DNA of 64,000 nucleotides, taken from the NCBI RefSeq assembly GCF_008704655.1, contig NZ_CP023688.1, positions 1,612,001-1,676,000 on the forward strand, in the 5' to 3' direction. This DNA comes from Streptomyces rimosus (lineage in GTDB: Bacteria; Actinomycetota; Actinomycetes; Streptomycetales; Streptomycetaceae). Position numbers and translations under genes: made by a program. A model generated the notes under the pieces. It was not told where the DNA came from. It ran no database searches and was given only the letters and a program-made list of their open reading frames with translations. Of the stretch, positions 1 through 64,000 are shown one piece after another (positions within the stretch are counted from its first letter, which is position 1; each line of letters starts with the position of its first letter).

Positions 1-3000
1 GGCGGGCCCGCCAGGCGAGGTAGCCGCGGTAGGAGGTGGCCGGGGCGAGAGCGGAGGCGTCGCCGCCCGCCGCGTAGACCTCGGCCAGCTCGGACAGCAG
101 GACCGGCATCGACCAGCCGTCCATCAGGATGTGGTGGCTGATGACGATGAGCCGGTGGCGGCCGGCGCCGAGGCGGATCAGCAGCAGCCGCAGCAGCGGT
201 GCCCGCGCCGTGTCGAAGCGGCGTTCCTGTTCGCGGGTGGCCAGTTCCTCGATGCCGGACAGGGCGTCGGCCTCGGTCAGGCCCGAGAGGTCGATCTCCT
301 TCCAGGGCAGCCGTACGTCGCGGGAGACGACCTGGACGGCCTCGCCCGTCGCCCGCCGGTGGAAGCTGGCCCGCAGCGCGTCGTGCCGGGCCAGCAGCGC
401 TTCCCACGAGGCGCGCAGGCGGGCGGCGTCCAGCGGCCCGGTCAGCTCCAGCATCCACTGGGTCTCGTAGACGTCCGGCCCCTCCTCGTCGAAGGAGGAC
501 TGGAACAGCAGCCCTTCCTGGAGGGTCGACAGCGGCCAGATGTCGGCCGGCCGCGGCACGGCGGCCTCCAGCTCCGCGACGCCGTCCTGGGTGAGGTCGA
601 GCAGCGGGAAGTCGGACGGGGTGTGGCCGCCCGCCCCGGGCCGCTCCACATGGGCGGCGAGGCCGCCCAGCATCTCCACCCACCGGCGGCCGAGCCGCTG
701 CGCCGCGGCGTCGGTCCGCCCGTCCTGCGCCTGGTGGTGCCAGGTGAGCGCGAGGGTCAGCGTGGGCCCGTCGGCTGTCTCACCGATCGTGGCCTCGGCC
801 TCCAGGGCGTACGGGGACGGCTCGCCACCGGCCGGGACGGCGCCCGACTCCACACCCTCGGCCGGCCTGCCCGAGCTGCGGAACGCGATCCGGGCAGCGG
901 GCAGATCCGACAGGGCGCGGTCCGTCCGCGGGTTGAGGTGGCGCAGCAGGCCGTAGCCCAAGCCGTCGCCGGGCACCGACCGCACCTGTTCCTTGACGGA
1001 TTTCAGCAGCGCCCCGGCGGCCGGACCGCCCGCGCGGACCTCGTCCAGGGCCGTGCCGGACACGTCCAGGCGGACCGGGTGCACGCCGGTGAACCGGCCC
1101 ACCGTACGGGAGAGGTCCACGCTTTCGACCGCTCCGGCGCCGCGCCGTCCGTCCGTTTCGATGTCGAGCAGCACGCCGGCCCCGGCGCCCGTACGCCCGT
1201 ACGCGACCGCGGCGGCCAGCGCGGCCAGCAGCACGTCGTCGGCGGTGCAGTGGAACGCGGCGGGCGCCCGGCCGAGCAGCGCTGCCGCCTGCTGCGGCGG
1301 CACCGTCCAGGCCATCCGGCGTTCCGCACCCGGCGGACGCATGCCTGCCGGTTCGAAGTCCGGCAGATCGCCGAGCCCGGCCCCGCCCTCCAACACCGCA
1401 CGCCAGTCGTCCAGTTCGGCAACGCGTTGCTCCTGCGCCGCCTGCGCGGCCAGCCGTCCCGCCCACTCCCTGAACGAGGTGCCCACCGGGCCGAGCACCG
1501 GCTGCCGCCCCTGCGCCACGGCCTCGCACGCGGACCGGAAGTCGGGGACGAGGATGCCCCAGGAAGCCGGGTCCATCACCGCGTGGTGGGCCGCGAGCAC
1601 CAGGCGGCCGGGCCCCGCGGGGCCCGCGTCCAGCCACACCACCTGGAGGTTCGCCCCGGCCGCCGGGGCCAGCCGGGCCACTGCCTCGCGGGCCGCCCGC
1701 CCGGCGGCCCGGTCGAGGTCCGCCACGGCTACGGTCTCCCGGGTGACCAGCGCGGCCGCGTCCACCGTTCCCCGGCCGGGCACGAGCAGAGACGCCCCGG
1801 TGTCACCGGCAACGGTCCGCGCGCGCAGCACGGCGTGGGTGTCCAGTACGGCGGCGACGGCGGCCGGCAGCGTGTCCGGCCGCAGGCCCTCCGGCGCTTC
1901 CAGGACCGCCCAGCGCGCGAAGCGCCCGCCCCGCGCCGCGGTCTGCGGCGTCCAGGGCACCTCGCCGGTCTCCGTGTCCGTACGCGGCGGTTCGGCCGCC
2001 GAGGGGGCCAGCCGCGCCAGTCCCTCCGGGGTCCGCTCGTCGAAGATCTGCTCAGTGGTGAGCACCAGCCCGGCGCGGCGGGCCCGCGAGGCGAGCTGCA
2101 CCGCCATGATCGAGTCGCCGCCCAGCTCGAAGAAGCTGTCCTCGGGGCCGACCCGGTCCAGGCCGAGCACCTGCGCGAACAGCGCGCACAGGGCTTCCTC
2201 GGCGGCGCCGCGCGGCTCCCGGCCGCTGCCGCGCCCGGCGAATTCCGGGGCGGGCAGCGCCTTGTGGTCGACCTTGCCGTTCACGGTCAGCGGCAGCCCG
2301 TCCAGCGGTACGAACGCCGACGGCACCATGTACTCCGGCAGCCGCCCGCCCACGAACTCGCGCAGCGCGGCGAGCAGCGCGCCGGTGTCCCGAGCCGCCC
2401 CGGCGCTGCCGCCGGACGCGCCGGTGAGCAGGGCCGGAGCGCTGTCCGTCCCGGCCGGCTCCCGCCCGCCCGGCTCGTCGCGGAACGGCTGCCCGTCACG
2501 CGCCGGGCGTCCGTCGCGGGCCGGTTCCGGCGCCTGCGCGACGACGTACGCGACCAGGCGGCGTTCGCCCGGCCGGTCCTCGCGGGCCACCACCACGGCC
2601 TCGCCGACCGCCGGGTGGGCCGCCAGCGCCGCCTCGATCTCCCCCGGCTCGATACGGAAGCCGCGCACCTTGACCTGCGCGTCCGCCCGCCCGACGAAGA
2701 CCAGCTCACCGTCGTCGGTCCAGCGCGCCATGTCGCCGGTGCGGTACATCCTCCCCCGGCCTTCGGCCGGGGGGACCCCCATGCCGGGCGCGAACGGGCA
2801 GGCCACGAAGCGTTCCGCGGTCAGCCCCGCGCGGCCCAGGTAGCCCCGGGCCAGCCCGGTACCGGCCACGTACAGTTCGCCCGTCACGCCCGGTGGCACC
2901 GGCTGGAGGAACGCGTCCAGGACGTACACCTGCCGGTTGTCCAGCGGGCGGCCGACCGGCAGCACGTCCGGTACCGGGTCGCCCGGCCGCAGCCGGTGCC

Positions 3001-5281
3001 AGGTGGCGCACAGCGCGGCCTCGGTCGGCCCGTACATGTGGCGTACGGCCACCTCGGGGCACGCCTCCCGCACCCGCGCCACGGCCGCGGCCGGGACCAC
3101 GTCGCCGCCGGTCAGCACCTCGCGCAGACCCGCGAAGCACTCCGGCGACTCCTCCGCCACCACCCGGAACGACCCCGCCGTCAGATGCACCGCCGTGACC
3201 CCCGCCGCCACGGCCGCACGGATACGCGGCCCGTCCACCACGCCCTGCCCGTCCACCACCACGCGCGCGCCCGAGACCAGCGGCACCCACACCTCGTACA
3301 GCGACGCGTCGAAGGCGTGCGGCGCGTGCATCAGCACCGCGTCGCCCGCGCCGACCGACCAGTCCCGCTGCCCGACGAGCCCGGCGACGCTGCCGTGCGG
3401 CATCGACACGCCCTTGGGCACCCCGGTCGAGCCGGAGGTGTACATCACGTACGCCAGGTCCTCGGGGCCGATCCGGACCTCCGGGCCCTCGGCCGGGCAC
3501 CCGGCCACGGCCGCCCGCACCCGCGGGTCGTCCAGCACCACGAGCGGCCCCGGCACGCCGGGCGGCACCGCGGCCCGGGTGCCGCGGGTGCACAGCACGG
3601 CCGCCGGCGCGGAGTCGGCCAGCATGACGGCCACCCGCTCCGCCGGGTACGCCGCGTCCACCGGTACGTATGCCGCGCCCGCCTTCCACACGCCGAGCAG
3701 CACCGCCGGCAGCCCGGCCGAGCGCTCCATCAGCACGGCGACGCGGCTGCCGCGGGTCACCCCGAGGCCGCTGAGGTAGCCCGCCAGGCGGCCCGCTTCG
3801 GCATCCAACTGGCCGTAGGTGACGGAGATCTCGTCGTCGGACACGGCCATGGCGCCGGGGCGGCGCGCGGCCTGGCGGGCGACCAGCTCCGGCACCGACG
3901 TGCCCGGCTCCTCGGCGCCCGTGGCGTTCCACCCCTCCACGACCAGCCCGTGTTCCGGCGCACCCAGCACACCGAACCGCCCGACGGGCGCCTCCGGCTC
4001 GGCCGCCGCCTGCTCCAGCAGCCGGACGAAGGCCCGCTGGCCCGCCCCGGCCCATTCCTGGTCGTACAGCGCCGGATCGGCTTCGAGGACGACACTCGTC
4101 CCGGCGTCGTCCGGCAGCTCGCGCACCACCACGGAGAACGCCTCGACGGGGGCGCCGGGCAGATCGTGGAGCGTGCCGCGGACCTCGCCGAAGCGCAGGC
4201 CGGTACCGATCGCCGGGACGGCCACCGACGGGCCGAAGTTGCGCCCGCCGCCCGGCCTGCCCAGCTCCGCGTGCAGGCGCTCGCCCCGGTAGCGCCGGTG
4301 CTCCAGCAGCCCGTCGATCTCGCGCTGCGCCGCGCGGGCCAGCTCCGCCAGGCTGTCGCCGGGCGCCGCGGGCAGTCGCAGCGGCAGCACGTTGGCGGTG
4401 GCGCAGGGCGTGCGCCGGGCCGCGCTGCCCGTACGGCCGTCGACCGGGAAGCTCAGCAGCGCCTCGTCCGCCCCGGTCGTGCGGCACACGAAGGTGGCCA
4501 GCGCCGCGACGACGAGCGCGCCCCGGCTCGTGCCCGTACGGTCGGCGGCCGTCCGCAGCGCCTCGCGGCCCGCGCCGGACAGCCGCCCGGACGCGTGGGG
4601 GTGGGCGTCGCGGGAGGCGGAGCGGTGGCCGGGCACGGTGGCCGGCTCCGGGCGGTCCGCGAAGTGCTCGTGCCAGTAACGGCGGTCGGCCGCGCACTGC
4701 GGCGACTCCCGGTAGGCCGTCTCCTGCTCCCACAGCTCCCGCAGCGGGGCGTGGCCGGGAGGGCTGTACGGCTCGCCGCGCAGGATCGCCGTGTAGAGCG
4801 CGGCGACGCGGCGGGCCAGCAGCGTGCTCCCGTAGTGGTCCACCAGCAGCTGGTGATGGCGCTGGTACCAGAGGTACCGGTCGGGGGCCAGCTTGAAGAG
4901 GATGTACGACGACAGACCCGCCAGGCCGCCCTCGGCGGGGTCGGCCGGGTGGCGGCCGTCCGCGCGCATCAACGCCTGCGCCGCTTCCCACGGTTCGCCC
5001 TCGGCGCCGAGATCGACGATCCGCAGGGCGCTGTCGCCCACGGCCTCGCCGATCGCCTGCGCCGGGACCCCGCCGTCCCACGTGAACCGCAGGCGCAGCG
5101 CCTCCGTCTCGGCGACGGCCTGCCGCAGCGCCCGCCGGAAGACGTCGGTGTCCAGCGGGCCCAGGACATCGGCGTACTGCCTGATGTCGTACGGCCGGGG
5201 CGGGTTCTCCGCGCGCTGGGCCAGCCACGTCCCCTCCTGGCAATCGGTCAGGGGCGCAGTGAACTGTGCCTGGCCTTCCAT
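1..5281 (-). CDS. Nonribosomal peptide synthetase, initiation module C-A-T-E plus next C domain (3' end outside window)
   Basis: At least 1,760 residues are encoded before the left edge. The ATG at 5281 follows GGGGGAG. Domains in order are: condensation (about 10-430), adenylation (about 450-1010, with [22 protein letters not shown] and NGK), carrier protein (FFELGGDSI near 1056), epimerization ([10 protein letters not shown] near 1231, [16 protein letters not shown]) and a second condensation domain ([10 protein letters not shown] near 1716). The pocket residues, aligned to GrsA by eye, read D-A-Y-H-L-G-M-L-C-K, close to 4-hydroxyphenylglycine pockets; this is inference. In the first C domain the HHxxxDG motif reads H143-Q144-L-L-V-D148-H149, so the catalytic second His and the Gly are replaced. 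The domain is probably inactive, which fits a module that starts a peptide with a free amine. It is the last gene seen in a leftward series of StrR-like regulator, exporter and NRPS. The product cannot be named from one module. Confidence 0.95.
2753..2773. repeat. REP-like palindrome inserted in frame in the NRPS adenylation domain
   Basis: A perfect 9-bp stem (CCCCCGGCC / GGCCGGGGG) with a TTC loop lies just before the YRTGD motif. It adds about ten residues ([11 protein letters not shown]) to a loop that normally reads CPFG.PGxRMYRTGD. G/C palindromes of this form are scattered through Streptomyces genomes. The reading frame is kept, so it is probably a tolerated insertion. Confidence 0.6.
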
Positions 5282-5320
5282 GTCTCCCCCTTCGACGGCA
5301 AACGTTGCTCGCTCTGCCTG

Positions 5321-5358
5321 CCGCGCCACCGCTGCGGTGGTCCGCTGCGGTGGCGCGG
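5321..5358. terminator. Perfect 12-bp inverted repeat between exporter and NRPS genes
   Basis: CCGCGCCACCGC and GCGGTGGCGCGG pair perfectly across a 14-nt loop, with no T-tract. It lies between the exporter stop (5395) and the NRPS start (5281), so it could partly terminate or attenuate read-through from the exporter into the NRPS gene. Confidence 0.5.
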
Positions 5359-5394
5359 TCTTCCCCGTGTACGCGGCCGCCGGGCGGCCGGAGG

Positions 5395-7461
5395 TCAGCG
5401 GCCGCCGGGGCCCTGACCGTTGGTGTGCCACACGCCGCCGCCCGGGGCGCCTCCGCCGTCGGGCCCGTCCCCGTCGAAGAAGACCATGTGTCCCGGGCCC
5501 CCCGGCGCCATCTGCGGCGCGGGCTCGCGCTCCGCCACACGCTCGGGCACGGCCGGTTCCGGCCCGCCGCCCGCGGCCTGCCGGGCGAACTGCGTGTGGT
5601 ATAGCTCCGCGTAGAGCCCGCCGGCCGCCAGCAGCTCGTCGTGCGTGCCCCGCTCGCGGATACGGCCCTCGTCGAAGACCAGGATCTGGTCGGCCTCGCG
5701 GATGGTGGACAGCCGGTGGGCGATGACGACGGACGTACGGCCGCGCAGCGCCGTCTTCAGGGCCCGCTGGATGGCCGCCTCGGACTCCGAGTCCAGGTGC
5801 GCGGTGGCCTCGTCCAGCACCACGATCGAGGGCGCCTTCAGCAGCAGCCGGGCCAGCGCGAGGCGCTGCTTCTCGCCGCCGGAGAGCCGGTAGCCGCGGT
5901 CACCGGCCACGGTGTCGAGGCCGCTGGGCAGCGAGCTGATGGTGTCCCAGATCTGCGCGGCCCGGCACGCCTCGATCAGCTCCTCCTCGGTGGCGCCGGG
6001 GCGGGCGTAGGTCAGGTTGTTGCGGATGGTGTCGTGGAAGAGGTGGGCGTCCTGCGACACCACGCCGACGGTGCTGCGCAGCGAGTCGAGGGTGACGTCG
6101 CGCAGGTCCTGCCCGGCGATGCGGACACTGCCCGCCGTCGGGTCGTACAGCCGCGACACCAGATGCGTGGCGGTGGTCTTGCCGACGCCGGACGGGCCGA
6201 CCAGGGCGGTCAGCTTGCCGGACGGCACCGTGAAGCTGACGTCGTGCAGCACCTCGGGCGTTTCCTTGGCCCGCTCGTCGGCGGGCAGCGCGTTCGACTC
6301 CAGGGACGCCAGGGAGACCTCGCTGGCCGGCGGGTAGCGGAAGGACACGCCCTCGAAGGCGACCTCGGGGGCCGCCGCGCCGTCCGGCGCGGGCAGATCG
6401 ACGGCGCCTTCGCGCTCGGTGATCAGCGGCTTGAGGTCGAGCAGTTCGAAGATCCGGTCGAAGCTGACCATCGCGGTGTGCGCGTCGCCCTGCACACTGG
6501 ACAGCTGGGTGATCGGCCCGTACAACCGCGCCAGCAGGGCGGCCAGTGCCACCAGCGTGCCGACCTGGAAGGTCCCGTTGACCACCAGGGCGCCACCGAG
6601 GCCGTAGACCAGCGCGGTGATCACGGCGGCCAGCAGCGTCATGATGATGACCGTCAGACGGCTCAGCACGGTCCAGGTGATGCCGACCTCGCGCACCTTG
6701 TCCGCGCGCTTCGCGAACAGCTCCGCCTCCTCGCGGGGGCGGCCGAAGAGCTTGGAGAGCATCGCGCCCGCCACGTTGAAGCGCTCGCCGATGGTGGCGC
6801 CCATCTCCGCGTTCATCTGCATCTGTTCACGGGAGTAGCGGGTCAGCCGCCGGCCGACCAGCGCGCCGGGAATCATGAACAGCGGCAGGATCAGCAGCGC
6901 GAGCAGACTGACCAGCCACGACAGGTAGAACATGCTGCCCAGCACCAGGACCAGCGTGAACACGCTGGACAGCGAGCCGAGGAGGGTGCCGAGCGCGTGC
7001 TGCGCGCCCACCACGTCCGTGTTGAGGCGGCTGACCAGGGACCCGGTCTGGGTACGGGTGAAGAAGGCCAGCGGCTGGCGCTGTACGTGCGCGAACGCCT
7101 GGACCCGCAGGTCGTAGCTGACGCCCTGGCTGATCCGGCCCGAGTACCAGCTCTGGGCGAGCTGGAGCAGCGCGTCGAGCACGGCGAGGCCCGCGACGAC
7201 GAGGGAGACGACGGTCAGCGTCGAGGTGTCCTTCTGCAGGATGCCGACGTCGACGATCTCCTTCAGCAGCAGCGGGGTCGAGACGATGATGAGCGAATCG
7301 AGCAGCGTCAGCACCAGCAGCAGGACCGATTCGCGGGAATGCGGTTTCGCGTACGACAGGATGCGGCGGAGCGTTCCCGGCCGGAGCCGCTGCGCAGCCG
7401 TGGAATTGCCCGGGTCGTCGTACGTCGCCAGCATGATGCCCGAGCCTTGACCGGCAAACAT
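5395..7461 (-). CDS. ABC transporter, fused permease/ATPase (multidrug or peptide exporter)
   Basis: This 688-residue protein has an N-terminal six-helix exporter domain and a C-terminal ATPase. The ATPase shows Walker [10 protein letters not shown] (about residue 424), signature LSGGEKQR (about 525), Walker [12 protein letters not shown] and an IAHRLST H-loop. The ATG at 7461 is chosen because AGGAGGT stands 10 nt upstream; a longer reading back to 7551 has no such site. The C-terminal tail after the ATPase is rich in Gly and Pro. It sits between the StrR-like regulator and the NRPS gene, the place taken by the dedicated exporter in glycopeptide-type clusters. It probably exports the peptide product as a homodimer in the membrane. 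The substrate is inferred from context only. Confidence 0.93.
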
Positions 7462-7940
7462 ATCAGCGGAGACCTCCTGGGTCGGGATTCCTGGTACCTG
7501 GTTCCTGATCATTCGGCCGACCGCATGCGAAGGGCGGCGCCACAAGGGCACCTGTTCCGTGGTGTCGGCAAGCTTTCGTCAGAACCGGCCGGCCGCTTTG
7601 CGGTGGCCGTCTTTTTCCCCGAAGGGGTGCGCCGTTGCGACGATACCCATGTCGTCTCCCACCAGCCAGGCCGATATGCCCGGGGCGGCGCACGGGGTTT
7701 CACACCGTCACTGGATTTCTCTCCCGCGTACCCAAGAAATTCCGAGGCAGGTCACCGGCCCGCACCGCACCGATTCACCGGCGAATTGCTCGGGTTCGGC
7801 GGCCGGGCGGCCCGGCGGGCACCGCTTTCGCGGGCACCCGCCGGTACCGACCGTACGCGCTTTTCCACCGCGGCCGGTTGGACGGTGCGGAGTCCGTCCA
7901 ACCGGTCGCTTTCCTCACTTGGACACGGCCCGGTCGCCTG
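7462..7940. other. Intergenic region between regulator and exporter
   Basis: This gap of about 480 bp lies downstream of the regulator and upstream of the exporter. It must hold the exporter/NRPS promoter if that unit is transcribed separately. I looked for the StrR-type palindrome (GTTCGA, gap of 11, TCGAAC) and did not find a convincing copy. A 76-codon open frame at 7463-7693 on the minus strand has no family resemblance and I do not call it. Confidence 0.4.
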
Positions 7941-8936
7941 TCACACGGTTTCGACGACGTTCCGCTCGGCCCGCTGGGCGAAATCCGCCCAGATATCCGC
8001 ACACTCACGGGCCAGTTGGGCGATGATGCCGCTGCAGTGCGGAGGAATGTTTGCCATGATGTCGTCCCACTCCTCCGCGCTGATCGTGTGAATGCTCAGC
8101 AGCCGCAGCAGCGTGCGCCCCGTCTCGCTGAACCGCAGGGCCGGGTCGACCTTCAGGCGGCGTACCACCACCGTCCGGTCCTGCGCCGGCAGCCGGGCGG
8201 GGACCGCAGCGGCGTCGCCGTCGCGGGGGCCGCTGTGCCCGGTGGGCTCCTGCTCCCGGGACGTACGGGCCGGCCGGCCCCGCCCCTTGAGCAGCGGCTC
8301 CTCGCCCCGGCGCAGCCGGTTGCGTACATCGCGCGCCGTCTCGGGCGAGATCCCGGACGCCCGCGCGATCTGCCGCAGCGACAGACCGGGGTTCTCGGCG
8401 ATGAGGTTGCCGGCGAGCCGGCGGCCCTCGGCGCCGTTCAGCGGCCGGAAGCGGCCGTCCTGGCCGATCCTGCCGCGCCCCGCCGCGGCGGCGCCGGACA
8501 CCCGGCGGCGGATCTCCGCGACGGTGCCCGGTGCGATCCCGGTGACCGAGGCGATCATCCGGTCCGACCACAACGGGTGGCTGCGGATGATGCGTTCGGC
8601 CGCGCTCTTGCGGTCCGCCATGGACAGCGGAAGGCCGTGCGTGATGTTCGATTCGACGGCGAGGACGAAGGCGTCGGCCTCGTCGCCGTCGAAGAATCTC
8701 ACCGCGATCTTGTCGTCACCGCGGCGTTGTGCTGCTCGTAATCGGTGCACTCCGTCGATCACCCGCATCGTCGCGCGGTGCGCGATGATGGGCGGCAGCG
8801 GCGCCTGTGCCACCGCCAGCATCTCGACGTGCTCCGTATCTTCCCCGGATATGCGCGGAGAGCCGGCCACCGACAGTGAATCGATCTCCACTTCGACGAC
8901 CGTCTGCATATCCACGTGCGCCTGCCCAGGTTCCAC
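7941..8936 (-). CDS. StrR/ParB-like pathway-specific transcriptional activator
   Basis: This 331-residue protein has a ParB-type N-terminal domain (DGVHRLRAAQRRGDDKI, followed by SNITHGLPLSMADRKSAAERII), a central helix-turn-helix (LSLRQIARASGISPETARDVRNRL) and a C-terminal region ending in GIIAQLARECADIWADFA. This matches the StrR, Bbr and Tei15* family of DNA-binding activators of antibiotic clusters. The GTG at 8936 is chosen because GAGGAG precedes it by 6 nt; an upstream TTG (8972) and an ATG nine codons in are alternatives. It lies upstream of the exporter and NRPS in the same direction, so those genes are its likely targets. The family assignment is firm; the targets are inferred. Confidence 0.9.
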   Translation of the reverse strand: MEPGQAHVDMQTVVEVEIDSLSVAGSPRISGEDTEHVEMLAVAQAPLPPIIAHRATMRVIDGVHRLRAAQRRGDDKIAVRFFDGDEADAFVLAVESNITHGLPLSMADRKSAAERIIRSHPLWSDRMIASVTGIAPGTVAEIRRRVSGAAAAGRGRIGQDGRFRPLNGAEGRRLAGNLIAENPGLSLRQIARASGISPETARDVRNRLRRGEEPLLKGRGRPARTSREQEPTGHSGPRDGDAAAVPARLPAQDRTVVVRRLKVDPALRFSETGRTLLRLLSIHTISAEEWDDIMANIPPHCSGIIAQLARECADIWADFAQRAERNVVETV

Positions 8937-9341
8937 TCCAGGCTCCTCGCGTTGTGATTCCCCCGTGCGCAAGCTCGCGCTGGCGCACCCTAACGACTTA
9001 CGGCAGGCCCGTGCATCGGCGATGTCCGCCGGAGAGAGACATCACCGGGCCGTTCAGGCGTAGAACCCACCCCCGCTTCTCTTCCTTCTTCTGCAACTCC
9101 CGGCGGGGGAGGAGGGTTCCCGCACCGCAGGATCGCAGGAAACTCGCGACGCGAAGCGGAACACATATGCAAACAAACCATCTTCCCCCATACAGATACA
9201 TACTCTAACAGTGCCTTTATCTACGGGGCACCCCTACCTGACGTAGCTGAACCTGCAATGTCGCATTCCGCGCGGCATCGGGAACGGCGCATTCCCGAAG
9301 ATCCCTCGCCGCCGAAAAGATATGTGCATTCGCCACCTGGG
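8937..9341. other. Upstream region of the StrR-like regulator, AT-rich patch
   Basis: This 405-bp gap contains a patch near 9165-9245 far richer in A and T than its surroundings. It is the likely promoter zone of the regulator on the minus strand. No single -35/-10 pair stands out. A 13-codon open frame (ATG at 9168) on the plus strand is not called. Confidence 0.4.
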
Positions 9342-9851
9342 TCATTCGCTCCGCTTGGGGCGCGGGGCACCCGCGACCCGCCCCTCCCGCCCGCGCTCCG
9401 TGCGGACCCAGCCGCCCGCGCCCCGCTCCGCCGCCCTGGACGCCGGCGCCGCGTACGACCACCCGTGACGGCGCATCATCTTGCGCACCCCCTGGATCGT
9501 GTACGTGACGTGGAAGCGGCGCGCGATCACCGTCTGGATGCGCTCCAGCGTCCACCGCCGGTCCGGCCAGCCGTAAGCCGCGGGCCCCCTGGCGAGTTCC
9601 GCCTCCAGCTGGCGGAACTGGGCCGGGCTCAGCCGCGGCCGGGACGCCGGCCCCTTCGAGCCCAGGGCCCGCGCCCCCTCGCTCCGCCAGGATTTGCGCC
9701 ACCGCTGCACCGACCGCACGCTCACCCGCAGATCCCTGGCGATCACCGCGTTGCTCTCGCCCCGCGCGAACCGCTCGACCGCCTGCAGCCGCAGCCGTTC
9801 GCGGAACTCCCGCCGCTCGGCGGTCAGTCCGCCGCCCTGTGCGTATCGCAT
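9342..9851 (-). mobile_element. IS630-type transposase remnant (helix-turn-helix half only)
   Basis: The 169-residue frame starts MRYAQGGGLTAERREFRERL. It carries the paired helix-turn-helix and winged-helix part of IS630 transposases (AVIARDLRVSVRSVQRWRKSW, AYGWPDRRWTLERIQTVIARRFHVTYTIQGVRKMMRRHGW). It stops where the catalytic DDE domain should begin, after RAAERGAGGWVRTERG. No DDE domain was found in other frames nearby, and no terminal inverted repeats are obvious, so this is a fragment. Free-standing HTH halves of this type also occur as annotated genes, so a retained DNA-binding role is possible but unsupported. It lies between the regulator and the DAHP synthase gene. Confidence 0.75.
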
Positions 9852-9967
9852 CTCTCCGACATACCGCAAGATTCGCGATGCGTCAGCCTTGCCCGACATC
9901 ACCGGTTCAGCGCCGGTACCCCTATCGCGGTCTGCCCGGTGCACCGGGGAACACCCGTCCCCCGGCG

Positions 9968-10027
9968 CCCCACCCGTCCGGCCGCACGTGCGGAAATTGG
10001 CCTGTACCAAGCGGCCGGACGGTGGGT
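9968..10027. terminator. Inverted repeat downstream of the DAHP synthase gene
   Basis: CCGTCCGGCCGC (9974-9985) and GCGGCCGGACGG (10011-10022) pair perfectly, with five more base pairs beyond a one-base bulge. The loop is 25 nt. Its position 3' of the DAHP synthase gene suits a terminator, though no T-tract follows. Confidence 0.45.
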
Positions 10028-10162
10028 CGTGTGCGCTTTCGTCCGAGCGCCCGTCGGGGTACCCCTACCGACGGCGTACGCCCGGCCGGCGCCGGAGCCC
10101 CAGCGCGCCGTCCGCACCTCCGCGCGCCCCGCACCCTCGAAGCGCTCGAAACGGCAGCCGCG

Positions 10163-11218
10163 TCAGGAGGCGGCGATCCCCGCCGGGGTCCGCGGCACCG
10201 GCTGTGTGAGCGAACGGCCCATCAGCGGCGACAGGACGGTGGCCGTCTTGGCGATCTCCTGCATGTCGGCGTCGAGCAGCGCCTGGTCGCCGTCGCACAG
10301 CGCCGCCTCCGGCGCCGGGTGCACATCGATCATCACGCCGTCCGCACCCACCGCCAGCGCGGCGCGCATCAGCGGCAGCACCAGCTCGCGCCGGCCGCCC
10401 GAGTGCGACGGGTCCACGATCACCGGCAGGTGCGACAGCCGCTGGACCACCGGCACCGCGCTGATGTCCAGCGTGTTGCGGGTACGCGTCTCGAACGTGC
10501 GGATACCGCGCTCGCACAGCACGATGTCCAGGTTCCCGCGCTGCGCGATGTACTCGGCGGCCATCAGCCACTCGTCGATGGTCGCGCCGAACCCGCGCTT
10601 GAGCAGCACCGGCCGGCCCGCCGAGCCCACCGCCTGCAGCAGCGCGAAGTTCTGCATGTTACGGGTGCCGATCTGGAGCATGTCCGCGTAGGAGGCGACC
10701 AGTTCGACGCTGCCGGGATCGATGACCTCGGTGACCACCGGAAGCCCGGTCTCCTCGCGTACGTCGGCGAGGATGCGCAGCCCTGCCTCGCCCAGCCCCT
10801 GGTAGGCGTACGGCGAGGTCCGCGGCTTGTACGCGCCGCCGCGCAGCAGCGAGGCCCCCGCGGCACGGGCCATCCGCGCCGCGGTGAGCGTCTGCTCCGG
10901 CGACTCGACGGCACACGGTCCCGCGATCACGGACAGGGTGTCGGGCCCGATCGGCACACCGCCGACCCGGACGACCGACCGGGCGGGGTGGTGCTCCCGG
11001 CTGACGAGCTTGTGCGGCACGGAGATCCGTACGACGTCCAGGACCCCCTTGCGGCTGCGCAGGTTGAGCGCCTCGAACTCGTCCACGTCCCCGACGAGCC
11101 CGACGATCGTACGGGTCACCCCCCGGCTGACGAAGGCATCACCGCCCGCCGCGCGCACCAGGCCGACGACGGCGTCGACATCCTCCTGCGTGGCCCCCGG
11201 GGCCATCACCACCACCAT
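10163..11218 (-). CDS. 3-deoxy-7-phosphoheptulonate (DAHP) synthase, type I-beta with ferredoxin-like domain
   Basis: This 351-residue enzyme condenses phosphoenolpyruvate with erythrose 4-phosphate, the first shikimate-pathway step. The first 75 residues form the ACT/ferredoxin-like regulatory extension (start MVVVMAPGATQEDV). The barrel follows with IAGPCAVES, LRGGAYKPRTSPYAYQG, IGTRNMQN, LLKRGFGAT, LCERGIRTFE and VIVDPSHSGGRRE. The ATG at 11218 has GGGAGGAA 6 nt upstream. Clusters for hydroxyphenylglycine peptides often carry an extra DAHP synthase to raise tyrosine supply; the location beside a StrR regulator and an Hpg-like NRPS suggests that role. It could also be a primary-metabolism copy, but housekeeping Streptomyces enzymes are usually the plant-like type II form. 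Confidence 0.92.
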   Translation of the reverse strand: MVVVMAPGATQEDVDAVVGLVRAAGGDAFVSRGVTRTIVGLVGDVDEFEALNLRSRKGVLDVVRISVPHKLVSREHHPARSVVRVGGVPIGPDTLSVIAGPCAVESPEQTLTAARMARAAGASLLRGGAYKPRTSPYAYQGLGEAGLRILADVREETGLPVVTEVIDPGSVELVASYADMLQIGTRNMQNFALLQAVGSAGRPVLLKRGFGATIDEWLMAAEYIAQRGNLDIVLCERGIRTFETRTRNTLDISAVPVVQRLSHLPVIVDPSHSGGRRELVLPLMRAALAVGADGVMIDVHPAPEAALCDGDQALLDADMQEIAKTATVLSPLMGRSLTQPVPRTPAGIAAS

Positions 11219-11591
11219 GAGGGTTCCTCCCGTTGAGTGGGCCGGCACCGGCCGGCCGGATGTGGTTGCGAGAAACCGGCGCACGCCCGCACCGCCGTGC
11301 GCCGGTCCGTCTGCTGGAGCTCCCCGGGACCGTCCGGCCGCACCGCGGCGCCCGTGCGCGAACCCCCGCCGCGCCGCCGCGATGCACGACAACTGCGGCT
11401 GTTTTCAAGGGAGTTCGCGGTATGTGGTATTGCGGTCAATCATTCCATAGGTGGGGGGCGGGGTGTCCAACCGCGCAACGCCGGGGCCGGGCCGATCGTG
11501 GGTGCGTACCGGCTGGGGCGAAGGGCGGGCCCGTACCGGCCGAGGGCGCGCCCTCAACAACCGGAGAAGGGGCCCCGCCCTCCTCTTCCGG
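11219..11591. other. Intergenic region with 14-bp palindrome
   Basis: This gap lies between the LAL regulator stop and the DAHP synthase start, both on the minus strand. It holds a perfect palindrome GAGGGCGCGCCCTC (11542-11555), probably part of a terminator for the LAL gene. Near 11430-11450 is an AT-richer stretch with TTGACC on the minus strand, a possible -35 for the DAHP synthase gene; no good -10 follows. Confidence 0.4.
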
Positions 11592-14537
11592 CTAACCGGC
11601 CCGCAGACAGTCACGCGATAAGCCGTCGCCGCACCCGGCAGCCCCGGTCCCCTCCTCGGCGTCCAGGTTCAGCCGGGTCGCCAGGTCCGTACGGCGCTGC
11701 ACGCCCAGCTTCCGGTAGGCCCGGGTCAGGTGCTGCTCCACCGTACTGATCGTGATGAACAGCGCCCCGGCTATCTGCCGGTTGGTGTACCCGCGCGCCG
11801 CGAGCGCCGCGACGCGCAGTTCCGCGCCGCTCAGCCCGGTGGCCGAACGCCCCGCCCCGGGCCGCTCGGGCCGCTCGGGCGGGCAGGCGCTCGCCGCGCC
11901 GACCGGCGACGCCTTCAGGACGGGCGCCTTGATGCCGCACTCCCGCATCAGCTGCTGCGCCTTGCGCGCCGCCACCCGGGCCCGGCCGTCCTCGTTCCTG
12001 TCCCAGTAGCTGTACGACAGTTCCGCCATCGCGTACGCCAGCTCCAGCCGGTGGCCGCTGCGCTGGAGGATGTCCAGGGCCTCGGCGAGGAGCCGCGGGC
12101 GGTCCGCGCGCTCGGCCAGCGCCGCCAGCACCCGCAGCGCGACCCCGCGCGTCCACGGCGGCCGGGGGCCGGGACGGGTCAGTTCCTCCTCCAGGAGGGA
12201 CCGGGCGCGGCGGTCGTCCCCCAGCGAGACGTACACCTGCGCGGCGTCGGAGCGCCACGGCACCAGCGCGGACAGGTCGAGACGCCAGCGCGCCATCAGG
12301 TCCCCGCACCGGTGGAAGTCCTCCAGCGCGGCGTACGGGCGGCCCGCGGCGAAGTGGTAATGGCCGCGCGCCCAGAGGTACAGCAGCCCGCCGGGCGTCC
12401 GGAACGCCGCGTCGGGCACGGGAATCCTCAGGTGCGCCGCGGCCTCGTCCAGCCGCCCCATGGCAGCCTTCGCATACAGGAGCGCGGCAACCGGAGCCGC
12501 GACGGCCGCTCCCCACCCTTCGGGCGGGACGACGGTCAGCGCGGTGTGCGCCGACTCCTCCGCCGCGGCCAGCTCGCCGAGTCTGATCTCGGTGTACGCC
12601 TTGGCCGTGGCGAACAGCGACTGCCACATCGGCGCCCGCCGCTCACGCGCCTCCGCCAGCAGGATGTCGCACCACCGGGAAGCCTCCGGCAGCCCGTCGG
12701 CGACGATGAGGGCCACCAGGGCCGCCAGCCCCGCCGCCGGGGTCCGGTCCTCCGGCCGGGTCTCCTGGAGAATCCGTTCCGCACGGACGACCGCGTCCCC
12801 GGCCGCACCCTGGTCCAGTACGGAAGCCATCAGGGCGAGGGCCCGCTGCTGCGTACCGCACTCGGCCACCAGACCCGCGATCCGGCCACCGGCCCCCACG
12901 CCTCCGTACGGCCCCGGGGCCACCGCGGCCCCGCACCGGGCCGCCACCCCGGGGTACCCATAGGCGAACCAGAGCCGGGCCGACTCCACCACCTGCCGCT
13001 CCCCCGCCCCACCAACTCCCCACCGCCCAGGGGCCACAGCCCCCTCCGCAACCTCCCCCAGCTCCTCCTTCTCCTCCAGCCCCTCCCTCTCCCCCAACCC
13101 CTCCACCACCCGAAGCACCTCCAGCGCCTCATCCGCCCTGCCGAACCACAGCAGATGGCCGATCAGCGCCTTCATGTCCCGGGGAGTCAGGCGCCCGGCC
13201 AGCGCGGCGTCGGTGAGGGCGGGCAGGTACCGTACGGCGGCGGACGGATCCACCCGCCACCCGGCCCGTACCAGCGCGATCCGCACCCTGAGCACCTGCC
13301 GCTCGTCCGCGCAACTGTCCCGGGCCACGCGCAGGCAGTCCAGCGCCCGCCCCACTTCGTTACGAGCCAGTGCCGCCTCGGCCGCCTCCAGGAGGGCGGG
13401 CAGCACCCAGGGGGCGTCCACGTTCTCCGCGGCAACCAGATGGCGGGCCAGTACGGTCGACGACGCCCCGTACTCGTACAGGACCCGGGCGACGCGGGCC
13501 TCCAGGCGCGGCGAGCGCGGCGGCTCCACCCGGCGCAGCACCGCCGTCCGCCCCGCCTCGTGACGGAACCGGCCGGCGGCCAGCAGCCCCATGTCGTGCA
13601 GGGCGCGCAGGCTGCGTTCGCCCGCCGCGCGCGGGACCCCGAGCAGCTCTGCGGGCTCGGCCCGTTCGCCGCGCGGCCCGAGCACCGCCAGCACCCAGGC
13701 CGTGCTGCGGGTGAGGCGATCACTGCGGTTCAGGCACAGCGCGACGGCGCGTTCGTACGCCTCGCCGGGCACCAACTCGGCACCTCCGGCGCGGTCCGCG
13801 TCCGCGTAATCGTCCAGCAGCGCCCGCATCAGCAGCGGACTGCCACCGCTCAGCCGGTGGAATTCCGATACGGGCGGCGCCGAACGCCGCCCTTTCCGCC
13901 CGTCGGCCAGCATGGCGGCGATACCGTCCCGCGGCAGCGCACCGACATGCAGAAAACGGCATACCGGCCGCCGCAGCAATTCCCGCCGCGTACGACTGTC
14001 GTCCCACTCCGAACCGCTGCTTTCCCCGAGAACCACCAGAATCCTGCTGACATCCAGCCGTCGCACGACATGCAGCAGACATTCCACGGAATAGGCGTCG
14101 GCCAGATGCACGTCATCGACGCACACCACCACCGGCCGTTTCCTGGCCCGGGCGAAGAGGATTCCGCACAGCCGCGGAAACACGTCCGCGACCACCTCCG
14201 CGGGAACGGCGCCGTCGGCGCCCCGCACCGGCACGCCGCCCGCGACCGGCGACGTCAGCGGCCACACCGCCGGCTCCCCGTCCGCGCCGGGCGACCCGGC
14301 GGTCCGCAGCAGCTGCCCCACCACGCGCAGCGGCACGTCCTTGTCCGCCGCGGTCGCCGTGGCCTGCAACCACACCGCACCGGCCGGCGCCGCCCGCTCC
14401 CGGAACGCGCGCAGCAGCGCCGTCTTCCCGCCGCCCACCGCACCGCTGACCAACGCCGCCCCACCACGCCCGGCCGCACAGGCATCGAGCATGCCCTCCA
14501 GGACGGAGAGCTCCGTGTCCCGTTCCACCAACTTCAT
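11592..14537 (-). CDS. LAL-family (large ATP-binding LuxR) transcriptional regulator
   Basis: This 981-residue protein starts MKLVERDTELSVLE with an AAA-type ATPase (Walker A GAVGGGKTALL near residue 35, Walker B VVVCVDDVHLAD). A long TPR-like middle follows, then a C-terminal LuxR helix-turn-helix (LSGAELRVAALAARGYTNRQIAGALFITISTVEQHL split over residues about 905-945). That is the layout of LAL activators. It lies in the same orientation as the DAHP synthase gene and the NRPS set, at the outer edge of the cluster, so control of that cluster is likely. An odd Glu/Gly-rich stretch near residues 473-515 comes from a pyrimidine-rich tract on the opposite strand and looks like a grown linker. 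Confidence 0.93.
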   Translation of the reverse strand: MKLVERDTELSVLEGMLDACAAGRGGAALVSGAVGGGKTALLRAFRERAAPAGAVWLQATATAADKDVPLRVVGQLLRTAGSPGADGEPAVWPLTSPVAGGVPVRGADGAVPAEVVADVFPRLCGILFARARKRPVVVCVDDVHLADAYSVECLLHVVRRLDVSRILVVLGESSGSEWDDSRTRRELLRRPVCRFLHVGALPRDGIAAMLADGRKGRRSAPPVSEFHRLSGGSPLLMRALLDDYADADRAGGAELVPGEAYERAVALCLNRSDRLTRSTAWVLAVLGPRGERAEPAELLGVPRAAGERSLRALHDMGLLAAGRFRHEAGRTAVLRRVEPPRSPRLEARVARVLYEYGASSTVLARHLVAAENVDAPWVLPALLEAAEAALARNEVGRALDCLRVARDSCADERQVLRVRIALVRAGWRVDPSAAVRYLPALTDAALAGRLTPRDMKALIGHLLWFGRADEALEVLRVVEGLGEREGLEEKEELGEVAEGAVAPGRWGVGGAGERQVVESARLWFAYGYPGVAARCGAAVAPGPYGGVGAGGRIAGLVAECGTQQRALALMASVLDQGAAGDAVVRAERILQETRPEDRTPAAGLAALVALIVADGLPEASRWCDILLAEARERRAPMWQSLFATAKAYTEIRLGELAAAEESAHTALTVVPPEGWGAAVAAPVAALLYAKAAMGRLDEAAAHLRIPVPDAAFRTPGGLLYLWARGHYHFAAGRPYAALEDFHRCGDLMARWRLDLSALVPWRSDAAQVYVSLGDDRRARSLLEEELTRPGPRPPWTRGVALRVLAALAERADRPRLLAEALDILQRSGHRLELAYAMAELSYSYWDRNEDGRARVAARKAQQLMRECGIKAPVLKASPVGAASACPPERPERPGAGRSATGLSGAELRVAALAARGYTNRQIAGALFITISTVEQHLTRAYRKLGVQRRTDLATRLNLDAEEGTGAAGCGDGLSRDCLRAG

Positions 14538-14985
14538 GAGCCGGCTTCACCCCCGTATCCGGACTCCCGCTGTTCAGTAGGACGGATATCCAGCCGCGAC
14601 CGGCCCCTCGGCTCCAACGGCCACAGAAAATGCACCCGGCCGTCATTCCCCGGCCCCGGAACAGTCATCCCCCGCGTCCGCACCCGGCGACGACCCGCCC
14701 CGCCCTAACACGTCCCTTATTCCACCAACATTACCCCGCCACCACCCCCAGCAGTGAAACAATTTGAGGAGTCCACCATTCCCTTGGCCACCCACCGCAC
14801 AACCTCCCCCATCACCCTTACGGCGCGTAACCATAATCACCATCCAGAGCCCCAAACGCACCCCACAGCAACACCCCAATCCCCCACACTCCACCACTCA
14901 CCACGCCACCTCAGCCCCCGCGAGCATCGACGGTCCCGGCTCACCCCTGCCGCACCGAGGGCGTCCCGCACAGCAGGAGGTGACC
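14538..14985. other. Upstream region of the LAL gene with strong strand asymmetry
   Basis: Between about 14,690 and 14,930 the plus strand is rich in C and A and almost free of G, unlike anything else in the window. If the LAL transcript begins here its leader would be G/U-rich. No gene is seen. Confidence 0.5.
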
Positions 14986-15174
14986 ATGCCGGAGTGGAGG
15001 GAACTCAAGCGCACGTGCGTCGAGGCACCCGGCGCGGACGCGGTGGGAGCTGGGATACGAGACTGGCCGTGCCCTTACTGCCGGACGTGTGGGTTCGCCG
15101 TAGCGCGGAGGGGACAAGGTGGATCTCCGGCGGGCCCTTCCGTACGCTCGCGCCAAAAAGCAAAAAACCCCTGA
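14986..15174 (+). CDS. Possible small protein with CPYC-RTC cysteines
   Basis: The ATG at 14986 follows an excellent AGGAGGTG site by 4 nt. The 62-residue frame includes WPCPYCRTCGF, a cysteine cluster that could bind metal, and a basic tail. The stop codon falls inside the terminator hairpin of the convergent tRNA-Leu. I do not recognise the family. The start MPEW.ELKRTCVEAPGA faintly recalls DUF397 proteins, but the rest does not follow. The ribosome site is the main support, and a frameshifted remnant is possible. Confidence 0.4.
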   Translation: MPEWRELKRTCVEAPGADAVGAGIRDWPCPYCRTCGFAVARRGQGGSPAGPSVRSRQKAKNP

Positions 15175-15185
15175 TGAACAGGGGT
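15155..15185 (-). terminator. Rho-independent terminator of tRNA-Leu
   Basis: On the minus strand ACCCCTG, a 5-nt loop and CAGGGGT form a stem (15167-15185) followed by TTTTTTG and a second T5 run. It lies 6 bp past the tRNA 3' end and is the clearest intrinsic terminator in the window. Confidence 0.9.
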
Positions 15186-15191
15186 CTCAGC

Positions 15192-15279
15192 TGGTGTCCG
15201 AGGGGGGACTTGAACCCCCACGCCCGATAAAGGGCACTAGCACCTCAAGCTAGCGCGTCTGCCATTCCGCCACCCGGAC
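15192..15279 (-). tRNA. tRNA-Leu (anticodon GAG)
   Basis: The minus strand begins GTCCGGGTGGCGGAATGG, and the acceptor pairs with CTCGGAC at the 3' end, followed by an encoded ACCA. The anticodon loop is CTTGAGG, giving anticodon GAG. A long variable arm and GGGTTCAAGTCCC T-arm make it a class II leucine tRNA. Its 3' end faces the NRPS cluster, the side where integrating elements insert. Confidence 0.95.
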
Positions 15280-15522
15280 TAGGTGTGGTCTTCGCGGGGC
15301 GTTCCCCGCGGCGACATGGACAACAATACCAAGGTTTCGGAGTGGGTTTCACCTGCGTATCCGGGCGGGACATAAGGGCGACTTATGCCCTGGTCGGCGG
15401 TGGGGCGGATGGGCTCCGGGCCAAGCGGAGGGCCACGGGAGCGGCCGGCCCGCCGCGTCGGACCGTGGCTTGAACGATGCGGTACGCCCTGGACAGCTTC
15501 GGTCCGATGCGGGATAACGCTC

Positions 15523-15546
15523 CATACAGTATTCGTCGACTGTATG
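15523..15546. promoter_or_regulatory. Palindromic operator upstream of the oxalate operon
   Basis: CATACAGT and ACTGTATG form perfect 8-bp arms around an 8-nt spacer, about 80 bp before the first gene of the operon. The rest of the 347-bp gap from the tRNA holds a smaller palindrome (CATAAG-N5-CTTATG near 15,370) and no gene. The size fits a dimeric repressor such as a GntR-type protein; the protein is not known. Confidence 0.6.
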
Positions 15547-15626
15547 CGATTTGCGATCACCGTGCCGTGCCACGGCAGCACCGGGCCTCCACGAGCAGTC
15601 ACCCCCACGAAGGGACGCGATGCCCC

Positions 15627-17318
15627 ATGCCCGACGACACCCCGAACCCCGACACCCCCATCTCCGGCGGCCACCTCGTCGCCAAAGCCCTCAAAGCGGA
15701 GGGCGTGGACGTGATCTACACCCTCTGCGGCGGTCACATCATCGACATCTACGACGGCTGCGTCGACGAGGGCATCGACGTGGTGGACGTGCGGCACGAG
15801 CAGGTTGCCGCGCATGCCGCGGATGCCCATGCGCGGATCACCGGGCGGCCGGGGTGTGCGGTGGTCACCGCGGGGCCCGGGACGACGGACGCCGTGACCG
15901 GGGTGGCCAATGCCTTACGGGCCGAGTCGCCGATGCTGCTGATCGGCGGGCAGGGGGCGCTCGGTCAGCACAAGATGGGGTCTCTTCAGGACCTGCCGCA
16001 TGTCGAGATGATGACGCCGGTCACGAAGTTCGCGGCGACCGTGCCGGACACCGCGCGCGTCGCCGACATGGTCTCGATGGCGTTCCGGGAGTGCTTCCAC
16101 GGGGCTCCCGGGCCGTCCTTCCTGGAGATCCCCCGGGACGTGCTGGACGCGAAGGTGCCGCGCGGTACGGCGCGGGTTCCCCGGGCGGGGCACTACCGCG
16201 CCTCGACGCGTTCGGCGGGTGATCCGGACGCCGTCGAGCGGCTGGCCGAGCTGCTCGTACGGTCCGAGAAGCCGGCCGTTCTGCTCGGCGGACAGGTGTG
16301 GACGACGCGCGGTACGGACGCGGCGGCCGCTCTCGTACGGGACCTGAACCTGCCCGCCTACATGAACGGCGCGGGCCGCGGCTCGCTGCCGCCCGGTGAT
16401 CCGCACCACTTCCAGCTGTCCCGCCGGCACGCCTTCACGCACGCCGATCTGATCGTGGTCGTCGGGACGCCGTTCGACTTCCGGATGGGGTACGGGAAGC
16501 GGCTTTCGCCGGCCGCGACCGTGGTGCAGATCGATCTGGACTACCGCACGGTCGGCCGGAACCGGGATGTCGACCTGGGGATCGTGGGCGACGCGGGGCT
16601 GGTGCTGGCCGCCGCCGCGCAGGCCGCGTCGGGGCGGCTGGACACCGGGGCGGCCCGGCGCAAGGAGTGGATCGAGGAGCTGCGGGCCGTCGAGGAGGCC
16701 GCGGTGGCGAAGCGGCTGCCGCTGCTGCGCTCGGACGCGGCGCCCATCCACCCGTACCGCCTGGTCGCCGAGATCGACGACTTCCTGACCGAGGACTCGG
16801 TCTTCATCGGGGACGGCGGCGACATCGTCACCTTCTCGGGGCAGGTGGTGCGGCCGAAGGCGCCGGGGCACTGGATGGACCCGGGGCCACTGGGCACGCT
16901 CGGCGTCGGTGTGCCGTTCGTGCTGGCGGCGAAGCGGGCCCAGCCGGACAAGGAGGTCGTGGCGCTCTTCGGGGACGGCGCGTTCTCGCTGACGGGGTGG
17001 GACTTCGAGACGCTGGTCCGCTTCGGCCTGCCGTTCGTGGGGATCGTCGGCAACAACTCCTCGATGAACCAGATCCGGTACGGGCAGCGCGCGAAGTACG
17101 GCGAGGCGCGGGAGCGGATCGGCAACACGCTGGGCGATGTGCCGTACGACGCCTTCGCGCGGATGCTCGGCGGGTACGGCGAGGAGGTCCGCGACCCCGC
17201 GCAGATCCGGCCGGCGCTGGAGCGCGCCCGGCGCTCCGGCCTGCCCTCGCTGATCAACGTCTGGGTGGACCCGGACGCGTACGCCCCCGGAACCGTCAAC
17301 CAGACCATGTACAAGTGA
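15627..17318 (+). CDS. oxc: Thiamine-diphosphate enzyme, probable oxalyl-CoA decarboxylase
   Basis: This 563-residue enzyme has the three-domain layout of the acetolactate synthase/oxalyl-CoA decarboxylase family. The N-terminal pyrimidine domain has the catalytic Glu in [16 protein letters not shown], the centre is a Rossmann-like domain, and the C-terminal diphosphate domain has [15 protein letters not shown] ending in VGNNSS. By sequence alone it could be called acetolactate synthase-like. The gene is followed 10 bp later by a formyl-CoA transferase gene, then by an acyl-CoA synthetase and an oxalate/formate-type antiporter. That context favours conversion of oxalyl-CoA to formyl-CoA. The ATG at 15627 is chosen over an out-of-frame ATG 7 nt earlier; a GGGA site lies upstream. 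Confidence 0.85.
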
Positions 17319-17328
17319 GGAGTCGCTG

Positions 17329-18585
17329 ATGGGCACCGCTCACGAGGACGGTCCCGGCGCCAAGGCCCTGACCGGGGTCCGGGTGCTGGACATGACACAT
17401 GTGCAGTCCGGCCCGTCCGCCACCCAGCTGCTCGCCTGGCTCGGCGCGGACGTGGTCAAGCTGGAGGCGGTCACCGGCGATGTCACCCGCGGTCAGCTGC
17501 GCGACATCCCGGACGTGGACTCGCTCTACTTCACGATGCTCAACTGCAACAAGCGCAGCATCACCCTGAACACGAAGACCGAGCGGGGCAAGGAGCTGCT
17601 GAGCGAGCTGATCCGGCGCTCGGACGTCCTGGTGGAGAACTTCGGGCCGGGCGCCGTGGACCGGATGGGCTTCCCGTGGGAGCGCGTCCGGGAGATCAAT
17701 CCGCGCCTGGTGTACGCGTCGATCAAGGGCTTCGGCGAGGGCCCGTACACGCGGTTCAAGGCGTACGAGGTCGTCGCGCAGGCCATGGGCGGGGCGATGT
17801 CGACCACCGGGTTCGCGGACGGGCCGCCGCTGGCGACCGGTGCGCAGATCGGCGATTCGGGGACCGGCGTGCACTGCGTCGCCGGCATCCTCGCCGCCCT
17901 CTACCAGCGCGAACGCACCGGGCGCGGGCAGCGCGTCCAGGTCGCGATGCAGCACGCGGTGCTGAATCTGTGCCGCGTCAAACTGCGCGACCAGCAGCGC
18001 CTGGAGCGCGGTCCGCTGCCGGAGTACCCCAACGACGGCTTCGGGGACACGGTGCCGCGCAGCGGCAACGCGAGCGGCGGCGGGCAGCCCGGCTGGGCGG
18101 TGCGGTGCGCGCCCGGCGGCCCCAACGACTACGTATATGTGATCGTGCAGCCGGCGGGCTGGCGGCCGCTCGCGGAGCTGATCGGGCGGCCCGAGCTGGC
18201 CGAGGACCCCGAGTGGGCGACGCCGGCCGCGCGGCTGCCGAAGCTGGCGAAGATGTTCCAGCTCATCGAGGAGTGGAGCAGCACGCTGCCCAAGTGGGAG
18301 GTGCTGGACCGGCTGACCGCGCACGCCATCCCGTGCGGCCCGGTGCTGTCCACCAAGGAGCTCGTCGAGGACGCGTCGCTGGCCGCGGACGGCATGGTCG
18401 TGCGGGTCCGGCATCCGCAGCGCGGCACGTTCACCACCGTCGGATCGCCGCTGAAGCTGTCCGACTCCCCCGTCGAGATCGACCGCTCGCCGCTGCTCGG
18501 CGAGCACAACGAGGAGGTGTACGGGGGCGAACTGGGGCTCGGCGCGGAGGAATTGCGGCTGCTCAGGGAGGACGGGGTCATCTGA
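17329..18585 (+). CDS. frc: CaiB/BaiF family CoA-transferase, probable formyl-CoA:oxalate CoA-transferase
   Basis: This 418-residue protein is a class III CoA-transferase. It shows [33 protein letters not shown] at the N-terminus (residues 14-46, Frc-like QSGP), [11 protein letters not shown], and the catalytic aspartate D176 in QIGDSGTG. It would move CoA from formyl-CoA to oxalate, feeding oxalyl-CoA back to the decarboxylase. GAGGAG lies 7 nt before the ATG. Its stop codon overlaps the next ATG by one base (TGATG), so the genes are translationally coupled. Succinyl-CoA-using relatives cannot be excluded from sequence. Confidence 0.9.
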
Positions 18586-20771
18586 TGGACCGGTTGACGG
18601 GTGGACAGGAGCGTCTGGTGGGCGATCGGTTACGGCACGCGGACCCGGCGGCTGTACTGCGGGCCGCGCGGGCGGCCGGACGGACGACGCTGACGGCGCC
18701 CGAGGGGCGGCTCCTCGCGGCGGCGTACGGCATTCCCACCCCGGCGGAGGGCCTGGCGGAGTCGGCGGACGAGGCGGTGGAGCTCGCCGGACAGATCGGC
18801 GGTCCGGTCGCGCTGAAGATCGTCTCGCCGGACATCCCGCACAAGACGGACGCGGGCGGCGTACGGGTGGGCCTGTCCTCGGCGGCCGAGGTACGGGACG
18901 CGTACACGGAGGTGGTACGGAACGCCGCCGCGTACGCCCCGGAGGCCCGCGTCGAGGGCGTACAGGTACAGCAGATGGTGCCGGAGGGGCTGGAGGTGCT
19001 GGTCGGGGCGGTCACCGATCCGACCTTCGGGAAGGTCGTGGCGTTCGGGCTCGGCGGGGTGCTGGTGGAAATACTCAAGGACGTCACGTTCCGCCTCGCG
19101 CCGGCCTCGATGACGGACGCGGAATCCATGCTGGACGACATCCGCGCGGCCGAGGTGCTGCGCGGCGTACGCGGCGGGCCCGCCGTGGACCGTACGGCGC
19201 TGGCCGACCTGATCGTCCGGGTGTCCCGGCTGGCCGCCGACTTCCCCGAGATCGCCGAGGTCGATCTGAACCCGGTGTTCGCCGCGCCCGAGGGGGTGCT
19301 CGCCGCCGACGTACGGATCGTGCTCGGTGACGGGCCGCCTCCACGGCGCCGCCGGTACGCCAAAGAGGAGATCCTCGCCTCTATGGAGCGGCTGATGCGC
19401 CCGTGCTCCCTCGTTGTCATCGGCGCCTCGAACGAGCCGGGGAAGATCGGCCACGCGGTGCTGCGCAACCTGCTCGACGGCGGTTTCGACGGCGCGGTCC
19501 ATCCGGTGAACCCGAAGGGCGGCGACATTCTCGGCCGTACGGCGTACCGCTCCGTGGCGGATGTGCCGGACGGGGCCGATGTGGCGGTCTTCGCCATCCC
19601 CGCGCCGCTGTTGCCCGCGGCTCTGGAGGAGGTGGGGCGCAAGGGCATACCGAACGCCGTACTGATCCCTTCCGGCTTCGCCGAGACCGGCGAACACGCC
19701 CTCCAGGAACGCCTGGTGGCCGTCGCCGAGAAGTACGGGACCCGGCTGCTCGGCCCGAACATCTACGGCTACTACTCCCCCTGGCAGCGGCTGTGCGCCA
19801 CGTTCTGCACCCCGTACGACGTCACCGGTCCGGTCGCGCTGACCTCGCAGTCCGGCGGCATCGGCATGGCCGTCCTGGGCTTCGCGCGCGCCACCCGTAC
19901 GGGCGTCTCGGCGATCGTCGGGCTCGGCAACAAGGCCGATGTGGACGAGGACGACCTGCTCACGTACTTCGGCGCTGACCCGCGCACCAGGAGTATCGCG
20001 ATGCACCTGGAGGACCTGAAGGACGGCCGGGCGTTCGTGGAAGCCGCGCGGGAGACCGTGCGCGAGAAGCCGGTCGTGGTCCTGAAGGCCGGGCGGACCG
20101 GCGCGGGCGCGAAGGCGGCCGGATCGCACACCGGCGCGCTGGCCGGTGACGACGCGGTCTACGACGCCGTACTCCGGCAGGCGGGCGTCATCCGGGCGCC
20201 GGGGCTCCACGAGATGCTGGAGTACGCGCGGGCGCTGCCCGTACTGCCGGCGCCCAAGGGCGAGAACGTCATCATCATCACCGGGGCGGGCGGGTCCGGC
20301 GTCCTGCTCTCGGACGCGGCCGTCGACCACGGGCTGCGCCTCATGACGGTCCCCGACGACCTGGACGCCGCATTCCGGCGCTTCATCCCGCCGTTCGGGT
20401 CGGCCGGCAATCCGGTGGACATCACCGGCGGCGAACCGCCCGCCACGTATGAGGCCACCATCCGGCTCGGTATGACGGACCCGCGCGTCCACGCCCTGGT
20501 GCTCGGCTACTGGCACACCCTCGTCACCCCGCCCATGGTGTTCGCGGAACTGACCGCCCGAGTGGTGGCCGAGTTCCGGGCGGCGGGCATCGAGAAGCCG
20601 GTGGTGGTGTCGCTGGCCGGGGACACCGAGGTGGAGGAGGCCAGCGCGTACCTCTTCGAGCGAGGCGTGGTGGCGTACCCGTACACGACGGAGCTGCCGG
20701 TGGCGGTACTGGGGGCGAAGTACCGGTGGGCGCGCGCCGCCGGCCTGCTGCCGGGAGGCGGTGCGCGGTGA
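18585..20771 (+). CDS. ADP-forming acyl-CoA synthetase, ATP-grasp half first
   Basis: This 728-residue protein has an N-terminal ATP-grasp half (YGIPTPAEGLAES, ALKIVSPDIPHKTDAGGV, residues about 40-245). A C-terminal CoA-binding and ligase half follows (VVIGASNEPGKIGHAVLRNL, LTSQSGGIGMAVL, and the phosphohistidine loop AGSHTGALAGDD). In the common arrangement the CoA-binding half comes first, so the halves are swapped here. It interconverts an acyl-CoA with acid plus ATP. In this operon it could activate oxalate or formate, or recover ATP from formyl-CoA; that is inference. It overlaps both neighbours by 1-4 bases. Confidence 0.88.
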   Translation: MDRLTGGQERLVGDRLRHADPAAVLRAARAAGRTTLTAPEGRLLAAAYGIPTPAEGLAESADEAVELAGQIGGPVALKIVSPDIPHKTDAGGVRVGLSSAAEVRDAYTEVVRNAAAYAPEARVEGVQVQQMVPEGLEVLVGAVTDPTFGKVVAFGLGGVLVEILKDVTFRLAPASMTDAESMLDDIRAAEVLRGVRGGPAVDRTALADLIVRVSRLAADFPEIAEVDLNPVFAAPEGVLAADVRIVLGDGPPPRRRRYAKEEILASMERLMRPCSLVVIGASNEPGKIGHAVLRNLLDGGFDGAVHPVNPKGGDILGRTAYRSVADVPDGADVAVFAIPAPLLPAALEEVGRKGIPNAVLIPSGFAETGEHALQERLVAVAEKYGTRLLGPNIYGYYSPWQRLCATFCTPYDVTGPVALTSQSGGIGMAVLGFARATRTGVSAIVGLGNKADVDEDDLLTYFGADPRTRSIAMHLEDLKDGRAFVEAARETVREKPVVVLKAGRTGAGAKAAGSHTGALAGDDAVYDAVLRQAGVIRAPGLHEMLEYARALPVLPAPKGENVIIITGAGGSGVLLSDAAVDHGLRLMTVPDDLDAAFRRFIPPFGSAGNPVDITGGEPPATYEATIRLGMTDPRVHALVLGYWHTLVTPPMVFAELTARVVAEFRAAGIEKPVVVSLAGDTEVEEASAYLFERGVVAYPYTTELPVAVLGAKYRWARAAGLLPGGGAR

Positions 20772-22129
20772 CGACGCAGGACGTACGGCACCCGGGCCGG
20801 GCCGCGTTCACCGAGGTCCGGGACGCGCAGGGCCGGATCTACCGGCTGGGCGAGACAGACCGGCAGCTGCTCGGCCGCCCGCGGTGGACCATGGTGCTGC
20901 TGCCCTGGATCGCGATGCTCGGCATCAGCATCTTCGAGTACGCCTACGGGGCCGCCGAATCGACCCTCGCCACGGCCCACCACTGGACGCACACCGGCAC
21001 CTTCTGGGTGCTCAGCGTCTGGATCTTCTGCCAGGCGGCGGTGGCCTTCCCCGCGGGCAGGCTGCGGGAGAAGGGCCTGCTCAGCAGCCGGGCCGCGATG
21101 CTGTGCGGGTCGGTGCTGTCACTGCTGGGCTTCCTCAGTCTGAGCCACGCCACGGACATCCGGTGGGCGGTCGCCGGCTTCGGCATGCTGGGCGGCACCG
21201 GCGCCGGCCTGGTCTACGCGACCTGCATCAACACGGTCGGCAAGTGGTATCCGGAGCGGCGCGGCGGCAAGACCGGCTTCGTCAACGGCGGCTTCGCGTA
21301 CGGCGCCGTGCCGTTCATCTTCCTGTTCTCCTACGGCTTCGACTCCGGCGACTACCAGGCCGTTCTCGACCTGGTCGGCCTGTATGTGCTGTTGCTGACC
21401 GCTGTGGCGGGCCTGTTCTTCAAGGACCCGCCGAAGAACTGGTGGCCCGCGCACGTCGACCCGCTGGCCGTGCCGCGCGACGCCCGTACCTCCACGGCAC
21501 TGCGCAGGAACCCGCCCGCGGCAGCGCAGTTCACGCCGCGCGAGGCCGTCCGTACGGGCATGCTGCCGCTGATGTGGGTCTGCCTGCTGTGCACCGCCGG
21601 CGTCTCGATCTTCGGGATCTCCTTCCAGGTGCCGTTCGCCAGGGAGGCCGGGTTCGGGCCGCTGGTGGCCGCGTCCTCCATGGGCATCATGTCGGTGGTC
21701 AACGGCACGGGCCGGGGCGTGGTCGGCTGGCTCTCGGACCGGCTGGGACGGCGGCCGACCCTGACGTATGTGTGCCTGGTCCTCGGGCTGGCCCAGTTCG
21801 GCGTCCTGTGGGCGGGCGAAAGCGCCAACCAGCCGCTGTTCCTCTTCTTCGCCTTCATATCCGGCTTCGGCGGCGGCGCTTTCTTCCCGCTTTTCGCGGC
21901 CCTGGTCCCCGACTATTTCGGCGAGAACAACAACGCGTCGAACTACGGCCTCGTCTACAGCTCGAAACTCGTCTCCGGCCTCCTGGGCGGCGGTCTCGGC
22001 GCGTCGGTGGTCGCGGCGTGGGGGTACGAGGGCGCGTACGCGGTGGCGGGGTGCGTGGGGCTGCTGGCGGCGGGACTGTCGCTGTTGTTGCGGCGGCCGG
22101 CGGGAAAAGGGGCGGCCGTGGCGGGGTAA
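20768..22129 (+). CDS. OFA-family MFS transporter, probable oxalate/formate antiporter
   Basis: This 453-residue protein has 12 predicted membrane segments. Its N-terminal half shows YAYGAAESTLATAHHWTHTGTFWVLSVWIF, with LGGTGAGLVYATCINTVGKWYPERRGGKTGFVNGGFAYG between helices 4 and 6. Its C-terminal half has SVVNGTGRGVVGWLSDRLGRRPT and YFGENNNASNYGLVYSSKLVSG. This is the OxlT-like OFA signature. The GTG start overlaps the synthetase stop (GTGA). With the three enzymes upstream it completes an oxalate uptake and degradation unit in which import may be coupled to formate release. Only the family is certain. Confidence 0.9.
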   Translation: MTTQDVRHPGRAAFTEVRDAQGRIYRLGETDRQLLGRPRWTMVLLPWIAMLGISIFEYAYGAAESTLATAHHWTHTGTFWVLSVWIFCQAAVAFPAGRLREKGLLSSRAAMLCGSVLSLLGFLSLSHATDIRWAVAGFGMLGGTGAGLVYATCINTVGKWYPERRGGKTGFVNGGFAYGAVPFIFLFSYGFDSGDYQAVLDLVGLYVLLLTAVAGLFFKDPPKNWWPAHVDPLAVPRDARTSTALRRNPPAAAQFTPREAVRTGMLPLMWVCLLCTAGVSIFGISFQVPFAREAGFGPLVAASSMGIMSVVNGTGRGVVGWLSDRLGRRPTLTYVCLVLGLAQFGVLWAGESANQPLFLFFAFISGFGGGAFFPLFAALVPDYFGENNNASNYGLVYSSKLVSGLLGGGLGASVVAAWGYEGAYAVAGCVGLLAAGLSLLLRRPAGKGAAVAG

Positions 22130-22154
22130 CGGATTCCCCGTACGCGCCCTCCTC

Positions 22155-22799
22155 TCAGCACTCCTCCTGGAATTTCACCGCTTCCAGCGTCACCGGCTGA
22201 CCGTCCAGTTTCGTGCCCGCCGCGGGATTCTGGCGGCACACCTTCCAATGGGATTCCACGAGAACCATCCGGTTGCGGCCCGACGCGTCCTTCACGCTGA
22301 TACTGGTACTGGTGTCGAAAGCGCGCCGGGCCACCTTCACCGACTTGTTCCGGAGGTCGGGCATGGTCGAGGCGGGAGCGGCGGAGGCCTCGGCCCCGGC
22401 ATCCTTTTCGGGGCAGGTCTCCGACAATTTCACCGCCCCGAAATCCACCGTCTTACGCGTGTCGACCGCACCGGGCCCGGGGGTCTGCGTACAGACCTTC
22501 CAGTTCCGGTCGAACGCCTGCATACGCCCGCGCCCGAGCGCGTCATGGCTGCGCAGCGCCCGGAAACCGGCCGCCTGGGCGGCGTCCTGCGCGCTCTGCA
22601 GTCCCTTGCCCACCAGGTCGGGCAGCGTGACCGTACGGGCCGGAGCGGGTCCCGGCGTGGTCTCCCCGGCCACGCTCGGCTCCGGCGCCGCCTTCGAGGG
22701 CGAACCGCCGTTGCCGTCGGCGCTCCCCGACGGCTGGCAGGCGGCGAGCCCGAGGCAGAGGGCCGCGACGGCGGCGACGGTGACGGTGGTGCGGTGCAT
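22155..22799 (-). CDS. PASTA-domain lipoprotein
   Basis: This 214-residue protein has a lipoprotein signal (lipobox LAAC, Cys21), a Ser/Pro-rich linker and two PASTA repeats (TLPDLVGKGLQSAQDAAQAAG and TMPDLRNKSVKVARRAFD). Each repeat ends in a conserved WKVC.Q.P.A motif. PASTA domains bind peptidoglycan stem peptides or act as spacers. A membrane-anchored wall-binding protein is likely; no kinase domain is attached. GGGGGAG precedes the ATG. It is convergent with the oxalate operon, with only 25 bp between stops. Confidence 0.88.
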   Translation of the reverse strand: MHRTTVTVAAVAALCLGLAACQPSGSADGNGGSPSKAAPEPSVAGETTPGPAPARTVTLPDLVGKGLQSAQDAAQAAGFRALRSHDALGRGRMQAFDRNWKVCTQTPGPGAVDTRKTVDFGAVKLSETCPEKDAGAEASAAPASTMPDLRNKSVKVARRAFDTSTSISVKDASGRNRMVLVESHWKVCRQNPAAGTKLDGQPVTLEAVKFQEEC

Positions 22800-22951
22800 G
22801 GCTCCCCCAGTGCGGGAATGGCGTCGTCCGAGTACGGCGCCGGTACGGCGATGATGCCGTAACGGACCGTGACGGACAGGGAGACCGCCGATACCCCCCG
22901 AGGGTTGTACGGGGCGGGGCGGGAATTCTTGTTCGGCCGCCGCCGTCCCGG

Positions 22952-23341
22952 TCAGTGTTCGGCGGCCGGGACCGACGCCTCGGGAGCCTCGTCCGTCACG
23001 GGTGTGCCCTGCTGCGCGATGGCTTTGTGGTGCCGCACGACCTCGCCGATGATGAAATTCAGGAATTTCTCGGCGAAAGCCGGATCCAGTTTGGCGTCCT
23101 CCGCCAATTTGCGCAGACGGGCGATCTGGGTGGCCTCGCGGGCCGGGTCGGCGGGCGGCAGATGGTGGCGGGCCTTGAGCTCACCGACCTGCTGGGTGCA
23201 CTTGAACCGCTCGGCGAGCAGGTGCACCAGCGCGGCGTCCAGGTTGTCGATGCTGCCGCGCAGGTAGATCAGGCGCTCACGCGCCTCCTCGTCGGCGACG
23301 GAGGTCGCGTCGCCCGCCAGTGGTGCGGTCCCCTCGCTCAT
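22952..23341 (-). CDS. Chorismate mutase, AroQ class
   Basis: This 129-residue all-helical enzyme converts chorismate to prephenate. Visible family residues are LRGSIDNLDAALVHLLAERF, VGELKA, PPADPAREATQIARL and a C-terminal helix FLNFIIGEVVRHHK. The ATG at 23341 gives the normal length; a GTG further upstream would add 21 residues without similarity. It lacks a signal peptide, so it is cytoplasmic. It lies 12 kb from the DAHP synthase gene and outside the NRPS unit, so it is more likely the housekeeping enzyme than a cluster member. Confidence 0.88.
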   Translation of the reverse strand: MSEGTAPLAGDATSVADEEARERLIYLRGSIDNLDAALVHLLAERFKCTQQVGELKARHHLPPADPAREATQIARLRKLAEDAKLDPAFAEKFLNFIIGEVVRHHKAIAQQGTPVTDEAPEASVPAAEH

Positions 23342-23426
23342 GTACGTCTCGCCAATCTGGTCGTACCGGCCGCCCCGGTCGGGCAGTGCTGATCCTGTGC
23401 ACACTACCCGGCCACGGGCGTACGGC

Positions 23427-23973
23427 TTAACCGCACGGCGCGCGCAGGCTCCGCAGATGGCGGGCCGAGCGGCGGGCGGTGGACAGGGAGCCCGCCGGGT
23501 TGGCGGCCGGGTCCACGGCGGCGTCGCGTTCGACGATCCAGTGGGAAGGGGGTAGCGGCCGGGCGACTTCGGGACGTAGTCGAGGGGTTCGAAGGGGGTG
23601 GGGTGCCGTCCGGCCGACGGGAGAACGGGTACTGGGCGATCTAGGCCCAGAAAATGTCCATCTCGAAGAAGACGAGCCGCGGGTCGGTTTCCGCGAGCAG
23701 GACTTCGTAAAGGCGGACGCGCGGGTTGTCGGTGGCGAAAGCGAATTCCTCCGCGTGGTTGTGGTGCTAGAAACGCATGCCGCGGGTTTTGGCGGCGGCG
23801 CCGTACGCGTTGAATTCCGCGGCGGCGCGTTTCCAGGCGTCGATGGTGTTGCCGTAGCGGTCGGGGACGGAGGGGGTGCCGATGTATGGCAGGCCGAGGG
23901 CCTCCGCATGGCCGAGGACCTTGGTCAGGTTGGTGGCGAAGGTGTACGCGGTGGGGTCGGCGGAGGCGTGCAC
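23427..23973 (-). pseudogene. Decayed sugar phosphate isomerase/epimerase
   Basis: The reading starts VHASADPTAYTF, then GLPYIGTPSVPDRYGNTIDAWKRAAAEFN. It meets in-frame TAG codons at 23767-23769 (RGMRF-stop-HHNHAEEF) and 23641-23643 (EMDIFWA-stop-IAQY), both where the family usually has tyrosine. A one-base frameshift near 23,595 leads to PFEPLDYVPKSPGRYPL. At about 23,545 the text jumps to the family C-terminus HWIVERDAAVDPAANP in another frame, skipping some 60 residues. The first quarter of the gene is missing too. Four independent lesions make this a clear pseudogene, a paralogue of the intact isomerase upstream. Confidence 0.88.
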
Positions 23974-24045
23974 GGTTGCCTCCCTTGCGGGTGGTGGGCG
24001 CGCGGGCTTCTCGGTGCTCCCCCGGCCGATGGGGCCGTCAGGTCC

Positions 24046-25059
24046 TCACACCCCGGTCGGGCCCGCCCCGAAGGCCGCGTCGAACGCGGCGGCGGGCGGC
24101 TCGTGGTCGTACGTCTTGAGGTGGGCCAGTGCCTCGGGCGCGCCCTGGAGGCGGTCCATGCCCGGGTCCTCCCACTCGACCGACACCGGGCCCTCGTAGC
24201 CGATCGCGCGCAGCATCCGGAAGACGTCCTCCCAGCGCACCTCGCCGCGCCCGGCCGAGACGAAGTCCCAGCCGCGGCGCGGATCGCCCCAGGGCAGGTG
24301 GGAGCCGAGGCGGCCGTTGCGGCCGTCCAGCCGGCACCGCGCCTCCTTGCAGTCCACGTGGTAGATCCGGTCCCGGAAGTCGTAGAGGAAGCCGGCCGGG
24401 TCGAGGTCCTGCCAGACGAAGTGGCTCGGGTCGAAGTTGAGGCCGAAGGCGGGGCGGTGGCCGACGGCCTGCAGGGCGCGGCGGGTCGTCCAGTAGTCGT
24501 ACGCGATCTCGCCGGGGTGCACCTCGTGGGCGAACCGCACGCCCTCCGCGTCGAAGACGTCCAGGACCGGACCCCAGCGGTCCGCGAAGTCCGCGTACCC
24601 GGCTTCGATCATGGAGGGCGGTACGGGCGGGAACATCGCGACCAGGTGCCAGATGGCGGAGCCGGTGAAGCCGACGACGGTCCGTACGCCGAAGGCCGCG
24701 GCGGCGCGCGCGGTGTCCGCCATCTCGGCGGCGGCCCGTCGCCGTACGCCCTCGGGCTCGCCGTCGCCCCAGACGCGGGCGGGCAGGATGGCGCGGTGCC
24801 GCTCGTCGATGATCGCGTCGCAGACGGCCTGCCCCACCAGGTGGTTGGAGATGGCCCAGCACTTGAGTCCGTACTTGTCGAGCAGCTGGCCCCGGGTGGC
24901 CAGATAGCCGGGCTCGGTCAGCGCCCGGTCGACTTCGAAGTGATCGCCCCAGCAGGCGAGTTCGAGCCCGTCGTAACCGAAGTCGCGGGCGAGCCGGCAG
25001 ACCTCCTCCAGGGGCAGGTCCGCCCACTGTCCGGTGAAGAGCGTGAACGGTCTGGCCAT
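24046..25059 (-). CDS. Sugar phosphate isomerase/epimerase, TIM barrel
   Basis: This intact 337-residue protein belongs to the xylose isomerase-like TIM-barrel family (AP endonuclease 2 superfamily). Likely metal ligands are in [34 protein letters not shown] and [17 protein letters not shown] lies 5 nt before the ATG at 25059. It is the only undamaged gene left in what looks like a sugar or inositol catabolic operon, lying between an oxidoreductase pseudogene and an isomerase pseudogene. The substrate cannot be read from sequence. With its operon broken it may be expressed from a new promoter or be on the way to loss. Confidence 0.9.
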
Positions 25060-25195
25060 ACGGGCCTCCTCGGGACGGACGGGGCGTCGGGCGGGGCGAT
25101 GAGCCGAAGGGACACGATCGGGTGCGGAGCCGTGACTGACAAGAGGGGGCGGGGCGTCAGGTGGGACAGTCCGGCCACCCGAACCCGACAGGGCA

Positions 25196-26196
25196 TCAGG
25201 AGCAAGGTACGGGTGTGTACGTGCAGTCCTTGGCGGCGCTGTCCTCGACGGCCACCAGAACGCGCTGCACTTGGAGCCCGTCCGCGAAGGCCGGTGCGGG
25301 CTCGGCGCCCGCCGCGATGGCGTGCACGAGGTCGCGGGCCTGGTGGACGAAGGCGTGCTCGTAGCCGAGGCCGTGGCCCGGCGGCCACCACGCCTCCAGG
25401 TACGGGTGGCCGGGCTCGGTGTCCAGGATGCGGCGGAACCCGGCGGCGTCGGCCGGTTCGGTCCGGTCGTGGAAGGCCAGTTCGTTGAGCCGTTCCAGGT
25501 CGAAGGCGAGCGAGCCGTGCGCGCCGTTGAATGCGATGCGCAGCGCGTTCTTGCGGCCCGCGGCGACCCGGCCGGCCTCGAAGGAGACGAGTGCGCCGGA
25601 GGGGAAGCGACCGGTGAACAGGGCGGCGTCGTCCACGGTGACGATGCCACGGCCGCCCGTCGGCCACGGCCGCCCGACGGCCGCGGCCGTTCCCGTACGA
25701 AGGCGCCGGTGACCGCCGAGCCGCCCGCCAGCCGCTCGCCCGCCAGGTACCGGGCCAGGTCGACCAGGTGCGCGCCGAGGTCGCCGAGCGCGCCGGAGTC
25801 CGCCTGTTCGCGGCGCAGCCGTCAGGTCAGCGGCGCCTCGGGGTCGACCGGCCAGTCCTGGAGGTAGCCGGCGCGTACATGCCGCAGGGTGCCGATCCGG
25901 CCGTCGCGGATCATACGGCGGGCGAGCGCGACGGCCGGGGTACGGCGGTAGTGGAACCCGACCATGGCGAGTCTGCCGCGGGCACGGGCGGTCTCGGCCG
26001 CCGCCACCATCGCCTCCGCCTCCGCCACCGAGTTGGCCAGCGGTTTTTCGCACAGGACGTGCTTGCCGGCCCGCAGGGCGGCGACGGCGATCTCGGCATG
26101 GCTGTCGCCCGGCGTGCAGATGTCGACAAGGTGCACGTCGTCGCGCTCCAGCAGGCGCCGCCAGTCGGTCTCGGCGGCGACATCCACCCGGGACCT
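25196..26196 (-). pseudogene. Gfo/Idh/MocA-family oxidoreductase, truncated and frameshifted
   Basis: The N-terminal nucleotide-binding motif is gone. The recognisable text begins VDVAAETDWRRLLERDDVHLVDICTPGDSHAEIAV and continues to the catalytic motif HVLCEKPLAN and QDWPVDPEAPLT. There TGA (25822-25824) replaces the tryptophan usual in PLTWRLRREQ. Reading resumes in frame as [30 protein letters not shown] frameshift near 25,670, in repeated GGCCGTGG-like sequence, is needed to reach the intact C-terminus [16 protein letters not shown]. The family oxidises sugars or inositol with NAD. Confidence 0.88.
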
Positions 26197-26198
26197 CG

Positions 26199-26545
26199 TC
26201 ACCCTGATGCCGCGTCCAGGTCGCGGGCCACGGCGCGGCCGTCCTTGAGGGCGGTGGCACGGTCGCCGGCGCGCCGTACCTCCTCCAGCCGGTGCGAGAT
26301 GTACACGACCGCGACGCCCGCGCCGGTCAGGTCGGCGACGATACGGAAGAGGTTCGCGACCTCGTCCGGGTCGAGGGCGGCGGACGGCTCGTCCATGACG
26401 ATCAGACGTACGTCGTGGGAGAGGGCGCGGGCCATGGAGGCGATCTGCTGGCCGGCGGCGGAGAGCGAGCCGACGGGTGCGCCCGGGTCGATCTCGGGGT
26501 GGCCGAGGCGGCGCAGGAGCCCGGCGGTCGCGCTCCGCGCCGCGC
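26199..26545 (-). pseudogene. Sugar ABC transporter ATPase fragment (RbsA/MglA-like)
   Basis: Only the middle of the first ATPase half survives: LLRRLGHPEIDPGAPVGSL, SAAGQQIASMARAL (signature region), Walker B RLIVMDEPSAALD and the switch VVYISHRLEEVRR. Walker A is missing upstream and the second half is missing downstream, where the text runs into the oxidoreductase remnant at about 26,197. A deletion probably removed the rest of the transporter and the start of the oxidoreductase in one event. Confidence 0.85.
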
Positions 26546-26623
26546 GGGCACGGAGAAAACCGGCGGTGGCCGGCTCGTGTCCGAGGGTTCGGCGGCACAC
26601 GGCCGCCCAGGGACAATGACCCA

Positions 26624-29600
26624 GTGATCTACCACTACCGCATCCTCGGCACCGCGCAGGCCCGCCGCCCCGACGGCACCGAGGTGCCTCTGAAGGGTGC
26701 GCGGCTTCGGGCGCTGCTGGTGGCGCTGGCGGCGGGTGGCGGGCGGCCGGTGGCGGTGGCGCGGCTGATTGCGCAGGTGTGGGGGGAGGAGGCGGAGCCG
26801 CCTGCGGATGCTCCGGCGGCGCTTCAGGCTCTGGTGGGGCGCTTGCGGCGGGCGCTCGGCGGGGCGGCGGTGACCTCGTCGCCCGGTGGGTACGCGCTGG
26901 CGGCCGAGGCGGACGCCGTCGACCTGTTCCGCTTCGAGCGGCTGACGGCGGAGGGGGTCGCCGCGCTGCGTGCCGGTGACCCTGCCGGCGCCGCCGGTCT
27001 GCTGGACGAGGCGCTGGCGCTGTGGCACGGTCCCGCGCTGGCGGATCTGCCGGACCGGGACGGCGACCCGCTCGCCGTACGGGCCGAACGGCGGCACGGC
27101 GAGGCGCGGCGCGCCCGGCTGGCGGCCGAGGTGGCGTGCGGCCGGGCGGCCGACGCGCTGGCCGAGCTGGCGGCGCTGGCCGCGGCGGAGCCGCTGGACG
27201 AGCCTTTGCAAGCGCTGTACATCCGGGCGCTGTCGGCGGCGGGACGGCAGGCGGAGGCGTTGCAGGCGTACGAGGAGGTACGGGCCGGGCTCGCCGAGCG
27301 GCTGGGCACGGATCCCGGCACCGAACTGCGCTCCCTGTATGCGGAGTTGCTGGCCGGGGTGCCGGGTCCGGCCCCGGCACCCCGCACGCCCGCACCATCC
27401 GTACGGCTCCGTTCCCGCCTCAGTTCGTTCGTCGGCCGGGACACCGAAATCGCTTGGCTGAGGGAGGAGTTGGGGAGCAGTCGACTGGTCACTCTGCTCG
27501 GCGCGGGCGGTGTCGGCAAGACCCGGCTGGCCCTGGAAGCCGCCGATGCGGCGGTCGCGGACGGCGCGCGGTGGCCCGACGGCGTCCGGGTCGCCGAGCT
27601 GGCCTCCGTACGGGACGCGGAGAACGTGCCCGAGGCCGTGCTGACCGCGCTCGGCGGGCATCCGACGCAGGTACGCGCCCCCGGGGCCGACGATCTGCGC
27701 GCGCCCGGCGGCCCCACGACGCCGCTCGCCCAGGTGGTGGAGCACTGCGGGCAGCGGCGGCTGCTGCTCGTCCTGGACAACTGCGAGCACGTGATCGGTG
27801 CGGCGGCCGGGCTGGCGCACGCCGTCCTGGCCGGCTGCCCCGGTGTGACGGTGCTGGCCACCAGCCGTGAACCGCTCGGCGTACCGGGCGAGTCGGTGCG
27901 CCCCGTCGAGCCGCTGCCGCCGTCGGCCGCGCTCCGGCTGCTGGCCGAGCGGGGCGCCGCCGCGCGCACCGGATTCCGTACGGAGGACGACCCGGCCGCG
28001 TGCGCGGAGATCTGCCGCAGGCTCGACGGGCTGCCGCTCGCCATCGAGCTGGCGGCGGCGCGGCTGCGGGCGCTGACGCCACGGCAGATCGCGGATCGGC
28101 TGGACGACCGGTTCCGGCTGCTGAGCGGCGGCAGCCGGACGGCGCTGCCCCGGCAGCAGACACTGCGGGCGGTGGTGGACTGGTCGTGGGACCTGCTCAC
28201 GTCCGACGAACGGGCGGTGCTGCGCCGCCTGGCCGTCTTCGCGGGGGGTTGTGAGGTGGCGGAGGCGGAGCAGGTGTGTGCCGCCCCTGGCCTGGCCGAC
28301 GGCCCTCGCTCCCCCGCCGATGTCCTGGACGCGCTCACCTCGCTTGTCGACAAGTCGCTGGTCACCGCCGCCCCGGAGAGCCCGCGCGGCATGCGCTACC
28401 GGCTGCTCGAAACGGTCGCCGAGTACGCCGGGGAGCGGCTGACGGAGTCCGGTGAGCGGGCGGCCGTGGAACTGCGGCACCTGACGGCGTACCGGGAGCT
28501 GGCCCGTACCGGCGAGCCCGGACTGCGCGGGCCGCGCCAGGCGGAGTGGCTGGCGCGCCTGGAGACCGAGCACGACAACGTGCGGGCCGCGCTGCGCACG
28601 GCGGTCGGCCGGGGCGAGGAGCAGGAGGGGCTGTGCCTGGCGCTGTCGATGAGCTGGTTCTGGCAGCTGCGCAACCACCAGGCGGACGCGCGGCACTGGG
28701 CCGCCGCCGTCGCGGACCTGGGCCCCGACCCGTTCGCCGATCCGGTACGGCCCGCGGAGCCGCTGGCGGACCGGTGTACGGCGGTTGCGCCGCCGTGGTC
28801 CGGGGAGCGGCTGTGGGAGGCCCGGCGCGGGGTGCGGCTGCTGGTGCTGGCCGGCAGCGGTGAGGGGGCCGGGCCGTCCGGGCCGGTGCGTGCGGAGTCG
28901 GTCGTGGCCGCGTACCGTCCCGGGCTGCCACAGACCGGTCGGCAGCCGGGCGTCATGTGGTTCTTCGCCCGGTTGATGACCGGCGGGTTCGCCGGGCTGG
29001 ACGAGACCGTCGACGCCGTCGTACGCCACTGCCGTGAGCTGGGCGACGGCTGGGAACTGGGTCTGGCGCTGCTGCTGCGGACCAAGCTGCTCGACAACCG
29101 GCCCGCCGAACTGGACCGGTCGGCGCGCGACGCCGAGGAGGCGCTGGCCCTCTTCGAGGAGGCCGGGGACCTGTGGGGCATCGCCGAGTCCTTGTCCGCG
29201 CGCGGCGACACGTACGAGCGGCGTGGGCAGTACGCACTGGCGGACGCGGACTTCTCGCGGGCCATGGAGGCTTCCGAGCGGATCGGCGCCCACGCTCAAG
29301 TGCCGGAGTTCAAGGCGCGGCTGGCGTCCGTACGACTGGAGGGGACGTACGGGACGGAGGAAGGCGCCGCGGTGCGGTCACCCCGCGTCCAGCAGGCCGA
29401 GCGACTGCTGCTGGAGGCCGTGGCCGAATCCCGGCCCGCCGCCGGGGAGACGCTGAGCACGGCGCGGCTGCTGCTGGCGCGGCACTACGGCCGGACCGGC
29501 CGCACCGGCCTCGCCCGGGAGCAGCTGAACGAGGCGGAGCAGGCGTTCACCAGCGGCACCCCGCCGATCTTCACGGGCATGGTGAGCGGGTTGCACGGCT

Positions 29601-29980
29601 GGCTGGACTGCCTCGACGGGGATTTCGTCCGGGCCCGTGAGCATGTGCGCCGGGCCGTGCGGCAGCTCGCCGCACTCGCGCACCTGGTGGCTCCGTACCT
29701 GGTCACCCATCAGTTCCTCTGCGCCGCGTGGGCGATGGCGGAGCTGGACGCGGCCGGGACAGGGGCTGCCGAGGAAGGGGCGCGCCTGCTGGGTGCGTAC
29801 GACCGCCACGCGTCCGAGGCCGAGGGCTTCGGTTTTCAGCCGCTGCCGCCCGCGGTGGAGGCCCGGGTACGGGAGCGGGCCGGGGCGGCGGTGCGCGCGG
29901 CGCTGGCGGCGGACGCGTACGAGAGCGCTTACCGCGAAGGCGGCGGCCTCTCCGTGAAGGAGGCCGCCGCCCTCATCTGA
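26624..29980 (+). CDS. SARP/AfsR-like regulator with BTAD, NB-ARC and TPR domains
   Basis: This 1,118-residue protein has an OmpR-type winged helix (residues about 1-95, start VIYHYRILGTAQARRPDG) and a bacterial transcriptional activation domain (to about 240, ending AEALQAYEEVRAGLAERLGTDPG split). An NB-ARC ATPase follows (FVGRDTEI, Walker A GAGGVGKTR near 295, LLVLDNCEHV, LATSREPLG, GLPLAIELAAARLR), then a long TPR-like C-terminus. It is a classic large SARP. The GTG at 26624 has only a weak CAGGGA upstream. It is divergent from the decayed sugar operon and has no biosynthetic genes next to it, so its targets are unknown. Confidence 0.93.
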   Translation: MIYHYRILGTAQARRPDGTEVPLKGARLRALLVALAAGGGRPVAVARLIAQVWGEEAEPPADAPAALQALVGRLRRALGGAAVTSSPGGYALAAEADAVDLFRFERLTAEGVAALRAGDPAGAAGLLDEALALWHGPALADLPDRDGDPLAVRAERRHGEARRARLAAEVACGRAADALAELAALAAAEPLDEPLQALYIRALSAAGRQAEALQAYEEVRAGLAERLGTDPGTELRSLYAELLAGVPGPAPAPRTPAPSVRLRSRLSSFVGRDTEIAWLREELGSSRLVTLLGAGGVGKTRLALEAADAAVADGARWPDGVRVAELASVRDAENVPEAVLTALGGHPTQVRAPGADDLRAPGGPTTPLAQVVEHCGQRRLLLVLDNCEHVIGAAAGLAHAVLAGCPGVTVLATSREPLGVPGESVRPVEPLPPSAALRLLAERGAAARTGFRTEDDPAACAEICRRLDGLPLAIELAAARLRALTPRQIADRLDDRFRLLSGGSRTALPRQQTLRAVVDWSWDLLTSDERAVLRRLAVFAGGCEVAEAEQVCAAPGLADGPRSPADVLDALTSLVDKSLVTAAPESPRGMRYRLLETVAEYAGERLTESGERAAVELRHLTAYRELARTGEPGLRGPRQAEWLARLETEHDNVRAALRTAVGRGEEQEGLCLALSMSWFWQLRNHQADARHWAAAVADLGPDPFADPVRPAEPLADRCTAVAPPWSGERLWEARRGVRLLVLAGSGEGAGPSGPVRAESVVAAYRPGLPQTGRQPGVMWFFARLMTGGFAGLDETVDAVVRHCRELGDGWELGLALLLRTKLLDNRPAELDRSARDAEEALALFEEAGDLWGIAESLSARGDTYERRGQYALADADFSRAMEASERIGAHAQVPEFKARLASVRLEGTYGTEEGAAVRSPRVQQAERLLLEAVAESRPAAGETLSTARLLLARHYGRTGRTGLAREQLNEAEQAFTSGTPPIFTGMVSGLHGWLDCLDGDFVRAREHVRRAVRQLAALAHLVAPYLVTHQFLCAAWAMAELDAAGTGAAEEGARLLGAYDRHASEAEGFGFQPLPPAVEARVRERAGAAVRAALAADAYESAYREGGGLSVKEAAALI

Positions 29981-30007
29981 CCAGCGCGAACGCCGGTCCC
30001 CGCGCGC

Positions 30008-30895
30008 CTACTGGGCGTCCGCCAGCCGCTCCTGTGCCTCGGCCAGGTCCTCTTCCGTAGGCGCGTCGTCCTGGGACAGCGCCCGGCGCCAGTAGCCGGT
30101 GAAGTCGACGGACCGCTTGTCCAGGCCCCGGTCCTCGACCAGATGCCTCCGCAGAGCGCGTACCGCGCCCGCCTCCCCGGCGAGCCAGGCGAAGACCGAA
30201 CCGGCGGGGAAGTCGGCCCCGCGTACTGCTTCGACCAGCAGCTCACCGGGCCCGGCCGCGCGACGGTCCCGGTGCAGCCAGTGCACGGTCAGGTCGCCGC
30301 GGGTGGCGAAGGTCTGCTCCTCCGCCGCGTCCGCCACCTCGATGTACGCCACCGCGCGGGCCCCTTCGGGCAGCCACTCGGCGAGGGTGCCGATGGCGGG
30401 CAGCGCGGTCTCGTCCCCGGCGAGCAGCGTCCAGTCGGCCGTGCCGAGAGGGACGGGCCGGGCGAAGTACGCCGACGGGCCGAACATGCCGAGCGTGTCG
30501 CCGGGCGCGGCACGGCCCGCCCACTCGGTCGCCGGGCCGCGCGCCGCCCCCGCGCCGTGCAGCACGAAGTCGATGTCGATCGTCGCGTCCTCGGGGTGGT
30601 GCGCGCGGACGGTGTAGCTGCGCATCCACGGCCGTTCGTCCTCGGGGATCGCGTGGTACGCCGCGTACCAGCGCATCGGGTCGCCGTCGGCGGGCGGCTC
30701 CGGGAGCCGCGGGACGGCCTGGCCGGGCTTGGGGAAGTACAGCTTCACCTGCTGGTCAGGCGCGTCGAGACGGAAGCCGGCGAGGTCGGGACCGCCGAAG
30801 GTGACGCGCACCATGCGCGGTGAGAGGCGCCGGACCGCGGTGACCCGGAGGTAGCGGACCGGCAGGGTGGCGGGCTGGGAAGGGGGCTGTTGCAT
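30008..30895 (-). CDS. Siderophore-interacting protein (FAD ferric-siderophore reductase)
   Basis: This 295-residue flavoprotein has the FAD-binding motif MRSYTVRAHHPED, the N-terminal VTFGGPDLAGF typical of the family, and LLAGDETALPAIGTLAEWLP in the NAD(P)H domain. The family (ViuB, YqjH) reduces ferric siderophores in the cytoplasm to release iron. The ATG at 30895 follows GGAG by 6 nt. No siderophore genes adjoin it, and no iron-box-like sequence is seen in its 310-bp upstream gap. Confidence 0.92.
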   Translation of the reverse strand: MQQPPSQPATLPVRYLRVTAVRRLSPRMVRVTFGGPDLAGFRLDAPDQQVKLYFPKPGQAVPRLPEPPADGDPMRWYAAYHAIPEDERPWMRSYTVRAHHPEDATIDIDFVLHGAGAARGPATEWAGRAAPGDTLGMFGPSAYFARPVPLGTADWTLLAGDETALPAIGTLAEWLPEGARAVAYIEVADAAEEQTFATRGDLTVHWLHRDRRAAGPGELLVEAVRGADFPAGSVFAWLAGEAGAVRALRRHLVEDRGLDKRSVDFTGYWRRALSQDDAPTEEDLAEAQERLADAQ

Positions 30896-31205
30896 GGCGT
30901 CTCCGTGGGCAGGGCCATCGGCCGGCGACGGGCCGTGGCGCGCGGACGGTACAGCGCGTGGGACCTCCGGCGCGCCGTACGGGGCAGTGGGACGACCATC
31001 GCAGCCGCTGCCTACACGGCACCTACAGCGCACCTGCACGCGCGGCACGCGTGCGGGCGGTCGCCGCCGCCCCTCCCCGAGCTATCCGGGTGATTCGCCC
31101 CCGAGGCCGTCACTACGGGGGCCCCGCCGTCAATACGTCTGCTGACAGGAAGCGTCCGGTGCCACCGGCCGCGTAGGGTCCCGCACGAGAACGGAACACA
31201 CCACC
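30896..31205. other. Divergent promoter region, siderophore-interacting protein / secreted protein
   Basis: This 310-bp gap separates two genes that point away from each other. I see no clear operator and no gene in it. Confidence 0.4.
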
Positions 31206-32117
31206 ATGCCCACGGACCGTTGCCGACTGCTGCCCATCGCCTCCGCGAGCGCCCTGGCCCTCGCCGCCACTCTGGGCGCCGGGGCCGCCCTCGTCGCCTC
31301 GCCCGCCACCGCCTCCGGGCCCGCGCGCGCCGCCGCGCCCCAGGACCCGCGGGAGGCGACGGTGCGGGTGGGGACCGGCACCGCCCACTTCTGCCTCACC
31401 CCCGACGCCACCCGCGCGCTCGACAAGGCCGGTATCCGCCTGGCCCCGATCGCCCCGGCGAAGCTCACCGGACCGGCCGCGCGCCGCTGCGTGACCACCC
31501 CGATCTCCGGCGGCACGCTCAACACCCGCTTCACCTCCGGACACCTCGACTTCGGGGGCGGCTTCGACTTCGTACGCAAGGACCACCGCCACCTGAGGGT
31601 CAGCGCGCTGCGGGGCGAACTCGCCACCTCGCGCGTCACCGGCACCGTCGGCGGCTCCAAGGGACGCCGGACCGACTTCCTGGCGTTCCACGTCGACCCG
31701 AACCGGGTCAAGGTCGGCGGCGGACAGGCACAGGCCAAGATGAGCTTCACCCTCACCGAGCGCGGCGTCGGCGCCTTCCGCGGCGCGTTCCGGGGGCAGT
31801 CGCCGATCGGCGCGGGACAGCGCGTGTTCGACGGGGACGGCGCGGCGAAGTTCACCCTCCAGCAGGCCGGCAGCGCGTCGCCCGGGACCGGCACCGCCCA
31901 GAAGCAGGTGACCCCCGCCCCGGCCACCCCGGCCCGGCAGACGCCCGGGTCGGCGCAGAAGCCGTCGGCGGGTGCCGCGCAGCGCCCGTCGGCCGGTACC
32001 GCGCAGCAGCCGGCCGGACAGTCGCCCGACACCTCGTCCCGCCCAGCGGCCGACTCGGCCCCCGCGCGGCAGAACGATGTGGCGATGGACCCGATCAACG
32101 CGATGTCGGCCGACTGA
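31206..32117 (+). CDS. Secreted protein of unknown function with Ala/Pro/Gln-rich tail
   Basis: This 303-residue protein has a signal peptide (cleavage expected near ATASGPARA, residue 37). A globular part (about 50-225) has ARRCVTTPISGGTLN, HLDFGGGFDFVRKDHRHLRV and VTGTVGGSKGRRTDF. A low-complexity tail with repeated A-Q-x-P-S-A-G units follows. The TPISGG, then GGG-F, then hydrophobic-strand pattern recalls a secreted HtaA-like beta family, but I cannot fix the family or function. No anchor sequence is seen, so it is probably released or wall-associated. Confidence 0.75.
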   Translation: MPTDRCRLLPIASASALALAATLGAGAALVASPATASGPARAAAPQDPREATVRVGTGTAHFCLTPDATRALDKAGIRLAPIAPAKLTGPAARRCVTTPISGGTLNTRFTSGHLDFGGGFDFVRKDHRHLRVSALRGELATSRVTGTVGGSKGRRTDFLAFHVDPNRVKVGGGQAQAKMSFTLTERGVGAFRGAFRGQSPIGAGQRVFDGDGAAKFTLQQAGSASPGTGTAQKQVTPAPATPARQTPGSAQKPSAGAAQRPSAGTAQQPAGQSPDTSSRPAADSAPARQNDVAMDPINAMSAD

Positions 32118-32174
32118 GCGTCAGGCCGGCGCGGTGGCCGGCGCGATGGCCGCCCTGCCGTCGCGCCGGCCTCG

Positions 32175-32939
32175 CTACAGGTTGACGCCCCCGGTGACGT
32201 CGATCTTGGTCCCGGTGATCCAGCGGGCGTCGTCGGAAGCCAGGAAGGCGACCGCGTCGGCGATGTCCGGGACCCGGCCGATCCGGCCGAGCGCGGTCAG
32301 GCCGATGTTGCGCTCCACGTTCGCCGGGTCGGCCAGCACCTCGGAGGTCATGTCGGTGCGGGTGTAGCCGACCGAGACGGCGTTGACGGTGATCCCGCGG
32401 GGGCCGAGGTGCTTGGCCAGGGTGTGGCTGAACACTTCGAGCGCGCCCTTGGTGAGCGGGTAACCGATGCCGTGGGCTGAGGCGACACGGGTCGAGACGG
32501 AGGAGATGTTGATGATCCGGCCGCCGTCGCGCAGCCGGGGCAGCAGCCGCTGCGTGAGGAAGAACGGCGCCTTGACGTTGACCGCGACCATCCGGTCGAA
32601 CTCCTCGGGGGTGAGCACCTCGATCGGCCGTCCCATGAGGTTGAGCCCCGCGTTGTGCACCAGGATGTCGATCGCCGGTTCCCCGTGTGCGTGCAGTCCG
32701 GCCTCCAGGCCGGCCACGAGCGTGTCCACATCGCCGGGAACGCCCAGTTCGGCGCCCACGACGAAGGCCCGGCCGCCGGCCTCGGCGATGGCCGCGGCGG
32801 TCTCCTTGGCCGCCGCCTCGTTGCTGCCGTAGTGCACGGCCACCAGAGCGCCGTCCCGGGCCAGGCGTTCGGCGATGCCCCGCCCGATGCCCCGGCTGCC
32901 GCCGGTGACCAGTGCGACCTTGCCGCCGAGGTTTCCCAT
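32175..32939 (-). CDS. Short-chain dehydrogenase/reductase, FabG-like
   Basis: This 254-residue SDR has the cofactor loop TGGSRGIGRG, NAG at 96-98, the catalytic serines in NISSVST (146-147), Y160 and K164 (YPLTK), and the tail GTKIDVTGGVNL. It reduces or oxidises an alcohol/ketone substrate with NAD(P). GAGGAG lies 6 nt before the ATG at 32939; the longer reading upstream is not supported. It lies 75 bp downstream of a GntR regulator in the same direction, and an iron-box-like site overlaps its promoter zone. The substrate is unknown. Confidence 0.9.
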   Translation of the reverse strand: MGNLGGKVALVTGGSRGIGRGIAERLARDGALVAVHYGSNEAAAKETAAAIAEAGGRAFVVGAELGVPGDVDTLVAGLEAGLHAHGEPAIDILVHNAGLNLMGRPIEVLTPEEFDRMVAVNVKAPFFLTQRLLPRLRDGGRIINISSVSTRVASAHGIGYPLTKGALEVFSHTLAKHLGPRGITVNAVSVGYTRTDMTSEVLADPANVERNIGLTALGRIGRVPDIADAVAFLASDDARWITGTKIDVTGGVNL

Positions 32940-32987
32940 GGTCACTCCTCGATCGTGTGCGTGGAGTTCTCCCTTGCCCCCATTAAC

Positions 32988-33006
32988 CATGGTTAGCCTA
33001 ACCTAA
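32988..33006 (-). promoter_or_regulatory. Iron-box-like site (DmdR/IdeR type) with overlapping palindromes
   Basis: The minus strand reads TTAGGTTAGGCTAACCATG, 15 of 19 matches to the iron-regulator box TTAGGTTAGGCTCACCTAA as I remember it. It ends 49 bp before the SDR start. The same stretch contains two perfect palindromes, TAACCATGGTTA (32984-32995) and GGTTAGCCTAACC (32991-33003), so another dimeric regulator such as the adjacent GntR protein could bind here instead. Confidence 0.55.
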
Positions 33007-33014
33007 TTTACTGC

Positions 33015-33692
33015 TCAGCCCTCGGCCCGCTCGTGATACATCCGCCGGGTGTGCTCCGTGTGGGCCCGCATGACCGCGGTCGCCCGGGCCTCGTCCCGGT
33101 CGGTGATCGCCGCGATCAGCTCGCGGTGTTCGGCCCAGGACCCCTTGCCGCGCTGCCGGGCGACGGGCGTGTGGTACCAGCGCACCCGCCGCCCGACCTG
33201 CGCCGCCAGATCGGCCAGCACCGCGTTGCCCGCCAGGGCCATCACCTTGGCGTGGAACTCCGCGTTGGTGGCGACCGCGGTCTCCACGTCGTCGTCCCGT
33301 ACCGCCTGTTCGCCCTTGTCGCACAGCGCTTCCAGCTCCGCGATGCCCGCCGATCCGGCGTTGGCGGCGGCGAGCCGGGCGGCCTCCGCCTCCAGCAGGG
33401 TGCGTACGGTGAGCAGTTGGTCGGCCTCCTCCTCGGTGGGCTCGTGCACGAACGCGCCCTGCGCCGGGCGCAGATCGACCCAGCCCTCCGTGTTGAGCCG
33501 CTGCAGCGCCTCGCGGACCGGCTGCCGGGAGACACCGAGGTGGCCCGCCAGCTCGCTCTCGACGAGGTGCTGGCCGGGGCGCAGCGCGCGGGTCGTGATC
33601 AGTTCGAGGAGCGCTTCGTAGACGCGCTCGCGCAGCGGGCCGGGGCGTTCCAGCTTCGGCACGGTGCCCTGCGGCAGCCCTGTGGACAGCAT
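33015..33692 (-). CDS. GntR-family regulator, FadR/FCD subfamily
   Basis: This 225-residue protein has a winged helix-turn-helix (LRERVYEALLELITTRALRPGQ, LAGHLGVSRQPVREALQRL) and a helical FCD ligand domain with metal-type residues (NAEFHAKVMALAGN, WAEHRELIAAITD). GGAGGGG lies 8 nt before the ATG. Such proteins usually repress a small catabolic operon and respond to an acid metabolite. The SDR gene directly downstream is the first candidate target. The ligand is unknown. Confidence 0.9.
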   Translation of the reverse strand: MLSTGLPQGTVPKLERPGPLRERVYEALLELITTRALRPGQHLVESELAGHLGVSRQPVREALQRLNTEGWVDLRPAQGAFVHEPTEEEADQLLTVRTLLEAEAARLAAANAGSAGIAELEALCDKGEQAVRDDDVETAVATNAEFHAKVMALAGNAVLADLAAQVGRRVRWYHTPVARQRGKGSWAEHRELIAAITDRDEARATAVMRAHTEHTRRMYHERAEG

Positions 33693-33753
33693 CGAGATAC
33701 CCCTCCGTGGACGCGACCGGGGGCGGCGCGGGTGCGCGCGGCGGCCCGGGCGA

Positions 33754-33786
33754 CCGATTGGTTATCGTCTACAGTCTACCGATCGG
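33754..33786. promoter_or_regulatory. Possible GntR operator/promoter with GTCTAC direct repeat
   Basis: Upstream of the GntR gene, GTCTAC occurs twice (33767-33772 and 33774-33779) with a 7-bp period, framed by CCGAT and ATCGG as inverted outer arms. The patch is AT-richer than its flanks. It would suit autoregulation; the support is weak. Confidence 0.35.
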
Positions 33787-33930
33787 CGCCGTCCGCGCGC
33801 AGGCCGCCCACCGGCCGCGCCGCGCCCTGCCGTCCCCCCGGACAGCGGCAACTCCTGCGAGAATACGTTCGCTTGCAGCACCGTGGACCACCGCGGACCG
33901 TCACGAGGCCGCGGGGAGGGCAGGGCACCC

Positions 33931-35166
33931 ATGCGCGCAGGAACGGTCGCCGTCGTGGGCGGGAGCATCGCCGGATGCGCCGCCGCACTCGCCGTACACC
34001 GGGGCGGCGCAACGGACATCACGGTCTACGAACGCGCCGCCGGCCGCCTGGCGGACCGCGGCGCCGGCCTGGCCGTACACAACGCCCGCTACGCGGAACT
34101 GGCATCGGCCGGGTACATGGACGCGGACATGCCCTGGCTCCAGCTGTCCCGGCGCCGCTGGTACACCCGCGACGGCCACCACCCGCTCGGCCGGCCGGTG
34201 GGCGAACTGCCCTTCCCGTTCCGCACCTACAACTGGGGCCCGCTCTGGCGCGAGCTGCGCGACCGGATGCCCGCGAGCGCCGTGTTCCGCGGGGACAGCC
34301 CGGTCCGTACGGTCGAGATCGCGGCCGACGGCGCCACGGTGCGCCTGGAGGACGGCAGCGCGCACCACGCCGACCTGGTCGTGGGCGCGGACGGCTACCG
34401 CTCGGCGGTCCGGGGTGCCGCCTTCCCCGACGTACGGCCCGCGTACGCCGGTTATCTGGCCTTGCGCGGCGCGTTCCCCGCCGAGCGGCTGACCGCGCTC
34501 GGCGGCCCGGCCGGCGCGTGGCCGGTCGAGGACTGCGTCTTCGCCGTCTTCCCCGGCGGCCACGCCGTCATCTACCGCATCCCGGACGGCTCCGGCGGCC
34601 ACCGCGCCAACTGGGTGCTCTACACCGCCCCTCCCCCGGAGCTCGACCTCGGCCTGGACACCCCCACCAGCCTCCCGCCCGGCACCCTCGGCGAGGCGCT
34701 GCACGCGCACTTCGCGCAGGTCACCGGGGAACTCCTGCCGCCGTACTGGGGCGGCCTGCTCCAGCTGACCCGGCCGGAGGAGCTGTTCATCCAGCCGATG
34801 TACGACTTCACCGCGCCCCGTTACGCCGCGGGCCGCCTGCTGCTCACCGGCGACGCGGCCACGGTCGCCCGCCCGCACACCGGCAGCGGCGCGGTGAAAG
34901 CCCTCCAGGACGCCACCGCCCTGGAGGCCGCCTGCACCGCCGCGGACACCTGGTCCGAGGTGGCCGCCGCGTACGACGCGTCCCGCGGCCCCGTCGGCAC
35001 CTCGATGATGGAACTCGGCCGCCGCCTCGGCGACGCACTCGTCCTGCGCGGCCCCGACTGGCGGACGGCGGGCCAGACGGACCTGGACGCGCTGTGGGCG
35101 GGGGCGGACGCGAGGGCGTTCGGCGGGCGGCCCTTGCCGGGGGTGCGGGGGACCGTAAAAGGGTGA
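33931..35166 (+). CDS. FAD-dependent monooxygenase
   Basis: This 411-residue flavoprotein starts with a dinucleotide-binding fold (VAVVGGSIAGCAAALAVHR, with TVYERA at the end of the second strand). It has the DG motif in LVVGADGYRSAVR and the FAD-ribityl motif LLLTGDAATVARPHTGSGAVKALQDA near residue 310. The group A aromatic hydroxylase family uses NAD(P)H and oxygen. The ATG follows GGGGAGGG. It is divergent from the GntR gene, so it could share that regulator. The substrate is unknown. Confidence 0.9.
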   Translation: MRAGTVAVVGGSIAGCAAALAVHRGGATDITVYERAAGRLADRGAGLAVHNARYAELASAGYMDADMPWLQLSRRRWYTRDGHHPLGRPVGELPFPFRTYNWGPLWRELRDRMPASAVFRGDSPVRTVEIAADGATVRLEDGSAHHADLVVGADGYRSAVRGAAFPDVRPAYAGYLALRGAFPAERLTALGGPAGAWPVEDCVFAVFPGGHAVIYRIPDGSGGHRANWVLYTAPPPELDLGLDTPTSLPPGTLGEALHAHFAQVTGELLPPYWGGLLQLTRPEELFIQPMYDFTAPRYAAGRLLLTGDAATVARPHTGSGAVKALQDATALEAACTAADTWSEVAAAYDASRGPVGTSMMELGRRLGDALVLRGPDWRTAGQTDLDALWAGADARAFGGRPLPGVRGTVKG

Positions 35167-35327
35167 CGGCCTGTCGGCGGCCGGTCAGGGGGTACCGGTA
35201 CGACGGGCGCGGCCACGCGCCACCCGGGCGCCGGGCACCCGCCCGTACGCGTACCGGACAATGGAACGGCCGAGGCCGGACCGCCACCGCGGGTCGGCGC
35301 ACCAGGGACGGACAGGACTGATCAGAC

Positions 35328-36185
35328 ATGGGACGGGTCACCGAGCGACGCCGCGTCATCCGCATCCGCGACGGAGCGGTGAGCACGCGCCCGGACACCC
35401 TCGTCGGCGAGGAGCCGCTGGAGATCCGGCTCGGCGGCCGGCCGCTCGCCATCACGATGCGCACGCCGGGCGACGACTTCGCGCTGGCCGCGGGCTTCCT
35501 CGTGAGCGAGGGCGTGCTCGGCGGCGCCGGGGAGCTGGCGAACATCGTGTACTGCGCGGGGGCCACCGAGGACGGGTCGAACACGTACAACGTGGTGGAC
35601 GTACAGCTCGCGCCCGGTATCCCCGTCCCGGACATCACGCTGGAGCGCAACGTCTACACGACGTCGTCCTGCGGCCTGTGCGGCAAGGCCAGTCTGGACG
35701 CGGTCCGCACCTCCGCCCGCTGGCCCCTGGACCCGCCCGCCGACGCCCCCGGCCGCATCGCGCCCGCGACGCTGTCCGCGCTGCCCGGCCGGCTGCGGGC
35801 CGCGCAGCGCGTGTTCGACCGGACCGGCGGGCTGCACGCCGCCGCGCTCTTCGACGCGGACGGTGAACTCCTCGACGTACGCGAGGACGTGGGCCGCCAC
35901 AACGCCGTCGACAAGGTCGTCGGCCGCGCCCTCCAGGACGGGCGGCTGCCCCTGCGCGACACCATCCTGATGGTTTCGGGCCGGGCCTCGTTCGAACTCG
36001 TCCAGAAGGCGGTCATGGCGGGCATCCCCACCCTCGCCGCGGTCTCCGCGCCGTCCTCCCTCGCCGTGGACCTGGCCGCTGAGAGCGGGCTGACACTGGT
36101 GGGCTTCCTGCGGGGGTCGTCGATGAATGTCTACGCGGGCGCGGAGCGGCTGGCGCTGGGCGCGGGGGCGGGCAGCAGGGCCTGA
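35328..36185 (+). CDS. fdhD: FdhD, sulfurtransferase for formate dehydrogenase maturation
   Basis: This 285-residue protein carries the FdhD signature: the catalytic cysteine loop SSCGLCGK (C115 and C118), EDVGRHNAVDKVVG and SGRASFELVQKA. FdhD passes sulfur to the molybdenum or tungsten cofactor of formate dehydrogenase. No formate dehydrogenase gene lies in the window. The oxalate operon 13 kb upstream would produce formate, a possible metabolic link. Confidence 0.95.
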   Translation: MGRVTERRRVIRIRDGAVSTRPDTLVGEEPLEIRLGGRPLAITMRTPGDDFALAAGFLVSEGVLGGAGELANIVYCAGATEDGSNTYNVVDVQLAPGIPVPDITLERNVYTTSSCGLCGKASLDAVRTSARWPLDPPADAPGRIAPATLSALPGRLRAAQRVFDRTGGLHAAALFDADGELLDVREDVGRHNAVDKVVGRALQDGRLPLRDTILMVSGRASFELVQKAVMAGIPTLAAVSAPSSLAVDLAAESGLTLVGFLRGSSMNVYAGAERLALGAGAGSRA

Positions 36186-36208
36186 GCGCACCGGCCGGCG
36201 CGGGCCCG

Positions 36209-36673
36209 TCAGCCCGCGTCCGGCCCCGGCTTCTCCCCGGGGTTCACGACCCGCGCCAGCAGCGCCATCAGCTGCTCGCGTTCGGCGGGCGTCAGACCCG
36301 CGGTCAGTTCGTCGTTGGCGCGGTCGCCCAGCTTTTCCGTACGGCGCAGGGTGCGCTCCCCCGCGGCGGAGATCTCGATGGCGTTCTTGCGCCGGTCCCT
36401 GGGGTCGGGGGTGCGGGTCACCAGCCCGTCGGCCTGGAGGTCGTTGACGACCGCGACCATGTCCTTGGGGTCGATGCCGACACTGCGGCCCAGTTCCGCC
36501 TGGGAGACCGGGCCCAGTTCGCCGACGGCCGACAGCACCGCGTGGTGCATCATCCGCATCCCCTCCTCGGCCAGCGCTTCGGCGACGAGCCGGTGGCCGC
36601 GGGCGGCGGCCCGGCCGAGCAGCCAGCTGGGGAGGGCGCGGATACGGGCGGGCGCGTACGGGGTCTCTGCCAT
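36209..36673 (-). CDS. MarR-family transcriptional regulator
   Basis: This 154-residue protein has the MarR winged helix (MMHHAVLSAVGELGPVSQAELGRSVGIDPKDMVAVVNDLQADGLVTR in pieces, wing PDPRDRRKNAIEIS). It is divergent from a quinone oxidoreductase gene, and two near-identical palindromes fill the space between them. It most likely represses itself and the oxidoreductase and is released by a phenolic or oxidant ligand. The ATG at 36673 has only a weak ribosome site. Confidence 0.9.
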   Translation of the reverse strand: MAETPYAPARIRALPSWLLGRAAARGHRLVAEALAEEGMRMMHHAVLSAVGELGPVSQAELGRSVGIDPKDMVAVVNDLQADGLVTRTPDPRDRRKNAIEISAAGERTLRRTEKLGDRANDELTAGLTPAEREQLMALLARVVNPGEKPGPDAG

Positions 36674-36695
36674 GGCGCCAGCCTATCCGGAAAAC

Positions 36696-36740
36696 CATTG
36701 GGTGCCCCAATGACTGATGTTATCGTTGGGGCATCCAACG
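36696..36740. promoter_or_regulatory. Twin MarR operator palindromes
   Basis: CATTGGGTGCCCCAATG (36696-36712) and CGTTGGGGCATCCAACG (36724-36740) are each palindromic, with 7- and 6-bp perfect outer arms. They are near copies of each other in inverted orientation; extended to 21 bp they match at 18 positions. They lie between the MarR and oxidoreductase start codons. Confidence 0.8.
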
Positions 36741-36807
36741 GTTTCCCGGTGCGTCCGGGCGACCGCCCCTGCGCGCGTTGCGCCGCGCCCACTCCCCGGA
36801 GGTGCCC

Positions 36808-37749
36808 ATGCGGCGAGTCCGCTTCCATTCCTACGGCGGTCCGGAGGTCCTGCGGGTGGAGGAGGCCGAGGTCCCCGAGCCGGGCCCCGGTGAGCTGCTC
36901 GTCCGTACCGAAGCCATCGGGGTGAGCCTGCCGTCCGTACGCCGCACACGCGGGGACGGCAACGGCGGCGGCGTACCGCTGCCAGCCGTCCTCGGCGGCG
37001 AGGTGGCCGGCGAGGTGATCGGGCTGGGCCCGGACGTCACCGGCTTCGCGGTCGGCGAGCGGGTCACCGGGCTCTCCTTCACCGGCTCGTACACCGACGT
37101 GGCCACCGTGCCGGCCGCGCTGGCTTCCCGGATTCCGGACGGCGCGACGAGCGAGGACGCCGTCGCGCTGGTCCGCGGCGGCCAGGTCGCCCTCGCCGCG
37201 CTGGCCACCGCCGCCCCGGCCGGTACGGAATCGGTGCTGGTCACGGGCGCGGCCAGCGCCACCGGCCACCTCGCGGTGCAGCTCGCCAAGCTGCGGGGGG
37301 TACCGCGGGTGGTGGCGGCCGTCGGCTCCGCCGCCAAGGCGGACTTCCTGTACGGGCTCGGCGCCGACGAGGTCGTGGTGTACGAGGACGCGTCCTGGGG
37401 CGAGCCCGTCGACATCGTGCTCGACGGTGTCGGCGGGGACCTGCTGCCGCGTGCGGTGGCGGCCCTCGCGCCCGGCGGCCGATTGGTGTTCTTCAACTCG
37501 GGCGGCGGCACGGTCCCGGCGTACGACCTCCTCGCGGGCTCGAAGACGATCACCGGGCTGACCATGGCGCGCTTCGCCGCCACCCGCCCGGAGCTGTACG
37601 AGCGGCACGGCGCCGAACTGTGGGAGCACTTCCTCGCGGGGCGGCTGCGGGCCGCCGTGCACGCCCGCGTTCCGCTGGCGGAGGCCGGCCGGGCGCACGA
37701 GATCATCGAGGGCCGCGGCAATCTGGGGAAGGTCATGCTGATCCCCTGA
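36808..37749 (+). CDS. Zinc-binding-type quinone oxidoreductase (MDR family)
   Basis: This 313-residue protein belongs to the medium-chain dehydrogenase superfamily, quinone reductase branch. It starts MRRVRFHSYGGPEVLRVEE, has the cofactor domain loop VLVTGAASATGHLAVQLAKLRG and ends in the family tail AHEIIEGRGNLGKVML. The zinc ligands of alcohol dehydrogenases are absent. It probably reduces quinones or enones with NADPH. GGAGGTG precedes the ATG by 4 nt. The divergent MarR gene and the twin palindromes point to induction by a small toxic molecule. Confidence 0.92.
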   Translation: MRRVRFHSYGGPEVLRVEEAEVPEPGPGELLVRTEAIGVSLPSVRRTRGDGNGGGVPLPAVLGGEVAGEVIGLGPDVTGFAVGERVTGLSFTGSYTDVATVPAALASRIPDGATSEDAVALVRGGQVALAALATAAPAGTESVLVTGAASATGHLAVQLAKLRGVPRVVAAVGSAAKADFLYGLGADEVVVYEDASWGEPVDIVLDGVGGDLLPRAVAALAPGGRLVFFNSGGGTVPAYDLLAGSKTITGLTMARFAATRPELYERHGAELWEHFLAGRLRAAVHARVPLAEAGRAHEIIEGRGNLGKVMLIP

Positions 37750-37906
37750 CCGGCGGGCCGGGGCGCCGGCAGCGGCCTGCCCGCGACCCGTACAGGCATC
37801 CCCCGCGTCCTCCGGACGGGGGGAAATCCCGCCGGGTGCGAAGAACCGCCGCGCGTGGCTTGTGGCGGTGCCGGGAGCCCAGTAGCTTCCTGCGCACCGC
37901 GAGGAG

Positions 37907-37996
37907 GTAGGACGTCCTACGTACAACGTCCATACGGGCGGGCGGAATACCGGAATTCCGGGTGCCTCACCCGCGATCCCGGTATCCCGCCCGCCC
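37907..37996. promoter_or_regulatory. Structured leader before the sialidase gene
   Basis: The gap 37750-38063 has no gene but contains a perfect 14-bp palindrome GTAGGACGTCCTAC (37907-37920). After it comes a long stem: GGGCGGGCGGAATACCGG (37936-37953) pairs with CCGGTATCCCGCCCGCCC (37979-37996) at 17 of 18 positions across a 25-nt loop, and the loop contains a further short palindrome. It may end the oxidoreductase transcript or control sialidase expression. Confidence 0.6.
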
Positions 37997-38063
37997 CGCC
38001 CTCCCCTCCCTCCTCCGACGCCCCGCCGATGCCCCGCCTACGCCTCGAAGGGCAGGTCGGATC

Positions 38064-39989
38064 ATGACGCCACCGTTCCGTCTCCATGACAACCACCGCG
38101 GCAGACCCGCCAGCGGATCTCGGCCGCGGCGCCGCGCGCTGGCCGCGCTCGCCGCCGTGGCCACCGTTCTCGTCCCGGCGGCCACCGCCCAGGCCGGCCC
38201 CACCACCACCGCGGCTCCGTCCACCGGCTTCGACCAGCAGGTGCTGTTCAAGGCGGCCCAGGAGCACGGCTACGCGTGCTTCCGCATCCCGGCCATCGTC
38301 CGGTCGACCCACGGCACCCTGCTGGCGTTCGCCGAGGGCCGGGTACGCAACTGTGGCGACGCGGCCGACATAGACCTCGTACTGAAAAGGTCCACCGACG
38401 GCGGCCGTACGTGGGGCCCCCTCCAGGTCGTCAACGAAGGCGGCGGCGACACGCACGGCAACCCGGCCCCCGTCGTCGACCGCGAGACCGGCCGCATCCT
38501 GCTCGCCGAGACCTACAACAAGGGCCGCACCGACGCCGGGAACTGCGACGTCCCCTGCGACCGCACCCCGCACCTCCAGTACAGCGACGACGACGGCGCC
38601 ACCTGGTCGGCGCCGCGCGACCTGACCGCCGAACTCCGGCCCGCCGGATGGAACTCCTGGTACGCGACCGGCCCCGTGCACGGCATCCAGCTCACCCGCG
38701 GACGGCACGCCGGACGGCTCGTCTTCACCGTCAACGCCGAGAGCTACGCGGGCGGCCGCATAACGGCCAACCACGCGGCGCTGATGCTCAGCGACGACGG
38801 CGGCGACACCTGGCGGGTGGGCGCCGTGGACAGCTATCCCACCGCCGCCGACGGCACGTTCCGTCAGAAGCCGTCCGAGATGAGCCTGCTGGAACGCTCC
38901 GACGGCTCGGTGTACGTCAACGGGCGCGAGCAGGACGGTACCGATCTCGGCCACCGCACGGCGGCCGTCAGCCGCGACGGCGGCGCCTCCTTCGCCCACC
39001 CCTTCCGCACCCTGCCCGACCTGTACACGCCGATGGTGCAGGGCTCCGTACTGCGGCTGCCCACCCGCACCCTGATCGCCGCGCCCGCCGACCCCGACCG
39101 CCGCCGCACGATGACCATCCGCTCCTCGTACGACGAGGGCCGCACCTGGGAAGGCGTGGACCGGGGCGCCCGGATCACCACCGACTGGTCCGGCTACTCG
39201 GACCTGGTGGCCGTCTCCCCCGGCCTGACCGGGCTGCTGTACGAGGGCGGAGCGGCCGACGCCCGCGACGAGATCCGCTTCGCCCGCTTCACCGACGCCT
39301 GGCTCGGCCCCCGCCGGGGCCCCGATCCGACGACCCCGGACCACGGGCGGCACGCCCGGCCCGCGCTCGTGCTGGGCGGTGCCCGCCCGGTACCGGGCCG
39401 CTTCGGGGACGCGCTCTCCTTCGACGGCCGGGACGACGCCGTACGGCTGCCCTTCCGCCGCTCGCTCCCCCTGGGCAGCGGGGACTTCACGTGCAGCCTC
39501 TGGTTCCGCTACCGCGCCACGTCCGGCGAGCAGCCGTTCCTGTGGATGGGCGGGGTGGGCAGCCGCAGCCCGCAGGTGGCCCTGCGCGGCGACCCGGCCC
39601 GCGGCCGGATCAGCGCCTCCATCACCGCGCTCGACGGCGCCCGGCCCGCCGCCACCGCCGAGGCCGCCACCACCGCCGCGTACAACGACGGCCGGTGGCA
39701 CCACCTGTCCCTGCGGCGCACCGGTGGCCGGCTGTCCCTCGCCGTCGACGGCGCCGAGACCCGTACGGTCCCCGACGTCCCCGGCTCCGTGAGCCGCAAC
39801 TCCGTCTTCGGCGTGCACGCGGGCCAGAAGGTGGACAGCCGCGCTCACCTGGCCGGTGACCTGGACGAAGTACGCGTCTACGGGCGGGCACTGAGCGACG
39901 GCGAACTGGCCCGGGTCCGCGAGGAGAACGGGCGCGTCAGGGGGCCCGTCGTGCTGGACCTGCCCTTGGACGACGTGGACGGCGAGTAG
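38064..39989 (+). CDS. Secreted exo-alpha-sialidase with C-terminal LamG-like domain
   Basis: This 641-residue protein has a signal peptide ending near ATAQAG (residue 44) and a six-bladed sialidase fold. The arginine motif is FRIP (F73-P76), and Asp boxes are at 110-117 (STDGGRTW), 174-181, 243-250, 303-310 and 355-362. A catalytic-type Glu lies in SEMSLLE and a Tyr in WSGYSDL (378). From about 440 a concanavalin-like LamG domain follows (FGDALSFDGRDDAVRLPF, WHHLSLRRTGGRLSLAVDG). GH33 enzymes cleave terminal sialic acid from glycans. Secretion suggests use of host or environmental glycoconjugates. No sialic acid uptake genes are adjacent. The ATG at 38064 follows GGGCAGG. Confidence 0.9.
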   Translation: MTPPFRLHDNHRGRPASGSRPRRRALAALAAVATVLVPAATAQAGPTTTAAPSTGFDQQVLFKAAQEHGYACFRIPAIVRSTHGTLLAFAEGRVRNCGDAADIDLVLKRSTDGGRTWGPLQVVNEGGGDTHGNPAPVVDRETGRILLAETYNKGRTDAGNCDVPCDRTPHLQYSDDDGATWSAPRDLTAELRPAGWNSWYATGPVHGIQLTRGRHAGRLVFTVNAESYAGGRITANHAALMLSDDGGDTWRVGAVDSYPTAADGTFRQKPSEMSLLERSDGSVYVNGREQDGTDLGHRTAAVSRDGGASFAHPFRTLPDLYTPMVQGSVLRLPTRTLIAAPADPDRRRTMTIRSSYDEGRTWEGVDRGARITTDWSGYSDLVAVSPGLTGLLYEGGAADARDEIRFARFTDAWLGPRRGPDPTTPDHGRHARPALVLGGARPVPGRFGDALSFDGRDDAVRLPFRRSLPLGSGDFTCSLWFRYRATSGEQPFLWMGGVGSRSPQVALRGDPARGRISASITALDGARPAATAEAATTAAYNDGRWHHLSLRRTGGRLSLAVDGAETRTVPDVPGSVSRNSVFGVHAGQKVDSRAHLAGDLDEVRVYGRALSDGELARVREENGRVRGPVVLDLPLDDVDGE

Positions 39990-40004
39990 GCACGGGGCCA
40001 CTGG

Positions 40005-40667
40005 TCAACGCCTTCCGTAGAAGGCGTCGACCAGCGACTCCATGCTCTTCTGGAAGGAGCAGCAGAGCGCGATCCACGAGCCGTCCACGAAGACCAGGTC
40101 GAAGCGGCCGCGGGGCAGCGTCGTGCGCGGCCGGGGCCGCAGTTCGGCGATGTCCTGGCGCGGGACTTCCACGGCGAGGGCCGGTTCGGGGTCACGGGCC
40201 CGCCACCCAGTGGCGTGGTCGGTGACCACGAACAGCCGGCGGTCGGTGACCGCCTGGTGCCGGGGCACGCCGCCCGCGTTGGTGACCTGCACGAGGAAGC
40301 GCCCGGCCATGCTGGTCCAGCTGCCTTCCATGGGCTTGCCGTACATCATGCGCTCGGCCGCGTCGTCGATGGCGTCCTCGATGTTCTCCGGGGCCTCGCT
40401 GATCCCCTCCGCGACGTTGCCCACGGCGCGGGTCAGCCGGCTGTCGGTGAACCGGTTGTCGGTGACCGCGCCGATGGGCCGCGACGCCTTGCCCAGGACA
40501 TTGCCCAGCACGCCCCGGATCCGCTTCTCCAGCGCCGACTGCTTGGGCGGCAGCCGCAGATGGGCGGGGACCAGCGGCAGGGACGGGTACACCTCGTACT
40601 GCTCGCTCTGCAGCAGCACCTCGCCGGGCCGGAGGAACTGCCGGCACGGAGTCTCGTGGTCGATCAC
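40005..40667 (-). CDS. Uncharacterised protein, third gene of the WXG100-like operon
   Basis: This 220-residue protein has no signal peptide or membrane segment. It starts MIDHETPCRQFLRPGEVLL, has a charged helical middle (PENIEDAIDDAAERMMYG) and a C-terminal half of short strands (GRFLVQVTNAGGVPRHQAVTDRRLFVVTDH, RFDLVFVDGSWIALCC) that looks like a PH- or GRAM-type fold. I do not recognise a named family. It starts 18 bp after the WXG-like gene, so the three are one transcript. An immunity or chaperone role is possible but not shown. Confidence 0.75.
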   Translation of the reverse strand: MIDHETPCRQFLRPGEVLLQSEQYEVYPSLPLVPAHLRLPPKQSALEKRIRGVLGNVLGKASRPIGAVTDNRFTDSRLTRAVGNVAEGISEAPENIEDAIDDAAERMMYGKPMEGSWTSMAGRFLVQVTNAGGVPRHQAVTDRRLFVVTDHATGWRARDPEPALAVEVPRQDIAELRPRPRTTLPRGRFDLVFVDGSWIALCCSFQKSMESLVDAFYGRR

Positions 40668-40685
40668 GCGGCCATTCTCCTTGCC

Positions 40686-41825
40686 TCAGCCGAAGGGATT
40701 GTCCGGGTCGCGCGGCTGCTGGGCCGCCGTCGGGCGGAACATCAGGCGGATGTCCTGGTCGACGGCCGGCTTCTGGTAGCGGCCGAGCGGGTCCGGGTTG
40801 GCGGGGGCCGGGGCGGTGGGGACCCCGGTCTTCGACGGCGGGCTCAGCGGTCCGCTGACGGCGGGCCCGCCGGCCGTACCTCCCCCGGAGGGCGACGGGT
40901 CGAAGTCCGACGCCGGCGGCAGGTGGACGTCGCCGTGCCGCTGCGCGCCACCGGCCTTGGCGCCCCCGTCGTCACTGCCATCGAGCATGTGGTCGAGTTT
41001 TTCGGCTCCTGCCTGGACGATGGGCGAAAGGGCCTGCGTCGGATCGCCCGAGAAGCCCAGGCCCCCCATGCCGAGGCCGACGGCGCCCTTCATCGGCACC
41101 TTGATCGCCTTCAGGGCCTTCTTCGCGGCAATGCCCTTCAGGAACTTCTCGGCCTCGACCGGGTCCTTGATGTGCTTCCAGGTCCAGGGCTTGAGCTTCT
41201 TGACCTTCGACATCTTCTTGGCCTTCTTCAGCAACTTGATGATGTTGACGAAGGCCCGCAGTTCGGTGGCCAGTTCCTCCAGCACCCGGGCGATACGGGT
41301 CGAGACGATCCCGGCCTGGGCCACGGCGGTGGCGGCGGCCGCCGCGGCCGAGGCACCGACCGTGATGATCGAGGTGGCGAGCGCCACGGCCAGCTCGATG
41401 ATCGCCCACTCGATCAGCTCGCGGATCAGCGTCTCCACGACCTGCTCGGCCAGCTTGGCCCGGGAACCGGCCTGTTCCAGGACGTCCGCGACCGCGTCCA
41501 TGTCGGCGGCTTCCTGCTCCAGGGCCGCTTCCATCTCGGCCAGGTGCCCCTGGAACGCGTCGGCCGCCTCACCGGTCCACTCGTGGGCGAGGTCCGCGCG
41601 GTCCCGGCGCTGATCGGCGATCAGATCACGTAGATCGCGGGCCTGTTCGCGCCACAGCTTGGCGGCCTCCTGAAGGCCCTCGTCGTCACCGGTGACGGCT
41701 TCCAGGTGCTCGGCGAGCGGTTCGACGAGCGGGCGCATGATGGCGTCCACCGCCGAGTCGAACCCGCTCATCCAGTCGTTGACCTTGTTGTAGGCGCTCA
41801 CCGCACCCGTCGCCACGCCGCTCAT
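40686..41825 (-). CDS. WXG100-like large protein, putative type VII secretion substrate
   Basis: This 379-residue protein starts with helices of the ESX type, including the WxG turn EWTGEAADAFQGHLAEME (about residues 82-99). A hydrophobic helix pair follows (IIELAVALATSIITVGASAAAAAATAVAQAG), then a Lys-rich stretch (LLKKAKKMSKVKKLKPW) and a Gly/Pro-rich tail ending MFRPTAAQQPRDPDNPFG. No toxin domain is visible. Its ATG overlaps the stop of the small upstream gene by four bases. The layout fits an ESX-secreted or membrane-associated partner protein. Function is unknown. Confidence 0.75.
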   Translation of the reverse strand: MSGVATGAVSAYNKVNDWMSGFDSAVDAIMRPLVEPLAEHLEAVTGDDEGLQEAAKLWREQARDLRDLIADQRRDRADLAHEWTGEAADAFQGHLAEMEAALEQEAADMDAVADVLEQAGSRAKLAEQVVETLIRELIEWAIIELAVALATSIITVGASAAAAAATAVAQAGIVSTRIARVLEELATELRAFVNIIKLLKKAKKMSKVKKLKPWTWKHIKDPVEAEKFLKGIAAKKALKAIKVPMKGAVGLGMGGLGFSGDPTQALSPIVQAGAEKLDHMLDGSDDGGAKAGGAQRHGDVHLPPASDFDPSPSGGGTAGGPAVSGPLSPPSKTGVPTAPAPANPDPLGRYQKPAVDQDIRLMFRPTAAQQPRDPDNPFG

Positions 41826-42154
41826 CGGGCGCTCCCGGAACCGCCCTGGACGTGCTGCATCGTGCGCACGGTCTCGTCCTCGTCGGACTGGTACGCCCGT
41901 GCCGTCTCGGTGACGCCCTCGCCGACCTTCTCCTCCAGCGTCGCCGCCTTCTCGAGGATGTCCAGGCAGTCCTCGCTCTGCTCCGAGTAGGCGCTGTACA
42001 GTTCGTCGGCCTCCGGGAGCTTCCCGAATGCCTGCTGGTTCAGCGAGTGCGAGGCGAGCTTGCTGCGTATCGCCCGCAGCTTTTCCGCCCGCTGGTCAGA
42101 ACTTTTGGCGAACTTGTGCAGGGCTTCTTGAGCAGCGGTGAATTGCTCGGGCAC
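41822..42154 (-). CDS. Small helical WXG100/EspC-like protein
   Basis: This 110-residue all-helical protein (VPEQFTAAQEALHKFAKSSDQ, SLNQQAFGKLPEADELYSAY, then LDILEKAATLEEKVGEGVTETARAYQ) has the length and shape of small ESX partners. The second helix carries no canonical WxG. The GTG at 42154 is chosen because GGGGGAG stands 5 nt upstream; an in-frame ATG at 42178 overlaps that site. It is the first gene of a tightly coupled three-gene operon. Confidence 0.75.
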   Translation of the reverse strand: MPEQFTAAQEALHKFAKSSDQRAEKLRAIRSKLASHSLNQQAFGKLPEADELYSAYSEQSEDCLDILEKAATLEEKVGEGVTETARAYQSDEDETVRTMQHVQGGSGSAR

Positions 42155-42406
42155 AGATCTCCCCCGATCCGTTGTCATGGTGCGGTCAGGCGCGCCGGGG
42201 CGCCGCAAAGACCCGGACCACAGTACGGCGTCACCGACGGCGGGCAGGACGGGGGTGTTGGGGTCCGTTGTGCAGATTTGTGGGGTCAAGAGGCGGCGCG
42301 GGGCGAGGGGTTGCCGACCGCTCTTTGCTGGTCATTGGCCAGCCCTAATAATTCTCTTTACCATTATTTGGGGTTGATGCGCGACTCCGGAAACGGCGTA
42401 GCGCAC

Positions 42407-42849
42407 CTATCGAGACACCCCGGGAAATTGCCGCAAAAGCCGGGTCACCGTTCCGGAGCCCGCGGCGCGTCCTTGGTGGCGGAAGGCGAAAGCCTGGGAT
42501 TCCTCAAGGGCTACGGGCCGTTCGAGGGCGACAGTCACCGTGGCCGTGTGCAGCGGGCGAAGTACGTCCATCCCGTGGGGCAGCGTCACCACGCCCCGTA
42601 CCGCGGCAGCGCGCACATAAAAGGCAAGACTTCCGCCGGTGCGCACCTCGGCGGCGCCCTCGTCTTCCGACAGCAGAGCGATGTCGGCCGCGAAGACGGC
42701 GTGCGCGGCAATCGACCCGGGCGCCGCGAGAACCTGGCCACGCTCGGCCTCTCCCGCCTCGGCGCCATGCAGCAGCAGACCGACGTTCATGCCCACAGGC
42801 TGAAGACATCTTCGACGGGCATCAGGAACGGCTTCCGCAGGGCACTCAT
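42407..42849 (-). pseudogene. EF-Tu domain II/III gene with internal deletion and frameshift
   Basis: The text opens MSALRKPFLMPVEDVFSL, the start of EF-Tu domain II. It then jumps, in another frame, to GMNVGLLLHGAEAGEAERGQVLAAPGSI and runs through a complete domain III (RGVVTLPHGMDVL, RPVALEESQAFAFRHQGRAAGSGTVTRLL). About 50 residues of domain II are missing and the frames differ by one base at about 42,797. No GTPase domain is seen upstream. The sequence is diverged from true elongation factor Tu, so it may come from a stand-alone EF-Tu-like gene. A 130-residue domain III protein could still be made from the GTG at 42796. Confidence 0.75.
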
Positions 42850-42913
42850 CGGCGCATTCTCGCGTGCGCCGGGTGCGTCCGGCGATCTCCGTGCGTACGG
42901 CGTCCGGGCGGCC

Positions 42914-43972
42914 TCACCGCCCCGACGCCCCCACCGCCTCGGCTTTCTCCCCGCGCCGTGTCTGCCCCGTATCGGCCACCGCTGCGGCCCCCGCCTCCTC
43001 CGGCACCCGTGCCGCGTACCGCTTCGCCAGCACCGCGCACACCATCAGCTGCATCTGGTGGAAGAGCATCAGGGGCAGGACGGCCAGGCCGGCTCCGCCG
43101 CCGAACAGGACGGTGGCCATGGGGAGCCCGGCGGCCAGGCTCTTCTTCGAGCCGGCGAAGGTGATGGCTATGCGGTCGCCGCGGGGGAAGCCGGCCTTCT
43201 TCGAGCCGTACGAGGTGATGGTCAGCATCAGGGCCAGCAGGACGGCCTCGACGCCCAGCAGGCTCAGCAGTTGCCACGGGGAGACCTGGTGCCAGATGCC
43301 CTCGACCATGCCGGTGCTGAAGGCGCTGTAGACGACGAAGAGGATGGAGCCGCGGTCGACGAAGCCGAGGATCTTCTTGTGACGGGTGAGGAAGCCGCCG
43401 ATCCAGCGGCGCAGCAGCTGTCCGGCGAGGAAGGGCACCAGCAGCTGGAAGACGATCGAGACCAGGGAGCGGGCCGAGAAGCCGCCGCCGCCGCCCAGGA
43501 GGAGGGCCGCCAGCAGCGGGGTCAGCACGATGCCGACCAGGCTGGAGAAGGAGCCCGCGCAGATCGCCGCCGCGACGTTGCCGCGCGCTATGGAGGTGAA
43601 GGCGATCGAGGACTGGACGGTGGAGGGGACCAGGCACAAGAAGAGCAGGCCGGTGTAGAGGGGCTGCGTCAGGACGTACGGGACGAGGCCGCGGGCGGCC
43701 AGGCCCAGCAGCGGGAAGACCATGAACGTACAGGCCAGGACCGTCAGGTGCAGCCGCCAGCTGCGCATCCCGGCGAGCGCCTCGCGGGTGGAGAGCCGGG
43801 CACCGTAGAGGAAGAAGAGCAGCGCGACCGCGCCGGTGGACGCGTTGTCGGCGACGGTGGCGGCCGTGCCGCGGGCGGGCAGCAGCGCCGCGAGGCCGAC
43901 GGTGGCGACGAGGGCCAGGATGAATCCGTCCACGGGGAGCCAGGAGGGGATTTTGAGCTGAGGGCGGCGCAT
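42914..43972 (-). CDS. Bile acid:sodium symporter family (BASS) transporter
   Basis: This 352-residue protein has about ten membrane segments. BASS motifs include ALLFFLYGARLSTREALAG, CLVPSTVQSSIAFTSIARGNVAAAICAGSFSSLVGI and TFAGSKKSLAAGLPMATVLF. The ATG at 43972 follows a GAGAG site. The family moves organic acids with sodium. It is divergent from a LysR regulator whose operator-like palindrome lies between the two, so the regulator probably controls it. The substrate is unknown. Confidence 0.9.
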   Translation of the reverse strand: MRRPQLKIPSWLPVDGFILALVATVGLAALLPARGTAATVADNASTGAVALLFFLYGARLSTREALAGMRSWRLHLTVLACTFMVFPLLGLAARGLVPYVLTQPLYTGLLFLCLVPSTVQSSIAFTSIARGNVAAAICAGSFSSLVGIVLTPLLAALLLGGGGGFSARSLVSIVFQLLVPFLAGQLLRRWIGGFLTRHKKILGFVDRGSILFVVYSAFSTGMVEGIWHQVSPWQLLSLLGVEAVLLALMLTITSYGSKKAGFPRGDRIAITFAGSKKSLAAGLPMATVLFGGGAGLAVLPLMLFHQMQLMVCAVLAKRYAARVPEEAGAAAVADTGQTRRGEKAEAVGASGR

Positions 43973-44094
43973 GGTCTCTCTTCGACGGTTGGTGCGGGTG
44001 GGGTGATCGGTGCAGGTGAGGTGGTCGGGAAGCGTGGTGTGGACGGTGTCCTCTCCAGCCTGCCTGGCGCCATGGCCATCGGGAACCCCTCTTA

Positions 44095-44115
44095 CCGTGG
44101 TGACTGCTATCACGG
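44095..44115. promoter_or_regulatory. LysR-type operator (T-N11-A-like)
   Basis: CCGTG and CACGG form a perfect inverted repeat with an 11-bp centre (CCGTGGTGACTGCTATCACGG is the 21-bp span 44095-44115, split here as CCGTG-N11-CACGG). It lies 30 bp before the LysR start and 123 bp from the divergent transporter start. Confidence 0.6.
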
Positions 44116-44144
44116 ATCGCGATGGCCGCCGGTAGGCTGGGACG

Positions 44145-45032
44145 ATGTTCGACCCGGTGCAGTTGCGTACGTTCCTCGCGGTGGCCCAGACGCTGAGCTT
44201 CACGCAGGCCGCGCACCGTCTCGGCCTGCGGCAGTCCACCGTCAGCCAGCACGTGCGCAAGCTGGAGGCCGCGGCCGGGCGGCGGCTGTTCTCCCGGGAC
44301 ACCCACGCCGTGGACCTCACCGAGGACGGCGAGGCCATGCTCGGCTTCGCGCGCACGATCCTGGAGGCCAACGAGCGGGCCGCGGGTTTCTTCACCGGGA
44401 CGCGACTGCGCGGCCGGCTGCGGTTCGGGGCCTCGGAGGACTTCGTCCTGACCCGGATGCCGGAGGTGCTGGAGGAGTTCCGGCGCGACCACCCCGAAGT
44501 GGATCTGGAGCTGACGGTCGAGCTGTCCGGGACGCTGCACGAACTCCTGGCCGCCGGCCGCCTCGACCTCGTCCTCGCCAAGCGCCGCCCCGGCCCCGCG
44601 CGCGGCCGCCCGGAGGCGCCGACCGGTCGGCTCGTCTGGCGCGACCGCCTCGTGTGGGTCGGCACCGACCGGCTGCGGCTGGACGCGCGGCGACCGGTCC
44701 CGCTGGTGGTGTTCCCGCCGCCCGCGGTGACCCGGGCCCGCGCGCTGGAGGCTCTGGAGCGGCAGGGCCGCGACTGGCGCATCGCCTGTACGAGCGGCAG
44801 CCTGAACGGCCTGATCGCGGCCACCCGGGCCGGGCTCGGCGTGATGGCGCACAGCCTCGGCATGATCCCGCCCGGCCTGGTCCGGATGCCGTCCCGGGCC
44901 GGGCTGCCGGACCTCGGCGGGGTGGACTTCGTCCTGCTGTACGGCGACGAGCGGGAGGGCGCGGCCAGGGGCCCGGCGGATGCGCTGGCCGAAGCGATAC
45001 TGGCGGGCGGGGACCGGTTGCAACTGCCGTAG
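44145..45032 (+). CDS. LysR-family transcriptional regulator
   Basis: This 295-residue protein has the LysR helix-turn-helix at the N-terminus (LRTFLAVAQTLSFTQAAHRLGLRQSTVSQHVRKLE in two parts, residues 7-41) and a periplasmic-binding-like effector domain (LRGRLRFGASEDFVLTRMPEVLEEF). It is divergent from the BASS transporter, the usual arrangement for a LysR gene and its target. The ligand is likely the transported acid or a product. Confidence 0.92.
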   Translation: MFDPVQLRTFLAVAQTLSFTQAAHRLGLRQSTVSQHVRKLEAAAGRRLFSRDTHAVDLTEDGEAMLGFARTILEANERAAGFFTGTRLRGRLRFGASEDFVLTRMPEVLEEFRRDHPEVDLELTVELSGTLHELLAAGRLDLVLAKRRPGPARGRPEAPTGRLVWRDRLVWVGTDRLRLDARRPVPLVVFPPPAVTRARALEALERQGRDWRIACTSGSLNGLIAATRAGLGVMAHSLGMIPPGLVRMPSRAGLPDLGGVDFVLLYGDEREGAARGPADALAEAILAGGDRLQLP

Positions 45033-45115
45033 GGCGGCGCAGTGGGTCCAGGACCGGGCCCGTCACCTCCGCACCAGAAGCGGAACCCTCCCCTCCACAC
45101 GCGGAACCCCGCCCC

Positions 45116-45967
45116 TCACCTCCACGCCAACGAGCAGGACGCCGCGTCCCACAGCGCCTGCCGGGCGCGCAGCGACTCGATCACGGCCTCCGCGGCCTGT
45201 GCCCACTTCTCCCGGTCGTCGCCGCAGATCTCGACGAGCATCCGCAGGGCCATCGGCGCCTGCGGGTCCCCCTCACCGCCGAGGTGCCGGGCCAGGTACT
45301 CCTTGAACGTCGCGAGCCGTTCCTGGACGCCCTCGATTGCGGCGACCCGCCGGACCGTGCCGGGCATCAGGTCCGCGCGGCCGAACGCGAACACCGCGGC
45401 CCGGCTGTGCAGCGGCGCGTGGGCTATGACGTCCCAGGTGGCGGCGGTGAAGTCGGCGGCGCCCGGGGGCACGTCGGCGTACTTCAGCGCCTTGGCGACG
45501 GTGTTGCCGTCGAGCAGCAGCGCCATGAACGACTCGACCGGGACCGTGTCGGCCCCGGTCCGGCGCATGCCGTCCACGTACAGCTCGAAGCGGCTCCGGT
45601 AGCCGGCACCGACCGTGTCGCTCTCCTCGGACAGGACGATCTCGTTGATCAGCCGGCGGCCGACGGCGGGCCCTCGCGGCACCCACGGCACCTCGGTGCA
45701 GGTGAGCTCGCGCTGCAAACTCTTGAGCAGCGCCATGAAGCCCCATACCGCGAAGACATGGTGTTCCTGGAAGGCCGTGACGCGGCCGAGGCTGGTCAGT
45801 TCGCTGTGCACGCGGTGTTTCGCGACGTGGTCGCGGGCCGGGCCCACCCGGCGCAGCAGGGCGCTCAGGCCGGGGTGGGCGGGGTCGTCGATCCGCGGGC
45901 GGTCGTCGGTCCGGTGCTGGTGGCGCTGATCGGGATGGTGGTCGGTGCGGTGGCGGTGGCTGGTCAT
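45116..45967 (-). CDS. DUF3050 family protein, heme-oxygenase-like fold
   Basis: This 283-residue protein shows the DUF3050 hallmark FQEHHVFAVWGFMALLKSLQREL, with VPWVP and NEIVLSEESD later and LHSRAAVFAFGRADLMPGT near the C-terminus. The fold is helical and heme-oxygenase-like, with histidines that may hold a di-iron or other metal. The first 25 residues are very rich in His and Arg. The ATG at 45967 has GGAG 7 nt upstream; an ATG four codons earlier has none. It follows a methyltransferase gene by 33 bp, so both probably act on one substrate. Confidence 0.85.
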   Translation of the reverse strand: MTSHRHRTDHHPDQRHQHRTDDRPRIDDPAHPGLSALLRRVGPARDHVAKHRVHSELTSLGRVTAFQEHHVFAVWGFMALLKSLQRELTCTEVPWVPRGPAVGRRLINEIVLSEESDTVGAGYRSRFELYVDGMRRTGADTVPVESFMALLLDGNTVAKALKYADVPPGAADFTAATWDVIAHAPLHSRAAVFAFGRADLMPGTVRRVAAIEGVQERLATFKEYLARHLGGEGDPQAPMALRMLVEICGDDREKWAQAAEAVIESLRARQALWDAASCSLAWR

Positions 45968-46000
45968 CGTCGGCTCCATCGGTGATCGGACCGTCGGCGG

Positions 46001-46861
46001 TCAGGCGGGCGCGCCCGGCGCGGTGGCACGCAGCGTGAACAGCAGCGGGCACTCCCCCTCGATACGGGCGGGCAGCCAGTACCTGCCGTCCGCCCGCCGC
46101 TCCAGGTACGGCAGCATCGGGAACCAGGCGGACGGGTACTCGTGCAGGAACTCCGGCCGCAGCCCCGCCCTGATCACGCTGGTCAGGATCTCGCCGAGGG
46201 AGTGCGCCCAGGTGTATCCGGCGATCGCCCCGGACCCGGGCCCGGCGTACGGGCCGTCGAGGTCGTGGGTGAGGGGTTCGGTGCGGTGGAAGTACGGATA
46301 GCGCAGCCGGGGCCCGTCCGCGTCCTCGTCGAAGTCGAGTACGTGCACCATCGGGTGGTACTCGGCGACGTAGAGCACCCCGCCCGGCGCCAGGTAGCGG
46401 GCCGCGGCGCGCGCCCACCGGCCGATGTCCGGCAGCCAGACGAGGGAGCCGAACGAGACGTAGACGATGTCGAAGGCGTGGTCGAAGCGGGGCGGCAGGT
46501 CGTAGAGCTGCGCGCAGACGAACTCGGCGGGGAGGCCGGCCTTGGCGGCGATGGCGTTGGCCTGCCCGACGGCGGCCGGCGAGAAGTCGACGCCGGTGAC
46601 GTGCGCGCCGCGGCGCGCCCAGCTCAGCGTGTCGAGCCCGAAGTGGCACTGGAGGTGGAGCAGCGAACGGCCCGCCACCGGGCCCAGTTCCCCGGGCTCG
46701 AAGGACTGGAGGCTCTCGCGCCCGGCGAGGAAGCCCCGCACGTCGTAGTGGTCGCTGCGGACGTGGGCCTCGGTCCAGCTGTCCCACAGGGCGCGGTTGG
46801 ACTCGGTCCAGCGGGCGTGGCCGGCGGCGTCCGCCGCGTACCGCTCTCGGATGGTGCGCAT
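46001..46861 (-). CDS. Class I SAM-dependent methyltransferase
   Basis: This 286-residue enzyme has the SAM-binding motif SLLHLQCHFGLDTLSWARRGAHVTGVDFSP (split over residues about 66-95), motif IV FDIVYVSFGSLVWLPD and the post-motif LAPGGVLYVAEYHP. It resembles small-molecule methyltransferases of the UbiE/MenG-like group. It is the first gene of a two-gene unit with the DUF3050 protein. The substrate is unknown. Confidence 0.88.
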   Translation of the reverse strand: MRTIRERYAADAAGHARWTESNRALWDSWTEAHVRSDHYDVRGFLAGRESLQSFEPGELGPVAGRSLLHLQCHFGLDTLSWARRGAHVTGVDFSPAAVGQANAIAAKAGLPAEFVCAQLYDLPPRFDHAFDIVYVSFGSLVWLPDIGRWARAAARYLAPGGVLYVAEYHPMVHVLDFDEDADGPRLRYPYFHRTEPLTHDLDGPYAGPGSGAIAGYTWAHSLGEILTSVIRAGLRPEFLHEYPSAWFPMLPYLERRADGRYWLPARIEGECPLLFTLRATAPGAPA

Positions 46862-47352
46862 CGGTGGCAGCCCTCCCGGCTCAGGCGGCCGTGGCCGGGA
46901 AGCGGGTGGCGGACGGGATACGGCCGCGCGGCGGCGTGCGGTGGCCCCGATGCGCAGGGCGGGCGCGCCAGGTTGCGTACGCGGCGCGCGCCCGGACCGG
47001 ACGTCGCTGCGCCGATGGCTGGGTCATGGCTCCTTCTCCCCCCGTGGGCTGGTGATGCCTGGGATACGGAGCCGGAGGCGGACGCGTTCACCCCTGTTTG
47101 CGGCCGGTCGCCGCCCCGCCCGGGGGCTTGCGGGATCCGTTTGGGAGAGATTTGGTGCAGATCCGGTCCCGGCGCCGTGATCGTTCGGCTCCCGCCGCCC
47201 CCGCCGATGTCCGGGCTTCTCCGGAGTAGCCCGTTTTCGGCGCATGACCAGCGACTATGCCATCCGCCCGCCGGGCAGGACGCCCCTCCCGCGGACCGTC
47301 CTGTTGGGGTACGGTCTCGGCCCTGTGTGAAGCACCACGAGGAGCTGGGTCA
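46862..47352. other. Divergent intergenic region
   Basis: This gap of about 490 bp separates the methyltransferase gene and the acyl-CoA ligase gene, which point away from each other. It must hold both promoters. I see no gene, palindrome or RNA structure worth naming in it. Confidence 0.4.
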
Positions 47353-49179
47353 TTGCGCGAGTTCACCGTCCCGCCTTTGGCGACGGCGCCCCGCGTCGGC
47401 GGGTTGGCGGACGCCGTCTTCGACCATGCCGACTCGGACCCCGGCCGCGTGGCGCTGGCCCGCAAGGACGCCGCCGGGCAGTGGCGGGACGTGACCTCGG
47501 CCGCGTTCTGCGACGAGGTGCTGGCCCTGGCCAAGGGGCTGCTCGCGCAGGGCGTCCGCTTCGGCGACCGGGTGGGGATCATGTCCCGTACCCGCTACGA
47601 GTGGACGCTGTTCGACTTCGCCCTGTGGTCCGTGGGCGCCCAGCCCGTACCGCTGTACCCGACCTCGTCCGCCGAGCAGGTCTACTGGATGCTGCACGAC
47701 GCGGGGGTCACGGCCTGCATGGTCGAGCACGAGGACCATGCGATGACCATCGGCTCGGTCATCGACCGGCTGCCGCAGCTGCGCCGGCTGTGGCAGCTGG
47801 ACGCCGACCCGGTGGCCGAGCTGACGGCGGCGGGCGCGCACCTGGAGGACGATGTGGTGCACCGCCACCGGATGGCCGTCACCCCGGACGCGACCGCGAC
47901 GGTCATCTACACCTCCGGCACCACCGGCCGCCCCAAAGGCTGCGTGATCAGCCACGCCAACTTCATGGCCGAGGCCGACAACGTCGTCCGGCGCTACGAG
48001 ACGGTCTTCCACTCCAAGCCCGGTGACGATGCGTCCACCCTGCTGTTCCTGCCGCTCGCCCATGTCTTCGGGCGGATGGTGCAGGTCGCGGCGATCCGCG
48101 GCCGGGTCAAGCTCGGCCACCAGCCGGAGCTGTCCGCCGCCGCCCTGCTCCCGGACCTCCAGTCGTTCCGGCCCAGCTTCGTCCTCGCCGTGCCGTACAT
48201 CTTCGAGAAGGTCTTCGCGGCGGCCCGGCGCAAGGCCGAGGCGGAGGGCAGGCTCGGCCCGTTCGAGAAGGCCGTCGAGGTGGCGGTGCGCTACGCGGAG
48301 GCGCTGGAGCACAAGGCGTTCGGCACCGCGTCCGGGCCCGGCGCCCCGCTGCGCATGCAGCACCAGCTGTTCGACAAGCTGGTCTACGGCAAGGTGCGGG
48401 AGGCGCTGGGCGGCCGGGTGCGGCACGCCATGTCGGGCGGCTCGGCGATGGAGCGCCGGCTCGGGCTGTTCTTCGCGGGCGCCGGCGTGACGATCTACGA
48501 GGGGTACGGCCTGACGGAGTCCACCGCCGCCGCCACCGCCAACCCGCCCGAGCGCACCCGCTTCGGCACGGTCGGCTCGCCCGTGCCCGGCACGACCGTG
48601 CACATCGCCGAGGACGGCGAGATCTGGCTGCACGGCGGCCAGATCTTCCAGGGCTATCTCAACAACCCCCGGGCCACCGACGCCGTGCTGCACGACGGCT
48701 GGCTGGCCACCGGCGACCTCGGCGCCCTCGACGAGGACGGCTATCTGACGATCACCGGCCGGAAGAAGGAGGTCCTGGTCACCTCCGGGGGCAAGACGCT
48801 CTCCCCGGTCGTCCTGGAGGAGCGGGTACGGGCCCACCCCCTGGTCGCCCAGTGCATCGTCGTCGGCAACGACCGCCCGTACGTGGCCGCGCTGGTGACG
48901 CTGGACCCCGAGGCGGTCGCGCACTGGCTCGCCATGCGCGGCAAGCCGGAGCTGCCGCCGACGGACCTGGTGCACGACCCGGACCTGGAGACCGAGATCC
49001 GCCGGGCCGTCGTCGCCGCCAACACGCTGGTCTCGCAGGCCGAGTCGATCCGTACGTTCCGGATACTGGCGCACCAGTTCAGCGAGGAGCAGGGTCTGCT
49101 GACGCCCTCGCTCAAGCTGAAGCGCAAGGCCATCGAGGTGGCGTACGCGACGGAGGTGGACGCGCTGTACCGGACGTGA
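47353..49179 (+). CDS. Long-chain fatty-acid--CoA ligase (AMP-forming)
   Basis: This 608-residue enzyme has the ANL motifs TVIYTSGTTGRPKGCVISH, LPLAHVFGRM, MSGGSAMERR, YEGYGLTESTAA, LATGDLGALDEDGYLTITGRKKE (split) and the C-terminal lysine region SLKLKRKAIE. The TTG at 47353 is chosen because the protein text LREFTVPPL begins there and GAGGAG lies 9 nt upstream. It activates fatty acids for degradation or lipid synthesis. It stands alone. Confidence 0.92.
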   Translation: MREFTVPPLATAPRVGGLADAVFDHADSDPGRVALARKDAAGQWRDVTSAAFCDEVLALAKGLLAQGVRFGDRVGIMSRTRYEWTLFDFALWSVGAQPVPLYPTSSAEQVYWMLHDAGVTACMVEHEDHAMTIGSVIDRLPQLRRLWQLDADPVAELTAAGAHLEDDVVHRHRMAVTPDATATVIYTSGTTGRPKGCVISHANFMAEADNVVRRYETVFHSKPGDDASTLLFLPLAHVFGRMVQVAAIRGRVKLGHQPELSAAALLPDLQSFRPSFVLAVPYIFEKVFAAARRKAEAEGRLGPFEKAVEVAVRYAEALEHKAFGTASGPGAPLRMQHQLFDKLVYGKVREALGGRVRHAMSGGSAMERRLGLFFAGAGVTIYEGYGLTESTAAATANPPERTRFGTVGSPVPGTTVHIAEDGEIWLHGGQIFQGYLNNPRATDAVLHDGWLATGDLGALDEDGYLTITGRKKEVLVTSGGKTLSPVVLEERVRAHPLVAQCIVVGNDRPYVAALVTLDPEAVAHWLAMRGKPELPPTDLVHDPDLETEIRRAVVAANTLVSQAESIRTFRILAHQFSEEQGLLTPSLKLKRKAIEVAYATEVDALYRT

Positions 49180-49317
49180 GGGGCGGGCCCGGGGCGCCTC
49201 CCCCGTACGGGCCCGTGGCGCTCGTACCTGCGCGGATGCCGCCTCCCCCGTACGGCGGAAGCGGTTCATTCCCCGGCCCGAGGTGCCGTCCGCGGGCCGC
49301 CGGGAGGCTCGTGTTCC

Positions 49318-50340
49318 ATGAACACCGATCAGCGCACGGACCGCCAGGTCCTCCTGGGCCGCGTCGCCGTCGCGGCCTGCGCCCCGTACCTCCTCCTGAA
49401 ACTGCTGTGGATCATGGGCCACGGCATCGGCATCGTGGACCTGGGCAGGGCCGGCCGGGGCACCTGGATCGCGGCCAACGCCGTCACCTTCCTCATGGAC
49501 GCCGTCGCCGCCGCCGTCGCGTACACGCTCACCCGCCCGTCCGGCCTGCGGGCCCCCGCCTGGCTGCTCGCGCTGCCCGTGTGGATGGCGGCCGGGCTGC
49601 TCACGCCCTTGATGATCACCGTGCCCACCGGCTCGGCCGTCGCCGCCCTCGCCGGGGCGGCGAATCCGATGGCGTCCGGCGACTTCCTCCAGCCCTGGGT
49701 CTACGTCCTGGTCTACGGAGCCTTCATCGTCGAGGGCATCACCCTGATGGGGGCGTTCTCGGTGTACGCGCACCGCCGCTGGGGCGCGCTGCTGCGCCGG
49801 CGGCTGGGGTCCGTACCCGCTCCGGCCCCTGGTGTACGGGCCGCGCGACGGCTGCTCGGCGTCCCCGCGGCGCTGCTGCTCGCCGTACTCGGCGTTGTCG
49901 ACGTGCTGTGGGGCCTCGGCATGCCGACGGGCGCCGGAGCCGGGGCCCTGCCCGCGCGGACCGCCGTCACGGCCACGTCCGATGTCGTCCAGGGACTGCT
50001 GGCGCTGGCCGGTGCGGCCGGGCTGGGTGCCCTTCTCTTCCCCGGCCGGGGCCCCTGGCGACAGCTGCGTACGCGGGTGCCGCTCGCGCTGGCCTGGCTG
50101 GGCTCGGCGACGGTGTTCGCGTGGGGCGGCACGCTGTGGCTCTCGTGGACCGCGGCCGACGCCCTGACCGGCGGGAGCACGTCCCCGGTCCGCGGTCTGC
50201 CCGGGCTGGTGGGGGCGCTGGAGCTGATCGCCGGCCTGGTGGTGCTCTGCCTCGGCACGCTCGCCCTGGCGGCGGAGACGGCGCAGGACCGCGCGGTGCG
50301 CCCGGAACGTCCGGAGCGCCCGGTGGCGCACACACCGTAA
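49318..50340 (+). CDS. Multi-pass membrane protein of unknown function
   Basis: This 340-residue protein has about eight hydrophobic segments (for example VAVAACAPYLLLKLLWIMGHG and LLGVPAALLLAVLGVVDVLWGL, given in part) and a charged C-terminal tail AQDRAVRPERPERP. GGGAGG lies 10 nt before the ATG. I do not recognise a transporter or enzyme family. It is in line with the upstream ligase gene, but a 138-bp gap separates them. Confidence 0.8.
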   Translation: MNTDQRTDRQVLLGRVAVAACAPYLLLKLLWIMGHGIGIVDLGRAGRGTWIAANAVTFLMDAVAAAVAYTLTRPSGLRAPAWLLALPVWMAAGLLTPLMITVPTGSAVAALAGAANPMASGDFLQPWVYVLVYGAFIVEGITLMGAFSVYAHRRWGALLRRRLGSVPAPAPGVRAARRLLGVPAALLLAVLGVVDVLWGLGMPTGAGAGALPARTAVTATSDVVQGLLALAGAAGLGALLFPGRGPWRQLRTRVPLALAWLGSATVFAWGGTLWLSWTAADALTGGSTSPVRGLPGLVGALELIAGLVVLCLGTLALAAETAQDRAVRPERPERPVAHTP

Positions 50341-50436
50341 CTTTTCGCCCTTCACCTGAGGTGCGCGGGAATGCACCGTGCCGGATGATCGTTGACGTTG
50401 GAGAACATGTACGTCGACCTAAGGATCGAATCTCTC

Positions 50437-51267
50437 GTGAGCAAGGTCCCCCACATCACCCTCAACAACGGCGTCGCCATGCCGCAGCTCGGCTACGGCG
50501 TCTGGCAGGTGCCGGACGACGAGGCCTTCACGGCCGTCGGCAACGCCCTGGAAGCCGGGTACCGCAGCATCGACACCGCCGCGATCTACGGCAACGAGGA
50601 GGGCACGGGGAAGGCGCTCGCCGCCTCCGGCATCGCTCGTGACGAGCTGTTCGTGACGACGAAGCTGTGGAACGACGCCCAGGGCTACGACTCCACGCTG
50701 CGCGCCTTCGACGAGTCCCTGAACAAGCTCGGGCTGGAGTACGTCGACCTGTACCTGATCCACTGGCCGCTGCCCGCCCAGGGCACGTTCGTGGACACCT
50801 ACCGGGCGTTCGAGAAGATCTACGAGGAGGGCCGCGCCAAGGCGATCGGCGTCTCCAACTTCCAGCCCGCCCACCTGGAGCGCCTGCTGGGCGAGACCTC
50901 GGTCGTGCCCGCGGTCAACCAGATCGAGCTGCACCCCCGGCTCCAGCAGTCCGAGGCCCGCGCCTTCCACGCCCGGCACGGCATCGCGACCGAAGCCTGG
51001 TCGCCGCTGGGCCAGGGCAAGGACCTCCTGACGGACGCGACCGTCACCCGGCTCGCCGAGAAGCACGGGCGCACCCCCGCGCAGATCGTGCTCCGCTGGC
51101 ACCTCCAGCTCGGCAACGTCGTCATCCCGAAGTCCGTGACCCCGTCCCGGATCAAGGAGAACATCGACGTCTTCGGCTTCGAGCTGGACGACGCCGACAT
51201 GGCGGCGATCGCGGCCCTCGACTCGGGTACGCGGCTGGGTCCGGACCCGGACGCGTTCAACGGCTGA
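50437..51267 (+). CDS. Aldo/keto reductase
   Basis: This 276-residue barrel enzyme has the full catalytic tetrad D46, Y51, K76 and H109 (IDTAAIYGNE, VTTKLW, LIHWPLP) and the cofactor segment IPKSVTPSRIKEN. It reduces aldehydes or ketones with NADPH, in the 2,5-diketogluconate reductase branch. The GTG at 50437 gives the normal N-terminus SKVPHITLNNG; an ATG at 50407 with GGAG before it would add ten residues and is a real alternative. A perfect hairpin lies 53 bp after the stop. Confidence 0.9.
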   Translation: MSKVPHITLNNGVAMPQLGYGVWQVPDDEAFTAVGNALEAGYRSIDTAAIYGNEEGTGKALAASGIARDELFVTTKLWNDAQGYDSTLRAFDESLNKLGLEYVDLYLIHWPLPAQGTFVDTYRAFEKIYEEGRAKAIGVSNFQPAHLERLLGETSVVPAVNQIELHPRLQQSEARAFHARHGIATEAWSPLGQGKDLLTDATVTRLAEKHGRTPAQIVLRWHLQLGNVVIPKSVTPSRIKENIDVFGFELDDADMAAIAALDSGTRLGPDPDAFNG

Positions 51268-51319
51268 GACCGCGGTTCCGCGATCTCGGCGTACGGCCCG
51301 GCCGTACGCACTTCTCTCA

Positions 51320-51353
51320 GGCGCCGCCGGCCCGCTCCCGGGCCGGCGGCGCC
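51320..51353 (+). terminator. Perfect 15-bp hairpin after the aldo/keto reductase gene
   Basis: GGCGCCGCCGGCCCG (51320-51334) and its exact complement (51339-51353) enclose a 4-nt loop. No T-tract follows, as is common for terminators in this GC range. Confidence 0.7.
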
Positions 51354-51537
51354 GTCGCGTATGCCCGCTCTCCTCCCCACCGCGCCCCAGCTGGAGCGCG
51401 GTTTCCCGGTTTCCCGCGCTGCCCAGGGGGTTGGGAAACCCCTTGGCCGCGGCGCTGAACAGGGCGAATGTCCTGAGTGCCGGGTCCGGGCAGTCAGCGG
51501 CCCCGGCACCGTGAGAACCACAACGGAGGAGATCCAC

Positions 51538-51861
51538 ATGTTCCGCATCCCTCGTGCCGCCGCCGCACTCGCGGCCACCGCGGCCGTGTTCACGCTCGCC
51601 GGCAGCACGGTGGCCACCGCCGCCGGCACCTCGGCCCCCGTCCGGCAGACCGCCTCGCCCGCGGTCCAGGACATCGTCTGCACCGTCAACGACAACGGCG
51701 TCAACTACCGCGGCGGCCCGGGCACCAACTATCCGGTCCTGGGCCAGGTGAACAAGGGCCAGAAGATGAACGCGAAGGGCCGCGAAGGCTCCTGGGTCAT
51801 GGGCGACCTCTGGGGCGGCCGCACCGGGGTGTGGATCCACGTCGCCTACCTGGACTGCTGA
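51538..51861 (+). CDS. Small secreted SH3-domain protein
   Basis: This 107-residue protein has a signal peptide (MFRIPRAAAALAATAAVF up to about ATAAG, residue 30) and a bacterial SH3 domain (VNYRGGPGTNYPVLGQVNKGQ, GSWVMGDLWGG, WIHVAYLDC). Two cysteines near the ends of the domain could pair. Such proteins are abundant in Streptomyces and are thought to bind cell-wall peptides. GGAGGAG lies 7 nt before the ATG. Confidence 0.88.
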   Translation: MFRIPRAAAALAATAAVFTLAGSTVATAAGTSAPVRQTASPAVQDIVCTVNDNGVNYRGGPGTNYPVLGQVNKGQKMNAKGREGSWVMGDLWGGRTGVWIHVAYLDC

Positions 51862-51866
51862 AACCC

Positions 51867-51909
51867 GGCTCGCCGGCCCGGCCACACCCGCGCCACGGGC
51901 CGGCGGGCC
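51867..51909 (+). terminator. Hairpin after the SH3 protein gene
   Basis: GGCTCGCCGGCCC and GGGCCGGCGGGCC pair at 12 of 13 positions around a 17-nt loop, starting 5 bp after the stop codon. Confidence 0.6.
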
Positions 51910-52068
51910 GAACACACGGCGGGGTGGTGGAGGGTCTTCCCGGCCCGGGAGGGCCACCACCCCGCCCGGCACCGGCCGGCCGCCGCGGCCACGACCGCTA
52001 CACCGCACGCGAGCACGCCGACGGGGGCGCGCGGCGCACGTGGTCGACCGGGGGACGGCGCCCGGCCG

Positions 52069-52117
52069 GCGCCGGTATCGGGACCGCCCTCTCCCAGGGC
52101 GGACCCGATACCGGCGC
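52069..52117. terminator. Long two-part hairpin (14 + 7 bp)
   Basis: The outer arms GCGCCGGTATCGGG / CCCGATACCGGCGC are perfect, and inside them CCGCCCT / AGGGCGG pair perfectly around a 5-nt loop, with only one A-A mismatch between the parts. It lies in the 314-bp gap before the next gene. It is probably a strong terminator protecting that gene from upstream transcription, or a remnant of a small repeat. Confidence 0.6.
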
Positions 52118-52163
52118 GGCTCACGCCTTTGTGGCGTTGCGTGGAGTTCAGGCCAGGACGGCG

Positions 52164-52169
52164 TAATAT
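52164..52169 (+). promoter_or_regulatory. -10 box TAATAT for a leaderless transcript
   Basis: TAATAT is followed by exactly six bases and then the GTG start of the next gene, and no ribosome site is present. That spacing puts the transcript start on the start codon. Confidence 0.65.
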
Positions 52170-52175
52170 CAGCCA

Positions 52176-52463
52176 GTGGCTATCGAACTCACAGACGATT
52201 TGATCAAGCTGGAAGAAGCTGCCCTCGCGGAGCACGCGAAGGTCCGGGCCATGCAGGCCGAGTACGGTCGCCCCGCCGACGGCGACGGCTGGACCGACGA
52301 CCAGCACACGGCCTGGCAACAGCAGTGGGACGCCTGGCGCACGGCCTCGGAAGCCGTCCAGGCCGCGATCAGCGCACACGCCGAGGCCGCCGGCGAGAGC
52401 AGGTACGAGGTCGAGAAGGCCCTGAAGGGGAAGGTGCGGCATCCGGAGCCCGAGGAGGGGTAG
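52176..52463 (+). CDS. Small conserved-looking helical protein
   Basis: This 95-residue acidic protein (start VAIELTDDLIKLEEAALAEHAKV, then WTDDQHTAWQQQWDAWRTASEAVQAAISAH in part) is almost wholly helical and Trp/Gln-rich in the middle. No signal or membrane segment is present. It appears to be translated from a leaderless mRNA. I do not know its function. Confidence 0.75.
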   Translation: MAIELTDDLIKLEEAALAEHAKVRAMQAEYGRPADGDGWTDDQHTAWQQQWDAWRTASEAVQAAISAHAEAAGESRYEVEKALKGKVRHPEPEEG

Positions 52464-52487
52464 GGCATCCGGCGAATCGATTCCGCG

Positions 52488-52625
52488 TCACAGCCCGCGC
52501 AGCGCCTCGGAGAAGTCGCCGTAAACCGACCAGCAGTGGACACTGCCGTCGTCGCTCAGACCGCCCATGTACCAGTCCGGGTCATGGGCGATCTGAACGA
52601 GGCACCGGCCGTGGAAGCTCAGCAC
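52488..52625 (-). CDS. Possible micro-protein or remnant, DPDWYMGGLSDDGSVHCW
   Basis: The GTG at 52625 opens a 45-residue frame (VLSFHGRCLVQIAHDPDW and SVHCWSVYGDFSEALRGL) whose composition looks protein-like. An ATG at 52647 in another frame (MTDAPRDR) may be the original start, in which case one frameshift separates the two. It is either a very small gene or the 3' end of a decayed one. I have no family for it. Confidence 0.4.
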   Translation of the reverse strand: MLSFHGRCLVQIAHDPDWYMGGLSDDGSVHCWSVYGDFSEALRGL

Positions 52626-52723
52626 GATCGCGGGGTGCGTCGGTCATGCGTCAAGGGTCTCAGCGCACAACCAGGCGGCCTTGTACAGCCCGGACCAGCC
52701 CCAGACGCCTGCCTCCCCGCCCC

Positions 52724-53464
52724 TCACCGCAACGCATACCCCCCGTCCGGATACAGCGTCGAGCCCGTCATATAGCCGTTGGTGAAGAGGAAGAGGACCG
52801 TTTCGGCTACTTCGGGTTCGGTGCCGAGGCGGTTGAGGAGGGCGGCGTCGCGGTAGTGCGCGGCGGCCTGTTCGCGGATGCCGGCGGGGCGGCCGGACCA
52901 GAGGTTGCCGTCGATCATGCCGGGTGAGACGACGTTGACGCGGATGGGCGCGAGTTCGACGGCCAGGCCGCGTCCCAGGCCCTCGATCGCCGCGTTGCAG
53001 GCGACGTAGGCGGGTGCCGGACCGGCCGGGCGGACGCTCGCGGCGCCGGACATCAGGACTATGGAGCCGTCCTGGGAGAGCCGGGGCGCGGCGTGGCGGA
53101 CGGCGTGGTACTGGCCCCAGAACTTGGACACGAACGGGCTCTCCGCATCCTCGTCGGACAACTCACGCAGGGGGCCGGTCCGGTAGGAGGCGGCGGGGGT
53201 GAACAGGTGGTCCAGGTGGTCGATGGTGGCGAAGAAGGCGGCGAGGGACTGCTTGTCGGTGTTGTCGACGGGGTGCCACCGGGCCGCCGGGCCGAGTTCG
53301 CGGGCGGCCTCGGCGAGGCGGTCCTCGTTGCGGCCGCCGAGGACGACGCAGGCTCCGGCGGCGACGGAGCGGCGGGCCACTTCCAGGCCGATGCCGGAGG
53401 AGCCGCCGATGATCACCACGGTGCGTTCGGCGAGTGGGGCGTGCGGGGGCGGGGTGGCGCTCAT
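52724..53464 (-). CDS. SDR-family oxidoreductase with Lys-to-Asn change at the active site
   Basis: This 246-residue protein has the Rossmann loop GGSSGIGLEVARR, serine S139 and Y153. The usual catalytic lysine position is Asn157 (YVACN instead of YxxxK). The tail SPGMIDGNLW and YPDGGYALR is normal. Some SDR subfamilies have this Asn by nature, so it may still be an enzyme or may have become a binding protein. It stands alone on the minus strand. The substrate is unknown. Confidence 0.88.
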   Translation of the reverse strand: MSATPPPHAPLAERTVVIIGGSSGIGLEVARRSVAAGACVVLGGRNEDRLAEAARELGPAARWHPVDNTDKQSLAAFFATIDHLDHLFTPAASYRTGPLRELSDEDAESPFVSKFWGQYHAVRHAAPRLSQDGSIVLMSGAASVRPAGPAPAYVACNAAIEGLGRGLAVELAPIRVNVVSPGMIDGNLWSGRPAGIREQAAAHYRDAALLNRLGTEPEVAETVLFLFTNGYMTGSTLYPDGGYALR

Positions 53465-53630
53465 GCTGTACGGGTCCCTTCGGCAAGGCGGTCGTCCCGC
53501 TCGGGGGCGGGCGATCGTCCGGTCGTCGTGGCGTGAAGATCAACCGGAGGCGGGCACCGGTTCATTCCCCGGACGGCGCCCCGCCCCGCACGCAGCCCGC
53601 TTGCGCCACCCGCCCCGCACACAGCCCCGC

Positions 53631-54590
53631 CTAAGCCGCCCGCGCCGTGTGGAACGTCTGGGCGGAGAGCCAGAAGAGGTCCGGGCGCCGGGTGGCCCCG
53701 AGCGGGTCGTCCGGGTCGAGGAGGCGGGCGAGGGTGGCGCGGTCGTCCTCGTCCAGGAACTCGGCGAAGACCTCGGTGGCGCGGTCCAGTTGCCGGGTGA
53801 TGTGCCGACGCTGGGCCGCGTCCAGCGGGGCGGGCACGTCCAGCAGGAAGCTGCGGCTGCGCGGGGACACCAGGCCCGCGCCGGTCAGCAGGGCGGGCCA
53901 GTCCTCCACGACGCCGCGGGCGCCGGGCAGCGCCGCGCGCATCCGGGCGAACCAGTCCTCGCGCACCGCCTCCAGACGGGCTTCGAAGCCGGGGCGGCCG
54001 AAGCCGAAGTCGCGGGGCAGCATGCGCGACGACAGGCCGCCCTCGGACGCGACGAGCAGGCCGCCCGGGCGCAGCCGGCCGGCCAGGGCGGCCACCGCGG
54101 CGGCCTGGTCGCCGACGTGGTGCAGGGCCTTGCTGGACCAGATGAGGTCGGCGTCGCCGAGGCCGCCGAGGCCGTCGGGCAGTTCACCGACGTGGGTACG
54201 GAAGCGGTCGCCGAGGCCGAGGCGGGCGGCGCGGTCCCAGGCGCGTTCGAGGAGCGCCTCGGTCGGGTCCACCGCCACGACTTCGGCCTGCGGGAAGGCG
54301 CGGGCGAGCAGGCAGCTGGTGACTCCGGGGCCGCTGCCGACGTCGAGTACCCGGCGTACCGCGTCGCGGCCCGGCCCGGACGGCTCGGTCAGCAGGTCGC
54401 GCAGCCAGGCCGTGGCCTGGTCGAGCATCGACGTCTGGAATTCCGCCTCGCCTTCGAGGTGGGCGGCGAGCGCTTCCCAGTCGACGGTGGTGTGGTCGTG
54501 GTGATGCTGGTGCCGGTGGTCGGCCGGGCCGTGGTCGTGGCCGGGTACGCCGGGTGCCGGGGTGGTGGTGCCGTGGCTGTGGTCGGTCAT
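53631..54590 (-). CDS. SAM-dependent methyltransferase with His-rich N-terminus
   Basis: This 319-residue enzyme has the SAM motif VLDVGSGPGVTSCLLARAFPQAEVVAVDPT (given in part), IWSSKALHHVGD and LRPGGLLVASEGG. The first 35 residues hold many His and Asp (GHDHGPADHRHQHHHDH), suggesting metal binding. The family resembles UbiE-like methyltransferases. The ATG at 54590 is used. It is divergent from the DUF1266 gene. Whether the His-rich tail matters is unknown. Confidence 0.88.
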   Translation of the reverse strand: MTDHSHGTTTPAPGVPGHDHGPADHRHQHHHDHTTVDWEALAAHLEGEAEFQTSMLDQATAWLRDLLTEPSGPGRDAVRRVLDVGSGPGVTSCLLARAFPQAEVVAVDPTEALLERAWDRAARLGLGDRFRTHVGELPDGLGGLGDADLIWSSKALHHVGDQAAAVAALAGRLRPGGLLVASEGGLSSRMLPRDFGFGRPGFEARLEAVREDWFARMRAALPGARGVVEDWPALLTGAGLVSPRSRSFLLDVPAPLDAAQRRHITRQLDRATEVFAEFLDEDDRATLARLLDPDDPLGATRRPDLFWLSAQTFHTARAA

Positions 54591-54695
54591 GGACCGAGGG
54601 TCCGGCAGGGCGCACCCAAGGGCAACCTTTGTTGCCGGTCCGGCAAGACACCCCGCGTCCGGCCCGGTGAGCCGGCCACCGTAAGGTCTTGGGCC

Positions 54696-55757
54696 GTGGG
54701 AACTCCAGGATGGATACCGCCGACCGAAACGGAACGGCGGCTGTGTGAGGCGGGCGCGCGGGGCGACTGGGAAGGCCAGATCGCGGCGGTGGCGGGCGAG
54801 GACCTGTATTTGGTGGTGCCCCAGCAGGGCCAGGACCCGCTGCCGGTCTACGAGGACCCGGCCGTGGGCGGCACCTGTATCCCGGTGACGACCCGCGGCA
54901 TGCTGCCGCCCTGGCACCCGCAGCAGTTCTTCGACCGGGTGACGATCGAGGAACTGGCGATGGACTGGCCGAACGACAAGTGGAAGCTGGCGGTCAACCC
55001 GGGCACGCCGTGCGCCGCGTACCTGCCGGCCACCGCCGCGCACCGCGCCGCCTGGACGCGGATCAGGGCCCAGTACGGCGTACGGCCCGGCGGGCTGCTG
55101 AGCACCCACTTCGGCGGGCCGTTGCACGGCCCGCTCGCCCAGGGGCTCGCCTGCGGCGCGCCTGTCGCGGTGCACCACAGCGTGCCGTGGAACGAGCTGG
55201 GCACCGCTTTCCTCGACTACTCGGCCGACGCCGAGCTGCTGCGCGAGCAGTGGTCGGTGGTCGATCCGCCGTCCTGGCAGCAGCGCCTCGGCCAGCTGCT
55301 CGACGCGCAGTTCGTGCCTGCCGGGACGGAGGCCGCGCTGCGGGCCCGGAGCGGCGGGGAGCGGGAAGAGGAGAAGGCCGGGGCGGGTTCCGGCGAGGTG
55401 CCGGAGCTGGTGGAGAAGTACGAGGAGCGGTTCCGCGCGGACGGGGTACTGCCCGCCGACGGGCGGGTGAAGTCGCTCGTCGCCCTGGATTACGCGCACG
55501 CCGTCGCCCTCGTCCGCTGGGGACTGGGCGCCCGCCTCTGCGCGCCGCCGGAGGCCGAGCAGGCGGTGCTGCGCGCCGGGGAGCTGGCGCGGGCGGCGTA
55601 CGGCTCGTGGCAGGAGTTCTCGGCCGGGTACGCGCTGGGCCGGGCGCTGGCCTTCGACAACGGCTGGTTCGGCGCGGCGTACCAGGAGGCCGTGCACATT
55701 CACCGTGTCCTCACCCAGGACCCGGCCTCGCCGTGGGTGGGCCTGCCGCTGGCCTGA
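54696..55757 (+). CDS. DUF1266 domain protein with SseB-like N-terminus
   Basis: This 353-residue protein starts VGTPGWIPPTETERRLCEAGARGDWEG in part, has an SseB-like first half (DLYLVVPQQGQDPLPVYE, KLAVNPGTPCAAYLP) and ends with a DUF1266 region (YEERFRADGVLPADGRV, VRWGLGARL, SAGYALGRALAFD, TQDPASPWV). It may be leaderless: TAAGGT stands 8 nt before the GTG. Function is unknown; relatives are numerous in Streptomyces. Confidence 0.82.
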   Translation: MGTPGWIPPTETERRLCEAGARGDWEGQIAAVAGEDLYLVVPQQGQDPLPVYEDPAVGGTCIPVTTRGMLPPWHPQQFFDRVTIEELAMDWPNDKWKLAVNPGTPCAAYLPATAAHRAAWTRIRAQYGVRPGGLLSTHFGGPLHGPLAQGLACGAPVAVHHSVPWNELGTAFLDYSADAELLREQWSVVDPPSWQQRLGQLLDAQFVPAGTEAALRARSGGEREEEKAGAGSGEVPELVEKYEERFRADGVLPADGRVKSLVALDYAHAVALVRWGLGARLCAPPEAEQAVLRAGELARAAYGSWQEFSAGYALGRALAFDNGWFGAAYQEAVHIHRVLTQDPASPWVGLPLA

Positions 55758-55787
55758 GGGGCACGTACGCGGGCGACCGTACCGCCG

Positions 55788-56186
55788 TCAGGTGATGTCC
55801 GTGACCGTCACCGTCACGGTGACCGTCGGAGCGCCTCCGCCCTCCTCCCCCGACGCCTCCCCGAGCACCTCGCGCACCGCCGCCACGACGCGCGGCCGGA
55901 CCGCGCGGGTCACGTCCAGGGCGCGGTGGCCGCGCCGGACCGCCAGGTGGACGCGGAGTCGCCACTCGCCGGGGCCGGGCCCGTGCTCGGCACGTACGCC
56001 CGCGACGCGGCCGTTCCGTACCGCCGAAGGGGCCGCCGCGGAGCCCGTACGCGACGCTCGCCCGGCCACCGTCCCCCGCAGCAGTTCGCCGAACCCGGGC
56101 CGGAGGAAGGCGACACCGGGCGTGTCCTTGGCGGCACCGGCCGCGGCCCGCAGGACCGCCCCGCGCAGTTGCGCGTCACCGTTCAT
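55788..56186 (-). CDS. Gls24/Asp23-like small protein
   Basis: This 132-residue protein has an Asp23-like core (WRLRVHLAVRRGHRALDVTRAVRPRVVAAVREVL in part) and ends in an alternating strand VTVTVTVTDIT. It is the last gene of the sigma-factor operon; its ATG overlaps the stop of the preceding gene (ATGA). Gls24 proteins are linked to envelope stress. The exact role is unknown. Confidence 0.75.
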   Translation of the reverse strand: MNGDAQLRGAVLRAAAGAAKDTPGVAFLRPGFGELLRGTVAGRASRTGSAAAPSAVRNGRVAGVRAEHGPGPGEWRLRVHLAVRRGHRALDVTRAVRPRVVAAVREVLGEASGEEGGGAPTVTVTVTVTDIT

Positions 56187-56821
56187 GAGGTGCTCCTCTC
56201 CCCCGTGTCCGGGCCGTCGCCGGTGTCGCTCTCCATGAGGTCGACCACCCTGACGTCGATGTGCTCGACGGCCAGGCCGACGCCGTCCCGCGCCGCCGCG
56301 CGGACCCGTTCGCGTACCCGGTCGGCGAGGGCGGGCAGCGGCCACGCGTACCCGGCGACCAGTTCCAGCGCCACCTTCATGGGCCCCCGCGGCGCCAGCA
56401 GGGTGACACGGCAGCTGCCCGCCTGTACGTCCGGCAGCATCTCGGCCGCCGCGCGGATGACCTTGGCGGCCGCGGCTTCGGTGATCCACGCGTCGTCCTC
56501 GGGCTCACCCAGCGGCAGCGTCCGCCCCGGGCGGAGTTCGGTCCTGACCAGGTCCATCACCCGGGCCGTGAAGCGTTCGGTGTCCTGGTCCTCGGTGTCG
56601 CGCCCGGCCTCTCCGGCAGCCTCCCGGGCCTCGCGTACGTAGCTGTCCAGCACGCCGAGTCCGTCCAGGGCCTCCTGGCAGTACGGGCACTCCTCGGCGT
56701 GCGGGCCGGTGAGCGGGGCCGTGCCCGCGTCCCCGCCCGGGTCGCCATCCCGCTCCGCCCACACGGATGACAGCGTGCGGCCGCACGGCAGGGTCGGGTC
56801 GTCGTGCTCGCCTAGCGCCAT
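56183..56821 (-). CDS. Zinc-motif anti-sigma-like protein fused to a Gls24/Asp23 domain
   Basis: This 212-residue protein has an N-terminal HxxxCxxC motif (PHAEECPYCQEAL), the signature of zinc-binding anti-sigma domains. Its C-terminal half is Asp23/Gls24-like (CRVTLLAPRGPMKVALELVAGYAWPLPALADRVRERV in part). There is no membrane segment, so it would be a soluble regulator. It overlaps the sigma gene by 10 bases, so production is coupled. The fusion suggests that a Gls24 domain senses envelope stress and releases the sigma factor; that is inference. Confidence 0.8.
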   Translation of the reverse strand: MALGEHDDPTLPCGRTLSSVWAERDGDPGGDAGTAPLTGPHAEECPYCQEALDGLGVLDSYVREAREAAGEAGRDTEDQDTERFTARVMDLVRTELRPGRTLPLGEPEDDAWITEAAAAKVIRAAAEMLPDVQAGSCRVTLLAPRGPMKVALELVAGYAWPLPALADRVRERVRAAARDGVGLAVEHIDVRVVDLMESDTGDGPDTGERSTS

Positions 56822-57360
56822 GCGCCCATCGCCTCCGTCAGATAGCGGCGTGCTCGGAAGACCCTGCCACGGACCGCCTGGTGGCTGATGCCCACCACGT
56901 CGGCGATCTCCTCGTACGGCAGGCCGTGCAGTTCGCGCAGCACCCAGCAGGCGCGCTGCTCCGGGGTGAGCCCGTCCATGGCCCGCGTCAGCGCCTCGAC
57001 GGCGGCGGTCGACTCGGCCGCCCGCACCGGTGACGACGCGTGCTCGGGCGCGGTCGGCTCCGGGACGGAGCCGAGGTCCTGGGTGAGGGGTTTGCGGGTC
57101 CGCAGCAGATTCAGGCAGCGGTTGGTGACGATGCGGTACATCCAGGTCGCGAAGGCGGCGTCGCCGCGGAATTCCGGGATTCTGCGCCAGGCGCTCACGA
57201 AGGCGTCCTGTACGGCGTCCTCCGCGTCGGTGCGGCTGCCGAGCAGCCGGGTCGCCAGGCGCAGGAGCTGAGCGCTGTGCCGGCGTACGAGCACCTCGAA
57301 GGCCCCCTCGTCCCCCTCCCCGGCACGTACGGCCAGCAGGGCATCGCTGGGTTCGGGCAC
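56812..57360 (-). CDS. ECF RNA polymerase sigma factor
   Basis: This 182-residue protein has sigma-2 (LVRRHSAQLLRLATRLLGSRTDAEDAVQDAFVSAWRRIPEF in part) and sigma-4 (LTPEQRACWVLRELHGLPYEEIADVVGISHQAV in part) regions. The GTG at 57360 has AAGGAG 7 nt upstream. It leads a three-gene operon with its putative zinc anti-sigma partner and a second Gls24-like gene. A MITE-like element begins about 50 bp upstream of its start. Confidence 0.92.
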   Translation of the reverse strand: MPEPSDALLAVRAGEGDEGAFEVLVRRHSAQLLRLATRLLGSRTDAEDAVQDAFVSAWRRIPEFRGDAAFATWMYRIVTNRCLNLLRTRKPLTQDLGSVPEPTAPEHASSPVRAAESTAAVEALTRAMDGLTPEQRACWVLRELHGLPYEEIADVVGISHQAVRGRVFRARRYLTEAMGAWR

Positions 57361-57412
57361 TCACCGGCTCCTTCCTCGCTGTTGCCGTGCGCACGGGGCC
57401 GCGCCGCCACGC

Positions 57413-57643
57413 CTAGGGCGTGTCTTTCGGATCATCCTGGGCCCGCGACGCCTGGCACGGCACTCCCCCAGCTACCGCTGGGAGGTGCCCCCACGCGGCG
57501 TTGTCGCATCACCCACGGACACCCAGTCCGAGGGCAATGCTCCGCCTTGCGAGGCTCCCCCGCAGCCCTGGACGGGCGCGGGAGGTGCCCCCATCACCAG
57601 ACGCCGCGGGCTGCTCCAGGCTGATCCAAAAGACACGCCCTAG
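57413..57643. mobile_element. MITE-like element, 231 bp with 22-bp terminal inverted repeats
   Basis: The ends match in inverted orientation at 20 of 22 positions, beginning CTAGGGCGTGTCTT at the left and ending AAGACACGCCCTAG at the right. The outer C-TA-G suggests a TA target duplication. The interior has a hairpin (CCCCCAGC...GCTGGGAGG) and no gene. It lies in the upstream region of the ECF operon and could carry or break promoter signals. Confidence 0.8.
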
Positions 57644-57854
57644 GTCATAGCCCCGTACGCCCCGTTGGACACCTGCCGGCGCCGAACGTCACGCGGACAC
57701 CGGCATCCGCCCGGCGGCCCGGCACCGCTGCGCGGCCGTTCCGCCGCGTACCGGGCGTTCTGGTGCGCCGTACACGCTTGTACGCTGCGCGAACGGGCAG
57801 ACGGACCAGGCCGGGCGAGCAGCCCGGCCGCATCGGGGAGAGGACGGACAGACG

Positions 57855-58814
57855 ATGAGCGGGAGCGGTAACGGCCGCGGGCCGCAGCGGGCGCTGCTGA
57901 CCACCGGAGCCGGCCGTACGCGCGCGCGGAGCGCGGCGCTGCCGAGCTGGCCCCGGATCCGGACCGCGGCCCGCCGTACCCCGGTCTCGATCTGGAACGA
58001 CGACGTGTCCGACTGGGCGGCCAGCCTGACGTACTACTCGGTGCTGGCCCTGCTGCCGTCCGTGATCGTCACCATCTCGCTGATCGGCATCGCCGCTCCG
58101 GAGGCCACCGAGGAGCTGATCAACCACGTCAGTTCGCTCGCCCCGGCCGGGTCCGGCGCGACCGTCCGCCGGGCGCTGGTGACCATGGCCCACCAGCGGA
58201 CCGCCGCGTGGATGCTGGTGGGCGGCGGGACCGTGAGCGCCCTGTGGTCCTCGTGCAGCTATCTGGCGGTGTTCCGGCGGGCCCTGCACGCCATGCACCG
58301 GGTGCGCGACGACCGGCCGCCGTGGCACAAGGCGCCGCGCATCCTGGCGACGGCGCTGCTGCTGATGGCGCTGCTGATCAGCAGCGCCGGGGCCCTGGTG
58401 GTCAGCGGCCCGCTGGCGCACGCGGCCGCGCGGGGGCTGGGCCTGGGCGAAGGCAGCGGGGCGGTGTGGGACCTGTTGCAGTGGCCGCTGCTGTTGCTGC
58501 TGGCGATCGTGCTGGTGATGGTGCTCTTCCGTACGGGCCCCTCCCGCACGCGCGGGCGGCGGGCGGTGCCCGGCGGGGTGGTCGCGGTGCTGCTGTGGCT
58601 GGTGTCCTCGGCGGGGTTCACGTTCTACGCGTCGTACGTGGGCACCTTCAACCGCCTCTACGGGTCGCTCGCCGGGCCCGTGGTCTTCCTGATATGGCTG
58701 TGGTTCTCCCACCTGTCCCTGCTGAGCGGCGCCCAGTTCAACGCCGAGCTGGCCCGTATGGAGAACGCGGACAGCGCCCCGGAGGACAAAACCGGCAAGG
58801 CCGCGGACGGCTGA
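57855..58814 (+). CDS. YihY/UPF0761 family inner-membrane protein
   Basis: This 319-residue protein has about six membrane segments, the family opening WAASLTYYSVLALLPSVIVTIS and the end motif GSLAGPVVFLIWLWFSHLSLLSGAQFNAEL (given in part). The N-terminus is Arg-rich and the C-terminus acidic. The family was once taken for ribonuclease BN, which is wrong; the real function is unknown. The ATG at 57855 follows GGGAGAGG. Confidence 0.9.
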   Translation: MSGSGNGRGPQRALLTTGAGRTRARSAALPSWPRIRTAARRTPVSIWNDDVSDWAASLTYYSVLALLPSVIVTISLIGIAAPEATEELINHVSSLAPAGSGATVRRALVTMAHQRTAAWMLVGGGTVSALWSSCSYLAVFRRALHAMHRVRDDRPPWHKAPRILATALLLMALLISSAGALVVSGPLAHAAARGLGLGEGSGAVWDLLQWPLLLLLAIVLVMVLFRTGPSRTRGRRAVPGGVVAVLLWLVSSAGFTFYASYVGTFNRLYGSLAGPVVFLIWLWFSHLSLLSGAQFNAELARMENADSAPEDKTGKAADG

Positions 58815-58856
58815 GCGCACCCGCCCGCAGCCGTACGGACGGCCGGGCGCGCCCGC

Positions 58857-59168
58857 TCAGCTCGCCCCGTGGCCGGTGGCGATCTCCTCGACCCGCCGCG
58901 CCAGTGTGAAGTCGAGTCCGGTGATCGCGTTGCCGGCGCTGTGGGTGTTCACGGCGAGGGTGAGGGTGTTGTAGCCGAGGGTCAGCTGGGAGTGGTGGCC
59001 CAGCTCCTCCTGGATCTGGGCGACGTGCACCACCATCGCGGCGGCCGGCAGGTGCCGTTCGAAGCTGTACGTGCGGGTCAGCCTGCCGTCCGCCACCGAC
59101 CAGCCGGGCAGCTCCGCGAGGCGGTCCTCGATCTCCTTGTCCGTCAGCGGGTCCACCGATGCGTCCAT
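58857..59168 (-). CDS. Pterin-4a-carbinolamine dehydratase
   Basis: This 103-residue enzyme has the motif EELGHHSQLTLGYNTLTLAV with H58, H59 and H76 plus D86. It recycles the hydroxypterin made by aromatic amino acid hydroxylases. No hydroxylase gene is nearby. The ATG at 59168 has GGAG 4 nt upstream; the longer reading to 59312 lacks similarity. Confidence 0.92.
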   Translation of the reverse strand: MDASVDPLTDKEIEDRLAELPGWSVADGRLTRTYSFERHLPAAAMVVHVAQIQEELGHHSQLTLGYNTLTLAVNTHSAGNAITGLDFTLARRVEEIATGHGAS

Positions 59169-59397
59169 CTCGCTCCGCCTCTCCGTCCACCGCATACGTC
59201 CCGGCGCACCGTCCGCATCACCGGGCCGTCCGCGTCGTGTTGATGGCATTGATTCCAGCAGTTCCAGCGTGGCACGCCGAGGACGCTTTCGCGCCAATGT
59301 GCGCACGGCCACGCGACGGGCTTCCGGGACACGGGGGCCGCTCCTATGCTCCTGCGCCTGACGAGTCGGCCGTTACGCGGCGTAGTGGGGAGTGACC

Positions 59398-61227
59398 GTG
59401 GGCAGCGTGAACCGTATGGAGCACCAGTGCACAGACGGTAAGGGGAGTCCGCGGCGAGCGTTCCTCGGCCGGGCCGCCGCGGTGGGCGGCGCGCTCGCCC
59501 TGGGGGCCGGGGGGACGGCCGTCGCCGCGCCCGCGCCGGCCGGGGCCCGTCGCCGCAGGGCGGGCCGGACCGTGGCCGTGCTCGGCGGCGGTGTGGCCGG
59601 GCTGACCGCCGCCCACGAACTGGCCGAACGCGGCTTCCAGGTCACCGTCTACGAGCGCAAGCCGGGCGGGCTGGGCGGCAAGGCCCGCAGCATGGACGTA
59701 CCGGGCAGCGCGCGCGGCGGGCGCAAGCCGCTGCCCGGCGAGCACGGCTTCCGTTTCATTCCGGGCATCTACCACAACCTGCCGGACACCCTGCGCCGCA
59801 TCCCGTTCCCCGGCAACGCCAACGGCTGCCACGACAACCTCGTCGCCTCCACCGAGGTGATGTTCGCCCGTACCGGCGGCCGGGAGGACATCCGCCTCCC
59901 GTTCTCCATGATCGGCACTCCCCCGCCCGTCCTGACCCCCGACGCGTTCCTGCGCATGCTGACCGGGCTGTTGCAGACCGCCACGCATCTGCCCGCCCAC
60001 GAGATCGCGTACTTCGCCAACCGGCTGCTGGTGTTCCTGACCAGCTGCGACCGGCGCCGGCTGGAGGTGTGGGAGCACACGCCGTGGTGGCGGTTCGTAC
60101 GGGCCGCGTCGATGTCGCCGGACTACCAGCGGCTGCTGGCCATCGGCCTGACCCGCAACATCGTGGCGACCAAGGCGGAGATCGCGTCCACCCGGACCGT
60201 GGCGACCTGCGCCGAGGCGTTCGTCTTCAACGTGCTGGGCCGGGGCGCCGACGGGCAGCCCGACCGGGTGCTGAACCTGCCCACCAACGAGGCGTGGATC
60301 GACCCGTGGGTGGCGCATCTGCGGTCGCTGGGCGTGGCGTTCCGCGTCGGGTGGTCCGTACGGGATCTGCGGCTCGCGGGCGGCCGGATCGCGGAGGCGG
60401 TCGTCACCGACCCGCAGGGGGCGCGGCAGTCGGTCGTCGCCGACCACTTCGTCCAGGCGATGCCGGTCGAGCACGCCCGCAGGACCTGGAACGTCGCCGT
60501 CCGCGCAGCCGATCCCCAGCTGGCGCGCTGCGACAAGCTGGCGACCGACTGGATGACGGGCATCCAGTTCTACCTGACCGAGCCGACGCCCATCATCCAC
60601 GGGCACATCAACCACATCGACTCGCCGTGGTCGCTGACCTCGGTCGGTCAGGCGCAGTACTGGAAGAGCCGCGATGTCCCGGCCGACTACGGGGACGGGA
60701 CGGTCGCCGACTGCCTGTCCGTGGACATCTCGGAGTGGGACAAGCCGGGCATCCTGTACGGGAAGACGGCCAAGCAGTGCACCCGCGAGGAGATCGCGCA
60801 GGAAGTCTGGGCGCAGATGAAGGGCGGCCTCAACGACACCGGTGAGCATGTGCTGCTCGACGCGAAGCTGCACTCCTGGTTCCTGGACCCGGCCGTCGGC
60901 GGGCTCGGCACCCCGCACCCCACCAACGACGAGCAGCTGCTCATCCACCCCACCGGCACCTGGTTCAACCGGCCCGCGTCCCGTACGGCGATTCCCAACC
61001 TCTTCCTCGCCGGTGACTACGTGGCCGTCGACATCGACCTGGCGACCATGGAGGGCGCCAACGCGTCCGCCCGCCAGGCCGTGAACGCGCTGCTGGACGC
61101 GTCCGGTTCCGGCGCCGGGCGGTGCACGGTCACGCCCCTGTACCGCGCCCCGGAGTTCGCGGCGCTGAAGCGGCACGACGAGACCCGCTACCGGCTCGGG
61201 CTGCCCAACGCGTTCGACCTGGGGTGA
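59398..61227 (+). CDS. Tat-exported FAD-dependent oxidoreductase (amine-oxidase/HpnE-like)
   Basis: This 609-residue flavoprotein has a twin-arginine signal (SPRRAFLGRAAAVGGALALG), a FAD-binding fold (VAVLGGGVAGLTAAHELAERGFQVTVYERKPGG in part) and the C-terminal FAD motif LFLAGDYVAVDIDLATMEGANASARQAVNALL in part. It belongs to the NAD(P)-binding hydroxysqualene dehydroxylase/phytoene desaturase group. The GTG at 59398 has GGGGAG 5-6 nt upstream; GTG 59392 and ATG 59416 are alternatives. An exported redox enzyme with no partner gene adjacent is unusual. The substrate is unknown. Confidence 0.88.
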   Translation: MGSVNRMEHQCTDGKGSPRRAFLGRAAAVGGALALGAGGTAVAAPAPAGARRRRAGRTVAVLGGGVAGLTAAHELAERGFQVTVYERKPGGLGGKARSMDVPGSARGGRKPLPGEHGFRFIPGIYHNLPDTLRRIPFPGNANGCHDNLVASTEVMFARTGGREDIRLPFSMIGTPPPVLTPDAFLRMLTGLLQTATHLPAHEIAYFANRLLVFLTSCDRRRLEVWEHTPWWRFVRAASMSPDYQRLLAIGLTRNIVATKAEIASTRTVATCAEAFVFNVLGRGADGQPDRVLNLPTNEAWIDPWVAHLRSLGVAFRVGWSVRDLRLAGGRIAEAVVTDPQGARQSVVADHFVQAMPVEHARRTWNVAVRAADPQLARCDKLATDWMTGIQFYLTEPTPIIHGHINHIDSPWSLTSVGQAQYWKSRDVPADYGDGTVADCLSVDISEWDKPGILYGKTAKQCTREEIAQEVWAQMKGGLNDTGEHVLLDAKLHSWFLDPAVGGLGTPHPTNDEQLLIHPTGTWFNRPASRTAIPNLFLAGDYVAVDIDLATMEGANASARQAVNALLDASGSGAGRCTVTPLYRAPEFAALKRHDETRYRLGLPNAFDLG

Positions 61228-61237
61228 GAGCGAGGTC

Positions 61238-62494
61238 CTACCCGGAGCCGGCGCGGGCCGCCTTCCCCAGGAGCAGTTCCCGCTCGCGTACGTTGTGTGC
61301 CAGGGCCGCTGCCCGCTCGAACTCCTCGCGCGCCTCGGCGGCCCGCCCCAGGCGGTCCAGCAGCTCGCCGCGGACGCTCGGCAGCAAGTGGTAGCTCTTC
61401 AGGGCGGGTTCGCCGGTGAGCGCGTCCACCAGTTTCAGGGCGGCGGCGGGGCCTTCGGACATCGAGACGGCGACCGCCCGGTTCAGCTCCACCACCGGGG
61501 AGGGGCACAGGGCCAGCAACTGGTCGTAGAGGGCGGCGATGGCGGCCCAGTCGGTGTCCTCGTAACGGGCGGCCATGGCGTGGCACGCGGCGATCGCGGC
61601 CTGGAGGGAGTACGGGCCGCGGCCCGCGCGGTGCAGGGCGTCCACGCCCCGGCGGATGAGCATGCGGTTCCACCTGGCGCGGTTCTGGTCGGCGAGCAAC
61701 ACCGGCTCGCCGTCCGGCCCCGTACGGGCGGGGATGCGCGACGCCTGGAACTCCAGCAGCGCGGCGAGGCCGTGCACTTCGGGCTCGCCGGGCATCAGGT
61801 TCGCCAGGACTCGGGCCAGGCGCAGCGCGTCCTCGCACAGGGCCGGGCGCACCAGGTCGTCGCCGGCCGTCGCGGAGTACCCCTCGTTGAAGACGAGGTA
61901 GATGACCTCCAGGACGGAGGAGAGGCGGTCCGCCCGGTCGCTGCCGTACGGGACCTCGAAGGGGACCTGAGCCTTGGCGAGCGCCCGCCTGGCGCGGACG
62001 ATCCGCTGCGCAACAGTCGCCTCCGGCACCAGGAATGCGCGGGCGATCTCCGAGGTGGTCAGCCCGCCCAGCAGCCGCAGGGTGAGCGCGATACGGGCGG
62101 GTGCGGCCAGCACGGGGTGGCAGGCCGTGAAGATCAGCCGCAGCAGGTCGTCGTCGATGTCCTCCGGGCCCGCCGGTTCGGGCGGTGGCGGCGCGTCCTC
62201 CAACGTCCGCCCGACCTCGGCCAGTTTGCGCGCGTAGGTCTCCTTGCGGCGTACGAGGTCGATGGCGCGGTGCTTGGCGGTGGCCATGAGCCAGGCGCCC
62301 GGGTTGTCCGGCACGCCCGACTCCGGCCACCGCTCCAGCGCGGCGACCAGGGCGTCCTGCGCGATCTCCTCGGCGATGCCCACGTCCCGCACGACGCGGG
62401 TGACACCGGCGATGATCCGCGCGGACTCGATCCTGAACACCGTCTCGACCGCTTCGGCCGTGCCTGCCGTCGTACGTCCTGCCGTCACGGCCAC
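61238..62494 (-). CDS. ECF42-type RNA polymerase sigma factor with C-terminal helical extension
   Basis: This 418-residue protein has sigma-2 (IAEEIAQDALVAALERWPESGVPDNPGAWLMATAKHRAIDLVRR in part), sigma-4 (LGGLTTSEIARAFLVPEATVAQRIVRARR in part) and a long TPR-like C-terminus (LSSVLEVIYLVFNEGYSAT, YSLQAAIAACHA). That is the ECF42 layout, which works without a membrane anti-sigma factor. It follows the YCII gene by 66 bp, the usual pairing. The GTG at 62494 lacks a good ribosome site; GTG 62488 is an alternative. Confidence 0.92.
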   Translation of the reverse strand: MAVTAGRTTAGTAEAVETVFRIESARIIAGVTRVVRDVGIAEEIAQDALVAALERWPESGVPDNPGAWLMATAKHRAIDLVRRKETYARKLAEVGRTLEDAPPPPEPAGPEDIDDDLLRLIFTACHPVLAAPARIALTLRLLGGLTTSEIARAFLVPEATVAQRIVRARRALAKAQVPFEVPYGSDRADRLSSVLEVIYLVFNEGYSATAGDDLVRPALCEDALRLARVLANLMPGEPEVHGLAALLEFQASRIPARTGPDGEPVLLADQNRARWNRMLIRRGVDALHRAGRGPYSLQAAIAACHAMAARYEDTDWAAIAALYDQLLALCPSPVVELNRAVAVSMSEGPAAALKLVDALTGEPALKSYHLLPSVRGELLDRLGRAAEAREEFERAAALAHNVRERELLLGKAARAGSG

Positions 62495-62560
62495 CCATCA
62501 GAGCAGCCGGACGCGGGAGCGGCAAGCGCGTTCGGCACGGCGGTCCCCGGCGGGGCCGGG

Positions 62561-62920
62561 TCAGCAGCCCTCGATGATCTCCCGCACCTCGGCGGTGACG
62601 GTCCAGTGGTCCTCGTGGACCCGCAGGAACCGGCTGGCCCACTCCAGCGCCTCGGCCTTGTCCTTGGCCTGGACGATGGAGTAGCCGCCGACGACCTCCT
62701 TGGTCTCGGTGAAGGGCCCGTCGGTCGAGCTGAGCTTCCCGCCGGACCAGGTGACCCGGGTGCCCTCGGAGGTGGCGGCGAGCCCGCCGTTGTCCAGCAT
62801 GACCCCGGCCTTGGTGATCTCCTCCAGCAGCTCGCCCATCCGCTTCTGGAGTTCGGGGCTGGGGCCGCCCTCGGGGACGTTCTTCTCGTCGATACGGATC
62901 AGCGTCAGGAAGCGCGGCAT
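62561..62920 (-). CDS. YCII-related (DGPF) protein
   Basis: This 119-residue protein has the family motifs MPRFLTLIRID, SSTDGPFTETKEVVGGYSIVQAKDKAEALEWA (in part) and VHEDHWTVTAEVREI. GAGGAG lies 6 nt before the ATG. DGPF proteins are encoded next to ECF42 sigma factors; their role is not settled, though an effect on the sigma factor is assumed. Confidence 0.92.
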   Translation of the reverse strand: MPRFLTLIRIDEKNVPEGGPSPELQKRMGELLEEITKAGVMLDNGGLAATSEGTRVTWSGGKLSSTDGPFTETKEVVGGYSIVQAKDKAEALEWASRFLRVHEDHWTVTAEVREIIEGC

Positions 62921-63089
62921 GGTCACTCCTCGGTCGTACGGCGGGCTTTCCCCGCCTCTCACCCGTGCGTCGATCGGGAGACCGCCGGATCGACAGGTCC
63001 GCCGGATTTTCTTCGGAGAATTTTTCCGGCGGCGCCGCACCGGCGTCCGGCGACACCGCACCTTATCCGTACAGGCGTACGGAATCGGC

Positions 63090-63095
63090 TACCGT
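63090..63095 (+). promoter_or_regulatory. -10 box TACCGT for a leaderless transcript
   Basis: TACCGT is followed by seven bases and the ATG of the XRE gene, with no ribosome site between them. Confidence 0.5.
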
Positions 63096-63102
63096 TCGGC
63101 CC

Positions 63103-63924
63103 ATGACGACTGCTGTGGTCTCTCCGAAGACGGCGTCCGAGGCGGCGGGTGTGGGCGCTCTGCTGCGCGAGTGGCGGCTGCGGCGCCGGGTCAGCCAGCT
63201 CGATCTGGCCCTGCGCGCCGACTCCTCCGCCCGGCACATCAGCTTCGTCGAGACCGGCCGCTCCCGGCCCAGCCGGGAGATGGTGCTGCGCCTGGCCGAG
63301 CACCTGGACGTACCCGTACGGGACCGCAACGTCCTGCTGGTCGCCGCCGGTTACGCGCCCGGCTTCCCCGAGACACCGCTGAACGACCCGTCGATGGACG
63401 CGCTGCGCGGCGGCGTGGAACGGCTGCTGGCCGTCTACGAGCCGTTCCCGGCGCTGGTCGTGGACGGTACGTACCACGTCGTCGCCGCGAACCGCGGCAT
63501 CCAGGCGCTGATCGCGGGCGTCGGGGCGGAGCTGCTGGAGCCGCCGCTGAACGCCATGCGCATCACCCTGCACCCGGCCGGCCTCGCTCCCCGTATCCGC
63601 AACTTCCTGGAGTGGCGGGAGCACCTGCTCACGCAGATGCAGCGGCAGTTGGCCGTGGTGCGCTCGGCGCCGCTGCGCGCGCTGTTCGAGGAGGTGAGCG
63701 GCTATCCGCTGCCCGCGGGCGGCCGGGAGACCGCCGCGGACGGCGGCCACGCGCCGTACGCCCTGCCGATGGTGATCGAACACGACGGCCGGGTGCTGTC
63801 GTTCATCTCCACCATCGCCACCTTCAACACCCCGATGGACGTGACCGTCTCCGAACTCGCCCTGGAGACCTTCCTTCCGGCGGATCAGGAGACGGCCGAC
63901 CATCTGCGGACGTGGCTGCCGTAG
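63103..63924 (+). CDS. XRE-family regulator with MmyB-like ligand domain
   Basis: This 273-residue protein has an N-terminal helix-turn-helix (LLREWRLRRRVSQLDLALRADSSARHISFVETGRSRPS in part, residues 15-52) and a C-terminal MmyB-like PAS domain (YEPFPALVVDGTYHVVAANRGI, then NAMRITLHPAGLAPRIRN in part). The family often controls a neighbouring gene and may bind a fatty acid. It is divergent from the YCII-ECF42 pair and convergent with a SnoaL-like gene. Confidence 0.9.
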   Translation: MTTAVVSPKTASEAAGVGALLREWRLRRRVSQLDLALRADSSARHISFVETGRSRPSREMVLRLAEHLDVPVRDRNVLLVAAGYAPGFPETPLNDPSMDALRGGVERLLAVYEPFPALVVDGTYHVVAANRGIQALIAGVGAELLEPPLNAMRITLHPAGLAPRIRNFLEWREHLLTQMQRQLAVVRSAPLRALFEEVSGYPLPAGGRETAADGGHAPYALPMVIEHDGRVLSFISTIATFNTPMDVTVSELALETFLPADQETADHLRTWLP

Positions 63925-63943
63925 CGGCCACGCCGGCGCCGGT

Positions 63944-64000
63944 TCAGGCGGTGGGTACGCGGTCCAGGAAGCCGGATACGGAGCGGATCCGGCCGTCCGC
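63944..64000 (-). CDS. 3' end of a SnoaL/NTF2-like protein (5' part outside window)
   Basis: The last 18 codons read ADGRIRSVSGFLDRVPTA and stop. This is the usual final strand of nuclear transport factor 2-like (SnoaL-type) proteins. The rest lies beyond the right edge. Confidence 0.6.
   Translation of the reverse strand, partial: ADGRIRSVSGFLDRVPTA

Follow-up and report, generated by a model that had tools for sequence, protein, structure and literature searches.

The left edge of the DNA analysed here very probably forms the right end of a type V glycopeptide cluster of the complestatin/isocomplestatin type in Streptomyces rimosus, which would extend over approximately C1:1570562-1626537. 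The genome is a single contig of 9,361,154 bases, whose positions carry the prefix C1:, and the window, a stretch of 64,000 nucleotides, corresponds to C1:1612001-1676000; genes were called over C1:1530001-1676000 and assigned to families by Pfam. Window positions 1-14537 are coded entirely on the minus strand and hold NRPS module 1, an ABC exporter, a StrR-like activator, a DAHP synthase and an LAL regulator (Table 1). This set had originally been read as the edge of an Hpg-peptide cluster, and module 1, the exporter, the regulators and the DAHP synthase, together with the genes further left, bear that reading out; the observation itself is confirmed, and its interpretation as a whole is partly supported. 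The locus, an ordinary complestatin-type cluster, is already known and annotated in print. Table 4 of PMC9045324 gives cluster 18 of S. rimosus ATCC 10970 as an NRPS cluster at 1568818-1619165 with the entry 'Isocomplestatin (93)' and an empty metabolite column, and isocomplestatin production by ATCC 10970 is raised in that paper as a possibility. Its text assigns chymostatins to 'BGC no. 18', which its table places at 35. Because the cluster is in print, no new compound class is involved; the gains are a corrected prediction for the first residue, a cluster border moved outward by about 7 kb and a hint that the N-terminal C domain of complestatin synthetases, dead by motif, may serve a non-catalytic function.

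Table 1. Features at the left edge of the window (window coordinates).
Feature	Position	Strand	Basis
ComA-type NRPS front part, modules 1 and 2	1..5281	-	gene call, Pfam, domain parse; continues to C1:1607919, 3120 aa
C1, N-terminal starter-type condensation domain, catalytic His2 to Gln ([11 protein letters not shown])	3920..5281	-	motif alignment; PDB sequence and fold matches
A1 adenylation domain, code DAYHLGMLC(K), Hpg-type	2405..3889	-	code, identity comparison
T1 carrier domain, LGGDSI	1997..2224	-	domain parse
E1, epimerization domain, corrupt by motif	593..1975	-	motifs against E2-E5; raised dN/dS
C2 start, intact SHHILMDG; remainder left of the window	1..556	-	motif, domain parse
MsbA-type ABC exporter; adjoins the ComA-type gene in relatives too	5395..7461	-	
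StrR-like (ParB-N/HTH) activator	7941..8936	-	Pfam; syntenic in L010-L012 at 92-99%
169-aa winged-HTH protein	9342..9851	-	resembles IS630 transposase N-terminal half, below model cut-off
Cluster DAHP synthase, type I, FXD domain	10163..11218	-	near BagF/FevY, below that model's cut-off
LAL regulator, AAA_16 and LuxR GerE; apparent right cluster border	11592..14537	-	syntenic in L010-L012 at 78-92%

The position of the right border is indicated by synteny. With 17 of 62 loci examined, the gene block LAL-DAHP-HTH-StrR-ABC-ComA is syntenic in Streptomyces sp. CB02923 (L010), S. monomycini (L011) and S. rimosus NRRL WC-3904 (L012), and its conservation as a whole in these relatives places the border near window position 14537 (C1:1626537), so that the cluster apparently reaches about 7 kb to the right of the published border at 1619165. 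Within this block, the activator belongs to the ParB-N/HTH family, listed members of which include a 'streptomycin biosynthesis protein'; the name StrR-like, already used in the original prediction, is our reading of this family membership, and in the PDB the protein has weak ParB matches only (E 0.05-0.09). The 169-aa HTH gene is kept in the same position at 79-92% in all three relatives, which led us to reject it as a recent IS remnant, and its product is perhaps a domesticated regulator. Sister clusters with LAL, StrR-like, ABC and ComA-like genes are present in Streptomyces sp. HD, Streptomyces sp. cf386 and S. bicolor (L032, L041 and L047), where two other genes (217 and 425 aa) occupy the place of the DAHP synthase and HTH genes; the S. 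bicolor ComA-like protein is without E1, and its modules 1 and 2 carry codes of the Hpg and Trp types.

To the right of the LAL gene, a plus-strand set of four genes (15627-22129) encodes a TPP enzyme, a formyl-CoA transferase, a CoA-ligase-type protein and an MFS transporter. The formyl-CoA transferase matches TIGR03253 above cut-off (676 bits), while the oxalate/formate-antiporter matches of the MFS protein and the best model for the TPP enzyme (15627-17318), acetolactate synthase, remain below theirs. A role for the TPP enzyme as a benzoylformate enzyme of the cluster was considered and dropped, since its three neighbours make an oxalate-type operon likelier. The set looks like one for oxalate/formyl-CoA metabolism that would mark the right edge of the cluster. 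Outside the cluster, window positions 26624-29980 (plus strand) encode an 1118-aa SARP-like regulator with a BTAD domain and weak AAA/TPR matches. Across the genome the condensation-domain family has 106 matches, and several further large NRPS lines are present.

Gene calls, Pfam and domain parsing resolve the assembly line into seven modules distributed over four NRPS proteins, which carry modules 1-2 (C*-A-T-E*, C-A-T-E; 3120 aa), module 3 (C-A-T-E; 1543 aa), modules 4-6 (C-A-T-E, C-A-T-E, C-A-MT-T-E*; 4961 aa) and module 7 (C-A-T-X-(A remnant)-TE; 2185 aa), where an asterisk marks a domain that is corrupt by motif. The methyltransferase of module 6 was found as Methyltransf_12 by Pfam, and the adenylation remnant that follows the X domain was detected with a local A-domain HMM (g48 residues 1524-1909, 191 bits). 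PDB matches of the X domain are confined to the X stretch and comprise the teicoplanin X domain 4tx2 (481 bits) and chain B of 6m7l (457 bits), which we take to be a kistamicin structure whose chain A is kistamicin OxyA.

The leftward genes, followed to C1:1570562, encode MbtH, a Na+/H+ antiporter, an FAD halogenase, two P450s, a ferredoxin, Hmo-like and HmaS-like proteins, an aminotransferase and a prephenate dehydrogenase, and the expectation that Hpg genes would lie to the left is thereby borne out. The HmaS-like protein has as its best PDB match 2r5v/PCZA361.1, presumably HmaS, at 485 bits, followed by an HPPD at 303 bits; the HPPD model itself finds a better match at another genomic position, C1:5877491. 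The Hmo-like protein matches the 4-hydroxymandelate oxidase 5zzp (448 bits). The aminotransferase has only generic class I/II family matches, and the name HpgT therefore rests on its position and context. The first P450 is OxyB-like, with 4tx3 as its nearest PDB entry (471 bits); nearest to the second are 3o1a, an 'Oxy protein' that we take to be OxyE (425 bits), and chain A of 6m7l (382 bits). No type III PKS (PF00195) was found above the Pfam cut-off genome-wide, the best match scoring 21.5 bits against 27, which makes Dpg unlikely as a building block. Among the 24 genes g33-g56, Pfam detected neither van genes nor a histidine kinase or response regulator of a VanRS-like pair, and g33 has no family match at all.

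By analogy with the complestatin class, from which we infer cross-links, chlorination, regulation and product, these genes suggest a pathway. HmaS, Hmo, the HpgT-like aminotransferase and prephenate dehydrogenase would make Hpg, with the DAHP synthase raising shikimate flux; the four NRPS proteins would build Hpg-Trp-Hpg-Hpg-Hpg-(N-methyl)Tyr-Hpg; the X domain would recruit the two Oxy-type P450s for cross-linking; and the single FAD halogenase would chlorinate, with the TE releasing the product, the ABC protein exporting it, and the StrR-like and LAL proteins switching the cluster on. The number and positions of chlorines and the atropisomer are beyond what sequence can tell.

The residues of this predicted peptide were read from the A-domain codes, with code positions assigned by PheA numbering. 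Rereading A1 gave the same Hpg-like pocket as before, DAYHLGMLC plus the Lys of an NGK motif, and A1 is 72-75% identical to A3, A4, A5 and A7, the other Hpg-type domains, compared with 50-51% to A2 and A6. The codes of modules 3, 4, 5 and 7 are DAFHLGLLS, DVFHLGLLC, DAYHLGLLC and DAFHLGLLC, and that of module 6 is DASHTAAVC, predicted to select Tyr on the basis of known codes and of the methyltransferase domain in the module. Complestatin, which we take to consist of Hpg, Trp and Tyr only and to carry N-methyl-Tyr, is consistent with the predicted peptide. The Hpg- and Trp-type codes were calibrated on the corbomycin producer WAC01529 (L023), whose first three A domains read DVFHLGLLC, DALSVGTVM and DVAAIGQII and whose product begins Hpg1-Dpg2-Trp3 (PMC7567792). 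Module 2, read as DVGHVGEVT in one alignment and DVGVVGEVT in others, so that one position is alignment-dependent, was assigned to Trp through likeness, not identity, to the calibrated Trp code. Among complestatin-type proteins the A1 code occurs as DAYHLGMLC, DAFHLGMLC and DAFHLGLLC. An aspartate at the first code position holds the substrate amine, and A domains for keto acids usually lose it. This residue is kept in all seven complestatin-type A1 domains, which speaks for Hpg as the loaded substrate, and direct loading of 4-hydroxybenzoylformate by A1 was accordingly dropped.

Two other products of the locus were weighed against this assignment. The same type V line could make a new congener that differs in chlorination, methylation or the N-terminus. 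This variation in the A1 code would allow for it, as would the room for drift in the spread of C1 identities among the matches listed (99% in one, 87-93% in six complestatin-type homologues) and the lack of an assigned product for the S. rimosus cluster in Table 4 of PMC9045324. However, in 7/7 complestatin-type proteins the module-1 codes are Hpg-type and the module-2 codes identical, and the methyltransferase, two P450s and single halogenase match the published complestatin class; we consider a new congener unlikely, though worth bearing in mind. The original prediction also named glycopeptide and feglymycin-like clusters together. Its glycopeptide side holds, in the form of complestatin, but 'feglymycin-like' is too loose for a locus that has seven modules, an X domain followed by an A remnant and two Oxy-type P450s and that shows no trace of Dpg biosynthesis. 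Taken alone, the Hpg codes, StrR-like protein, ABC exporter and DAHP synthase would suit a feglymycin-like line or another non-cross-linked Hpg peptide; the seven modules, the X domain and the two Oxy-type P450s contradict this, as does the lack of a type III PKS above cut-off in the genome, and a product of this kind, dropped on the first three of these grounds, is scarcely conceivable here.

Within the complestatin-type reading, the first module stands out because both domains that flank its A-T core are degenerate by motif. C1 carries H-Q-LLV-D-H in place of HHxxxDG, and at motif level the original prediction of an inactive-C starter holds. We aligned this motif across the best 120 of at least 508 homologues. 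In that set the second His is replaced by Gln and the motif Gly by His in 7/7 complestatin-type proteins, the 13 next-nearest sister proteins all have Asn or Asp at the first His and keep the second, and the N-terminal C domains ranked 21-120 retain both His (100/100). The substitution of the first His in the sisters indicates that C1 is odd in those proteins too. In a sample of 199 genomes from the genus, including the one analysed here, C1 occurs at 94-100% identity in three and at 48-53% in six more. The epimerization domain proposed earlier is present, but corrupt by motif: compared with E2-E5, E1 reads HHAVMDP, ETDGRR against EGHGRE, and FRSSG against FNYLG. Among the same best 120 of at least 508 homologues it is degenerate in 7/7 complestatin-type proteins and absent from nine of the 13 sisters (P0008, P0010-P0012, P0014, P0015, P0017, P0018 and P0020); in the other four (P0009, P0013, P0016 and P0019) it is nearer the consensus, with the motif Gly replaced as well. 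Part of this finding was known before, since Rausch 2007 (PMC1894796) describes certain complestatin domains, unnamed in the text and figure legend of its section 26, as 'inactive and corrupt'.

Selection analysis separates the two domains. We estimated dN/dS by the Nei-Gojobori method for the six pairs formed by the window, L010, L011 and L012, pairs that share sequences. C1 gave values of 0.23-0.31 against 0.22-0.31 for C2, with 0.15-0.27 for the A1 core, 0.25-0.34 for A2 and 0.23-0.34 for E2; C1, dead by motif, is thus held like an active domain, and its rate is above that of the A1 core in five of the six pairs. E1 gave 0.38-0.54, the highest value among C1, C2, A1 core, A2, E2 and E1 in every pair, and its amino-acid identity is 71-85% versus 85-94% for C1. 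Still higher values than for E1 were obtained for the A1 linker in two of the six pairs and for T1 in one, and the bootstrap intervals of E1 and the other domains overlap in part in the five pairs compared, the pair with L074 covering C1 and A1 only. The rate excess of E1 is modest, and E1 looks relaxed.

The fate of residue 1 offers a possible explanation for both observations. C1 and E1 would act on its alpha-amine and alpha-carbon, and catalysis there may have become useless once the residue ended as an alpha-keto acyl group, since a residue 1 that has neither alpha-amine nor stereocentre would leave an N-acylating C domain and an epimerase with nothing to act on, in agreement with the decay of both within the clade. 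The keto acyl group of complestatin is presumably residue 1. Complestatin is an alpha-ketoamide (PMC8154582), and with E1 corrupt throughout the complestatin-type proteins the earlier expectation of D-Hpg as the first residue is unsupported. The plain answer to the retention of C1 would be an interface role within the module. More speculatively, and in our estimate quite improbably, C1 would be a retained pseudo-enzyme. It would have given up its catalytic His at the point where residue 1 turned into an alpha-keto acyl group, and purifying selection would preserve it as a platform for docking or gating, much like the P450-recruiting X domain, on which carrier-bound Hpg1 is turned into the keto acid, perhaps through the cluster aminotransferase. 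If true, C1 would join the X domain as a second C-type domain that a glycopeptide line retains without using it for condensation, and its role may bear on the origin of the complestatin alpha-keto cap. In the mainly open-access literature searched, no study addressing what the complestatin N-terminal C domain does was found. C1 could instead be a working acyltransferase that N-acylates residue 1, in lipo-initiation or with an aryl cap, as its purifying selection and its nearest solved relatives, the RzmA and CDA starter domains, might suggest; the replacement of both the second His and the motif Gly throughout the complestatin-type proteins, set against the intact pair of His in all 100 N-terminal C domains ranked 21-120, makes such an activity highly improbable.

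Comparison with known systems places these features in context. In sequence, the PDB entries closest to C1 are starter domains, that of RzmA at 232 bits and that of CDA at 181 bits; CDA-C1 and RzmA also head the matches to its predicted fold, among which the teicoplanin X domain ranks 44th; this model is of moderate quality (mean pLDDT 72, pTM 0.66). The HHxxxDG motifs of CDA-C1 and RzmA are active, whereas C1 shares their starter fold and N-terminal position and carries H-Q-xxx-D-H. The feglymycin line has 13 modules. Feglymycin differs further as an uncrosslinked peptide (PMC8698665), in contrast to the seven modules, X domain and two Oxy-type P450s found here. Kistamicin shares the type V class, two Oxy P450s and an X domain, but has Dpg as residue 3, a module 1 without an A core and a module 4 without E (PMC6565677). 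Corbomycin from Streptomyces sp. WAC01529 is likewise type V, and its line has an N-terminal starter-type C domain from the family of C1 (49% identity), an Hpg-type A1 and a Trp-type A domain; it differs in being a nonapeptide with Dpg (PMC7567792), in keeping the catalytic second His of C1 (DHLLMD) and in having no E1. In its account of type V clusters, PMC8698665 expects no van genes and describes VanRS-like two-component pairs, once generally and once of 'multiple' clusters; because this wording varies, the pair, absent here by Pfam, was not counted as defining type V. Our assignment to the complestatin type draws on seven modules ending in X and TE, the A remnant, the Hpg genes, two Oxy-type P450s, a halogenase and the module 6 methyltransferase, with no Dpg pathway and no van genes. 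The likeness to S. lavendulae com, established by published traits and not by sequence, lies in the seven modules, the E domains in modules 3 and 6, and the X domain followed by an A remnant, an arrangement that Rausch 2007 (PMC1894796) describes only for com among six glycopeptide lines.
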